From the NCBI GenBank assembly GCA_948567375.1, contig OX419761.1, positions 43,500,243 to 43,564,242 of the forward strand: DNA of 64,000 bases. Direction: 5' to 3'. Positions 1 to 64,000 of the stretch are shown in pieces (the stretch's first letter is position 1; each line of letters starts with the position of its first letter). Origin of the DNA: Lunularia cruciata (Eukaryota; Streptophyta; Marchantiopsida; Lunulariales; Lunulariaceae). Under the pieces are notes generated by a model. It ran no database searches. It saw nothing but the letters and a program-made list of their open reading frames with translations, and had not been told where the DNA came from. The translations under genes and the position numbers were made by a program.

Positions 1-99
1 ATGGGTTGTCTACTGTGGTTGGATCATCGGAGTAGTATTACTCTCAAGTACAACAATTGTGACTACTTTATAAGATAGTATGGATGTACAATTGACATT

Positions 100-2640
100 T
101 TTGTAGTGGGCATGCCAAGTGATGACTTCTAGGAAGAAGCTTCCTGGCTAGCTTAGCTTGCATGCCAAGTAGATGGCTTCTTTGATAAAGCTTCTTGGGA
201 AGTTTCCTAACTAGTTAAGCTTGCACACCAAGTAGGCAGCTTCTAGAAGGAAGCTTCTTGGTTAGCTTTCTTGCACTCTAAGAAAATGGCTTTTAGGAAG
301 CTTCTTGAGAAGCTTCTCAAGAGCCTTATATTCTTCCCTACAAATAAAAAAGCCCAAGCTCATGCTAGCCATTCAGAGTCCCAATGTGATCTTTCACTCC
401 AGTCTTCCATTCTCCTATTTCTCTCATTGGTCTTTACAAGCAAGGTGATCTGCACTTGAGATCTTATCACCTCTATCTTCATTTTCATTATTTCTTTGTC
501 ATTATTGCTTATCTTCTTCTCTTGAGTTGCCTTGCAGTCCACAAACACCTTCTCTGGCTGGTATGCACCAAGCTTGAGCACTGTGATCTTGGCCTTGGTA
601 CTCCAAAATTATTTCTTGTACTTCCCCAACAATTTGTTGTTGTCTTGCTTCCATACCTTGTAGCTCCCCAAGAAAGCATCATACTCTACCTTCTAACAAT
701 GTAGCTCATTCTCCTTAGCTACAAGTGTTGTCTCAAGTTCTTGGACCTTGGACCACTCTCCATCTCTGGCTGCACCACCATCATGGTTCTCACAGCTTTG
801 GTTGCATGAACAACACTTCTCTTCAGCCATTGCAAGCTGCTCTTGGAGCTATGTGAGCTCATGATTATGTACATGGCTCAGACATTGTTCTTGGTACTTG
901 CATTGCTTCTGAGCAATAGTAGGCTGAGCCTCCAACCATGCAATACTACCCTTTGCTTCAAAGAATCCTTCTCCACTCCCAACTTCTCCTAGACCACGGT
1001 TTGTATATGGTAGTGAATAATAAATACTGTATCAATATCTATAGTATGTCATCATAGGGTCTCTTGGTTGGAAGCAAGAAGCTCTTTGAGCACATTCACC
1101 TGCCCCAATACCTGAATAACCCACAATGACAATGGGAGATAGTTCAATGCAAGGAAAAGTGCTATGCCCCTTTCTCCTTACTAGGCCCCAATCAAGTTGC
1201 CTCTCCTTGTGAGACTCATAGCTCTTCTTCTCTAGGCAAGTCATCCAGATTTTCTATTGAGATCACCAAGGTGCTCTCCACTATCAGCACCACTTGGGAG
1301 CTTGATGCTCCATCCTTATCTTTATTTTTTTGTTCAACCACCATTGCTTCTGATGCTACCACAGTCTTGGTAATAGTTGTTAGAATCAAAAACAAGCTAT
1401 CCAAATATAGGGACCCTCTCCTTCTTGGTTGTTAACCTTTTTTAGCACCTTAGAATTTTCCTTGCTCACTTGATTTCCTCCACCTGATTGAGCTAAGTGG
1501 TTTGGGCATCTTCAATTTCTGGTTCTTGGGGTGGAATATTCACCCTTTGTTTTTATAATAGCATAACAATTGGAACATGCATTATCTCCTCCTTCAATTC
1601 TCGGGTTGAAGGAGAGGCTTTTTGCATTTGAAATATTAAGATATTTTCCTCTTCATCCACATGCATTTCAACTATCTCAAGAGCATGTTCGTGTGGCATG
1701 TCTCCTCCACTACTGTGGTTCGAGCGGATTGCACCTCCATGCCTATCTCAACATCACCTCCCTCATGATCAGAAGACAATTCAATATTGGAGGAGGAAGT
1801 CAACTGCCTCAAGGGTGATTGCACCACTGCAAAGGATTGTTCCTTTACTTGATTCTTAGGTGGGGGAGCCATATTGGGTGTGCCTTTTGAATCATGATAT
1901 CTCCCACCACACTTACAAGTCCTCATTCTGACTCAGAAGCAGAATCACTATCCCCTAAAGACTCCACTGCTTGGGAATTACGCTTGTGCTTTTTCCTAAT
2001 CTACACGTCTTGTAACCCATTTCATTTTTCTAGTGCTTGCCCCAACAATCTTGGTGAGCTTGACCCATTTCTCCATTTGGTGGTACTTAATCAAAACCTC
2101 TTTGTACTTCTTAGTCTTTGCTGCACACTTAGGTTGAGCTTGATGGTACCCGTACAGATAGTAATGTGCAAGGATGAGCCTTCTCTCTTCCTTCTCCAAA
2201 AATTGCATCCTGATATAGAAATGAAAAACAAACAAGGAGAGAAAAGTATTTTTGGCATTCACTACAAGTTCTCCATCAATTCATGGGGTTGGTGGTAAAA
2301 CATCTTTGCCTGATCCACATGTTTCTCATTGTGCAACAATTGGAAGAAGGTGGCTTGCACATTTTTGACATAAGAAGTTTGGGTTGACTTGAAGACCTTA
2401 ATGAGCAAGGTCACCATGGTGCATCCAATGGGATTTTTATACCCATTCACCTTCCAACCATTCCCAGTTTTTTCTTTGATTTGAACAAGACCTTGAACTT
2501 CCTTGCTGTTTCTTCCATTGCTTGGGACCATTCCTGATCAAGGTACATTGCTATGGGCATTGAGGTGGACCCAAGAACCTTTTGTCAATGCTATTGAATC
2601 CAAGCAAACATATTGCCATGAAATGAAATGAAATGAATTG
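100..2640 (-). pseudogene. G-family repeat protein relic, copy G1
   Basis: Read on the minus strand, this stretch gives a long but frame-broken protein. Its N-terminal part (about 2,640-2,000) has the segments SYVKNVQATFFQLL, AKMFYH, FVFHFYIRM and LEKEERR, which recur in three other places (18.3-19.4, 49.7-52.1 and 61.3-62.1 kb). The C-terminal part (about 1,000-350) is rich in Lys, Glu and Gln with a coiled-coil look, and ends in short tandem repeats. Several stops and frame changes show it is not an intact gene. I do not recognise the family. A distant relation to the putative plant transposon protein domain (Pfam Transposase_32) is possible but untested. No LTR was identified at either end of this copy. 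Confidence 0.55.
110..325. repeat. Degenerate tandem repeat, four units of about 50-63 bp
   Basis: Four successive units carry a CCAAGT-like start followed by a GCTTCTAGGAAGAAGCTTC-like core. They begin near 111, 161, 224 and 274 and have diverged by substitutions and small indels. The array falls at the C-terminal end of the minus-strand G1 relic, where it would encode a short repeated peptide. Confidence 0.6.
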
Positions 2641-5600
2641 GTGAAATTTGGGTTCTTCTTCTTTAATTTCAGGATTATGGAAAGATAAAAGAAATCCTAT
2701 ATCCACAGCAAGTACTGCAAGCACTTTGTGTTCACATATGCATAGTACTAATGAACCAATTTCTACACTCTTAGAGAGCACAAAGAAGCCCTAGTTGGCT
2801 TCTTCTTTGTTTACATTATGTGGCCAAACGTTATCAATTCAAATTGTGCCACAAATTCTTCTTTACACTCTTAGTCCTAATCACACTCTCACCCAATCTC
2901 TTGTGCAGAATGGAAAAGGTTACTTCACTGCCAAGAAGGCTTGTTCTACTATGCCTCCACAATTCCAATGACAATGAACTTTTGGAGACGGCACAATCTC
3001 AATTTGATTCAACCTACTCCATATCATGAGGTAAATATTTGTACTTATCAATGATTTTTTTTCCAAATTTTGGTGGGTAATAGTGGTTAAATGTCATTTT
3101 TCCCACATGTGTGAAGCATCACAAGGATTAAAAGTTGAGGAAATCAGTTCTTTGTCCCATTTGGCAGTTTCTTGTTTCTATGAATGCCAATGTGTACAAC
3201 CTATCGAATGATGCTAACATGGCAACCATGATTATATTCATGGTCTCGGGGTAGTCCTACTCAGATAGTATCCATAAATCCACCCATTTCTCATATAAAA
3301 TTTTGTAGGCTCATGGTGATTGGTGGAGTACCGACCAGAAACCTATCTAATCTTGTCTATTACTAACATTCTAACCTAGAAACCTTTAACATAGCTCCAA
3401 AGAATAGAGAAAAAGAAAAATTTGCATAAGGAGATGCAAGGTGGGCTACCACAACATATTTCAAAGAAATTTGAAGATGCGATGAAAGTGCAGCTAGTGG
3501 AAACCATAGGGTAATACCCTATGGCTTCCACTAGTTTACTAATTAAGATTTTTAAAGGCAAATGTAGTTCTTGTAGTAGATTTTAGGAAGAAAATAATTA
3601 CTAGCACAAGGGAAATAGGCAATTTATTTTAAGTGTAGAACACATGATTGAAATTCTCTTTAACCTCAAACTCTACCTTCATCTTAATATGTATCTTTGC
3701 TCAAAAAATGCTTTTTGGTTTAGGACCATTTGTTTAACCAATCATTGCAAGAGTGTAATTACTTGTAAAGTAAGTAACAACAAGAAGTTGTGATTGGTGG
3801 CAGTTGCACAGTCATCTCTTAAATGAGCTTAGCAAAAGATCAATAGATCAGATTAGTGACAAGCAAAGTAGGTGTAGTTAGAATATTTCTAGCACTCTTA
3901 GCCAGTGATCATCTTCATCTTGAGAGTAGGAAACTGCATGTATGGGTTGCATCCACGAAGACTATGTTTACTTCTTTCATAATCAAAACATTTCAGCTCA
4001 CAACTTTCCGTTATGTTGAATGAGTTTTGCTTACATCTTTGATTTTATACTTGGTCAAGTACAGGTGAGGAATTGTGCAGTAGGAGTATGTGTTTGAGTA
4101 CTAGCCTATGAAATTCACTCTGAATCAAGGAAGTTACCATTGACATTCGGTGGGAATGAGTGCTTGAGTACTTAGGCAAGAAATTTGCACATTATCAAGG
4201 AAGTTATTCTTGACATTCTTAAGGAGTGAGTCAATGTGAGGAAGGCTTTTTGGAACAATGGAGCATTGAGAGTACCAAAGAATAGAAAATCCAAGTTGAT
4301 AATCAATTTTGGATTTTTTGGGATTGTGGGTTGTGGGAAGAGATGCAAGTAGTTAGTGATGGCATTAGGGTGAAAGAACCTTTGGCCTGAAATATACAAG
4401 TGCTCATGAGATGTGCACCTATGTGTACACCCTTGGGTAAGAAACCATGACCCCACATGTCCCTCAAGAGATCCTTGTAATTCTATTTGGTGTTATTTAT
4501 CCGAATGAAAACTTCAAATTATTGCACACAATACTCCATGAACTCCCTAACTCTATGACATGGTATATATCTAAAATACTCCTTGCTCTACAAGGGGCAC
4601 ATCTCTCCTACTCTTCAACACAAGGACCATTGGTGACATAGATGACTACTACTCCACATAACATCTATCAAACAACAAATATCTAAGACTATAATCTTCT
4701 TCCATCTTATGTAAGCATAAATCAAGTAAGGAATAAACTCTCAAGAGTAGCTCATCCTTTGTCTCAACATCTAAAGTCTAAAAAACTTACATGTGAGTGT
4801 CATCTTCCTCTCCTCTAGCCACTCAATTAGCTCAAGAGTATGTTTGAAATGGGGTAGAGGTGCAAGTCAAGGTTTCCAAGAAAAAATGTCTATATTGAGT
4901 GTCATCACACAAGGTTCTTCCCTAGGCCCTCCTTGCAAATGAGGCTACATTTGCGTCTCCTCCAACCATTTCTTTAATCCTCTAGTTTGACTGATCATCT
5001 CAACAATGTTGGCCTAAGTCTCATGAGTGATAATATCTAAATAGTCAGTATGAGTCTCCATATATGCTACTAACTCTGCAAGTGATCTCATAGCCTCATC
5101 TTGAAAGAAGGTCCTTCCACCTCATTATAAGCCCCCTCTAGAGCTGTCCTCACCTCAAAGAACTTTTATCATACGAATAAACTCTCATAAATCAAAATCC
5201 TCTTGAATTTCTAAGCCTTTGCCATCAACTCCCTCTAAGCCACAACTGCATCTACCTCAGCTAATCTCTCTTCCCTCACAATCTCTGCAATAAAAATGCC
5301 TTGAATGAATCTTTCCCCTCTACCAAACCCCACTCTCTCTCTCTAGTAAGTTCCCCATATTATGTTCCATCTCTTGAGGAACCCATTCTCTCCTCCAAGT
5401 CTCCCATAGTGTACTCCTACTCTTGAAGAACTCACTCTCTCCTCCAAGTCTCCCATAGTGCACACTCTCTCTCTTGAAGAACTTTCTCTCCTGACTCTAA
5501 GTCTCCCATTAAATGCTCCCATTCAAGAAGAACCCATTCCCTTCAATGCAATCAGCCACTCTAGCACTCACCAACAAAACACTATCAAGGTCTCTCTCTC

Positions 5601-7480
5601 AAGCCCCGAGTACCCCAATTAGTGGTAGTACTCAAGGAGTCCTCAGACCTTGTAAGGCTAGTCTTTCTTTCTTTCTTTCCACTATTCTCACTCCCTAGCA
5701 AGCACCTCAACCACTCTTGCACTCACCTCAATCTCTCATTCTTAAATATTATATATTCCTAGTTAAATACTTACATGTTATTTATATTCTTTGTTGGATT
5801 GAATGTATTTCTAGAGTATGCATTTGTTACTAGTTCCAACACTCTAACCTCTATCCATCATGCCTTGAAGTTTCTAAACACAATCACCTAAAACTCATGT
5901 GGTAACTTAAAGACCTTTTGAATTTTATTGCTCCTTTAAGTTTCAAATAAAACATCTCCTGTAACTTAAAGATCTTATTGAATTTTATAGCTCTTCAATT
6001 TTTTTCAAATTGGATTGCTATACTATAATATATACCAATTAAAATTTTTTTCTCAGATTTAATTTATTTCTTATAATAATATGAAATCAAATTGGATAGA
6101 TTCTAGTTTCACCAACCTGAAGATCTATAAAATCATTTATCTTTAAACAATATTCTCAAATTTGTCAAATTTCAACTCTATCTTAACAATCAAAACTTTG
6201 ATTTTTCTCTTAATATTTCAAATTGTGCAAATTAAATACTCCTAGTTTACCTTTTTTTCTCTATATCAACTTTTCCAAAAATTGAGTTTTAGTTTTTGTC
6301 TAATTTTGTCCAAAATCCATTTCAAATATCAATCTCTATCTGATTATGGAATTCTTTAATAGATAGCACTTTTGTTCCAATTTCACCAAAATTTAATTTA
6401 GAATACCAAATTTAGCTATATTTGTACCTCAATCTAAATATCAAATACAAGAATCAATAGTGCTTCCTCTTACTACCATCAAACAACAATAAAAATAATA
6501 TGTTACATCAAATTTATTGGTAAAAATACATATTATCATCAACCATTAATCTAGGATTCAAAATAATCATCTATCATACTTTATCCTATAGTTATTACTT
6601 ACTTCCATATTTGTATTTTAGTTTTATTCTCAAAGTCTTTGCATCCAATCTTCTTGCATAATAAAAATTGTAATCTCCTTATATAATTTGCTAATAAACT
6701 GGAATTATAGTTAGTTGATTCACACTCAATTAAGAAAATAAAGATTTAAGTTACTTGTCTACTCGCTTCTATTATAGTCAACTCTCTTCATCGTAAAACT
6801 CAACAAAAAAGTGAAGCTTCTTGAAGTTCCAATCCAAAGAATATGTCTGCACGGAAACAAATAATGATCACTTTAATAAAATTAATAAACACCTTAATGC
6901 TATGAACAAGATTTTTTATAATATAAAAAGAAAAACCTAATATAAAACGAAGTTTTTATTTAGGTTCTTGTAAGTTGCTTTCATAATCGTCTCTTAACGG
7001 CTATGATGTCTTAGCAAAATAATTTCAAAGGAATTTTCAACAAGTAATGTTCTCCGCAACTGTGTAATGCGCACTATATACCGGCGAACTTTAACTGTTG
7101 ACGCTGACCGTGAGAAAATCAATGTTGGGAAGCACCGTTAGATCCACTGTATGTCCTTTACAGAATGTAGACACAAGTTGCGAACAGCAATATATATAGG
7201 AAGAGATAAAGTAGGCGACCGCGTAGGAAAACCGAAGGATGGGAAGACCTCCATCAAGCTGTACAAGGGAGAGACAAAAAAAAGGTAACATGGGGCAAAG
7301 CCCCAATAGAGTCTATATTAGAAATGAGAAGAAAGGAAGAGAAAGGTACAGAATTACTTTGAGTCACTCTTCACCACAGATTTGAAATAGTGACTAAAGA
7401 TTAAACTTTCCCGCGTGCACTAGCCGCTAGGAATATTGACTTGTGACACTCTACTAACACCTTCTGGCGTAAACAAAAAT
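2641..7480. other. AT-rich stretch with no recognisable gene
   Basis: Only short open frames without family resemblance occur here. The part from about 5,740 to 6,900 is strongly AT-rich. The sequence may include old, unrecognisable transposon remains, but no LTR, domain or RNA gene could be supported. The part after 7,000 is less AT-rich and shares a short motif with 33.9 kb. Confidence 0.5.
5365..5535. repeat. Short degenerate tandem repeat, pyrimidine-rich
   Basis: About three diverged units of roughly 50-65 bp share CTCTTGAAGAAC and CCAAGTCTCCCATAGTG segments. It is a local duplication with no coding evidence. Confidence 0.5.
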
Positions 7481-7484
7481 CGCC

Positions 7485-7936
7485 CTAACTGGAACTGCAA
7501 TGCCCCTCTATATCAATAGCCTTAGGTCTTTGCCATGAGAAGTCCCTTTCTAATAAACGTAACCATCCACCAAATGTTGGAGTTCCTTCCTTCCGCTGGA
7601 ATATCCATCTATAACCAATCTCCTTCTTCCCCATATGCAAATTTTCAAGTCTCCAAGTTTGGTTTTGACCAAAGACTTCATCTACTCTTCCATTGCAAAA
7701 TGTCACTTTTAACACTCTTGATCTTGCATTGCCTCTTCATATGAAGATGGCTCACCATTCTCTATAAGAAGAGCATAAGCTACAAATGAATCATCAAATC
7801 TCTTTGGAGGTCTTCTATCCCTATTTAGATACCTATGTTCATGAATCACTTCTTGACTTTGCTCTTCTAATGGTTCACTTTGTAGATCTACATGAGATGA
7901 GATGTCTTCATTTCCAAGATCAATATCTATCAACAA
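7485..7936 (-). pseudogene. Copia A integrase-RT linker and start of reverse transcriptase
   Basis: The linker carries RDRRPPKRFDDSF and YEEAMQDQE, typical of the region between copia integrase and RT. After a frame change comes NQTWRLENL and GYRWIFQRKEG, the opening of the copia RT domain (usual form W.L..LP.GKK.IGCRWVFK). No catalytic RT motif is reached before the element ends. The equivalent part of element C is at about 41,290-41,700. Confidence 0.85.
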
Positions 7937-7982
7937 AATCAGACTGAATTTCTTTTCATTTCTTATGCTAGAGTAAAAGTCT

Positions 7983-8617
7983 TCATTGTACTAGTATCAT
8001 CAAAAACAACCCCCTACTCACAACAAGACAGCACCTTTCTGGACCCCATAAACTATATCCCTTTGTATCATTCTCATATCCCAAGAATAAACATTTTCTA
8101 GATTTGGGATCTAATTTTGTCCTTTTTCCTTGTTGAATATGAACATAAGCAATGCATCCAAACACTCTAAGTGAAGAGTAACCAACATGTCAACCTATTC
8201 ATTTTCCATAGGTGTCTTACACTCAATAGTGGTAGAGGGAGAAATGTTTACCAAATGACAAGCTTTATTTACAGCTTCTGCCCAAAAACTCTTCTCAAAT
8301 CTAGTGTTGCTTAACATAATTCTTGATTTCTCCAAGAGTGTAAAATTTATCCACCTTGCCACACCATTTTGTTGAGAAGTACCCGGAACGGTAGAGTGAA
8401 TTATCTCTTCACTCTTACAGTATTTATCAAACTCTCGAGATTTGTATTCTCCACCATTGTAAGATCTCAAACACCTCTCTTTCCTTCCAATTTCTTTCTC
8501 CATCATCACTTTCCATTGTTTAAAGATAGAGAAGACCTCTGATTTTTGCTTCATGGTGTAGATCCATACTCTTCCAAGAGTAATCATCAACAAAAGATAC
8601 AAAGTATAATGCTCCAA
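7983..8617 (-). pseudogene. Copia A integrase, broken
   Basis: The integrase core and C-terminal part are recognisable: YTMKQKSEVFSIFKQWK, NGGEYKSREFDKYC, SQQNGV, LLEKSRIML and KCLFLGYE. Two acidic positions of the DDE triad look changed: RSYNGGEY stands where RSDNGGEY is usual, and GVARWIN where GVAERMN is usual. A frame break lies between the two parts near 8,180. It would not be an active integrase. Confidence 0.85.
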
Positions 8618-9042
8618 ATTTGAAGTTACGGGTGCAGGGCCCAGAACATCAAATGCACAGTCTAAAATTCCCTTTGTGCAATGAACTCTTGTGGAAAAGC
8701 TTACCCTCAGTTGCTTTCCTATTACACAATGCTCACAGAATTTTAACTTACAAATTTTAAGGCCCTTCAGAAGTTATTGCTTGGACAATTCACCTAGACC
8801 TTTTCACTCATATGACACAAATGTAGGTGCTATAACTAAGTAAGATCTTTGGGATTTTCATTTTCAGAAATATTACTTTCCACTCCTCCAGTAATGGTCT
8901 CTCCAACAAGCTCATAAAGATTTCCTATCTTCTTGCTCTTCATTATAACCAATGCTCCTTTTGATACCTTGAGTGTTCCATTTTCTGCTTCCCAACGTCT
9001 AACCATTTAAGTCCAAAGTTCCTCGTGATATCAAGTTCTTCT

Positions 9043-9900
9043 TTAACTCAGGAACATGCCTCTCAAATCAATAAGAGTCCTCACAATACCATCAAACATC
9101 TTAATGCATATTGTACCAATGCAAATAGCTATACAAGCCATGTTGTTCCCCATTGTTATAGATCCTCCATTGAATGGTTTGTACTCATGAAACCACTTCT
9201 TATTTGGACACATGCAGTAAGAGCAACCCAAGTCCAATATCCGCAACTCCTCAATTTTATCTTTGTTTTGGGTAACACATAGATCATCATCCACAACACC
9301 AGATGACTCAACAATACTTGCTTGATCTGAAAATTGACCTTTACCCTTGTTGTACTCAAGCCTCTTGTTTTTATGACCCTTCTTGAAATGTCCAACCTTC
9401 CCACAAATCCAACACTTGCCTTCAAAACCTCTTGTTCTAGACTTGGATCTTGATTTGCTCTTGATTTGATCTCTCTCTCTCTCTCTCTCTTGTCCTCCCT
9501 TTGATAAAAAGACCTTCTGGATTTGTCTTTTCTTGGTTGGGTCTTTTTTGCATCTCATTGGATAATAACTACAATGACCTCCTCACAGTTTATATCATCC
9601 TTTCCATATATAAGAGTTGTGACCAGATTATCATATGGAGGAGAAAATGACGTCAATAACAACAATGTCTTATCCTCCTCTTCTAACTTAACTTCTATGC
9701 TCATCAACTCACAAATGATTTTGTTGAAAGCATTGATGTGTTCTAAATTACTTTGGCCCTGCTTCATCCACTACATATATAGCTTCTTTTTAAGATACAG
9801 TAGATTTGTCAGGGACCTGGTCATATAAAGATTCTCTAGTTTGGCCATAGTTTTGGTGCAGATTCCTCATTCATAACATTGTATAGCACTTCATCAGTAA
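9043..9900 (-). pseudogene. Copia A gag with zinc knuckle and protease remnant
   Basis: The N-terminal piece has the UBN2-type gag signature KLENLYMTRSLTNLLYLKK, then LTSFSPPYDNLV after a break. Next follow an Arg/Ser-rich linker, a zinc knuckle beginning CWICGKVGHFKKG and a protease-like ILDLGCSYCMCPN. The last zinc ligand is not Cys, and the protease Asp-Ser-Gly has become Asp-Leu-Gly. A CT microsatellite at about 9,473-9,490 encodes the alternating Glu-Arg run in the linker. Confidence 0.85.
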
Positions 9901-10202
9901 GGTTCAACCAAATAGTTCTAATACCTCTAATATCTGCATCTTCATCTTCATCTTCATCTTCCTCATCCCCGTCACTTTTGTCCTCCTATCTTTTTCTTAG
10001 TGCTCTATGCAATCCTTGTTGGACAAGAAGGTCCTTAATCTTCAGCTGCCAAAGTCCAAAATTGTTTTCCACATGAAACTTCTCCACTGTAAATTTAGCA
10101 TTTGATATGGATATCACTCTTGTCATTGCTTTGCTGTGGAATTGCTTCTAGATCCATTTCATTGCACCCTCAGATCTCAAGGTACTCTTCAGGACTAACT
10201 AA

Positions 10203-10214
10203 GCTCTGATACCA
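10203..10214 (-). promoter_or_regulatory. Retrotransposon primer-binding site (initiator tRNA-Met type)
   Basis: On the minus strand the bases read TGGTATCAGAGC, the usual plant LTR-retrotransposon primer-binding site. It sits two bases inside the LTR end (CA-AT-TGG), the expected spacing, and sets the 5' LTR boundary of element A. Confidence 0.9.
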
Positions 10215-10216
10215 AT

Positions 10217-10503
10217 TGTTAGAAAACACAGTATCAAAGACCTCTCACAATAGCACATCATAAACCCCATTAAACAAAAATTAAAAGGCAACATGAAATA
10301 ACGTGGTTTACTTCTCATCCAAAAAGCTACCTGAAACTAACTCACACCAACCTTTCTATATATATATATAGGCATATCATTATCATTGGATTCAACTTCT
10401 AGACAAGTGACTATCCTGCACTGCATGAAATAGCAAGGTGTTTCATCAGTTGAGTTTGCTCTTGCAGTTATCAATCAGCAATGATAACAAGCCAAACATA
10501 ACA
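10217..10503 (-). repeat. 5' LTR of copia A
   Basis: The LTR begins TGTTAG and ends CATAACA on the plus strand, so it has TG/CA ends in either reading. Its text matches the 39,437-39,903 LTR of element C, including ACAAGCCAAACATAACA and a TATATATA run. It lacks the extra internal tandem units seen in C. Confidence 0.85.
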
Positions 10504-12218
10504 AGATGTTGACATGAAGTCCGTCATCACACGTCCCGCAAGTTTTAGATACTCTCACATCTGCCCGCGTTGGACTCAACACCGGCCGGATTGTTTGGTT
10601 AACATCATGGAGCCTAGGCGATCAATTACATCTCTTCGGATGACAGTGAGAATAGAATACGACAATGAAACACACATATGAAGCACACAGATCCCCAGTG
10701 TCGACTTTACAGGATATAATTCCAACAATCCGTGAAACACCTGCAGAATGTTTACGGGTGCTATTTCCTCAATGGCAGTACTAGCCAATCGAGAAATGAT
10801 AAAATAATGCATGGTTTTAAAGTTCTAGGCTACACTACCGCTAATCGTGCTGAAAGAGTAGCTAGTCACGTAGAGGAGACGAACTTGAACAGACACTTTG
10901 TATGTCTTTCTGGCTGGAGACGTTATATATAGTTCACTTAAACCCAAAGTAGCTAGAGGAAGCTCAATCCAAATTACTGATCCCGATTCCCTAGGATAGT
11001 CCTAATTTGATAGTGAGGTTTAAAGAGTGTTTCGTATTTCCACCACTGCAACTGGATGTGTAGATCAAAGGTCAAACGATGGACCCCGATACAAATTTTG
11101 AGCTCGAGCTTCCTACACATGGTCATGGTCACAACATATACTAGAAAGGCATAGCCTATAGGTAGCGCTGGAAGAAAAGGACTAGATCGATCGGACCGCT
11201 GCAGTAAGGATGAGATTCTTGATCATGAATCTTGTACTATCCAAATAAAGTGCCGGAATTGCATTACAAATTCGGATGATTCGCAGACACTTTGTTCATA
11301 GAATCATTGGAGCAGTAGAGTTGAGTAGCGTAGTACTTTTGGACTACGAGGTTTGGCACCACCAGCACAGTAGTAAAGAAGTGTCTTGCAACCTCAAAGA
11401 GATCAGTTTAACAATTGGTAGTCAAATCAGTAATAAATTTGAAATCCAAGAAGGTCCAAGCGATATGAGTTATCTTTATGGATTGATGATGGTAGACTCC
11501 AAAGATTACTCCGAAGCATCGGCAGTAAACAAATGTTGCCGACGTTGTTGACCAGTAAGAGTCGACTCTTGCTCGCAAAATGAAAAGTTTAAACAAAGTT
11601 GCCATTGCTTTGCTCAAACGAAGTCTACAACTTGCAAAAGCTATTTTAATTTTTTCAATTCGAAGAGCAAATAACTTGTAAAGAACAAGGTTTACAAAGC
11701 GGGTGTGGTTCTCGAGCAAAATATGTCACGCTTAATAAATACTATACGTAGGAAGCGTGGTTCCGTGAGTAAGCTATGATGGGTAACAGCAACTTCCTGC
11801 TGGGACGATGAACACTTTTCAATTCGAAAATAATCGTGATAGAAAATAAGCGAAAAAATATTGACTTTAATTTAAATTGCACCAAATAAGGAAATTCAAT
11901 TTGAATATTAGAATAGATACATGGTGAGATGAAAATAGACCATTCTCACTTTAATTTTTTCCCCCTTTTTTAAGTAGATCAAATGTCCATTGAATTTTCG
12001 CTGACGTTTGAAATTCTTTGAAATTGTTTATACTTATATAATAACTCAATACATATTTAAAAAATTTCAGAATTCTTGATAATTATGATATAATCGCGAA
12101 ATTGAAGAGCGATATGAAATAAAGGTCTACAAAACTTAGATTAGAGAACGGATGTTGGGCACCGGTTCAACTTCAAGTTCTAACACAAATATGTAAATAT
12201 ATTGCGAAAGTGGTGTAA

Positions 12219-12257
12219 CACAATGTATCCACAAGCTAAGCTAGCGGATACATTGTG
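12219..12257. repeat. Perfect 12-bp inverted repeat
   Basis: CACAATGTATCC (12,219-12,230) is mirrored by GGATACATTGTG (12,246-12,257) with a 15-base loop. It could form a small hairpin. Function unknown. Confidence 0.6.
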
Positions 12258-13179
12258 AACGTATCTCTTTATAGATAGCTTGTTGATTCCTTCTTTTCTA
12301 TCCTTGGCAATGAGCTTATGTGCAGGCTAGCACAGAAATACGTTTTGTCCTTCGTGAGAGGGCAAATCACTCGAGCCTTCACAAGTGGGGTATAGTCAAA
12401 TTGACATGGCCATTAAAATGCGCGAAAATTTGAAGACGTGGTACCAATCAAGTGGATTTCATCCAGCTCCAGATGAATCTACTCTCTAGTGCCTAAGGTG
12501 TACAGTAACTGTACGTAGAAGATAAGATACTGAAGCTGATACCTGTTAACCAAATGTCTGAAGCTTTTTGAAGATCTCTCCTCATGATCACACGATCGGT
12601 CGCGTTCTGAGGGATAGAATTGACCCAACTTTTGAATTAGCTCTGACATGAACAGTCAGGGGTTCAGGATAATGATCAGATGAAATATAGATGGATCATT
12701 GGATCTAGATCTTGTTGCCGTTTCTTGGGATGTCATCATATTGCGAATATTATATCACCAGCTTGGCCCCAACATCATTTGGACGTCTTCAATTCCATCC
12801 AGAGCAGAAAAAACACATTTGCTTAAGCTTCTGGTGAAGGATCTGTTTCACCGGTCTACCGTTTGTAGCAAGTCACCGCCCACCAAAAATCTACACTTTG
12901 TCTATGGAGAGTTCAGATGTGCAGGACTATATATCATGTGAATAACCTCAGCGGGGATCTCCCTCGACATAAATTTGTGTCGGCCTGAGTCGAGATCCAG
13001 CAATTTTCTGGTTACTACTGCCGGCGAAAACGTCGAGAGACTAGTTTTTGCCTCAATCACAAGTACACACTAATGTAAGACTACAGTTTAGCACCGGCAG
13101 CGAGCAGCATATCTCACAAAACGCGTTGTACGTAACTTCATATAGAGTATGTTAATTCCACTGCAGGTGCACTACTACA

Positions 13180-13227
13180 TGACGTCACTTCCAAATCATA
13201 TTCGACACGATAAAAACTTATATATAG
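13180..13227 (+). promoter_or_regulatory. Possible distal promoter: TGACGTCA and TATA motif
   Basis: A palindromic bZIP-type site TGACGTCA lies at 13,180-13,187 and a TTATATATAG motif at 13,218-13,227, about 600 bp before the peroxidase start. If used, the peroxidase would have a long leader. The link is inference from motifs only. Confidence 0.25.
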
Positions 13228-13799
13228 TGAGGCTTGGTGGAAGACACGGTGAACTCAAACTACAGAAGCATGTCAATCCTTAAGGAAAAGTTACCGTATG
13301 GAGTACATTATTCGGAACCGCATAGCTAGCGTGCAGACATTTGTCGCAAATTTGATCATGAAAATAGTCATGATTATACCCGAGTTCCAATGGACTGCTT
13401 GAACTCCACACGTATTGAGCCATTCCGGAATCCATTCATTTGTATTAGCGTTCTTCTCGATTCCGCTCTCCGATGGACCTAGCATTATCTCGCATAGCCA
13501 TAGCATGCGGACTCTTAGCACATGGATGACAGAAGCACTTGGATTAAGAATTTGTCTTCTCGTACCTGTTATCGTTTCAAGATAATCTCATTTCATGCTT
13601 CTTCACTTACCTTTATCTAATTGCAAGCTTGCTTTTGGTTCTAGATCTAAACCTACAGCTTGTTTACAGATACTGTTACTGGGCCAGTAGCAAAATGATT
13701 CCTTGTTTAACGGACTTCTGTGTAAATATTTTGACGATGTACAGAGAGAACACAGTCAAGTTGGAGAAGGATCACCCTTCTGCAGCTGTGAAACAAAAC

Positions 13800-13806
13800 T
13801 ATAAAA
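13800..13806 (+). promoter_or_regulatory. TATAAAA box close to peroxidase start
   Basis: TATAAAA lies only 20 bp before the first ATG (13,826). A start of transcription 25-30 bp further on would fall at or after that ATG. If this box is used, the second Met (codon 8, 13,847), which also precedes a good signal peptide, would be the translation start. Confidence 0.35.
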
Positions 13807-13825
13807 CACAACTAGGCACGCTGCC

Positions 13826-15332
<1,507 letters not shown>

Positions 15333-15497
15333 TCGGATGTCAATATGATTCAAGTTAAGTCGGTTGAATGGGGAGTAACAGATCTGCACGCGTAGATTTA
15401 TATGTACTGTACATTTCATCTGAACGAAACTGTCTGAATGTCCTTCACAACTTGACCTCCGTGAGATATCTTCCATGGTTGCTTGCTTTGAATTTGT

Positions 15498-15503
15498 AAT
15501 AAA
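15498..15503 (+). terminator. Candidate polyadenylation signal of the peroxidase gene
   Basis: AATAAA lies 166 bp after the peroxidase stop codon, a plausible 3' UTR length. No other support. Confidence 0.4.
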
Positions 15504-17322
15504 TCCCCCTCATCTACTGAGTTTGGAACTATTAGCTTGACTTGCATCATGCAAAAAGTGTTCTCACGCCATTCTTGAAAGGAAGCCCCGGGTAACCATT
15601 TGCAGATGACTTTACATTTCGAGAACTCAATTTGAAACGCTTTAGTGAACTCAATGTGCATCCCGACTTATTGGGCAGCTCCGATTTGTGTTGTAATATC
15701 CAGCATATTACTCCTTAATACCAGTACCAGGTTTTTCACACCATTACAGTGTCTTTATCAGGGTTGACTGTCAACCATTGGTAGTCATTATTGAAGTCAC
15801 TTGTCACTTGAGACACATATTCGATATAATAAGTATGAATTTTGGCTTCCATATGCAAGTCACTCAATTGATGCGTGAACAGTATGCATAGAGTGGAATT
15901 TCGGTATCTGCTAGTATGGGATCGTCTTCAAAAGTGTCCATCCTCGCGTGTTGTAAATCTTTTATCCAGATTCGTATTCCTAAAATGTATTGGATCATAG
16001 CTCATTTCACGTGTAACACATAGGTTGAGAAGAATCAGGTTGAAAATCCCTCATGGATTAGGATTAACTTATATGGGATAACTTTTGATTTCCAGTTTCG
16101 TTTAGTTGGGAAAGGGAAAGGCCCACCAGATTCGCATTTTACTTAAGATGAAATTATAAGTCATTTACCATTAGCGTCGTCTAGTCCAGACTTATAACGA
16201 TTGTCTCAGATCTCGTCTTATTCAAGGTGGACACTAGTCTTTGGTAGTCCTAGAGATGGAGAATTATGAAGAGTTTTATATTCGTGAAGTTCCATTCTGA
16301 AGGAAATCAGGTTGTGACATGACATTTTGCAACGGAACTATGTTGTTGAGAAAGTTAATTTCTAACATGAACCGGAACCTGGATACAATCTGCGCTCTGT
16401 AGAAACCTTTGATGGACAATAGTGGTCGTACTTGTCGTAAGTGTGATGCAAAAGAGAACTCAAAGTAGCCCTTGTGGTGATTGGCAAGGGAGAGCCATTT
16501 CAAACCGTGAATCATTGCCGCATTTCTCTGATAGATACAGACCTCAAGACGATTGAGACTTATATTGAAACAACTCTCATTCAACCCAAATCCATAGTCT
16601 TTGAAGAAAAGAAGAAACAAAATTTGAGATATGCAAAGGATAGTTCAGGCTATGTACCAAGAATGATGGTTTACGTGAACATCAGTCTACATTCACTATT
16701 TGCAAAACGGGAACTTGCAAGATTTTAATTATTCAATTTGGGACGAGGTGAGAAAAGATAGTACCGCCTTGTCTAGTCAATTTGTACGTTCAGATTCCAC
16801 CCAGCATCGTAACTCATGATATCAATCGTCGCTATTTGGTTATCAATGATGAATGAAATAAGTTGAACCTAATTTAGTGAAGTTTAGAACATCTGAGTTC
16901 TGGTCAAGTTGAGATTCGATGTCATTTCATATCTGATAGATAGAAAAGAATATTTCCTCTTATATGTTCGTGACGAAGCAGTGTAGACTAACTTCTAATA
17001 TATAATTTGTAACAACATGTCGTTCCAAAACGAGGATATGGTTCGAAATTGGCTAGAAGTGAAAGGAAAGTGCCAGTTTGTCACAGATCTGCTATAGTTC
17101 CGTCTTTAACCTCTTTGGCAGGACAATTCACAGAAGAGGTAAGGTATCCTTATGCGGCATACTACAGGAAAGACAAAACCACTAAATCACATTCACAAAA
17201 GATATCTCATTACACGAGTTTCTGAAGGTAATGATTCAATTCGTCATATTGGTCATCAGCCGTGAGAGTCTTTCCCTCACCGCAGCCTATGTAGCACACA
17301 CCACAGCACGAATGAGAGAGTT

Positions 17323-17366
17323 CTTCCCTTCCTAGAAGGCACTGCTTCCCTTCCTAGAAGGCACTG
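17323..17366. repeat. 22-bp unit repeated twice, perfect
   Basis: The 22-bp unit starting CTTCCCTTCCTAGAAGG occurs at 17,323-17,344 and 17,345-17,366 without a mismatch. It is a recent slippage-type duplication. Confidence 0.9.
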
Positions 17367-17430
17367 CTCACCACTATATTGTAGGTTTGCAATACCTGGA
17401 GATTTTCATTATGCATTATACTTTACGACA

Positions 17431-17646
17431 CTCACAACCATCATAGCTCTCAACTCATGAACTGATTATTCACAACTACCAAGCCTAACTGCCTTCCCGC
17501 ACCTCAGTACTTGCATTTCTATTTCAAGTTTCTCACCGCTCACAACCATCATAGCTCTCAACTCATGAACTGATTATTCACAACTACCAAGCCTAACTAC
17601 CTTCCCGCACCTCAGTACTTGCATTTCTATTTCAAGTTTCTCACCG
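17431..17646. repeat. 108-bp unit repeated twice, nearly perfect
   Basis: The unit starting CTCACAACCATCATAGC occurs at 17,431-17,538 and 17,539-17,646. Only one difference was noticed (CTGCC versus CTACC), so the duplication is recent. No coding role is evident. Confidence 0.9.
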
Positions 17647-18299
17647 CTACTCGATTCAATAGTCTTAAAACATACACCATATTGACATTGATACACTCAG
17701 GATCTAAGAGGTCCTCAGGCATCATTCCCACAACAAAGTCAAATTTGCAAACACACAAGCAAAACAATTGCACATTCACAAGTTGAACAAACAAGTATGA
17801 AATAAAATTCCAATCTGTGCTGACTAAACTTGTATTAAGTCATGGTGACTCCCCTTATACTCTCTACTACAACAAGATGTGGTGCATCCATGGCTGTGCG
17901 ATGACACAACCCCATTACTATGAATTAAGACTAGCCTTATTCTACTTAATTTGTTGTTACAAATTAAATGCTATGGTGGCACGACCTATAGAGAGGCAAT
18001 TATTGTATACTAAAAATCCTATGACTCTAGCTACACATCTAGAGAATATCTCAATGATCAATATCACAAAGAATAAATTTAATGTATAGAGCCATAATTG
18101 CTCAAAAGATTCATATACACGGCATTGCACGGAGACCTTCCACCATGATGAACTCCCCATAACAATGAAGTGGCAACCTGATGGTAGTGTCACAACAACC
18201 ACCTCTCAACAGTGCAAAACTATTCAATTGTTTGAGTATCATACACCACAATCTACTTCTTGATTCTCCTTCACCTTTACACCTTTGAATCAGCTCCTT

Positions 18300-19425
18300 G
18301 ACGTGTTTGTTGTATTCCTCCAGTTCATGGTGGTATTGCTTAAGACACTTTTGAACTAGGCATCACCGTGCTTGTGCATACTAGAGGAACTACATGTAAC
18401 TGGAGGATTACCACAAACATGTTGAGGAGCTGATTCAAAGCTGTAAAGGTGAAGGAGGATCAGTTGTGAGAAGTCTTGGCCTCTAATTCATGTATCTCCA
18501 ACTTTAACTCCCACAGCTTAGGCTACCACAACAACCAATTCCACTTGGGTCATTAGTCTATTAGCAATGTCTTCCATGACTGTAAGGACTCTCATTTGTT
18601 CCTCATCCAGAGTATCACGGATGGATTGCAACTCCATCTCTACCTCTTGTCTGACTTGTACTTGAAGGATGTGGGCTTTGTCTTCATAGTCAGCCATGAT
18701 AGTGGACAACTTCTTGATGCACATCTTGGCGGTCTGTCCAAGGTGGCATCATGGTGTGCCAAGCAGGGATGTGGTATCCCTGTACCTTCCAACAATTCCT
18801 TTTCTTCTTGTGTTTGAATGAGGACTCAAACTTCCTTGTCATGTCTTTTGATGGTCAAGGCCAGTCTTGATCAAGATGCATTGCACACCATGGTAACCTT
18901 GATTATGATTTTTTTCATCTTGATCTCTCCTTTATATTCTGGTTGGTGCTGATAATATCCTGAGGAATAGTAATGTGCACAAAAGAGCTTCTTCTTCTCT
19001 TCTTTCCTAAGTAGTCTCATCCTGATATAAAAATGCAGTATGAACAGTGAGAGAAAAGAAGGTCCTCCTGTTGTTTGCAACTACTCTGTAAGTTCTTGAG
19101 TTCAATGATAGAACATCTTTGCACAATCTATGGGTTTTCCTTTGTACAGTAGTTGGAAGAAAGTCACCTGCCCATTGTTCACATATGTTGTCAGTGAGGA
19201 TCTGAAAAAATTCATAATCAAGGTTACCATGGTATGCCAAGCAGAGCCATGGTATCCCTGCACATTCCTTGCCTTCTTGTGTTTGAACAAGCACTCAAAC
19301 TTCCTTGTCATATCTTTTGATGGTCAAGGCCAGTCTTGATTTAGGTGCATTACTTCCGGCATTGTATCAGACCCAAGCACTTTTTGCCAATGCTCTTCAG
19401 TCCATGCAAAAACATTTCCCCTAGA
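18300..19425 (-). pseudogene. G-family repeat protein relic, copy G2
   Basis: The minus strand encodes, in pieces, HWQKVLGSDTMPEVMHLNQ, TRKFECLFKHKKA, TTYVNNGQVTFFQLL, DCAKMFYH, LFILHFYIRM, LLRKEEKK and AHYYSSGYYQHQPEY. These run in the same order as in G1. The C-terminal part (18,724-18,518) is coiled-coil-like (VRQEVEMELQSIRDTLDEEQ). Stops and frame changes make it a pseudogene. The foldback at 19,431-19,893 begins immediately beyond the recognisable N-terminal end. Confidence 0.6.
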
Positions 19426-19430
19426 GTTGT

Positions 19431-19893
19431 AGAAGCTTTGATCAATTTGAAAGACTATGAGAGAGGATGATAGTGATTGAGAATATGAAGGGAAAATCGG
19501 GCTTGAGATGCATTTTCATACCATGATGTTTCCTATGAATAAGAAGACTGGCATTGCATTTTAGTCACCCAAAGTAAAGAACTAGGCATATTAATGCTAT
19601 GCAGAGTACCTAAATTTGACACATCTATGCTTTCTTTTCCTTAATCTTTACTGCCATTGGGAAGCATGCAAAATCCCAAATTCATAGTAGAAAGCATAGA
19701 TGTGTCAAATTTAGGTACTCTGCATAGCATTAGTATGCCTAGTTCTCTACTTTGGGTGACTGAAATGCAATGCCAGTCTTCTTATTCATAGCAAACATCA
19801 CGGTATGAAAGTGCATCTCAAGCCTGATTTTCCCCTCACATTCTCAATCACTATCATCCTCTCCCATAGTCTCTCAAATTGATCAAAGCTTCT
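19431..19893. repeat. Large foldback: 205-bp inverted arms, 53-bp loop
   Basis: The left arm (19,431-19,635, starting AGAAGCTTTGATCAATTTG) is the reverse complement of the right arm (19,689-19,893) with only scattered single-base differences. The loop is 53 bases. A transcript across it would fold into a long near-perfect hairpin, which in plants is a potential Dicer substrate. It may instead be a foldback or MITE-like insertion, or a template-switch duplication. No target-site duplication was identified. Confidence 0.9.
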
Positions 19894-21150
19894 AAGCTCT
19901 TCTTGTTCATAAAATTTTCCACCCACACAACTTCAAACGCTCCAATAATGGGTAGAGCATTGAGTAGATTCAATCAAACCTCACTTCCTTGTGAGGCACT
20001 GCATTAATACACTTTAATCGATCAGTTTGAGATTTTGGCGGGCATTTCTGGTTAATCAATGTGGTCCACTCATGTGTGAAGCGGCAAGAGGACTGATAGA
20101 GACCAAAAATGGATCTTTATCCTACATGTGAACTCCTTGTCAAGCAAGAAGTTGAACCATTACCAATTGACGGTGGCTCAGATATGTCATCCCACACTTG
20201 TGTTTGTGGTACCTTTTTTCATGGTAACTTGAACATATGCTCCACTCTCTGGGTGACTCTTTAGTAAATTTTCATGGTGATTGAGGTATAAGCCATACTT
20301 TATATCTTCAAGTATCATACTACTCAACATGCTATGCTATTTGGGGAAAACAACCAAAAAAACAGAAAACACGCTTGAGTGAACATAAGATGGGTTGCTA
20401 CAATGCTAGACAAATAAATGATATTGTAAGTACTCTAATTTGGAGGTCCTCCCTACATAGTCCTTCTACTAGTACAAAATGGGTCTTGAAGAGATTCCAA
20501 ACCTATTCTCCAAGTCATATCATGGAAAATTTATTTCTATCAATAATTGCCAATAGCAGAATATGTTGGTTTATTGCCACTCTTGTAATGAGGAGGGCAA
20601 AATCAAATTGATAGACTTGTTCTATTGGGCTAAAACTTAAGGTCTCTTGCTATAGTCAACTAAACGCAAAAATTACATCTACATGTATGTCATGCATTAA
20701 GGTAGGTCATGGTAGGAAAAGATACCATGCTGATTGATCCTTGTTTTCTTGGCATGGTGCTTGGATGGCTTCTTCCACCTCATGGACATTGATAATTCTC
20801 AGAGATCAAAATGATACAAACAACAGTTGGCTAGTGATGGGATTAAAGCGTGATCCATGGTATTGTGGAATTACCAACTTGAGCCATTCTTGGACCTCTC
20901 TTGAATTTTATGGAAATCTCTTTGTGGTAACCCACTCCATGCCTCCTAACATATATTTTTGTTATTCTTTTTTTTGTGCAATTGGGTGACTACCTAGGTT
21001 AGATTCATCTTAGCAATTAGGATTTAGGACTTATAGCCCAATCACCCAAGAGATATTCTAAAATATACTATCACGAGATATCATCTGAGTGAAGCCACCT
21101 CATGACCACAATAATGATGACCGTCATGACCATGATAATGATGATGGTCC
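19894..21150. other. No recognisable gene
   Basis: Only short frames without family resemblance are present. A run of CATGAC/ATAATGATG-like short repeats occurs near 21,100-21,165. The stretch may be the degraded 5' part of gag element D1. Confidence 0.4.
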
Positions 21151-23560
21151 CAAGACCATGATGAAACAACCACTATCAAAATCACAGGCACAGCTAATTA
21201 AGTCCTTATGAGGCTCACCATGAGTCAAGCGGTATTATGAGGCCTACTGCCAGATCTAAGAAAAGAGATGTTATTGCAAACCTTTGTCTTCCCACACCAG
21301 AAAAGGAGGAGGAGCTACCTCAAGAAGATATTTGGAATCTTGCAATAGTTGAACCTTTAGAAGTCAAGCACCTCTAGAAGGCAGAAAACTGGTGAAACAA
21401 TTGGCTAAAAGTACCATTATTTTGAAAGACAAGTTCCCATACTTCATGACTCTCTCCCATGCAATATAGCATAGGGAACATTGAGAAAATAATTATTGTC
21501 CAGCATATGCAGAATATAAAAGGTTTAGAAACTTGTGCATGGCATATGATAGCAATACAAGCCCAAAAACCTTCCCGGATTGACTAACATAAGTTCCACA
21601 TGATCACCATGACTTTCAAGAGTGACTACCCTTTTTGAACCCCCCTCACCATGGGTCTATATATAATCCCATAACAATTACTACATTCTTGCTCCTCATG
21701 GCAATTTGGCCCCCGAGAGTTATCAATGTGAATCAAGTTGAAGTAGCGGTAGAGGTATTCTGCAAAGTGGACAAGGAGCAATCAGCCTGGTACTTTCCTT
21801 CCTCGTTCTAACCACATCCATGATATGCATAGGGAGATATTTTCTATTGTTAGCCAACTACAGCAAGAGATCATAGGAGCAAAGATCAATTGTCATTTTT
21901 CCCTTCAAGCAACTGTGGGGATGGAACCATTTGCTTTACTATGGGCAATTGGGGTCAACTTTTGGGAACTTTGGATTACAAGGTGTGTTCTAGTGGAAGC
22001 TATCATATGGGTGACATCCATTGGAAAATCCCCATGGGTTGACTTATGTGGAAATGCATCTCTAATACTTCACCTTGGGGTATTTAAAAGATTGCCTCAA
22101 GCTTGTTAACCATGACTCCGCAAATTGGCTGCAAATTTTCCCAAGTCTGCTCCATTACAAAGCTCAGAGTTGGTATACCCATGTTACTTGGAAGGAGTTC
22201 AAGCAAGCTAACTGAACAGATCTTTGAGATAACTTCTTGGAATGATTCCAAGATGTTGATTATGATACAAGTGTCATTGCCACACTAAATGATTTGGATC
22301 ATAGGATGAATAAGAGGTTGAGAGACTAGTCTGAGTGGTTCATGGCATTGTTGAACCAAGTGCCAAAGCAATCTGAGGTGGTGGGTTACTTTGATGCCCA
22401 AGCCATTACCTGGTTCCTCAGTGGATTGTAGCCTAAAATTTGGATCTTTGCCAAGGAGAGGAATATAACTTCCCTAGACAAAGTACTCAAACATGTCACT
22501 TGATATGAGGCATCCCACTCTCATTGGCTATTAACCAAAGAAACAAAGAGAAGAAAGGCAAGAAGGTGAGACAAAGAGCATCTTGTAGTACCTCATCTTC
22601 TTTAGGTGAATCTTCCACCTGATTAAATTCCTCTTCAAGAAGGTGCCAAGCCAAAGAAGAACAGAAGACAAGGAGGAAAGAAAGTGTTGCAAACCCCAAC
22701 TAAAAGTGTCATTAAGATGGACACTAAGCTGGACACTCTTATAAAAGAGTTTGCAGATTTCAAGATTCAAATTATTGAGCAAAGGACAAAAGAAAAACCC
22801 CTTCATTGGCAAGACCAAATGTGTGGTCGACTACTTGTGACAAGTTGGGTCATGCCAACACGGAGTGCTTGACAACCAAAACTACATTCCTCATGCAACA
22901 AATTGATTGGGTTCCAAGTTGGGACCAGAATGAGGAGGACGAGGCAGTGTACCAAAGCCAAGAGGTACCACCCCAAGCAAGAACCTTGTACCAAGGTCCC
23001 AAGTATGGACCAAGGGAGTACACAAACAACATACCCCAATGAGGAATGTTGATGGCCAATCAAAATAGACCTCAAAATGTTGCATTGAGAGCATGTTAAA
23101 ATTGTGGATCGATGGGTCATTGGCCCCTGAATTGTCCTGAGCCAAGGCGGCAGATTGGGTATGTTCTGCTCAATGGAAATTGTAAGGGTTTTGGCCATGA
23201 TGGTCACCAATGTCCCCAACCACCCAACCCAACGCTTCTGGTGAAGTATGTGTAGACTCTGGCTAAGTGAGCTGCATTGCAACCAAAGGGATACCACGGT
23301 GAATTGCATCACCCTTGAAGAAGATTCCCTAAATGATTCCCTCTGGTCAAAGCCTATTTGACCAACTAGATGGGACTAGGACTGACATGTTACCCATCCA
23401 AGCAAGTAATCTAAGGGTGGAACTTGCTGATAGGTCACATATCCATGTACCTAGTCGTATGGTGAAGCTTCCTTGGAGGAGATCCTCTTTGGCTATAGGA
23501 TAAAGAGAAGGTGCTCCTTTAGGGCATCACAGGATTGAATGTGAAACATGTGTTTTCTCT
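21150..23560 (+). pseudogene. Gypsy-type gag relic D1 with zinc knuckles
   Basis: The pieces, in order, are a gag core (DLDHRMNKRL, SEWFMALLNQVPKQSEVV, DAQAITWFLSGL), a Lys/Glu-rich linker, and three zinc knuckles near 22,830-23,220. The first reads CDKLGHANTEC; the second has its opening ligand region interrupted by a stop; the third reads GNCKGFGHDGHQC and lacks its first Cys. The same arrangement with better-preserved knuckles is found in D2 (58.6-59.0 kb). The reading is broken repeatedly. No RT or integrase follows, and downstream similarity fades near 23,560. Confidence 0.75.
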
Positions 23561-24857
23561 CTTGTATCTCTCTTGAAGAATTCACTTGTCCTCGGAATAT
23601 TACATTGGGTCTCAAGCTAAGATATTAAAGTCGATGTCGAGAAGGTGAAAGTCATCTCAACTTGGATACATCAGAGGTTATAATGATCAAGGATAGATAT
23701 TCAACTTCAATTAGAGACAATAACAATTCTCCTCACAATATCTTACACCGTCATAATCATGTGGCATATGCAGTATCCTGCTGCTGAACTTGTCTTATAA
23801 TGTCTAGCTCAAATAAACTCCTCTTGTAGGGTAGCCTGATTCCTTGTTTGAAATATGAAAAATCTAATAGCTTCTTCTTTCATCCCCTCTTCTATAACAA
23901 AGACACCATTGCTATAGTAAGAGGAATAAGTCCATACTAATGCATCTATGGGATTATGTACCATTCAATTGAATAGTAAATAAAAATGCTTCTTTGGCCT
24001 CATCATGCAGTACAAGAGGAAGCCAATAGAATAGGCATGGACATGGAAAGCTAGTCTCAAAGAGCACCAAAATACGATATCCTTGAGATACTAACCCACT
24101 CTCATGACTTGATAAATATTCCCAAAATAGGAAACAAAGGGATAGATGTAGCATATGTAAATCCTTCATATCAACAATGTTAATGTAGTTGCTCATCTCA
24201 CATGAGCATCTCAAGTTGTCCTTCTACATCTTCCTCACATGGGTCTCTCTCCCTTGCGGGGTGAAGAGCATCTAGCACACCCAACATGGTGTATTTTGGG
24301 CTGCTCCAAGCAGCCCCACGAGGGGAAGTGAAACAATAGACAATACCAAGATAGTGATAGTAACAAGAAATGTTCCTTCTTGTATCTCATCATACTTACA
24401 AAACCTCAACCTACTCTCATCACATGAATAAATGATAATTCTACAAACTTTAAAAAATATCAATTCTTATAATTGTTAGTTATATCTTTTTAGTTTTTTA
24501 GCTAAGTTCAAAGGGAATTAAAGCATAAAAAAAAAAGATTAGAAGTGAAAATTCCTAAAACTCTCTGATACTATATTGAAGTAATCACTTCAAACTCTGA
24601 AAGACTAAATGGGGGTTTCAATTTTCAAAATTAGGAGTCTTTACGGTCACTTTTTCATGGAACCCCATAAAATATTGCACGGGACCTTAGCGGGAGGGAA
24701 TTTGAAATTGAAGACTCCCGTAAAGAAGTTTTAAGGGATAAGAGTTTGTTTACGGGATGGTTCAAATCTAATGTATTCATGTGATAAGGTATGAATTCCG
24801 GAAAGACTCATATTAGTGAAGGTTATGGAATGAGATAGAATTCCGGAAAGAATTGTT
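23560..24857. other. No recognisable gene
   Basis: Short frames only. An A-run at 24,526-24,538 and AT-rich sequence precede the left arm of the inverted duplication. Nothing here could be assigned. Confidence 0.4.
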
Positions 24858-24865
24858 GAGGTCGT

Positions 24866-25163
24866 CATGACTCTCAAGCAGAAGTGTCCCACGGGCAACA
24901 GAGTGAACAGGTTGAAGATGGATCCGTCGGAAAGCGCCTTTGACCACTTGTACTACAAGGAAGTTCTAGCCGACAGAGGAGTATTCACATCCGAGAATGC
25001 ACTCATTACCGACTCATCCGGACGTTGAGGTGGTCGAGGAAATATCGCAATCAGGTTCACCTTCTTCGACGAGTTCGCAGCTGCCATGCTGAAGATGGGC
25101 AATCTTGGACTCCTGACATGGACACACGGAGATATTCGCAGGTATTGTTCGTTCATCAGCTGA
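24866..25163 (+). pseudogene. Peroxidase 3' fragment (exon 4) in the left arm
   Basis: It encodes QKCPTGNRVNRLKMDPSES, YYKEVLADRGVFTSENA, TFFDEFAAAMLKMGNLGLL and a C-terminal RRYCSFIS with a stop at the family's usual end. A stop and frame change follow SSGR (about 25,025). The proximal His region and all earlier exons are absent, so it cannot be functional. It is closer to the 38.5-39.4 kb copy than to the gene at 13.8-15.3 kb. Confidence 0.9.
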
Positions 25164-25627
25164 GCTGAGACAGCTGAAACTGGAATATGGCATCAAATCC
25201 GGTTCCTCAAACTATGTCAGTTTCACGAAACCAGACCAACTTTATTAGTCGGGACCTTGCCCTTTTGTTTCCATTCTAGACTTAGAAAAGTTAACGGAAA
25301 CCCGGAACTGTTGAGCATTAGATTTCTTCTGCATGAGCTTTTGGTGGCTGAAATGGACACGGAACTAACGTGGTTGGGCTTAGCGCTAGCACAGCCTATG
25401 ACGCCATTTAGTGTTAGTTCTAAAAAGTGTTCTTTTGTTTCAACGGGATGTTGATTTCAAGTTACAAACACTGGGTTGGGTGTGTCGCCAAGAGAAGAAA
25501 TGAGAGAGTTTTTCATGAGTGCGAGAAAAGAGTTTATTTGCTAAAGTTCTTGGGTAATCTTTGAGGGTAACAATCCTATTGAGTTTGGTGGAACTCGCAA
25601 AGAACTGTCTCTATGCGTGATGCGTGA

Positions 25628-25664
25628 TTATCGAGGGTCACCCAAGTCGGGTGACCCTCGATAA
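25628..25664. repeat. Perfect 16-bp palindrome hairpin near LTR end
   Basis: TTATCGAGGGTCACCC, a 5-base loop AAGTC, then the exact complement. It lies about 60 bp before the end of a copia LTR. The right arm of the inverted duplication has only one half (38,006-38,025), so the second half arose after the arms separated. Confidence 0.9.
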
Positions 25665-25727
25665 CAAATCTTGTGTCCATTTCCGTGTTTGTTTTCGTGA
25701 TTGGATTAACATGTGATTCATGACAAT

Positions 25728-26054
25728 TGGTATCAAAGCGATGTTGAAATATATATTGTTTCTGAAAATAAACAATGCTGCTAGATTCAAAGGCATACAA
25801 GAATGGTAGAAAATAAAACCCGAGTAGATAAATTCAATGAACAAGATTTTGGATGTCAAAAACTTCATATAGAATACTTAAAGATGTACCGTAAAGATCT
25901 ATATGCTCCACTTGAAGCCGTGAAACCAGAAAGGTAGAAGTTGATCCAGTAGCGGATGATACCGAATGGAAGATTCTTAATCGAAAGGCGTTTGGTGCAA
26001 TTCATTTAGACTTGACTAAAAGACGAGGTATCACATTGCAAGTTGAAGATTGAT
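25728..26054 (+). pseudogene. Copia LTR end, primer-binding site and gag fragment (left arm)
   Basis: An LTR end TGACA at 25,721-25,725 is followed after two bases by TGGTATCAAAGC (25,728-25,739), a tRNA-Met primer-binding site with one mismatch. Downstream a broken gag reads YLKMYRKDLYAPLEAV, then after a frameshift DPVADDTEWKILNRKAFG and LDLTKRRGITLQ. These match the UBN2 gag domain of copia elements. The LTR start was not located, and no pol follows. The right-arm copy is at 37,617-37,943. Confidence 0.8.
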
Positions 26055-27040
26055 GGACAGAGTTTAGAGTTTTAGAACTAATAATAAATGCGTATACAAA
26101 AGTTACATCCAATCCAACCAGGAAAATATAATACGTAAGTATCCAACCAAGAAGATATAATATGTAAGTAGTTTTTGCTTCCAAATAAGAAGGCGCTTGT
26201 CACTAAGAACATAAATAGAAATAGGATTTTAGCTGCATATACAGAATCCACTTACTATCCATAATACCATAATGATATTCATATGAATTCTACACAAAAC
26301 ATTAAATATCCTCTATTAATTCTGGCACTTTCACTAAACGAACACAAGATTGGACCTTGCTATCCCTCTAAGGGAGTAAGTAGCAACCTCCAACCCGTTA
26401 GAACCCCATGCTATATGAAACCGGTAGGTCTTGCCCACCACTAATACGTTACTTGCTTGCACTATGGGTGGGCGTGACATATTTATTGACACCTTGTAGT
26501 TTTTTCTGGAATCAAACTTCCAGGCGACGCTCAAATTGCCCTCTCCGATTTGTATTGCATAGACTTTTGTTGTCCAAGTTTAAGCATCGGATTCGTTCCT
26601 TTTCATTTACTTCAGCATGAGATAGGAGTGCGCCTTGACCAACTCATGTGTCTCTCGATCTCTGGTAGATTATCTACACGTGGAATCTCTTGCGGAGTCT
26701 ACTCAAGCAAAACACGAAGATTTTAAAGTTGATATGAGATGAAAGGCAACTGAAATTGTAAACGTCGGGAAACCAGCCGTACAAGTAGGACTCCAGAATG
26801 TGACACCGTGCAGATTGCATTTACTGTTCGAGAGTGATATCACATTGCAGAACAAAACTTATCGAGCATGCTCTAGAGGAAAAAATGTCGATGTTTATTG
26901 TTTTATTCGATAAGCTAATAAAAACTTTGTTTTGTACCTTCGATCTAACCTCCAATATTTTCTTCAATTCCCATTTGTCACGTGCGATTCTAGTCAACAG
27001 GTTTTGGAAAAGTAAACTCACGATATATTGGTGATCTTGC

Positions 27041-27584
27041 TACGGAGACTAATGAAAAAATGTTGGCCTAAAAAATTTTACATAAAGAAACCGAGTCTGC
27101 CGACATTAATGGTTAACGTTACATTGTACCGTAAAATCTGTGGAGAGTGTATTCCGAGAACCAGCGGCACGCATGATGCAATTGATGTCATCCCGAATGA
27201 CAGTCAAGCTGGCCTTGTCCTGCTCTTTGTGCTTTCTCGCTGCTAACAAATGCGTAATGACGAGGTAAGACCGCCACGTTACAAAAGCTAATCAATCATC
27301 TCTAGAATTTCTAGAGTTGGACATTCACATCCCCCCTGGACAGACACTTGAAGCTAGAGTTTCTCTCTCGACATGAATAATTCTTGCACAAATTGAGAAG
27401 GGATGTAAAAGAATTGCAATGAAAATCGAAGAATTAAATGGCAAGTTCAATCGCACCACACCACACGGAACATGAGACGAATGATGGGGATCTCTATAGA
27501 TTTACTATTCCTTCTGATAGTCTTTGGCTAGATATATATATAGAGATTCAACTATATATTGAGATCAACCTATATCGGGATGGG
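27041..27584. other. Junction between left arm and copia B
   Basis: About 540 bp between the arm break and the LTR of element B. No gene is recognised. One short plus-strand frame (27,438-27,707) crosses into the LTR and is not supported as a gene. Confidence 0.4.
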
Positions 27585-27876
27585 AAAACATATTGGGAAA
27601 GAAAAAGAGAAAAGAGAGAAAATTCACTCACACACATCATCAATAGATGCACAAGAATTAATGTGATTCAGAGTCACTCCTACATCCATTGCAACACAGA
27701 TTTATGATTTTTACTTCTCTGGATACAAATTATAGAGATCATTCTGAAGCTCTGCCCCAACCAACTCTTTGCCGGTCCGATCTGTTCCTGTGTTTATCTT
27801 GATCCGCCCTTCTCCTGATTATCTCCTACTTGATCAAAAATTCAGACCTCATGCAAAATCAAAGTTACCAAAGTCA
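27585..27876 (-). repeat. 3' LTR of copia B
   Basis: It matches the right LTR in order: CACTCACACACATCA, CACAAGAATTAATGT, CTCCTACATCCA, GAGATCATT, TTCTCCTGATTATCTCCT and ATCAAAGTTACCA. On the minus strand the likely start is TGGTAACTTTGAT. The exact left boundary is uncertain. Confidence 0.65.
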
Positions 27877-27987
27877 AACGTCTCTCACTTGGAGATTGAT
27901 ACTTCTTGACTATACATCTTTTAAGAAAAAAGAAATAAACTTCATGTGCTTGATATATATACTCTATGCAGCCTTACTATCTCATTA

Positions 27988-28689
27988 TCATTGGAGGCCA
28001 ATTGATGTTATATGCAGCTTTAACTTCTCAAAAGTGACCATCTTTGTCAGCATATCAGCTGAGTTCTTGGCACATTGAATCTTTTCAAATGATAAATTTC
28101 CATGTTCAAATAACTCCCTTATGAAATGATATCTCAATTGTATGTATTTTGTTCCAGCATGGAACATTGGATTCTTTGCTAAGTTAATGGCACTTTGACT
28201 ATCTGAGAATAAAACACTACAGTTTTGCTCTCTGCCAAGCTCCATTAGAAGTTTTGGTAACCAAATCATCTCCTTGCTAGCTTATGTACTTGCAATATAT
28301 TCTACCTTGGTTGTGGACAAAGCAACAACCTTTTGCAACGGTGAAAACCAACTCACTTCTGTCCCACCTATAGTATAAACATACCATGTGGTGCTTCTTT
28401 TGGTATCTATATCACCTCCCTGATCTACATCCACAAAACCTTGTAGAATTATGGTTGCATCTGTTGTAACAAAAACCTATATCTTTGGTATCTTTCAGAT
28501 ATCTCAAAATCCAATTGAAAATCTCCCAATGTTGTCTTCCTGTATTGGCCATGTACTTGCTCACAACTCACACTACATGTGCAATATTTGGTCTAGTACA
28601 TGTCATTGCATACATTAGGCTGCCTATAGCTGAAGCATACGGTACCTTTGACATATCTTTCAACTCTTCATCATCCTTGGGCAACTTTT

Positions 28690-28690
<1 letters not shown>
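27988..28690 (-). pseudogene. Copia B RNase H region
   Basis: The last open piece (28,269-27,988) has LFSDSQSAINLAKNPMFHAG, IQLRYHFIREL and NSADMLTKMV. These are the standard copia RNase H C-terminal motifs, ending at the family's usual place next to the 3' LTR. Upstream the frame is broken, with TKYCTCS and DFEISERYQ-like shadows of the connection region. Confidence 0.85.
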
Positions 28691-29530
<840 letters not shown>

Positions 29531-29601
29531 TTCTTACCTTATGGTAGTAAGCTAAGCTTCCAAGTTTGATTCTTATCCAAAAACATCATCTTGTCCTTCA
29601 T

Positions 29602-30010
29602 GGCAAGCTCCCACTTCATCAAGTCTTCATTTTGCATGGATTCTTCATAACATTCAGGTTCACCTCCATCTATCAACAACAAGTAATGTAGAGAGAAGTA
29701 ATATCTCACTAGTAGTCTTGTGATTCTTATAGATCTCCTCAACTGCAGTGCACATGGTTTAGGTTGTGGCATAGTAGTTTCTGAGCTTTTGAGTTTTTGA
29801 GCTTTCAAGGCAAGCTCCCACTTCATTGAGTCTTCACTTTGCATGGATTCTTCATAACATTCAAGTTCACCTCCATCTATCAACAACAAGTAATGTAGAG
29901 AGATGTAATATCTCATTAGTAGTCTTGTGTTTCTTATAGATATCCTCAAGTGCGGTGCACATGGTTGAGGTTGTGGCAAAGTAGTTTTTGAGCTTTCAAG
30001 GTTTCTCTAA
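29602..30010 (-). repeat. 207-bp in-frame tandem duplication in copia B linker
   Basis: Two copies (29,602-29,808 and 29,809 to about 30,010) each encode ECYEESMQ, MKWELA and SLHYLLLIDGGE. The period is 69 codons, so the frame is kept. It duplicates the integrase-RT linker of element B. Confidence 0.85.
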
Positions 30011-30177
30011 ACCCGTATGTTAACATTATCTTTTGTTATCTCCTACAACTCAACTTGATTTTTTGCTTTGCTTTGCTCATCTACACTATCAAAGTCTAGA
30101 GTGTTTCTATCCTTGTAAAGAAGACACTCATTGAATATTACATCTTTGCTTTTGATGATTTTCTTGCTCTATACATC

Positions 30178-30711
30178 CTAAAACTTGTACCCAAAGTCAT
30201 TTGCACTATATCCAATAAAGGAACACTTCTTGGACTTTGCATTTAACTTATCCCTTTTCTTTACATTGACATGCACATAAAAGACACCCCCAAAGAATCT
30301 CAAGTGCAACAAACTCATAGGTTTTCCTATCCACTCCTCTTTTGGCAGCTTATGGTCTAAGGGGACTAATGGACCATTGTTGATCAAGTATGCTACATTG
30401 TTGATTTCTTCAACCCAAAACACCTTGGGTAGACCAGCATGGATCCTCATGCTATTAGCTCTTTCATTCAAAGTTTGATTCATGCACTCAGCCACTCCAT
30501 TCTGCTATTGTGTGCTCAGTAAGGTCTTCTCCATTCTGATTCCATGTACTACATAAAATTCCTTGAACTCACTATTTTTATACTCACCACCATTGTCAAA
30601 TCTTAGTCTCTTTAGCTTTGCACCAAACTCATTTTTGACCAAGCTTTTCCACTTCTTAAAAGTGGAAAATACCTCTAATTTGTGCTTCAAGTAACATACC
30701 CAAACCTTCAT
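30178..30711 (-). pseudogene. Copia B integrase
   Basis: It encodes VFSTFKKWKSLVKNEF, LRFDNGGEYKNSEF (second catalytic Asp kept) and, after a frame break at about 30,500, AECMNQTLNERANSM (Glu kept). GLPKVFWVEEINNVAYLIN, KKCSFIGYSANDFGY and other C-terminal copia integrase motifs follow. The first Asp region (about 30,730) lies in a broken frame. Confidence 0.88.
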
Positions 30712-30847
30712 GGTTGAGTCATCTATGAAGGTGACATAATACTATGAACCCCCAAGAGATACAACTAGAGAAGGACCCCACACATCTATGAGGACAAGCT
30801 TTACCTTCCCTGTTCCAGGTGGTCTTCCACCCTTCAAGAAAATTTTT

Positions 30848-31605
30848 CTACTTCTCGAATATGCAATCTTCACAAAAACCTACATCAATTGTTTTCAAAT
30901 CTGGTAGCTTGTCCTTCTTTATGCCTTTTTCACTCATATGCTTGAGCTTGCAATGCCAAAGATTACCATTTGATAATGTTTTGGCAATTGCCATTGTGGT
31001 CTTGGTGTTGTTGGTCATGTAAAGAGTCCCCAGCTTGTTCCCCTTGCAACCACCATAATGCCTTTGGTGACTTTCCATGAACCACCTACAAAGGTTGTGA
31101 CATACCCTTCACTATCAAGTTGCACAATTGAGATTAGATTCCTCTTCAAGCCTGGAACATGCCTAACATTCTTTAGTTTCCACACAGACTGATCAAGCAT
31201 TTTAATATAAATATCATATTTCCCCATAATATCCAAAGGCTCATCATCTACAAGATAAACTTTTCCAAAATCACCATTGATGTAATACAACATACACTCT
31301 TTTAGTGAGGTAGAGTGAAAGGAAGCTCTTGAATCAAGAATCCATAACTCCATAGGACTGTATGCACTAAGGATCAAAACATCATTGACTTCCTCTGCCG
31401 CTGCATCCTCTGAGTCCTCATTCTTCCCCTTGCTTGGATTCTTCTTTATGAGCCAATAGTTCTTTCTTGTGTGCCCCTTCTTACCACAATGCCAACATCC
31501 ATCACCTTCTGACCTAGACTTGCTTCTCCTCTTGGACTTGGATCTACTTTGATTGTCACTATGATGCATAGTTCTTCCTCTGTTTTCAAGAGTATTCAGG
31601 GCCAA
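30848..31605 (-). pseudogene. Copia B zinc knuckle, protease and GAG-pre-integrase
   Basis: The open piece 31,605-31,015 has an Arg/Ser-Lys-rich stretch, the zinc knuckle CWHCGKKGHTRKN with the final Cys replaced by Tyr, and the protease motif WILDSRASFH, where WILDSGASxH is usual. VPGLKRNLISIVQLDSEGY follows. In the next frame (31,078-30,848) come LWHCKLKHMSEKGIK and FCEDCIF, the HHCC zinc-binding domain before integrase. Confidence 0.88.
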
Positions 31606-31880
31606 TCCAGAGGTTGTGCTCCACCTCTCCTTCTAATATCTGTCATGCAGTATCAAATTTCAAATCTCCTCAAACCTCAATCTGTTTGAGACACAAGAAC
31701 TGCTTACTACTGTCAGTTGCAGTAGTAAGAATTGCATTGCAACTTTCAGGTAAAGAGGATATGAGAATTAAAGCATGCACTTCATCCTCAAAACTGATTT
31801 ACACTAAACTTAATTGACTTGTTATCAAGTTGAACTCATGATCTGTGATAGAGTGACCTCAGCCCTACGTAAGAAGGAAA

Positions 31881-32430
31881 ACATATCAGAAGGAAAAAAA
31901 TCTTGTGAGAGAAAGGAGAAAAGAGAAAATTTACTCACACACATCAATAGGCACACAAGAATTAATGTACCACGTTAATTCTTGTGTGCCTATTGATGTG
32001 TGTGAGTAAATTTTCTCTTTTCTCTTTACATGAGTCAGTAGTACAGGGTCACTTGCTCCTACATCCACCACAACACAGATTCAGGATTTTGACTCGCTCT
32101 CAATATAGATTATAGAGATCATTTGGAAGCTTTGCCCTAGGATTTTTACTCCCTCTCAATAAAGAGATCATCAGGAAGCTCCGCCCCGACCAACTCTTTC
32201 TCGATCTGATCTCATCGTATGTTTACCTTGATCCACCTTCTCCTGATTATCTCCTGCTAGTCTGATCAAAAATCAGACCTCACCTAACCAGCCTCATGTG
32301 AATCAAAGTTACCAAAAAAAGATAGTGTGTTTACCTTGATCCACCCTTCTCGTGATTATCTCTTGCTAGTCTGATCAAAAATCAGACCTCACCTAACCGG
32401 CCTCATGTGAATCAAAGTTACCAAAAAAAG
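31881..32430 (-). repeat. 5' LTR of copia B, enlarged by internal duplications
   Basis: It matches the 27.6-27.9 kb LTR but holds three extra pieces: a 50-bp inverted copy (31,975-32,024), a short repeat of the CTCTCAAT...GAGATCAT segment near 32,145-32,185, and a roughly 108-bp tandem duplication (32,221-32,321 and 32,329-32,430). No clear primer-binding site was found beside it. Confidence 0.65.
31916..32024. repeat. Perfect 50-bp inverted repeat with 9-base loop
   Basis: The arm 31,916-31,965 (containing CTCACACACATCAATAGG) is the exact reverse complement of 31,975-32,024. The loop is TGTACCACG. The other LTR of element B has only the first arm. Confidence 0.95.
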
Positions 32431-34650
32431 TTCCACTGAATTTTGTTTACATACGCACCTCTATTCAACGTGCGAATAACCTCACTCTGCAAGCAGCATG
32501 GTTTTCCTCTATAGTTACACACTGAAGTGTAACGAGAAGAAGCACACTTCGAAGTATCACCCTAGACATCTTGGATAGTCAAATATGAGTCTCGACCCTA
32601 GACAAGAAATCTAGTGGAAGTATCACCCCGTCATCTTGGATTGTCAAAATTGAAAATTGTCACTAGACAAGAAATCTAGTGAATTATTTGCGCCGCAGAT
32701 TTCAGCATCACAAATGGAATATCTTGGAGGGATCTGGCTCCATATCCTAACAAAAAATTGAATGACGAGTAGAACTCACCCCATCGAGTCCATGGACAAG
32801 TTCAAATTCAGACATATATTTAATTAATACTAGTAATTAAAGTTTACGTTGTGACCTCGAGAATCCGGCGGCTATGGGCAAAGCCCAAAAGAAAATGAAA
32901 CACTTCTCAGTCACATCCCGTACCCATTCCCGTCAAATCCCGCAAAAGTATTAATGGGATATTTAAGGTGTCTAGTAATCCAATATTTGAAGGGAACCCG
33001 TCGGGAGAACACTCTTCATTGGTCAGGAGATATATTTATAAATATTATATAAATAGGATTTATAAATAATCAATTAATATTTAAAAAAATTAGCTATGAA
33101 TATGATATATATCATTTGTTTTCATAATGGGAGCTAGAGACACTGCAAAGTTTTTCTCACGTTGAAATAGAATACGATATATGCATATGAAAAATGGAAA
33201 AGTTTAGAAATCCACAATAAATATATGAAGGTTCAATGCCCATGCTATTCCTAAGTTCAACTTGAGAAAAGAATCTAGAAAAGAAATTTAGTTCTCAAAA
33301 ATAAAGATAAAATAGTAATTTTTTTGATAAAAAGGTGTTTCCCGACCAAAGAGGGCTATCTCCCAGCTCCTTGTATGAAACCCCCAAGGTATTCATCTTC
33401 GGAATATGCGGAATTTTTCATGGAACTAAAATTTGAAAACAAAACACTATTGTATATTGACTTGCGTACTGTATACTAATGTTCTCTAATCGTTCTCTCT
33501 TTCTCTCTATCGTCGCCGCGCGTCCCTTGCCTGCAACCCTCTGTCTGCCCGATTTTACGTTATTCAATGCCAAATTTGTGTGTGTTGTATTTTAGTATAT
33601 TTGTCCAATTTGACAATTTCATCAGGTGAAAAATTTTGCTCAGGAGAAGATCGAATCGGCTGGATTGAAGACAAAAGTAATGTGTGCATGCAGACGATAG
33701 ATTAAACGTCGTGTGCAGACAATCTGATCCATCAGCATTAGAATAGACAGACAGGAATGACCTCAGCTAACTTAAGAGACGGAAAGATCGCAGTGCTCTG
33801 GCCCTTCGGTTTGAATGTACTGTAGAGATCATGAATCCCAACTTGAGCACCATGAAATTCCTCAAGTTTAGAAAGAAAGGGGGGATCGCGTAGGGAAACA
33901 AAGATAGAAAGACTCTTCAAGTCGTACAAGGATACAACACAAGGGGGTAAAATGGAGGTAAGCTCTAATACTGTCGGTAAAGAAATTTGTCCTACCGGAC
34001 ATAAGCGATCCTAGCTATAGAAATTAAGAAATCTGTACTAAAGGACTTAAGAGATCCAAGAGATGCCTATCGAAAAACCTGCACTACACCACCCAAGAGT
34101 GAGGTATGCAAATCAGCACCTGCAATATTGTAATATGCAAATCGTGTGGTACACATATACTGCGTGACAAGGAATCTATCTTCAAACACCGCAGAGGTTC
34201 GAGCTATACAAATCGAATTGATTGATCTTATCCGTATGCATACCCCATTCTCCGCACGATACTACGCACACTTGGCACGAACTAGCAAGAATCTTGGAGA
34301 CCAATCGAAATCAGAAGAGTGAAGTCTTTGTTTGCTGACCGTTCTGACGAATGGCTTCACCGACCTCTGCAAGACACGTAACGAGAACGGCTGGTAACTA
34401 GTACGCGTGTCTTACTGTTAATCCTTGAGCATTAAAATCTTAGCGCTTTCCTGTAAAAGTCTCAGCTCGTTTTATTCATGGTCACGATGCTTATAGGTCC
34501 ACTCAATGGCTTCATTCACATTATAAACGTTGAGCGAGCTCGAAAACGTTGAGTAATATATACAACGTTGTGCTTTATCCCGTCTAGTTAGAGCAGGGGA
34601 GTTGGAAAGTACGAAGTGGGGATTCCAGCCATTGATACAGACGATGGGAT
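32431..34650. other. Intergenic DNA upstream of the terpene synthase
   Basis: No LTR or domain is recognised. The segment at about 33,870-33,960 resembles 7,205-7,280. A pyrimidine- and GC-rich stretch near 33,490-33,550 could be promoter-like. Nothing else could be assigned. Confidence 0.45.
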
Positions 34651-34652
34651 TG

Positions 34653-34662
34653 CTATATATAC
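34653..34662 (+). promoter_or_regulatory. Candidate TATA box of the terpene synthase gene
   Basis: CTATATATAC lies about 180 bp before the terpene synthase ATG, giving a leader of about 150 bases if used. This is a motif-based inference. Confidence 0.4.
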
Positions 34663-34837
34663 TGTAGCTCACTAGACGGTCGAAGAGGGTATCAAGTTCA
34701 AACACCGGCAGTGGTTCTACACTGTGTGGACGACAAAATATGCACAACTCCTAGTGTCGCGGTTCCAGATTTTCTCTAGCATTCTTCACCCCTTCTGATA
34801 CTTGTTCAGACCATTGTACATCTAGACCGCCAAAGAA

Positions 34838-35941
34838 ATGAGGACGATTCAGACACCAATTCTTGTGGACATGGGAGATGGCCAATTCATCTCCAAAGAT
34901 ACATTCGTGGACAGAATGCGCGACGCATATGTGGGTTTCCTTGAATCTCCTGATAAGATTTACTGTAATTCTAAATACCTGAATCATCTCGATCTGGTAG
35001 ACGAGCTCTATGCTGCCCTCTGCAAGATCAGCAAAACTTCTTCGAGTTTTCTCCCAGCGGATGTGGTCAAAGCATGCTGTGCTTATCCTCATTTGGTTAC
35101 CAGATATCGTTCCTTCGAAGACAAACTGAAAATTGCTCATGGTGTTGTTCTGATGGTTGCGATTGACGACAGAACAAGCCATAATCTGGGAGAAGCAGGA
35201 TCCTTCTTGATGGACGTGGAATTGTTTCACATCAGGTGTTGTCATCCAGAGATTTACATGAAGCTGTATCCGAAGCGAGGTCCTCTGCATCCTGTGTTGG
35301 AAGAGATGATTGATTACCTCAAGACAGACTTGAATCCCTTCTTCCCCGAGCAACCTCGCCACCACAGTATGCTCGTCACGAATATTCTCAACTACTTGGA
35401 GGTCAGTCTGTTAGAATGCAACTACAATGGAAAAGTCGGCCTTCAGGTGATACCGCAAATGCAACGGTTTCCAGATTTCATACGTGCAAAGTCTGGTATA
35501 TCCGAGTTATTCATATTGTACTTGATCGCCGCGCCAGAGCTAGTTCCTGAGAAATATTCATCAGAGGATAAAACGAGGGACTACGAGTTCTTCTACGGCA
35601 GCATCTATCCGATGATTGCTGAGCTCATCTATTTCTCAAACACTATCAATGATTGCCTGTCCTTCTACAAAGAGATTCAGGACGGAGAGATGGTGAACCC
35701 GATTTCTAACTATGCCAAGATCAAACAGATTACTCCCTTTGAGGCACTTCGGCAGAAGTTAGATTCTACATTGACTACTGTAAAAAGTGTGATGAAGATA
35801 CTTGAAAGCAGTGGCTCCTCAAAGGTGAAGAACGTAGTTAGTCAGTATTTCCAGGGATTCATTGCCTGGCATCTAACGTGGAACTCACGATATCGTTTGA
35901 AAGAGGTGTTGGGCGAGTGGCATGATGGTGAATACTTGTAG
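34838..35941 (+). CDS. Trichodiene-synthase-like (microbial-type) terpene synthase
   Basis: A single uninterrupted 367-residue frame, close to the length of fungal trichodiene synthases (about 375-385). These class I enzymes use three Mg ions to ionise farnesyl diphosphate and cyclise it to a sesquiterpene. Motifs are an Asp pair in AIDDRTSH (residues 109-116) at the Asp-rich position, NDCLSFYKE (271-279), which fits the NSE metal-binding consensus exactly, and a C-terminal WHLTWNSRYRLKEV (344-357) equivalent to the Arg-Tyr product-capping motif. There is no N-terminal transit peptide and no plant alpha/beta/gamma domain, so it is not a typical plant TPS. Microbial-type terpene synthases are established in non-seed plants, and fungal-like ones suggest horizontal transfer. 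The substrate and product cannot be told from sequence. The ATG has a purine at -3 and follows a candidate TATA box; the gene has no intron. It lies between inverted peroxidase-pseudogene arms. Confidence 0.87.
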   Translation: MRTIQTPILVDMGDGQFISKDTFVDRMRDAYVGFLESPDKIYCNSKYLNHLDLVDELYAALCKISKTSSSFLPADVVKACCAYPHLVTRYRSFEDKLKIAHGVVLMVAIDDRTSHNLGEAGSFLMDVELFHIRCCHPEIYMKLYPKRGPLHPVLEEMIDYLKTDLNPFFPEQPRHHSMLVTNILNYLEVSLLECNYNGKVGLQVIPQMQRFPDFIRAKSGISELFILYLIAAPELVPEKYSSEDKTRDYEFFYGSIYPMIAELIYFSNTINDCLSFYKEIQDGEMVNPISNYAKIKQITPFEALRQKLDSTLTTVKSVMKILESSGSSKVKNVVSQYFQGFIAWHLTWNSRYRLKEVLGEWHDGEYL

Positions 35942-36050
35942 ATGAATAAGAGTTCTGAGTAGGCCTATCAACTTTAGCATGAATTTTCCTTCTTCTCCGT
36001 AGTCTTCATGTAGATATAAGGAGTTTTAGGTAGCATTCATTTTACCAGGT

Positions 36051-36558
36051 ATCAGTAAAACCTGGTTAATAAGCATCAACCAGGTCTGCGCAATCAGATC
36101 GCAAAAGCGTGTGAAACTCCCTCAGACTGACTGTCATGTGTGCATATAGCAGATGAATATTTGTTGGTATTATCCCGGAAAGTAAATAAAAGAACGACAA
36201 CTATAGATATTTCATGATCAAGAGCACCAATATATCGTGATTTTACTTTTCCAAAATCTGTTGACTAGAATCGCACGTGACAAACGGGAATTGAAGAAAT
36301 TATTATCAGTAAAACCTGGTTAATAAGCATCAACCAGGTCTGCGCAATCAGATCGCAAAAGCGTGTGAAACTCCCTCAGACTGACTGTCATGTGTGCATA
36401 TAGCAGATGAATATTTGTTGGTATTATCCCGGAAAGTAAATAAAAGAACGACAACTATAGATATTTCATGATCAAGAGCACCAATATATCGTGATTTTAC
36501 TTTTCCAAAATCTGTTGACTAGAATCGCAGGTGACAAACGGGAATTGAAGAAATTATT
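36051..36558. repeat. 254-bp unit repeated twice in tandem
   Basis: Copies at 36,051-36,304 and 36,305-36,558 start ATCAGTAAAACCTGG and differ at a single noticed base (CACGTGAC versus CAGGTGAC). The array starts 110 bp after the terpene synthase stop. Its last part overlaps the inner end of the right arm of the inverted duplication. The left arm has no second copy. Confidence 0.95.
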
Positions 36559-37068
36559 GGAGGTTAGATCGAAGGTACAACACCAAGTTTTTATTAGCTC
36601 ATTGAATAATGCAATAAACATCGACGATTTTTTCCTTTAGAGCATGCTCGATAAATTTTTTGTTCTGCAACCTGATATCACTCTCGAACAGTAAATGCAA
36701 TCTGCATGGTGTCACGTTCTGGAGTCCGTACTTGTAACGTCTGGTTCGCCGACGTTAATAATGTCAGTTGCCTTTCATCTCAGATTAACTTTAAAATCTT
36801 CGTGTCTTTCTTCAGCAGACTCCGCAAGAGATTCCACATGTAGACAATCTACCAGAGATCGAGAGACACATAAGTTGGTCAAGGCGCACTCCTATCTCAT
36901 GCTGAAGTAAATGAAAAAGGAAGGAATCCGATGCTTAAGCTTGCTTAAACTCAAAAGCCTATGCAATGCAAATGCAAATCGGAGAGGGCAATTTGAGCGT
37001 CGCCTGGAAGTTTGATTCAAGAAAAAACTACAAGCTGTCAATAACTATGTCACGCCCGCCCATACTGC

Positions 37069-37365
37069 AAGCAAGTAACGTATTAGGGGTGGGCAAGACC
37101 TACCGGTTTTATATAGCTCATGGGGTTCTAACGGGTTGAAGGTTGCTACTTCCTCCCTTAGGGGGAGAGCAAGGTCCACTCTTGTGCTAGTTTACTGAAA
37201 GTACCAAAGTTAACAAAGCAAGCAACGTATTAGTGGTGGGCAATACCTACCGGTTTCATATAGCTCATGGGGTTCTAACGGGTTGGAGGTTGCTACTTAC
37301 TCCCTTAGCGGGATAGCAAGGTCCAATCTTGTGTTAGTTTAGTGAAAGCGCCAAATTAACAAAGG
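37069..37365. repeat. 147-bp unit repeated twice, diverged
   Basis: Units start AAGCAAGTAACGTATTAG (37,069) and AAGCAAGCAACGTATTAG (37,216). Both carry TAGCTCATGGGGTTCTAACG. The left arm has one copy (about 26,320-26,460), so this duplication happened in the right arm only. Confidence 0.85.
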
Positions 37366-37616
37366 ATATTTAATGTTTTGTTTAGAATTTTATGAATATC
37401 ATTGTGGTATTGTGCATAGTAAGTGGATTCAGTATATGGAACTAAATTCCTATTTCTATTTATGTTCTTTAGTGAAAGTGCCTTCTAATGTGGAAGCAAA
37501 CCACTTCGTATTATATGTTCTTGGTTGGATACTTAAGTATGATATTTTCCTGGTTGTATTGGATATAACTTTTGAATACGCATTTATTATTAGTTTAAAA
37601 ACTCTAACCCCATCCA

Positions 37617-37943
37617 TCAATCTTCAATTTGCAATGTGATACCTCGTCTTTTAGTCAAGTCTAAACGAATTGCACCAAACGCCTTTCGATTAAGAATGTT
37701 CCATTCGGCATCATCCGCTACTGGATCAACTTCTACGTTTTCTGATTTCACGGCTTCAAGTGGAGCATATAGATCTTTACGGTACATCTTTAAGTATTTT
37801 ATCTGAAGTTTCCGACATCCCAAACCTTGTTCATTGAATTTCTCAACTCGGATTTTATCTTTTACCCTTCTTATATGCCTTTGAATCTACAAACATTATT
37901 TATTTTCAGAAAGAATATATGTTTCAACATCGCTTTGATACCA
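37617..37943 (-). pseudogene. Copia gag fragment and primer-binding site (right arm)
   Basis: An open 68-codon piece has YLKMYRKDLYAPLEAV, ADDAEWNILNRKAFGAIRL and TKRRGITLQIED, the UBN2 gag core. TGGTATCAAAGC reads on the minus strand at 37,932-37,943, two bases from an LTR end at 37,946. This copy keeps the gag frame better than the left-arm copy. The LTR runs to the right, with its outer end undefined. Confidence 0.8.
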
Positions 37944-38485
37944 ATTGTCATGAATCAAATGTTAATCCAATCACGAAAACAAACAGTGAATGGACACAAG
38001 ATTTATTATCGAGAGTCACCCTACCTGGGTTTCATCCACACATAGAGACACTTCTTCGCGAGTTCCACCAAACTCAATAGGATTGTTACCCTCAAAGATT
38101 ACTGAGAACTTTAGAAAATAAACTCTTTTCTCCCACTCAAGAAGAAAGAACTCTCGCATTTCTTCTCTTGACGACACACCCAACCCAGTGTTTGTAACGT
38201 TGAAATCAACATCCCGTTGAAACAAAAGAACACTATTCATAACTAACACTAAATGGCGTCATAGGCTGTGCTAGCCCTAAGCCCGACCACGTTAGTTCCG
38301 TGTCCATTTCAGCAAAAGCTCATGCAAAAGAAATCTAATGCTCAACAGTTCCTGTTATCCGTTAACTTTTCTAAGTCTAGAATGGAATCAAAAGGGCGAC
38401 GTCCCTACTGATAAAGTTGTCTGGTTCGTGAAACTCACATAGTTTGAGGAACCGGATTTGATGCCATATTCCAGTTTCAGCTGTC

Positions 38486-39436
38486 TCAGCTCATGAACGA
38501 ACAATACCTGCGGATCTCTCCGTGAGTCCATGTCAGGAGTCCAAGATTGCCCATCTTCAGCATGGCAGCTGCGAACTCGTCGAAGAAGGTGAACCTGGTT
38601 GCGACCTCACGACCGGATGAGTCGGTGATGGGTGTATTCTCGGATGTGAATACTCCTCTGTCGGCTAGAACTTCCCTGTAGTAGAAGTGATCAAAGTCGT
38701 TGTCCGACGGATCCATCTTCAAACTGTTCACTCTGTTGCCCGTGGGACACTTCTGCTTGAGAGGCTTGACGACCTAACATCGATTATCGGGATTGTTGAG
38801 AACCTAATGGCGATGTAATTGTACAATGGGGAGCAACACCATCGCAGTCAGTGCGACCGATTCGATTGTATGGGACCCTAAGATTAGAAGAAGGTTAGCA
38901 TCAGTCCGCCACACCACAGAAGTAGATGTGAATTATACTTTATAATCTTGAACTTTATCTGATTCCGGGAGTATTATAGGACCAGTTCATTGCGGTAATT
39001 TTCTCGACAGTGTATGAACTGATCTAGACACAACTATACATGAGAGAACGTCATCTCCCTTGACTTGACCCCGAGCGAAGTCAAACGTCAAGCTAGGGAA
39101 ATGGCAGGTTGGTGTCGGCATCAACGGCAAGACAAACAACTTCATCCCTACTGCCTAGCACAGCAGGCGAGCTTGGTCCACCCACCACTGAATACACAAT
39201 ATATGTTACGTTTAGTCACGAATCATCACAATGTCATGCACATCCATAAAGTAAGATCCCACTATTATCTTATTATCTTGTTAGAAACCCAACAGTTGAA
39301 TTGAAGTCTTAGGCGTGTGAGCTAGGCTTGCCCCATCTGTAGTCTCCCTAGCTGCGGGAGCCACAATATCGGCGCATGTACAACGCCCTATGCAAGCAGA
39401 CTGAAGGGCTTCCTTGATCATATCGATATCCGGAAT
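38486..39436 (-). pseudogene. Peroxidase pseudogene, exons 2 (part) to 4
   Basis: Minus strand, right to left: partial exon 2 (39,436 to about 39,340) with PDIDMIKEALQSAC and CADIVAPAARE; exon 3 (about 39,188-39,065) with a VDADTNLPF match and a frameshift; and exon 4 (about 38,878-38,486) with YYREVLADRGVFTSENTP, FFDEFAAAMLKMGNLGLL and a normal C-terminus. The proximal His region is out of frame. Exon 2 is cut at its 5' side by the LTR of copia C, so exon 1 and the distal His are lost. Confidence 0.9.
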
Positions 39437-39683
39437 TGTTAGAAAACTCCCGAGGAAATCCGAAATCCGAGGACCTCTCATATAGCACGTCATAAACCCC
39501 ACTAATCAGAAATCAGAGGACAACATAAACCCCACTAATCAGAAACCAGAGGACAACAGGAGTACCTCCACCGCTGATTCGGACTCACTGTATATATATA
39601 GAGAGAAAAAGATAGATAGATACATCATTGTTATCCAACCGAAACTTCTAAACAAATAACTGTCCGATTGAATTTCTAAACAA

Positions 39684-39729
<46 letters not shown>

Positions 39730-39903
39730 TTGTCATCCAATTGAACTTCTAGACAAGTAATTATACGATTGAATTTCTAGACAAGTGATTGTCTGATCAA
39801 ATATCTAGACAAGTGACTATCACACACTGCATGAAACAGCAAGGTGTTTCATAAATTCCATTTGCTCTTGCACTTTATGACTGATAACAAGCCAAACATA
39901 ACA
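39437..39903 (-). repeat. 3' LTR of copia C
   Basis: TGTTAG...CATAACA ends as in element A. It is longer than A's 287 bp because of a 33-bp tandem duplication (39,492-39,524, 39,525-39,557), several TTTCTAGACAAGTGATT-like units and a TA run (39,684-39,727). Directly left of it lies peroxidase exon 2, so the insertion point is inside that exon. Confidence 0.88.
39684..39727. repeat. (TA)n microsatellite in LTR C
   Basis: About 22 alternating TA units within the LTR. LTR A has only a short TATATATATATATA run at the matching place. Confidence 0.95.
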
Positions 39904-40193
39904 ATTTCCACTTTTTGCTTATATCCACCATATCATCCCAAAGAGCAACATTGAACGTTGAGCAAATCCATGCATAACTTGAACTTCTCAAGAGGAACGG
40001 GTTTAGTTAACATATCAACTGCATTACCTATGTGCCAATCTTTTGCAGATTGATCTCACCATTTATCATAGTTTCCTTGATAAGATGATGTCTCACATCA
40101 TTTTTCTTTGTCCTTGAATGATATACTTGATTTTTGGCCAAGTGAAATGCGCTTTGGCTATCACAAAAAAAGTGTCTACTTCATGTTAGGGAG

Positions 40194-41501
40194 TCACACA
40201 TCCTTGGCTAATCTTTGTAGCCATATTGCCTCTTTGGAAGCCTCAATTGTCGCCATGTATTCTGCCTCTATAGTAGAAAGAGCAATAGTAGATTGGAGAG
40301 TAGACTTCCAAATTATTGCACCATCAACAAGTGTAAAGAACAAATCCTGATGTAGATCTTCTCTTATCCAAGTCTCTGGCAAAAGCAGAATCTACATAAC
40401 TTGTAATTCCTCCTTCTTGGTCGTTCTCTTCATCAAAGACAATGCTTATAGTCCCTTTCAAGTAATAAAGTATCCACTTCACAACTTTCCAATGTTGTTT
40501 CCTTGGATTTGCCATGTATCTACTGACCATAGTCACAACATATGAGATGTTTGGTCTAGTGCAGACAATAGCATACATTAAACTCCCAACAGCACTAGCA
40601 TAAGGAATATTTGACATCACTTTTCTGTCCTCCTCATTTGATGGACATTGCTCCAATGATACCCTAAAATGATTTGCCATTGGAGTGCTCACTAGTTTGC
40701 ATTCTCCATGCCAAAAAAAGCAAGTAATTTTCCAAATATCTCCTTTGAGATATCCATAACTTTCCCTTGCTCCTGTCCCAATGGATTTCAATCCTAAACA
40801 CACTATTTGAAGAACCCAAGTTTTGCTTTCAATTTCTCCAACTCAACCATATATTCCGCAGCAATCAACATGTCATCTACATATAGTACCAAGATGATTA
40901 AATCAAATAATTTAGGTCCATAGAGCTTCTTGAGGTAAACCTAACAATCTGATTCACTTCTTGTATATCCATGCTTCAACATGAAAGCATAAAATTTCAT
41001 GTACCAAAGTCTTGGACTTGCTTTAGTCCATATAAAGACTTTTCTAATCTGCAAACCTGATTCTGGTTCCTTGGTACCACTAAACCTTCAAGTTGATGCA
41101 TGTAAATCTACTCCTCCAATTATCCATGTAAAAAAGCAGTTGTAACATCTAGGTTCTCCAACTCCAAGTTATGCAATGCAACTATTACCAATAGTGCACG
41201 AATTGAATAGATTTTTACCATTGGTGAAAAAATTTCATTGAAGTCAATATCTTCTTTTTTGCTATGACCCTTTGCTACAAGCCTTGCTTTATTATTGATC
41301 TCCACCTGATTTTGGAAGTCCTTCCTTCCTTAGGAATATCCATCTGCAACCAATTGCCTTCTTTCCTATAGGCAATTTTTCAAGTCTCCAAGTTTGGTTT
41401 TTGGCCAAAGACTTTGTCTCCTCTTCCATTGCGCAATGCCACTTTTGACACTCTTGATCTTGCATTGCCTCTTCATATGAAAAAGGCTCACTATTCTGCA
41501 T
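40194..41501 (-). pseudogene. Copia C reverse transcriptase and RNase H
   Basis: In order: EEAMQDQECQKW, NQTWRLEKLP, GCRWIFLRKEG, KARLVAKGHSKKEDIDF, FSPMVK, ENLDVTTAFLHG, catalytic LYVDDMLIA (about 40,880-40,910), YASAVGSLMYAIVCTRPN and YVDSAFARDLDKRRSTSG, then RNase H end SAFA.../STIALSTIEAEYMA. The key YVDD box is intact, but there are several frame breaks and stops, so the protein cannot be made whole. Confidence 0.88.
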
Positions 41502-41767
41502 AAGCTACAAATGAATCATCAGATCTCTTTGGAAGCCTTCTATCCATATTTGGATACCTACATTCATGAATCACTTCAGGACTTTGCTCTTCTAATGGTT
41601 CACTTGGTAGATCTACAAGAGGTGAGATGTCTTCATTTCCAAGATCAATATCTATCTTAAAAAAATCTGACTGAATTTGTTTTTTCTTTTCTTTGCTATA
41701 GTAATAGTCTCCATCATACTCATCTCATCAAAAACTACATCCCTACTCACAATAAGACAACACCTTT

Positions 41768-42281
41768 CTAGATCCTATAATCTATATCCCTTTGTTTCCT
41801 TCTCATATCCCAAGAATATACATTTCTAGATGTGGGATCTAACTTTGTCCTTTGTTCTTGTTGAGTATGAACATAAGCAATGAATCCAAACACTCTAAGT
41901 GAAGGGTAATCAACATGCAGACCTGTCCATTTTTCCATAGGTGTCTTACCCTCAATAGCAATAGTGGGAGAAATGGTTACCAAATGATAAGCTATGTTTA
42001 CGGCTTTTGCCCAAAAACTCTTCTCCAATCAGGCATTGCTTAACATACTTCTTGCTTTCTCCAAGAGTGTACAATTTATCCGCTCTGCCACACCATTTCA
42101 TTGAGGAGTACCCAGAACAGTAAAGTGATGAATTATCCCTTCACTCTTATAGTATCTATCAAACTCTCCAGATTTGTATTCTCCACCATTATTAGATCTC
42201 AAACACTTCACTTTCCTTCCAATTTATTTCTCCATCATCACCTTCCATTGTTTAAAGATAGAGAAGACCTCTGATTTTTGA
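41768..42281 (-). pseudogene. Copia C integrase, truncated
   Basis: It matches integrase of element A: KSFWAKAVNIAYHLV, TPMEKWTG, LRVFGFIAYVHTQQ and, in other frames near 42,060-42,260, the NGGEY and NGV regions. It stops at 42,281 at the same word (GACCTCTGATTTTTG) that continues normally in element A near 8,550, marking a clean breakpoint. Confidence 0.85.
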
Positions 42282-43404
42282 CAATGTCTATCTTAGACTA
42301 GATTTAGTGAGATCAGAATTCAATGAACTTTGTTTTGTGAATTGAAAGTATGAACTTTGCTTTGTGAATTGAAAGTAGGGGCTAGATGCAAAGTAAGAGA
42401 GGTAAGAGTGCAATGTCTTTGGGTGAATTACCCAAGACATTAGAAGAGATTGGGTTCGAGAATAAGAATGTAGATGGATTAAACGTGATTCCAATTTCAG
42501 TTCTAAGGAAACAATAGGACTAGTAGAGGAATTAGTAGTAATAGATAGAGCCAAAGTAGATGAAGCAATTGTAGTTACATTGGGACTAGAAGTCAAAGTG
42601 TAAGTAGACATTGGATTGGATTAGTAACAGATTTGAGATATGAAGAGGCAAATATGAAGAGTGGTTTATCATTTTGGATCTGTAGGTTGGTAAATGTGTT
42701 GTAGAATAGTCTATAGTTAGATAACTGTCAAGTGCTTTGCCTATTTGAGGGAGGCATTTGCAGTGTGTTGTTGTTCAATATTGAAATTCTTAAGTTGAGT
42801 AAAGCAAAGTATTGTAACTCAATGCTTGTTGTTTTAGCTTAATTCCAAGTATCAATTTGTGCATGTTTGTGAGTGCTTGGAGAAATTCAAAGTGCAAGTC
42901 AGTGAGGTTGTTGGATGTTGGATTTTGCAATTCTGATTTCATTTTGTGTATTTGATCTTGAGTGGATGCAATTGAAAACAATGCCTTGATAGATTCATGA
43001 GGAATTCTAGTATTGGTAGTATTCTGCAATTATGAGTGCAACATTGGATTGATGTGAAGTAATTTTGATTGAGGAAGTTGTGCCTTAAGTAGAGGAATGG
43101 AACAAAATTTTGAGTTGAAGTGGCCTTCTTTAGGAGAATTGAATCATTACAATCAAGATGTGTTTGGAAAGAAATTGAAGTTTTGTGATTTATGGGTGTT
43201 ATGATTTGTGACAAGACTGCAAATTGAGCACTTGTTACTCTCTTCTGGGTTTGGTTTCTACTTGAGAGATTAAAGACGCAACTAAGAAGAACTGATTGTT
43301 ATATTTTACTTCATATTTTACCATTTCTAACCAATATCTCTATGAGAACAAATTTTTACTTGTTGATTACTGCAAAAGTGATACTTGGTAGGTTATTACA
43401 CACA
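42282..43404 (-). mobile_element. Element F1, truncated copy of F2
   Basis: Read in reverse complement, it matches 48,912 to about 50,015: the LTR-like start TGTGTGTAATAACCTACC (from 43,404), then ATAGAGATA, CAGTCTTGTCACAA, and the leader and the 3' part of the G-type coding region, ending at CTAAATCTAGTCTAAGA (42,282-42,310). It is fused to copia C on the left and adjoins gypsy H on the right. Confidence 0.7.
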
Positions 43405-44196
43405 CAATAGAGACAATTCCTTTACATATGTAGGTCATGGACAAATTCAAAGATTTAGATGTCTCCCATGCAAAATAAACCCCTAGATAGATCTGGTTAA
43501 GTACCAATGTGAGTACTAGCATGCATTCTACATATCAAGAACTCTTCCAAGAATTCAAGGATGTCTTTGCCTACAATTATATATTGATGAATTGATGGGC
43601 ATGAATCCCAAAATGTGTCAGCATCACATATTGTTGCATGTTGATGCAATTCTTGTTTGATCTTAGCCATACAGATCAAACTCCATTTACTCCCAAAAGG
43701 TACAAGAAGAATTGGACAAACTACTGAGGTGCGGGTTCATTTATCCCATAGGTGAAACTAAGTGGGTGTTGTCTATTTTAATAGTTCCAAAAGAGGCTAT
43801 CAAAAAAGTAAGGATCTGCATGGATTTCTGTAAACTAAATGCCCAAACTATACCTGACCCTTTTCCAATTCCATCTACATATACATGCTAGACAGAGTAG
43901 CATATAGTCAATGCTTTTCCTTCATGGATGGATATTTCAAGTACAATCGGATTGCTATAGCACCAAAAGATCAGTATATAGTGCAATTTCAGAATGCACA
44001 CAACTTGACACTAACAGAGGAGTAAACACCATATGATATTTTGGGGAAATCCGCACGATATCTTTCAAATAGTTGTTCAAATGCTTCATGAGAAAAAAAC
44101 CAGCCCATCTTGCACCTAGGACAAGAACCCAAGCCTTCTGTCCATCTTGTGTGGGAGGAAGCAGATTCTTTGCACTCTCAACTTCCTATGCTTTAT

Positions 44197-44280
44197 GATA
44201 TTTGTTACCAAATGGGATACTTATGCCTATTGAGTGATGACATTTGTTACCAAATGGGGTACTTATGCTTGTTGAGTGAT
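44197..44280 (+). repeat. 42-bp in-frame duplication in gypsy H RT
   Basis: Two 42-bp units each encode DICYQMGYLCLLSD. Located between RT motifs of element H. The length keeps the frame. Confidence 0.9.
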
Positions 44281-44814
44281 GCCATTTGGACTAAAAAATA
44301 CCCCACACCATTTCAATGATACATGATGAATTCTTTTGGCAAAGTACAAGACAAGCTAGAACTCTACCTCAACAACATGTGTATACATAGTTCCTATAAT
44401 GACCATCTTTGAGCATTGTGGGCCGTTCTACATATTTGCCAAAATGTCAAGATCTCCTCAATCCAAAAAAATGTTTGTTTCTATTTCTTGTGGACCCTTC
44501 TTATGCCATTTGGTTAGCAAAAATATCATCATGGTTGATTTGAAAAAGATCCAAGCAATTACACAAGTACCCATACTCAAGACAATATGTGACCTTCAAT
44601 GCTTCTTAGGCTATATAGGATATTACAGCCAATGTATCCACATGTATGCTAAAATAACATACAAGCTGACATGCTACTTTATGCCATGGTGGATTTCTTG
44701 TGGACACGCCAATGCATTGAGGCTTTTGAGACCTTGAAAACTATGCTAGCTATGGCTCCTATTTTGGCCGTGCCAAATTGGGAAATTACCTTTCATATCT
44801 TTGTGGATATGTCC

Positions 44815-45517
44815 TGTGAACCGGCCTATCTCTCACTCAGGATGAACCGTTGATGGCTATTATGGTAGCGCACCATGGACTAAGAAGGCAAGGAACCCCA
44901 ACTCCATCATACTCCTCCAAGGCTAACACTCCAAGACTCAAGACATTGCTCACTAGAGAACTCAATGAGAGAGAGATAGTTGCAAATGAAAGGATGATGA
45001 GTACCTCCTCACCCCTTGTTTATATACTTGTGAAATAGTTATGTACCAAAGTTACTAATTACCGTAGTAACTCAAGTTACTAGACTAAAAGTCAAATAAA
45101 GTCCAAAAGTAGAAAGGAATATCCATCACATGGGCATATTCCCCTAAGCATGTGGTCTTATCTTGACCCAACCACTAAGTCAAGGATTCCTTCATATGGG
45201 CTATCCTTGGACTAAAGAAGAATCCAAAACAAAAAGGTTTGCGGGCCCAAGAGTTCTCAACTCTTTCCTCAAAGCCAAACACCTAGGAATAATACCAAGT
45301 CAACACACTAAAATCCAAAATAGTGGTGCTCATCTTTTCTACTTCCTCTTAAGTAAGGTCCATTCTATCTTAGCTATGACTAACTTTAGCTAACCATGAC
45401 TAATATAGAACCATCCTTTATCTCTATATAAAAATATCTCTTAAGTACTTGTAATACCAAGCTAAATATCAAAATATCACAATACCACACACATGCACAT
45501 GCTAAATGGGTGTTACA
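44815..45517 (-). repeat. Solo LTR R1 inserted in gypsy H RNase H
   Basis: About 703 bp, TGTGAACC... to ...GGGTGTTACA on the plus strand; reading on the minus strand it begins TGTAACACCC, a common gypsy LTR start. It matches R2 (55,829-56,533) and R3 (62,168-62,856) along its length. It splits RNase H exactly between VDMS and NTTMGIFLTQYDGQ. GTCC stands on both sides (44,811-44,814 and 45,518-45,521), a 4-bp target duplication. No internal element sequence is present. Confidence 0.9.
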
Positions 45518-47190
45518 GTCCAACACAACAATGGGTATTTTTCTCACTCAGTATGATGGCCAACAATGGAAACACCCCATTGATTATGCTAGTCACTAAC
45601 TCAACTCCACAAAGAAAATCTAATCCACCATTGAACAAAAATGCCTTGGTATGATCTTTGATGTTCAGAAGTTCCAATATTGGCTCATGGGCAACAATTC
45701 CATGTTGATCACAAAGCCCTCAAGTACCTCATCAACAAGCCCTACCACTCAAAATGCTTAACATGTTGAATGCTACTCCCACAAGAATTTTCCTTTTCAA
45801 TTGAATACCACCCAGGAAAATCCTATGATAACATGGACTTCCTTTCTTGCATTCTTGGAACTCCAATGACAAATTCCCTTAATACCAATCCCATATACTT
45901 CCATTTCTTCTACATGCAAGAACAAGTAACTACTTAATCCACATGGATGGATAGAATCAAAAATTGTTTGTCTACATAAGGGTGTTGTCTGATCTACCAC
46001 ACACCCACCATAAGAGCTTTCACATGTACACCCTTCCTTTCACAATCCTTCATGGTGATCTTTGCCAAATGGGTATGGACCAAGTACTTTGGTGGTGCAT
46101 TGGCCCCCAAAGTATATTCACTTAGTACTCAAGGCATGCTACTTTGACGAGTCAAGCGGACACTTCTCAAGCAAGATTACTTCCCAAAAAATCTGCTTAC
46201 TAGGCTATTGGTGACCCTTTGTCACATAGGATGCCAATCAATATGCTCGTATGTTTAATGCTTGCCACACATTTGCAAATCCACCTCCAAATACCACATG
46301 TACCTCCATCCAGTCTTAGTAGCACAACCATTCCAGCAGTGGGGACTCAACTTTGTGGGACCTATCAATCCCGCAGCTCAACAAACCTACCAATAGCTAT
46401 ATCATTGTAGTGGTTGACTACATCACTAAGTGGGAAAAGGCTGAATTCTTTAGTAGTAGCTTAGCATATGTTGTGGTTCCATTTCCTTATAGAAACATTA
46501 TATCATATTTTGGTTTTTCGTGGTCTTTTGTGATAGATAACGGGTCAATGATGGAGTACGGGACCTAACCAATGTTGCAAGATCCAACATAAAAGGTCTA
46601 CCCCATACCATCCTCAAGCAAATAGCCAAGTAGAATGTGCCAATTATATCTTTCTTACCATGTTAAAAAATGGTCAACCTCAACCCCATTGATTGGGACC
46701 AAAAATTATTAGGTGCATTATGGATGTACCGCACCACTGTCAAACTTACTATGGATACACTCCTTTTCCAGCTTGTCTAAGAGCAAGAAGCAAGTCTACC
46801 AATAGTACTCCTTGACCCTTCCATTCATATCCTTACTCTCACCTTGATCGGGACATCTGCCTTTTAGGAGGGAGAAACCACAAGGGAATGGGTCTTGGCA
46901 CTCCATAACCTAAATGAGAAGCATTTGCAATCACTATATATAGCCAAACAAAAGGCCTACTTTGACAAGAAAAAAAAGGAAGTACCATTCTACCAGAAGG
47001 ATTTGGTACTCAAATTTAATGATTGAGTCGGCCAATTCCGTATCAAATTTGCTGAAAAATGGCTAGGCCAATATAGGGTTTGAGAAATATTCAATAATTG
47101 AGATGTTACATGGAGAAGTATTGGATATCTAAACTAACAGATCAAAGTGCAGACCTTATAATCCCCATTACATTCCACTAGAGGGGCAAG

Positions 47191-47862
47191 GATAAAGAAT
47201 CCCATAGGAGAGCCACTATCTTGACATTTATAGGAGAGCCACTATTTTGACATTTCTATTGAGGGTAAGACTAGGAAATCTTGACTATGGGAAAACCACA
47301 TTTCAGGAAATAGGTGCTTTATTGAAAATCTGTGGGAGCATTTGGAAGTACCTATCCATTCCTGGAATTCTCATCCCACACCTCATACACCAAAATACAA
47401 GAGATAGACATGATGTGCATCCCAAAAGCTTCTATGGGAGCTTTCTCTTTCTTGTAAGTCACAATGATGGTGACATCTCCAAGAAACAATGGCGCATAAC
47501 AAGACGCATCCACTGAAAAGAAGGCATCACACACATTACAATCTGGATGCTCACATGAAAAATTTCCAAGTGGATTAAAACCCTTCATATCCAATTGGTA
47601 GAAAATGTACTTGGCATGAAAAATTTTAAGCTTTGTAGAAAGGTACAGTGTCCAACAAAGACGTATCCCAACAAAACCTCCAAGGGAACCTAAGTCACCA
47701 CTATTCTATGTTTCAAAAATTCTCTCTAGTGAAAATCTTGATTATTGCACAAGCCAAAACACAAGAACTCAAACTACTAAAGAAAATTACTAGGGGAAAG
47801 TAGGTCAAACAAGGAAAATCATCTATGGAAGCAAAACTATCAAGAGAGAAAGTCAGAAATGT
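47191..47862. other. Spacer between gypsy H and gypsy E2
   Basis: No protein domain is recognised. It may hold the 3' end of H and 5' LTR remains of E2. A partially repeated phrase (ATAGGAGAGCCACTAT) occurs twice at about 47,207 and 47,230. Confidence 0.4.
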
Positions 47863-48464
47863 ATGCAATGCAAGCAAGAACTTGTTTCAAGAGTGGTTGT
47901 TGGAACTCTCTTAGACCAGCTAGACCAAAAACAAAAAGAGAGTATTGCTACCCATAATCAGGAATTAAGATTCATAGCTGACAACCATTGTGTTGAAAGA
48001 GTGCTTCCAACTAACATCCTTGAAAGGTTCTACAAAAGAATCGACTACAATTTCCATTATAGAAATTGTTTTGGTAGTAGAGGTAGAGTTCACATCCAAA
48101 GGAATTTCCTAAATTCCATGGAGGAAGGTGAATAGAGGGAAGGAGGGGGAGGTGGGGAAACCCAAGTACCTCCTATGCATAATAAAGGTAAGGAGATAGC
48201 ATCCATAGATGTGATGAAGAGCAAGTATGAAAGAGTGAATGCTCAAACTCCAAATGTCTTAATTTGGAGCTTTTGGCACAAGAGAAGAAGAGAGCCTATT
48301 TTGCAGATGATATATAGTCTTCGCAAGAATTCACTCCTAGCAAGGCCAGTCTAATGCCCACAAGGAGTAGTCTTACTTCTAGTTCAACACCATCAACAAA
48401 GACTCCAAGGAAGAAGTTGAGGATGGATGATTTCTTGATCTCAAAGCAACAATGAGGCTATAAT

Positions 48465-48911
48465 GTGTTGGACAATGTTGGTAGTCATAAGGCCAACATC
48501 ATGATGGATCAATTGATTGCTTTAAATCCTACCTTTAGGAAGGAACTTAGAGGTGATTTGAGTTCTACAAGGAGTAAGAGAAAGAAGAAAGTAAAGGTTC
48601 CAATATCAATGGGGTGGTGGATGCAAAACCATCACAAAGGAAAACTTGTGACTATGCCTCCAAGATTGATGCAAGGGTGAATGGTCACATTATCAAGGAT
48701 GCACTTGTTGATGGTAAATTTATGGTAAATGTTATGTAAGAGAAGTTGATGAAGAAGTTGGGTATGATACCCTCTAGACCTTCAACATTTATAGTGAGCA
48801 TGGCAAACAAGCAACAAGTTTGACTAGTAGGTTTGATAGACAAGGTGATAGTATCCATTATGGGAAATCAAAATCTCATGACTTTCTAAGTTTTGAAGGA
48901 TGCAAGTTATG
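48465..48911 (+). pseudogene. Gypsy E2 gag end and protease, first half
   Basis: The piece after KANIMMDQLIALNP and a Lys-rich stretch leads into ARVNGHIIKDALVDGKFMVN, where a gypsy protease normally has an Asp-Gly-Gly/Ser active site; here the third residue is Lys. LGMIPSRPSTFIVSMANKQ and LIDKVIVSIMGN follow. The reading ends at 48,911 at the F2 insertion. Confidence 0.75.
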
Positions 48912-51900
48912 TGTGACAACCTAACAAGTATCCCTTTTATAGTAATCACGTAAATGAAGTTTGTTTCCATAGAGATACAAATCAGAAATGGTCAAATACA
49001 AAGTAAAGAATAACAATGTAGTTCTTCTTGAGTTCTTTAGTCTCTCAGGTAGAGAGAGTAAAGAAGAGAGTAAAAAGCATTGACTATCAGTCTTGTCACA
49101 ATTAACACACCATAATAATAGTACTATCCAATTTTTCCAAACCAACTTTGATTGTGATGATTCAAATTCTCTCGTAGACGGCTACTTCACTACAAAATGA
49201 CTTCACCTCAGAATTGTGTTCCACCTCTCCATTGAAGGCACAACTTCCTCAATCAAAATTGCTTTGCATCCACCCCGCAATGTGCTCACCAATGCAAAAT
49301 ACTATCAGCACTACAATTCCTCTTAGATCTGTCAAGGCATTGCTTCGATTACACTTAACTCAAGATCAAACACACAAAATGAAGATCAAGGCTACAGAAT
49401 CCAACATCCAACAAGCACAATGACTTGCAATTTGAATTTGTCCAAACACTCACAAACACGCACACAAAATTGACACTCTGAATTAAGCTTAAGCGACAAG
49501 CACTAAAAATCAGCACTTTTCTTTACCTATCTCCAAAAATTAGGAACATTGAACAACATAAGACTTCAAATGCCTCCTTTAAATAGGCTGAGCACAAATA
49601 GTTAACTAACAACTATACCGTTCTGACAACTTTACCAACCTACGGATCCAAAGTGACAATGCACCTCTTCATATTTACCTCTTCAAATCTCAAATTTGTT
49701 ATTACTCTGATCCAATGTCAACCTCAACTTTGGCTTCCAAACCCAATGTTCCTTCATAGATTTCTCCTTCTTCAAGTTTCCCTAATTCTACTCCTATATC
49801 TTCTATTTCTACTATCTCTTCACTCCAAACTACAATTGCACTCCTATCTAACCTATCTACATCATTATCTTCTGACCCACTCTTCTCTAATATCTCAAGT
49901 AACTCACCTGAAGACACTTGCACTCCTACATCTTCAAGTTTGGGCTTCTTCACAAACTTTATCTCACTACAAAGTCTATCTAAATCTGATCTTACTAAAT
50001 CTAATCTAAGACTCACGTTATCTCCTACCTCTAACATCTTTCTATCAACTCGATCTTTCAAACAAATCAGAAGATTGTTCAATTCAATGTCCTTTGCCTT
50101 CCTTTTCCTTGTCTCCTGCACCAACAACTTCAACTTGTGCAGTCTTGCTTCCTCCAACTTTATCTTGGCTTTAGTACTAAGAATTGATTTCAACTCCTTC
50201 ACCATTGCTCCTATTGTATCCACCCTCAGAACTACCTTCTCCTTACTTCTCTCCTCCTCCAGCTCATTCCAATACATCATCAACTCATCCTCAAACTTAG
50301 CCTTCAATGCTTCCTTCTCTTGTCTATTCAAGACTAGTTAATTCTCAGCTCCTCTCAGCAATCCTCACAATCCTTGTTCTTCCTCCCAACTATGGTTTGT
50401 TAACTCTTGTTGCCAGGCTTGGTCCTTCTTTGTGGTACTCTTCTTCATATTCTCCAACTCTTGCTCCATCACTGTTGCACTTGCCTTTGCATGTATAACC
50501 TCCACTCATGCACCAACAATTTCTCTTTTCATTACCTCAACCAATGCCAATGCCAACTTCTCCTTCAATTCCTCACTACAGTTCACCAATTCTCCTTCAT
50601 GGTATTTGAGCTTTTACTCCAAAGAGCTGCCTCCACCCAAAGTTCTTTGGCTTCCATCTCTACTTGAGTTAATTTGCTTCTCAACATCAAGGTCTCCTCA
50701 CTCCATTTTTCTATGACCACTAACTCATCCCTACTTTCAGATGAGAACTTGTCATCTCTACTTTCTTCTACTGCAAAAACACCAGCAAGGGACACATGAT
50801 CTTTGATAAATACTCAACTCCATCATACTTTCCCTTGCTGTCTCTAACATCTTCACCTTTGGCAGGTAGTTCTTTGACAAGTGCCTTACCCCAAAGATGT
50901 GATCTTTGTATCTTCAATGTCTCTCCATCTAAACTCTCTTCCTTGGTTGTAGCTTTGCTCAGTCCAATGATGACTACTTGAGTACTTCTCATCTCCCTAG
51001 CTACCCTTGGAATACCAAGGCATCTTCTTCTTCTTTCTCATACTTGCGCTATGTTGTTGACAACTCCAGACTCGGCTTCTTTGCTTCCACAATCCCTTTT
51101 CTTGATTGCTAGACTTTAGTCTCTTCTTCACTGCCACTACTTGACTCTTTGCTCCACCGTGTGAATTCTTCTTCTTCTCCCAAGGCTTCTCCCTTTGACT
51201 CAATTTCTCCCTTTGATTCCTCTTCCAAAGTTGATTCCTTCACTTCTACTGGTGCAAGCTTTAGGTGGAGTTTTTGTAGCTTTTGAGGCTACACCAGCAT
51301 AATTTTTCCTTTGGGTCTACTTGACTTCTTGGGCATGGGAATATTGACTGCCAATATCTTTTCCTTTCTGCTCTTTAAGTAGTAATCGTCACCTTTAGGG
51401 TAGTATCATTCATCCTCATCAACTTCCTTTCATAAATCAGGGTGAAAGTGGGATCACATTCATCCTCTCTCCTTTGAGCTCAGTCAATTCAGCCCAAAGT
51501 AGAAATGAGGCACAAAGGGTAAAAAATAGCGGGGCTGCATATCCATTCTCCAACCATTGATCATCTGCTCCATGCACTAGTGCAAAAATTTTGCCCAACC
51601 CATCGCCTCTCCTACAAAAATTTGATGAAAGAATACTACTTGCTACATTGTTACATGGGTGGGTCACTCTAGCTTGAACATAGCTATCATTGTTCTCACA
51701 ATCCCTCTTTGCATTGGATCCTTATAACTATCCACCTTGTACCCATTCTTGGTCAGGTCTGTTGAAAGAATTTTGCACCTCAGCAATTTCTTCCAAAGCA
51801 TCACACTCTCAATAAAAGCCAATACCTCCTACCTCTCCTACTTCTCTCCCCATGACTAATCTCTTATCCAACTCAGTCCATCAAGTGCGATTTCATCTCT

Positions 51901-52636
51901 TCACTTCATGCTTAGGCCCATCCTTGCAATCACTAGTGGCAATCTATGCCATGAACCTTAGAAAACTCAAAAATTCCAATTCTAGGCTAGAAATGTGATA
52001 CAAAGTCTCAATTAGACTTCAATCCTTGCCACTATATATAATTGACACATTGCAAGACCCCTCACCACACTCTGCTTATTTACTTTTGGTGCCATCTTGT
52101 GCTTCCTCACTCTCTATTTGTGAAATATCAAACCCAAGACTTTAACCCACTCCTCTTGCGTACTCACCATTTTCATTCCTTTAGGTTGACTCCAAATAGT
52201 GACAAGATAACATCTTGACATTGAAGCATTTCCTCTTTGAAATCTCAATTTTATAGTCCTTTGCTGATTAGTCATTCTTCAGTCACTTCTTTGTGTTACT
52301 CACTGATTCAATGAGTTTATTTCTTGTCACTTTCAAGAACATCTTGGTCCCGAGGTAGTCACTTTCTTCTTGTGCCCTTTCTTGATTGGCGGAATGCAAG
52401 GAAGGTTTTTACTGGATCTTTGGATCAAGGGGCACCCCCCAATACGATATCCTCATACAATGTCATCATCTTCACACTTCCTTTTGTCTGACCCAAGTCC
52501 TTTTGACTTTGATCCGAGGTCAACTTCAGGTTTACCCAAACATACAATTACTCTTATTTCTTCCCTATTTAGCCCTCCTTTGGCTTTACCAACGCACTTC
52601 TTCTTTAAAACTCAAAAAAAAATTGTGGGTACTATA
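48912..52636 (-). mobile_element. Element F2, inserted in gypsy E2 protease
   Basis: The inserted segment is bounded by TTATG on both sides (48,907-48,911 and 52,637-52,641), a 5-bp target-site duplication. Its left end TGTGACAACCTAACAAGTAT matches the LTR-like end of F1. Coding sense is minus and holds a G-family protein. The right end (...GTACTATA) does not obviously mirror the left end, so an LTR pair was not demonstrated. No RT, integrase or transposase was seen, so it looks non-autonomous. Confidence 0.75.
49702..52130 (-). pseudogene. G-family protein, copy G3, with coiled-coil tail
   Basis: N-terminal domain (about 52,000-51,440): LELEFLSFLRFMA, ATSDCKDGP, WTELDKRLVMGREVGE, YKVDSYKDPMQRGIV, VVFFHQIFVGEAMGWAKFL and FVPHFYFGLN. 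The same order occurs in G4. The tail (51,203-49,702) includes a 209-residue open piece with heptad-like charged text (YWNELEEERSKEKVVL, TKAKIKLEEARLHKLKLL), likely coiled coil, and an acidic end. Several frame breaks lie between pieces. Function unknown; no catalytic motif is visible. Confidence 0.65.
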
Positions 52637-52810
52637 TTATGATTTGCTACTAGGAAGGCCATTCTTAAGAGTAGCACAAACAATTGATCAATGGCACAAA
52701 GGATACTTGAGAATTGAGTCATCATACCATTGGGTTTTAGTTCCAATATCCAATATCCAATATCTAATATCAACCATACCTCACATTTAGATACACCATC
52801 TTCTGATTAA
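52637..52810 (+). pseudogene. Gypsy E2 protease, second half
   Basis: DLLLGRPFLRVAQTIDQWHK continues the protease text broken at 48,911. LLGRPFL is the conserved C-terminal protease motif of gypsy elements. It marks the right side of the F2 insertion. Confidence 0.8.
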
Positions 52811-53220
52811 GATGTGGACACCAACATGGAAGGAAAGACCTCATTGGAAGAGGATGACCGTGAATCTAATTCAAATGTGCATCCCTTGTGTGCTATGGAA
52901 TTTGTGCCTAAGTTAGAGGTTTTGAAGGACCATGACAAATCACCATTGACACTAGAGGTAGAGAAGAGACTATCTACCTTCAAGTCCACATGTTACCAAG
53001 GAGGAGAAGGTAAGGTTTGAGGAGGTTTTCCAAAATTTTATCCATGTATTTGCTTTTAGTTACAAGGATCTTGAGGAAGTCACCTTGGAGGAGCACCACA
53101 TAAGGTGAAATCACATGCAAGACCAATTCAACAGAAGCAACATTGCATTAGCCCACCTACATCTTTGATTTTGAAAGAGGAGAGATTGATAAGCTCAAGG
53201 AAGCCAAATTTATTTTTAGG

Positions 53221-53805
53221 GTGGAGAATTCAGAACAGGTGTCTCTAATTGTGATTGTGAAGAAGAAGAATGGCAAGCTTCATGTATTTTTTGATTACAA
53301 GAAGCTTAATATTGTCACTAAGAAGGACTATTACCCCTTGCCATTCATTGATGAGATCTTGGAGGGGATTGCAGGTCATGAGAGGTGTAGTTTTGGAGAT
53401 AATTATAGTGGCTATAACCAAATCAAGATTGCATTAGAGCATCAACAACTCACCACATTTACCATACCTTGGGGAACTTACACTTTCAAGATCATACCTT
53501 TTGGGCTTTGTAAGGCTCTAGCCATATTTTCAACAATTCATGAACAAGGTATTTGTATTTGACCCTTTAATTGGGAAATTTGTGTCTATGGGAGCAAGGA
53601 GGAGCAATTTGAGCACTTGATCAAAGTTTTTCAATGCTTAGATGAAGCAAATACATTACTCAACCTAGAGAAGTGCATCTTTGGTAGTGAAGAAGTTCTA
53701 CTTTTGGGGCATGTAATTTCCAAGGATGGGATAGCAATGTATCTTGAAAAGGTGAGAAAAATATCAAAGCTTATATTCCTTTCAAACATGACAAAGTCAC
53801 AGTAA
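53221..53805 (+). pseudogene. Gypsy E2 reverse transcriptase
   Basis: NGKLHVFFDYKKLN, DYYPLPFIDEIL, SFGDNYSGYNQIKIA, FTIPWGTYTFKIIPFGLCKA are clear RT motifs. After FVFDPLIGKFVS the expected YLDD box is gone: a frame change replaces it with MGARRSN (about 53,585-53,600). The thumb with NLEKCIFGSEEVLLLGHVI is preserved. Inactive. Confidence 0.9.
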
Positions 53806-55745
53806 TTCTTTGGGATGGTTGGGTACTATAAGAGACTCATCTTCTTATTTTTTACAAAGATTATGCATTGACCATTTACATGAAGAAGGATGTATAATAC
53901 ATAGTGATTTTGGAGGAAAAAGAGACCTCTCCAAGCTTTTGAGCTCAAGGAATCCCTTGTTAAGGCTCCAATTCTTGCTAAACTTCATTGGAGTAGGCCT
54001 TTCATCCTTTATATTGATACTTCCAATGTAGCTATAGGATGCAGTCTTAGTCAATTAGACCAAGATAGGCATGATCATCCAATAGCTTATGTTGGTAGAT
54101 AAATGGTATTAGAAGAGAAGGACTATTTAATCACAAAGAGTGAAGTGCTTGGTAGTGATTTTTGGTCTCAAGAAGTCTTTGACACTACTTGATTGCAAGG
54201 AAGGTCACCATTGTCATGGATCACAAACCCTTGAAATACATCTTCAACAAGCCTAATGTTGAAGAGAGTTTAGTAAGGTGGATGATGCTCTTGTTTGAGT
54301 ATGATTACACTATTGAAGATAGGCCAAAAAATAAATATACAAATGTTGATTTGTTATCTAAGGCCTATGATCATGATGGAGATAAGCCGGTGGATGGTTC
54401 CTTCTTAGATGAGGAGCTCATGAAAATCTCACTCACTCAAGAGGTTCCATTGGAGAACAAGGAAATTGTGGACTGTGTTACAAGAGGTAATTATCTTGAT
54501 GGGATGCATGCCTGGGAGAGGAAGGCCCTTCCAGCAAGATCTAGACCTTATACAATGGTGGAGAATATTCTTTTCCATCAAGGAGTAGATGGTCTACTTC
54601 AAATAGAAGTGTGTAAGGAGGAGTATATCCTATGCATGAAGGAGTTTCATGATGGTTTTATATGTGAGGTCATGAATGAAAGGTGAGGTCAATTTGCATG
54701 AAAGGTGCACTCTTTCAAGATTCCAGATGCAAGTTACCATTGGAGGGGAATTTTCATGGACTGTCTTGATTATTGCAAAACTTGTAATGTTTATCCAGCT
54801 TTTGCGAGGAAGTCTACTTCTACTCCACCAGATTTTAGATCAATTCCATTGCTAGGACCTTTTGAGAAGTGGTGAGTTTACTTTGTAGGTCCTCTCAATA
54901 AAATAAGGAACAAAGAACAATTGATACATTATGGTAGTTACTAATTACCTTACCAAGTGGGATGAGGCTAGACCATTGGGAGACAAGAATGAATGTGAAG
55001 TTGGTAGGTTTCTTTATGAATACATCATCACTAGTTTAATTACCTTTGGAGTGGGTTTTTGATAGAGGAAACCCGCTCCTACCCAAGAGGAGAGTTTATA
55101 AGAACTATCACTTTAGCCATGCTATAAAATTTCCCTATCACACATAGAGTTACTACCTCCTATAAGTCAAACTCCAATGGCTTGGTAGAGAGAACTAATC
55201 AAACCTTATACATGATATTGGCCAAAGATGCAAAATTGGAAGGGGAAAACATCATTGGGACAACGGGATTCATGCAACTTTGTAGGAATATAGGACAACC
55301 ATGAAAACATGTACCAAATATTCTCCATTTCATTTGGTATGTGGTATTGAGTCTACTTTATATATCCACTTTGATCTTCCTACTTTTCAAATCATTTATA
55401 GAAAATTGAAGAAGGCGCAAGGAAGTGATGTAGAGAAGTCAAGGAAGGAGTAATTCATGGAATTAAAAGAGGCAAGAGTAGTTGCTATGGTTTTTGAAGC
55501 AAGCCCAAAGAAAAGAAAAGTAGAGCTATGACAAGAGGTAAGGCAAGAAGAAGGTAGAGCCCTTCAAGGAAGGTAGATGGGTAATGTTGTTTGATTCCAT
55601 TCAATTTAAGAGGGTGCAAAAGAAGTATTTTGAACCTTTCATAGTGGAGAAGGTGTGAGCCAATTACACTTATGATCTCAAGGAATTGGGAGGAAGACAA
55701 TTTGATAGGATTGACCATGATAAGTTGAAGTTATATCATAGAATG
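53806..55745 (+). pseudogene. Gypsy E2 RNase H and integrase
   Basis: RNase H: FGMVGYYKRLIF, FILYIDTSNVAIGCSLSQ, then in an open 165-codon piece TIVMDHKPLKYIFNKPNVE, RWMMLLFEYDYTIEDRP, TNVDLLSKAYD. Integrase: ILFHQGVDGLLQIEV and a broken zinc-binding region, PFEKW and FVGPLNKI, KLQWLGRENQSNL, EYRTTMKTCTKYSPFHLV, and the C-terminal KKYFEPFIVEKV and DHDKLKLYHR. Many stops. Confidence 0.88.
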
Positions 55746-55828
55746 TAAAGTGACCTTCACTTCAAGGAAATCTTAACCTTCACCCTGAACTAAGATTTCA
55801 TGAAGTGAAATATTAATCCGGAGGTAAA

Positions 55829-56533
55829 TATAACACCCATTGATGCATGTATGCTCTATAGGGATATTAAATTTAGAATTGTAAGTAGTGAATAAATATA
55901 ATCTATATAGAGTTTAGCTAAGCTTCTACATTAGTCATGATTAGCTAAAATTAGTCCTAGCTAAGATAAAGATGACACTATTCTAGAAGAAGGGAAAAGA
56001 GTGAGCACCAATATTTTTTCTTTTAGTGTATTGACTTGGTATTCCTAGTTATTTGACTTTGAAGAAAGAGTTGAGAGCTCTTGGGCACCCACAAGCCTTG
56101 TTGATATGGACTTTTACTATAGTCTTAGGATAGCCCATGTGAAAGAATCCTTGATTTAGTTGGTAGGTGAGGATAAGACGACCTACTTATGGGATTATTC
56201 CATGTGCTTGGATATTCTTTTAGACTTTTTTACTTTATTTGACTTTTATCCTAATAACTTGAGTTACTCCAACAATTAGTAACTTTGGTTTGTAAGTTTT
56301 TCACAAGAATATAAGCTAGGAGTAAGGAGGTACTTATCATCCTTTCATTTGCAACTATCTCTCTCTCTCATTGAGTTCTCTAACGAGCAATGTCTTGAGT
56401 CTTGGAGGTACCTTGGAGTTACAGCTTGGAGAAGTGTGATGGAGTTGGTGTCTCTTGCCCTCTAAGTCCATGGTATGCTACCTTAATAGCCAATCATATG
56501 CTCATCCTTAGTGAGAGACAAGCTGGCTCACAT
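55829..56533 (+). repeat. LTR R2 (5' LTR of D2 and possibly 3' LTR of E2)
   Basis: About 705 bp, TATAACACCC (first G changed) to GGCTCACA, matching R1 and R3. A purine-rich CCGGAGGTAAA precedes it, as before a 3' LTR. A TGGTATGAGAAG primer-binding-like site follows it after 14 bases, as after a 5' LTR. It may serve both elements in an LTR-internal-LTR-internal-LTR array. Confidence 0.85.
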
Positions 56534-56547
56534 GCCCCTATCACCAT

Positions 56548-56559
56548 GGTATGAGAAGA
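56548..56559 (+). promoter_or_regulatory. Primer-binding-site-like sequence of D2
   Basis: TGGTATGAGAAG resembles the tRNA-Met site TGGTATCAGAGC with a few changes. It lies 14 bases after the LTR end, further than usual, so it is only a candidate. Confidence 0.5.
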
Positions 56560-56644
56560 AGAGTTGTGGGAATAGAGTAATCCCTTAGAATAAGAAGTTG
56601 CTTGCAACAAGAGAAAGAAGGCAACCAACCTTGATAAGGGCCTA

Positions 56645-59254
56645 ATGGCATCTCCATCCTCATCAAAAGAGAAGAAGAAGTTAAGGATGAGCATAAGGAC
56701 TCCAACCAATGGGGAGGAAGAGGCAGACCATCCCATATGCAAGAAGAGAACAACTCTCTCAAAAGAGAAGGGAACCAAGGCTAAAAATCTGGAGGTTCTA
56801 GCTCCCACTTTTGACAAAAGGACCGGTTCTAAATCATCCAAGGAAGTAGATGTCATCCAATTGGATTATCATAGTTGGCATTAGAAGCAATTGTCTTGAC
56901 CCTAGAGAGTTAAGTAGTTGGTAGAGAGTATGAACACCTTGGAAAAGGAATTCTTTAACTTCATGATAGCCTCAGGCTCAAGAACCTTGAGAGCCCGCAA
57001 AAAAGGTGATAATTGCTCCACATATGAGAGATATAACGGAGCAAGAAAGCTAAGCCTTGCAATGATAGCAATTTGAGCACTAGAGCAAGGAGTTGTCCCA
57101 TCCCCAAAGTTGGTGAAGAAGGTCCTTTTAGACTCTCATGACTTCCAAGAGTGGTTATGGTTGGTGTTTCCACCCACCCATGGGTCCATTTATAACCTGA
57201 TTGTTATTGCCACATTTCTATGATTCATGATATTTCACTCCTTAGGGATAATAAACGTGAATCAAGTCAAAGCGGTTGCCGCAACATTCTATGAAGTGGA
57301 CAAAGAGTGCTTGTCTTGGTATCCCTTTCTTCCTTGGCCAAACTTGGTGTAGGATATGCAAAGGAAGGTATGTGCTTGTTTTAGTTGATTACAATGGGAA
57401 ACATTAGGTTTTACCTTGGTAGACCAGATTTACAATTTCAACTTTACCCTCCTTACTACAAGAGTAGCTATTATTCAATATGTACCTCTATGTGCAACAA
57501 TTGGCATGGAGAAATTTTCCATGCTATGGTGTACAGGATAGACTCTTGGGAACCTTGGAGGACCCAATGTGTAATGGCCGATGCAATACTATGAGGGGAT
57601 ATCTGACTAGAAAATATCCACAAACTAACTTACATGGTAGTAAATCTCCCATACTTCACCTTGAGGTATTTAGTTGACTGCTTTAAGTTGGTAAATAAAA
57701 GGCTGGCATTGAAGCTACATGTATGTTTGATGCAGAAATATATCAAAGTAGCTTGAGTATCCAATAAGGAGATTGCTAGGATCTATAAGGACACTAGATT
57801 GCAAACACCCACATTGCCATCATAAACAATGATCCCAAATCATAGAATGTTCAAATCAACATAGTGATCTAGGAGCTTAAGATTGCTCTTGAGCAGCTAG
57901 AATTTGCATAGTTAATAGGTCAATCTTCAGCAATCTTGGAAAAATGGGTACAAAGCAACCAAAGCCATGCTATCTAGTACCCTTTGACATATGATGCATT
58001 TTGTTTGTGTATGATCAAGTGCTACAACAAGGTGCATGATGCAGACCTTAGTGAGGAGGAAGCTGATTTGAGTGGTTCCGATTGTCCCAAACCCATCTTG
58101 TCTATACTTGAATCAAGCAAGCCCAAGTAAAAGGACTTCTTGTACCTTATCATCTAAACTAGAGGATCTTGGTAAGAAGTCCCATACTTTCCGTAGTAAT
58201 GCATGAAAATTTCACTTATGTACTTAGGCATGACCAAATCCCTCATGTAACTATTTTTTTCCAAGGCCATGTAGGACTAATAGGACCAACCAATACATGG
58301 TTGTGTTGGTTGTTCCTTAGCTTCCAAGATCCTATACAAATCAATGTTGTGCTTTTTGATATGGAGCTTATAGAATTACCCACACCTCCTATTCTTTGGA
58401 AGAATCCTCCATGTCTTCCAGTTCTTCTTTGGAATCTGAAGAAGAATCAAAGCCAAGAAGAATACAAAGGCAAGGAAGAAAGAAGCCATTGACACCCCCA
58501 ACAAAGTCATAAATAAGACCCACACTATGTTGGAGACACTTATAAAAGAGTTTGCGGATTTTACAATCTAGATGATTGGGGCAAAGGACCAAAAGAAGCC
58601 TCCTTCATTTGTCAAATCCAATGTATGGTGCACTACGTGTGATAAATCAGGCCATGCCAACATGGAGTGTTTGACCCGCAATGCATTTCCAATGCAACAA
58701 ATTGATTGGGTTCCAAGATAGGACCAAAGTGAGGAAGAAGGGGCAATGAACTTGACTCAAGAAGTACAGCCTTAGATGAGCACATGATACCAAGGTCCAA
58801 GGTATGGACCAAAGGAGTATAACAACAACGCTCTCCAATGAAGACCACTGATGGGCAGCCAAAATAGGCCTCAAAATGTTGCACCGGGAGCATGTTATAA
58901 TTGTGGCTCTATGGGCCATTGGTCTCCAAATTGCCCCAATCAAGGCATTAGGTTGGGTATGTTCCACTTTGTGGAAATTGCAAAGGATTGGGCCACATTG
59001 GAAATCAATGCCCTCAACCACCTAACCCAAAGCCAGCGGTAGAGTATGTACAGACCTCAGCTGAGCATGGTGTGCTTCAGTCAAAAGGAGATATGAATGT
59101 AAATTGTATCACTCTTGAGGACGAGAGACCTCAAGAAGGAAGTCCAGCTTCAGAAGGAGAATGGTTGGATCTTGAAATTTTGAAAGTTGAGACATGCTCC
59201 GATAAGAAGAAGCGTGATCCCAAAGAAGTGAGTATGACTTCTTTGTCTTCATAA
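56645..59254 (+). pseudogene. Gypsy-type gag of D2 with three zinc knuckles
   Basis: It starts MASPSSSKEKKKLRMS with a basic region, then broken frames alongside D1's gag (INVNQVKAVAATFYEVDKE). The C-terminal part has three intact CCHC knuckles of CX2CX4HX4C form: CTTCDKSGHANMEC (about 58,635), CYNCGSMGHWSPNC (about 58,893) and CGNCKGLGHIGNQC (about 58,978). Three knuckles are more than the one or two usual for plant gypsy gag. Stops separate the parts. Confidence 0.8.
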
Positions 59255-59779
59255 GAAGGCAAAGAGGCTGCATCCAAAAGCTTTTTTTTTGCAAAGGAGG
59301 AGAAAATTCTAGCCAAAGCTAAAGCCAAGGCCTTGCAGAAAGAAATTCAAGAGGCAGTACAAAGAACTCAAGAGATGAGTTTGAAAGAGAGTACAAAGAT
59401 GAAGCCTTTAGTGTTTCCGGCTGATATCATATCTAAAGTCAAGGATCTAATCTAAGCCAAGGTGGGTAAACCCAAAGAACCTTGGGTCAAGACCACCAGT
59501 ACTCTGGTCACCATCATGAAATGCCCCAAAGTCTAGTTTGAGTAAGGAGAGACTTCTAACCCAAAGTCCAAGGTGAAGAAATCGAGGTTAGAAGGAGTGC
59601 CCCAATATGATATTATGGCAGATTTGGCATCCATGAATTGCTAATGTCATATTTAAGCAATTGTGGGAGGAAAACAAGCTATATAAGAAGTAATTGAGTT
59701 CAACCCTCAAGAAAGTAAGAGAGATGACCAAGAAAGACTTGCAGACCATTTATCATATTGAAAAAGAGGATCTGTGATC

Positions 59780-60228
59780 TCCCAAAGTGGATGTGGAGAT
59801 TGCGGGTTGCATGATCACATCAATACCCATTGATTTGGGTTTTGGTGTAAATGTTATGACAAAGGACACTGAAAATTGTTTGGGGTACCATATGTTTTGA
59901 GCCAACACCCCAAATTTTGAAATTTATGGACCAAACTAGGAGATGGCCTTTGGGCATGCTGTCAAATATCACTATGATCATTGGAGGGGCACCCTTCAAG
60001 TTAAATTACATCATGTTGAGACTCATGACAAAAACTGGTTACCCACTTTTGATTGGAAGAACTTGGTTGTACATTGCCCAAGTTGTTGTGGATTGGCACC
60101 AACAAAAGTTGACGTTTAAGGACATTGCATCCAAAGACCAAAAGTTGGTGATTGTGAGTTGGACAAAGGTTCACCACCTTGGGGAAATGACTTCATCCAA
60201 AGATGAAGATGAATTTGTAGATTCATAG
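59780..60228 (+). pseudogene. Aspartic protease of D2
   Basis: GCMITSIPIDLGFGVNVMT stands for the active-site region (usual Asp-Gly-Gly/Ser-Gly), and after a frame break GYPLLIGRTWLYIAQVVVDW gives the conserved LLGRPWL-type end. A Lys-rich tail and KDIASKDQKLVIVSW follow. The Leu in the active site and the frame break make activity unlikely. Confidence 0.75.
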
Positions 60229-60273
60229 TCTTTATCTTCCAAAGACTCCAAAGAAGAAGTCCAAGTCAATTAC

Positions 60274-60580
60274 TTGGAGTGCTATGATGTGGAGGTCAAA
60301 GACAAAGACCCATACAACATCGCCTCAGGTGAAAAGGATTTAGAGGAAGGGTGTTTGACTGCTATTCAACTTGGGTTAAGCCAAGTCAATCACATTGAAG
60401 GAGTCATCAACCCTAATGACTATCAAGATGTTGTCTTGGCCGAAGGTAAAATTTTGAAAATTTTGAAGATAGTCATTTTGGAGGAGTTTGCAAGATACAC
60501 TACCTCGTTTATAGAGTACCAGGATGTATTTGTTTGGTCAATTGATCAAATGTTGGGATTCCATGACAACTTGGATTGAT
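60274..60580 (+). pseudogene. Pre-RT segment of D2
   Basis: An open 101-codon piece ends with FIEYQDVFVWSIDQMLGFH, matching the segment before gypsy RT (usual form F..VFAW...DMPG). RT itself does not follow; recognisable pol ends near 60,720. Confidence 0.75.
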
Positions 60581-61257
60581 TTGATTGCAAGTGCAGCTTT
60601 GGTTAGGCAAAGATAGTATTGCCTGAACCCAAAGTACTTGCTCTTGGTAAAAGATGAGATTGACAAGTACTTAGGGGCCATGTGGTATCCAAATTTTTTG
60701 TTTTGTTATGTTTTGTTAAATTTTTGAAGAAGAAGTGTATTGAGGGAGCCGAATTATGAATTAAAGATGGGACTTATATGTCTTCAGAGGAAACCCAAAG
60801 AAGTCAACTTGGGGTCGGGAACCGGAAGTACTTGGATGGGGTTACAAAGAGACAAATCTGAAGAAGGGTGTCTTTGGATCAAGAAGCAAAGGCCAATACA
60901 AAGACGGTGTAACAACCTCTCGATGTGTCAAGCCGGACAAGAAAGTACACTTCAAGAAATGGTGGAGGTAGGAGAAGAATACCTTGACATTGATAGGAAA
61001 CCAACACGTAGAAGAAGTAGGGGTTGATTTTAAAATTGACTGAAGAATGACTGCACTTTGGGGTACTATAAAATTGCAATTGAGCAAGGAGAAATCAAAT
61101 ATGTTAAGTAGATATCTTGTTTCTTTGAGTAGTTGTCCTGCAGTAATGCACGTCAAGAAGCCAATTGAGAGTGAAATTTTCCAAAGACCAGAAGGGGTTA
61201 GAGTATCACATCTAGGAGAGGGGATAGTTTTTCAGCTAAAGAACCAGAGAGCAAATC
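60581..61257. other. Unassigned segment in D2
   Basis: Short plus-strand frames (for example 60,740-61,027) have no recognisable motif. It marks the switch from gypsy pol text to the G protein. Confidence 0.4.
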
Positions 61258-62116
61258 ATGGTGAAGAAGACTAAGAATGCACTCGTAGTGAGGAGTTTTT
61301 CAATTTGGAGGTTAGATGTCATAGCTAAGATCAAGGTCTTGAATAGACTTTGGATTACATTCTTGGCATGGAATTGGAATTTCAATTTCCCAAGTATCAT
61401 GGCAGAAATAGCTGCTAGTAGTTGTGAGGAAGGCCCTGAAGTCGTAGGGAAGAGAGGAAATCTGGCTCGATGGACTAAGTTGGATTGGAAGTTAGTATTG
61501 GGGAAGGAAGTACAAGAGACAATTGGTGTCACCTTCTATAAAAAAGTGTGATGTTGTAGAGTAGACCACGGAAATCAGAAACTCATTTTATGCTCCACGG
61601 ACCAACAATAGTTACAAAGTAGAGTCCTATAAGGACTTGATCAAGCAGAGCATTGTGGGAGCAATAATAGCCATGTTCAAACCCAAAAGAACAATATATG
61701 TGAACATGCAGTAGGCAGTCTTCTTCCACCAGATGTTTGCAGGAGTAAAGGTGAACTAGGCAAAGTGTTTCCACCAAAGAACAAGGTAGATGATCGTTAA
61801 TTGGAGAATCAATTTGCCTTCACATTACTTTGCACCGTTTGCAGTACACTTCTACTTCACATTAAATTTGTTAACAACGGAGGAGAGGCAATGTATGGTG
61901 TCACATTTCCATCCTAAACTACGATGAGAAGTGGATGAAGAGGAGCAGCAATATATGTTACAATTGCAAGCCGGCAATTACCACTTCATCAGAATGGGAC
62001 AAAGGGAGATGGCAGAAGGAAGAAGTCCAAAGACAAAGAAGCGGACTAAACTCAAAGAGGTAGCATTGCCCCAGCCACAACAAAAGACCCAAAGACTCAA
62101 TCCACAAGGTAAGTAG
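61258..62116 (+). pseudogene. G-family protein, copy G4, inside D2
   Basis: The first open piece (61,258-61,551) has LWITFLAWNWNFNFPSIMA, ASSCEEGPEV and RWTKLDWKLVLGKEVQE. After a frame break come YKVESYKDLIKQSIVGAII, TIYVNMQ, AVFFHQMFAGVKVN, AKCFHQRTR, PFAVHFYFTLNLLTTEER, and a basic C-terminal piece (GRSPKTKKRTKLKEVALP). Order and spacing match G3, and the core matches G1 and G2. The core's G.kvnwak.h pattern loosely recalls Transposase_32-type proteins; this needs a profile search. No catalytic motif is obvious. Confidence 0.65.
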
Positions 62117-62167
62117 GCAGTGAAGGAGGAGACTTCAAAGATAGAGTTTAAAGGAGAGATAGAGTCT

Positions 62168-62856
62168 TGTATCACCCATTTGTGCATGTGTGTGGTATTA
62201 TGTATTTAGCTTAGAGTTACAAATACTTGAGAGATATTCTTTATATAGAGATAAAGGATGGTTCTACATAAGTCATGATTAGCTAAAGTTAGTCATAGCT
62301 AAGATAGTGGGGATCTTACTTTAAAGGAAGTAGAAAAGATGAGCACCACTATTTGGATTCTAGTGTGTTGACTTGGTATTATTCCTAGGTGTTTAGCTTT
62401 GAGGAAAGAGTTGAGAACTCCTGGGCCCGCAAGCCTTTTTGTTTTGGATTCTTCTATAGTCCAAGGATAGCCCATGTGAAAATATCCTTGACTTAGTGGT
62501 TGGGTCAAGATAAGATCACATGCTTAGTGGAATATGCCCATGTGGATGGATATTCCTTTTTACTTTTTAACTTTACTTTACTTTTAGCCTAGTAACTTGA
62601 GTTACTCCAGTAATTAGTAACTTTGGTGCATAACTATTTCATAAAATATAAACTAGGGGTGATGAGGTACTCATCATCCTTTCATTTGCAACTATCTCTC
62701 TCTCATTGAGTTCTCTAATGAGCAATATCTTGAGTCTTGGAGTATTAGGATTGGAGGAGTATGATGGAGTTGGGGTTCTTTGCCTTCTTAGTCCATGGTG
62801 CGCTACCATAATAGCCATCAGAGGTTCATCTTGAGTGAGAGACAGGCTAGCTCACA
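62168..62856 (+). repeat. LTR R3 (3' LTR of D2)
   Basis: 689 bp, TGTATCACCC to GCTCACA, aligned throughout with R1 and R2 and closer to R1 (for example GGGCCCGCAAGCCTTTTTG is shared with R1). Preceded by purine-rich AAAGGAGAGATAGAG, a polypurine-tract candidate. Confidence 0.85.
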
Positions 62857-63234
62857 ATCTAGAGGAGGAGACTCAGAAGAAGCCAATCTCACACTACAAA
62901 GTGAGGAATCTAGAAGTGAGAGTGATGGTGAAAAGGAAGTCCAGCAATCAATTGAGGCGGAAGAAGATGAGGCATTCCATGCGGTGTCATCGGGAAAATA
63001 GCCCACGTGTACCCTTGAGGCTTTTGGTTTGATAAATTTTCTTTTCTTTTTGAGTTGTTGTAAGGAACATGGATTTATGTCAATATGTCTCGGGTGTGGT
63101 TTTATGCTACCTTGCCGTGGGAGATATTTCCTATATTATTGTGAACCCGGGAAAAGTTATGGTATTATTAGTTCAAGGAGTCTTTTAATCTGGCTTGAGC
63201 CAAGAAATGATGTTGGGTTACACTAGCTCAGGTT
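62857..63234. other. Spacer after D2
   Basis: Short frames with an acidic Ser/Glu-rich reading (SRSESDGEKEVQQSIEAEED) but no known domain. It may belong to a further element beyond the window. Confidence 0.35.
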
Positions 63235-64000
63235 GTTTTACGTTATTGGAGTGGAAAGGGTTCTGGATAGGGGAAGATATAGGAGACAATTCTTGAGAAA
63301 AGGGAGCTATGGGAAATGGACTAGAAAAAGAGTTTTGGCAGAGGGAGAAGAATATCTGGCTGTGCAGGGGCTTTGAGAGTATGGACATGAAGGAAAGGGA
63401 ATCAAAAGGGTTTTGGGGAGAGAGGTGACTGTAGGAAGGGTGTCTTTTTGAAGAATAGGGCTTGAACAGACAGGGAAGGGAGGGAAAAGGAGAATTCGGG
63501 GAGAGAAAGGCCTGCTGGGAGAGAGGAGAACTATCAAAGAGATAGGCTTGGCCAGGACAGAGAGAGAAATTTCGAAAGTGCTTGCTGTGCAGAATTTTGG
63601 AGAGAAAGGCCTACTAGGAGAGAGGAGAATTATCAAAGTGTCAGGGCTTGGCCAGGACAGAGAGAGAAATTTCAAAAGTGCTTGCTGTGCAGAATTTTGG
63701 AGAGAAAGGCCTGCTAGGAGAGAGGAGAATTATCGAAGGGTCAGGGCTTGGCCATGAGAGAGAGAGAAATTTTGAGAAGGCTTGGCTGTGCAGAAAGTTT
63801 GGAGAGTGCTGTTGGGACAAAGGAGAATTCTTGAAGAGATAGGTCTGGCCAGGACAGAGAGAGAAATTTTGAGAAGGCTTGGTTGTGCAGAATGTTTGGA
63901 GAGTGTTGTTGGGACAAAGGAGAATTCTCAAAGAGATAGGTCTGGCCAGGACAGAGGGAGAGAGAAGAAAGTGCTTGTTGTGCAGAACACTTGAGAGAGG
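63235..64000. repeat. Purine-rich minisatellite, about 97-101-bp units, runs off the end
   Basis: Clear units start with GAGAGAAAGGCCT or GGAGAGTG(C/T)TG near 63,501, 63,600, 63,700, 63,801 and 63,898. Each holds GGCC(A)GGACAGAGAGAGAAAT and TGTGCAGAA. Earlier sequence (63,235-63,500) shows weaker copies. Strand asymmetry is strong: G and A dominate the plus strand. Open frames on either strand are by-products of the repeat. Confidence 0.9.

Follow-up and report, generated by a model that had tools for sequence, protein, structure and literature searches.

A protein gene inside the long terminal repeats of Ty3/gypsy retrotransposons in the liverwort Lunularia cruciata

Introduction

Long terminal repeats (LTRs) are usually regarded as regulatory sequence, and a solo LTR as a scar that holds no genes, the formation of a solo LTR normally stripping the element of its genes. 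A protein gene inside an LTR is known from mouse mammary tumour virus (MMTV), an animal retrovirus, whose sag gene encodes a membrane-bound superantigen. In plants, the VANDALs are DNA transposons. According to the available passages of two reports, plant VANDAL transposons encode the VANC anti-silencing proteins, which act on their own family (PMC10398659, PMC5735166).

Accessory open reading frames (ORFs) between pol and the 3' LTR are already known in plant gypsy elements, as the accessible part of one study describes (PMC11963269). In that source, the Ty3/gypsy element Retand carries antisense ORFs with a Transposase_28 domain (PF04195) between pol and a 3' LTR of 315-1194 bp, and a DNA-binding, regulatory role is proposed for the ORF. 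Plant LTRs longer than 3 kb are also known: in the passages available of PMC3485330, the LTR retrotransposon Retrosat2 has LTRs of more than 3.2 kb and an extra ORF0 of undefined function. The literature covered was open access with few subscription papers, and in the parts of it that were available no precedent was found for a protein gene inside a plant LTR; the passages of PMC1560396 and of the gene-capture review PMC13317346 concern other matters than LTR-resident genes.

The present work concerns a protein family, here called G, in a 64,000-nucleotide stretch of the genome of Lunularia cruciata (the window, C11:43500243-43564242). The analysed assembly comprises 565.8 Mb in 74 contigs; in the accessible passages of PMC9985172 the species is given 580 Mb and gypsy bursts are described. 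The carrier of G resembles Retand, as far as the available passages describe it, in being a plant gypsy element with an accessory protein whose role is undefined (PMC11963269). Unlike the Retand ORF, G is in the sense orientation and inside a 3.7-kb LTR, and a genome-wide search for Transposase_28 (PF04195) gave no match over the cut-off. Retrosat2 shares the long LTR and the extra ORF, but its ORF0 is not described as lying inside the LTR in the passages available (PMC3485330). The likeness to MMTV sag, another gene inside an LTR, is positional, and no homology is suggested.

The G family and its abundance

The initial annotation had regarded four stretches of the window, G1 to G4, as copies of one protein. 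Their homology is borne out by an independent profile, built from natural frames of at least 150 aa at 18 of 20 loci elsewhere in the genome, with none from the window. When 1716 open frames of at least 30 aa (the window and L030-L032) were searched, 13 window matches had E<0.01, all inside G4 (best E 2.5e-51), G1 (1e-11), G3 (2e-10) and G2 (7e-7). Among open frames of at least 30 aa in the window outside these copies, no profile match reached E<0.01, the next having E 0.47. Inside the window, blastn paired G3 with G4 (65% DNA match, E 1e-24) and G1 with G2 (65%, E 3e-20).

In a first look at the whole genome, candidates numbered 9739 for the G4 core and 7868 for that of G2, of which 150 were scored in each case. 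Twenty loci of family A, to which G4 belongs, were chosen from 150 scored matches for long G4-like open frames and are, for that reason, no unbiased sample. Sixteen of these, together with three of six loci of the more diverged type C, make up the 19 rows of alignment A1; the LTR alignment holds 17 of the 20, L009, L019 and L023 being left out. A stop falls within a 270-aa stretch of G in 124 of 142 scored copies, so that most are decayed. G is a recurrent protein family found in bulk across the genome, and G1 to G4 are decayed copies of one protein gene.

Carrier elements

The family-A loci share a block of about 3.7 kb with sharp ends (TGTGG...CACA). This LTR begins with TGTGGTACCCACATTTTTTG and terminates with GTTGTCACA; the 20-base LTR terminus has 1374 exact occurrences in the genome (680 + 694), and the reversed control has 0. 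Loci L024 and L037 are the two ends of one element, C1:15927568-15941112, which is known from its ends. Its LTRs are about 3.7 kb each and 94.3% identical, the target duplication CTAAC stands on both sides, and G, decayed by stops, is present in both repeats. The frame is thus located within both LTRs of one element.

The remaining features are those of a Ty3/gypsy LTR retrotransposon. After the L017 and L024 LTRs stands the PBS-like sequence TGATWTTTGGCACCGCTGCCGGGGAT; TTTGGCRCCRCTGCCRGGGAT, likewise PBS-like, adjoins the LTR end in L012, L017 and L024, with a more changed version in L016. We take this PBS to be that of tRNA-Asp. In the same four loci gag lies 3' of the LTR and the PBS-like sequence, and the purine tract GAGGGAGAGGGAA precedes the L037 LTR. 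Across L017 and L029, the stretch downstream of it, the Pfam order is Retrotrans_gag, aspartyl protease (two matches, both under cut-off), RVT_1, RNase H, Integrase_H2C2 and rve (E 3e-6, under cut-off). L029 contains the protease, RT, RNase H and integrase regions; behind them come a purine tract and a second LTR, and the duplication here reads AAGGC. In sum, G lies inside the LTRs of Ty3/gypsy retrotransposons that have paired LTRs with TG...CA ends, a target duplication, a PBS, a purine tract and gag, protease, RT, RNase H and integrase. The initial annotation had suggested a protein of non-autonomous retrotransposons; its placement of an unrecognised family on LTR retrotransposons holds, but the carriers encode the genes of an ordinary gypsy element as well.

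The 3' LTR in L029 (L029:4414-4553) is without LTR positions 567-2545 and so has no G core, whereas its 5' partner keeps it. This deletion of about 2 kb is private, 39 of 40 scored genome matches being one-sided; an amplification of the G-less LTR was considered and rejected, because the deletion is absent elsewhere among the 40. Of two other 3' LTRs, the candidate for L012 (L036) has no match to the L012 LTR, and that of L016 (L038) runs for about 755 bases before an interruption.

Target duplications were scored at 15 loci. They are exact over five of five bases in the solo copies L018 (AGACC) and L020 (TCAAG), match at four of five in L014, L015, L022 and L026, and at three of five in L010 and L013. 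In L011 both sides read ATGAT by eye, provided that its final LTR base is counted as a mutation; by script the score is 0. The other six (L012, L016, L017, L024, L025 and L027) score 0-2, and no match is expected there, since in five of them PBS-like sequence continues past the LTR end and in L027 integrase stands before the LTR.

Copies in the window

The family-A LTR carrying G4 extends over 60681..62948 on the forward strand, its extent being given to the last match, and is interrupted at 62168-62856. It opens at 60681 with the 5' terminus TGTGGTATCC, recognised by terminus match on the forward strand. Positions 218-1281 of the L017 LTR match 60898-61971 at 72%, and positions 1480-1565 match 62861-62948. 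The decayed G4 frame, at 61146..62116 on the forward strand, starts at the conserved ATG at 61146 (LTR position 451) and not at 61258, with profile matches at 61240-61548, 61565-61711, 61790-61924 and 61928-62113. According to the LTR alignment, a TATAAAA box lies at 61067..61073 on the same strand, about 80 bp upstream of this ATG.

G4 had been described as taking the place of RT and integrase between two LTRs. This proved wrong: G4 sits in the LTR from 60681, which is inserted in an RT gene. The target of the insertion is a related gypsy copy, whose gag, protease and RT start occupy 58392..60680 (forward strand), with 74-75% DNA identity to the L017/L029 internal region and tblastn matches for protease and RT. 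The exact LTR terminus is joined to this RT gene at 60680/60681. What had been supposed to be the 3' LTR of G4, at 62168..62856 (forward strand), is a distinct LTR-like repeat that interrupts the G4 LTR and occurs also at 55831-56532 and 44815-45517; the G4 LTR resumes after it at 62861. Of 40 scored genome matches to the junction with RT, 39 are confined to one side of it and overlap it by no more than 8 bases. The apparent lack of RT and integrase is therefore the result of a nested LTR insertion private to one locus, and a junction unique among the 40 scored matches marks no non-autonomous family.

For G3, the earlier description of a 5-bp duplication around an insertion without RT and integrase was accurate. 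The copy lies in a solo LTR, TATAGTACC...GTTGTCACA, at 48912..52636 on the reverse strand, between exact CATAA repeats at 52637-52641 and 48907-48911, and positions 624-1254 and 2450-3673 of the L017 LTR match it. Its being a solo LTR accounts for the missing RT and integrase. A natural open part of the G3 coiled-coil tail, an open frame of 211 aa at 49705..50337 on the reverse strand, matches no Pfam family over its cut-off. The 3' part of another family LTR, without a G core, lies at 42437..43400 on the forward strand, with a 72% match to positions 2685-3673 of the L017 LTR.

The window contains other features of a different kind. An open terpene synthase frame of 371 aa (34826-35941; TRI5, 9.4e-15), presumably of microbial type, stands among transposons. 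Peroxidase exons, which we take to be class III, occur at 13805-15332, 24854-26458 and 37216-38779, and parts of them are repeated in an inverted 1.6-kb duplication with 89.6% identity. The terpene synthase frame and the peroxidase exons agree with a non-seed plant. An (AT)n microsatellite at 29107-29538 falls within an open frame, presumably of copia RT.

A second, more diverged family

Copies G1 and G2 come from type C, the more diverged of the two related families, A and C, in which G is present. On the reverse strand, G2 (18918..20402) has the type-C LTR start TGTAGCAACCC at 20402 and its core at about 18918-19419, partly duplicated; G1 (2099..3453) has the start TGTGGTAGCCCACC at 3453 and its core at about 2099-2716. 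A 133-bp part of the G2 core occurs twice, at 18750-18882 and 19228-19351, with 82% identity. We infer the putative type-C LTR from its 5' terminus alone. Among the matches listed, a G2-type core lies 0.84-1.7 kb downstream of a G1-like LTR start, on the same strand, at 14 of 49 sites (by eye).

In L031 the internal region of this family comes before G: protease, RT, RNase H and integrase lead to a purine tract, after which stand TGTAGCAGCCCACC and then G; integrase, the purine tract and TGTAGCAGCCC all lie upstream of G. The RT and integrase pieces of L031 are 49-67% identical to those of family A. In L033 the integrase end (2635-2893) is followed by TGTGGTAACACAC at 2993.

Further observations concern duplications. 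In L030, two stretches (3457-3951 and 4773-5408 as oriented) match the G profile, with best E 2e-14 and 6e-15; in the left one, a stop divides the matching frame into two pieces. This double match suggests a tandem or nested second G domain. L033, L034 and L035 (on C10, C1 and C8) are recent large duplications, with 9-kb stretches more than 93% identical over most of their length and an old G copy each. The G2-type pairs C8:47894905/47934721 and 64440670/64480486 share a spacing of 39,816 bases and are perhaps a duplicated block about 16.5 Mb apart.

Reading frame and selection

G is one frame of about 816 codons, at LTR positions 451-2899. The ATG at 451 is kept in all 16 aligned LTRs with letters there, the stop at 2899, after EADDEVDIG, in 11 of 11, and an upstream stop at 346 in 14 of 16 copies. 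Across the 17 aligned LTRs (mean pairwise identity 0.80), divergence follows a three-base rhythm in one phase from about 451 to 2700, and in 28 of the 30 windows whose start lies at 451-2626 the variability of third codon positions is 1.4-3.6 times that of the others. The windows at 1876 and 2626 have a ratio of 1.2, and over the final 250 bases of the frame the rhythm is faint; outside it, the ratio reaches up to 1.65, at 3301-3675 and in the same phase.

The median dN/dS of G is 0.176 (range 0.13-0.48; positions 460-2649, 136 pairs, which are not independent), by a simple Nei-Gojobori estimate with dS near saturation (mean 0.89). The LTR flanks, read in three frames, have medians of 0.55-0.78, the 3' flank used (2700-3699) overlapping the end of the G frame. 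In pairwise comparisons of L012, L016, L017 and L024, dN/dS is 0.26-0.71 for gag and 0.18-0.36 for G.

The two LTRs of one element behave differently. Between L024 and L037, differences by codon position number 54/34/46, a weak departure from evenness (p 0.10), compared with 110/98/230 between L024 and L015 (Fisher p 2.5e-4 against the L024/L037 pair). Within the pair dN/dS is 0.43, not 1 and slightly below the flank medians. For L024 paired with five other copies it is 0.18-0.24, and for L024 paired with its close relative L028 it is 0.48. A lack of third-position excess within an LTR pair is expected if inserted copies are neutral and only lineages that keep G persist. All 17 aligned copies have in-frame stops, 4-13 each. 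The search for intact copies proposed in the initial annotation yielded one uninterrupted G frame of 865 aa in the genome (match C1:1481581-1482390); 460 bases upstream of this match stands an LTR terminus. Read at the level of codons, these comparisons show that the protein sequence of G is kept by purifying selection between lineages, and that decay follows insertion.

A separate observation is that synonymous divergence in L012, L016, L017 and L024 is two to three times as high in G (0.22-0.84) as in gag (0.10-0.34); one LTR comparison in this work covered 14 of 18 LTRs. It looks as though the variants of G predated the elements, or as though the remainder had been homogenised.

Protein architecture and database searches

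The ordered core proposed from the four window copies is common to the family, being recognisable with substitutions in 16 natural family-A frames, although that of L027 ends inside the last motif. Behind a conserved N-terminal part of about 290 residues come a basic and then an acidic stretch, followed by a long coiled coil and an end that is again acidic; in the natural frames the tail is long, charged and heptad-like. Seven natural pieces contain no transmembrane segment (highest 19-residue Kyte-Doolittle mean 1.63), on which ground an envelope was rejected as a candidate identity; gag was rejected because the element has its own.

The view of G as an unrecognised family was sustained. Pfam gave no match over cut-off for 19 natural frames in a listing to E 10, no relative was found in PDB, and of 62 pattern matches in IMG/VR none was confirmed as a relative. 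HTH_TANC1 in one of the 19 frames (L030; E 2e-4, 21.4 bits against a cut-off of 27), DUF4998 in one (E 0.07) and C1q on one piece (E 0.009) were taken as chance matches, HTH_TANC1 and C1q being under cut-off and DUF4998 having E 0.07; beyond HTH_TANC1 and DUF4998 no Pfam family appeared to E 10. Transposase_32 (PF20167), a plant transposon-associated domain, had been suggested for comparison, but none of the 19 natural frames matches it at E up to 10, and genome-wide it has no match over cut-off and four sub-threshold ones (E 0.04-0.32). A very distant tie between G and PF20167 may exist.

Proposed expression and role

TATA[AT]A occurs at one alignment position in 12 of 16 family LTRs, and G3 and G4 have TATAAAA; as this is one hexamer, and permuted hexamers give 0.55 such shared sites on average, TATA conservation alone is weak. 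With the shared box 80 bp before the conserved ATG, transcription of G probably starts inside the LTR. If so, each LTR, solo LTRs included, could be a self-contained G gene.

With slightly better than even confidence, G is viewed as an LTR-resident gene in the same sense as gag-pol, transcribed within the LTR and encoding a trans-acting nuclear or nucleic-acid-associated accessory protein. Its placement in both LTRs of one element, purifying selection, decay after insertion and presence in two families are established by the comparisons above. Less certainly, the protein would act in trans as an oligomeric accessory in the nucleus or in association with nucleic acid. It might then regulate or de-silence its own element family, a regulatory or anti-silencing role that is offered tentatively, from architecture and analogy alone. 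The analogy is a possible one with VANC, as the available passages describe it, a transposon-encoded plant protein acting on its own family (PMC10398659, PMC5735166); DNA binding by G is hypothetical. That the LTR itself is a gene, with promoter, accessory gene of about 816 codons and end all within the repeat, so that both element and solo LTR can express it, is conceivable, at somewhat below even confidence.

The same TATA box can be placed differently. G could be the first open frame of the genomic RNA, with the TATA at 371 as promoter and G in R/U5, translated before gag. The sole TATA[AT]A common to at least 11 LTRs does sit 80 bp before the G ATG, and G and gag run in the same sense, but such an arrangement would need R/U5 to be very long and gag to be translated from a position far downstream, and it is considered somewhat doubtful.

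Some viral accessory proteins act in the particle, and the charged heptad-like tail, the basic stretch and the lack of a membrane segment in seven pieces would suit an accessory with a structural or packaging task that works there and not on chromatin, as a further coiled-coil protein of gag-like or matrix-like kind. The element, however, has a canonical gag with CCHC knuckles, and G matches no Pfam gag family, which makes this role unlikely.

LTR elements of plants are known to capture genes, and with 124 of 142 scored copies interrupted in the 270-aa stretch, G might be a captured host gene fragment that hitch-hikes passively in LTRs without function for the element. Constraint between lineages, set against the absence of a codon-position signal within one LTR pair, and the occurrence in two families related as their RT and integrase pieces indicate, leave this very improbable. 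That G marks non-autonomous elements, replacing RT and integrase, as G3 without these genes and the passage from RT start straight into a G-bearing LTR at G4 had indicated, is scarcely tenable and was rejected, because G3 is a solo LTR, the G4 junction lies at an LTR terminus and does not recur among the scored matches, and gag-pol is flanked by G-bearing LTRs.

Conclusions

With a large protein gene under constraint inside them, these plant LTRs contradict the assumption that such repeats are gene-free, and G would go unnoticed wherever LTR elements are annotated from their internal domains. If G is indeed an LTR-resident gene for a trans-acting accessory protein, solo LTRs would be many potential suppliers of that protein, and the family could act through its own remains. 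Whether the remnants of elements support living copies thereby becomes a testable question, and G-bearing LTRs may bear on the gypsy bursts described in this liverwort genome.
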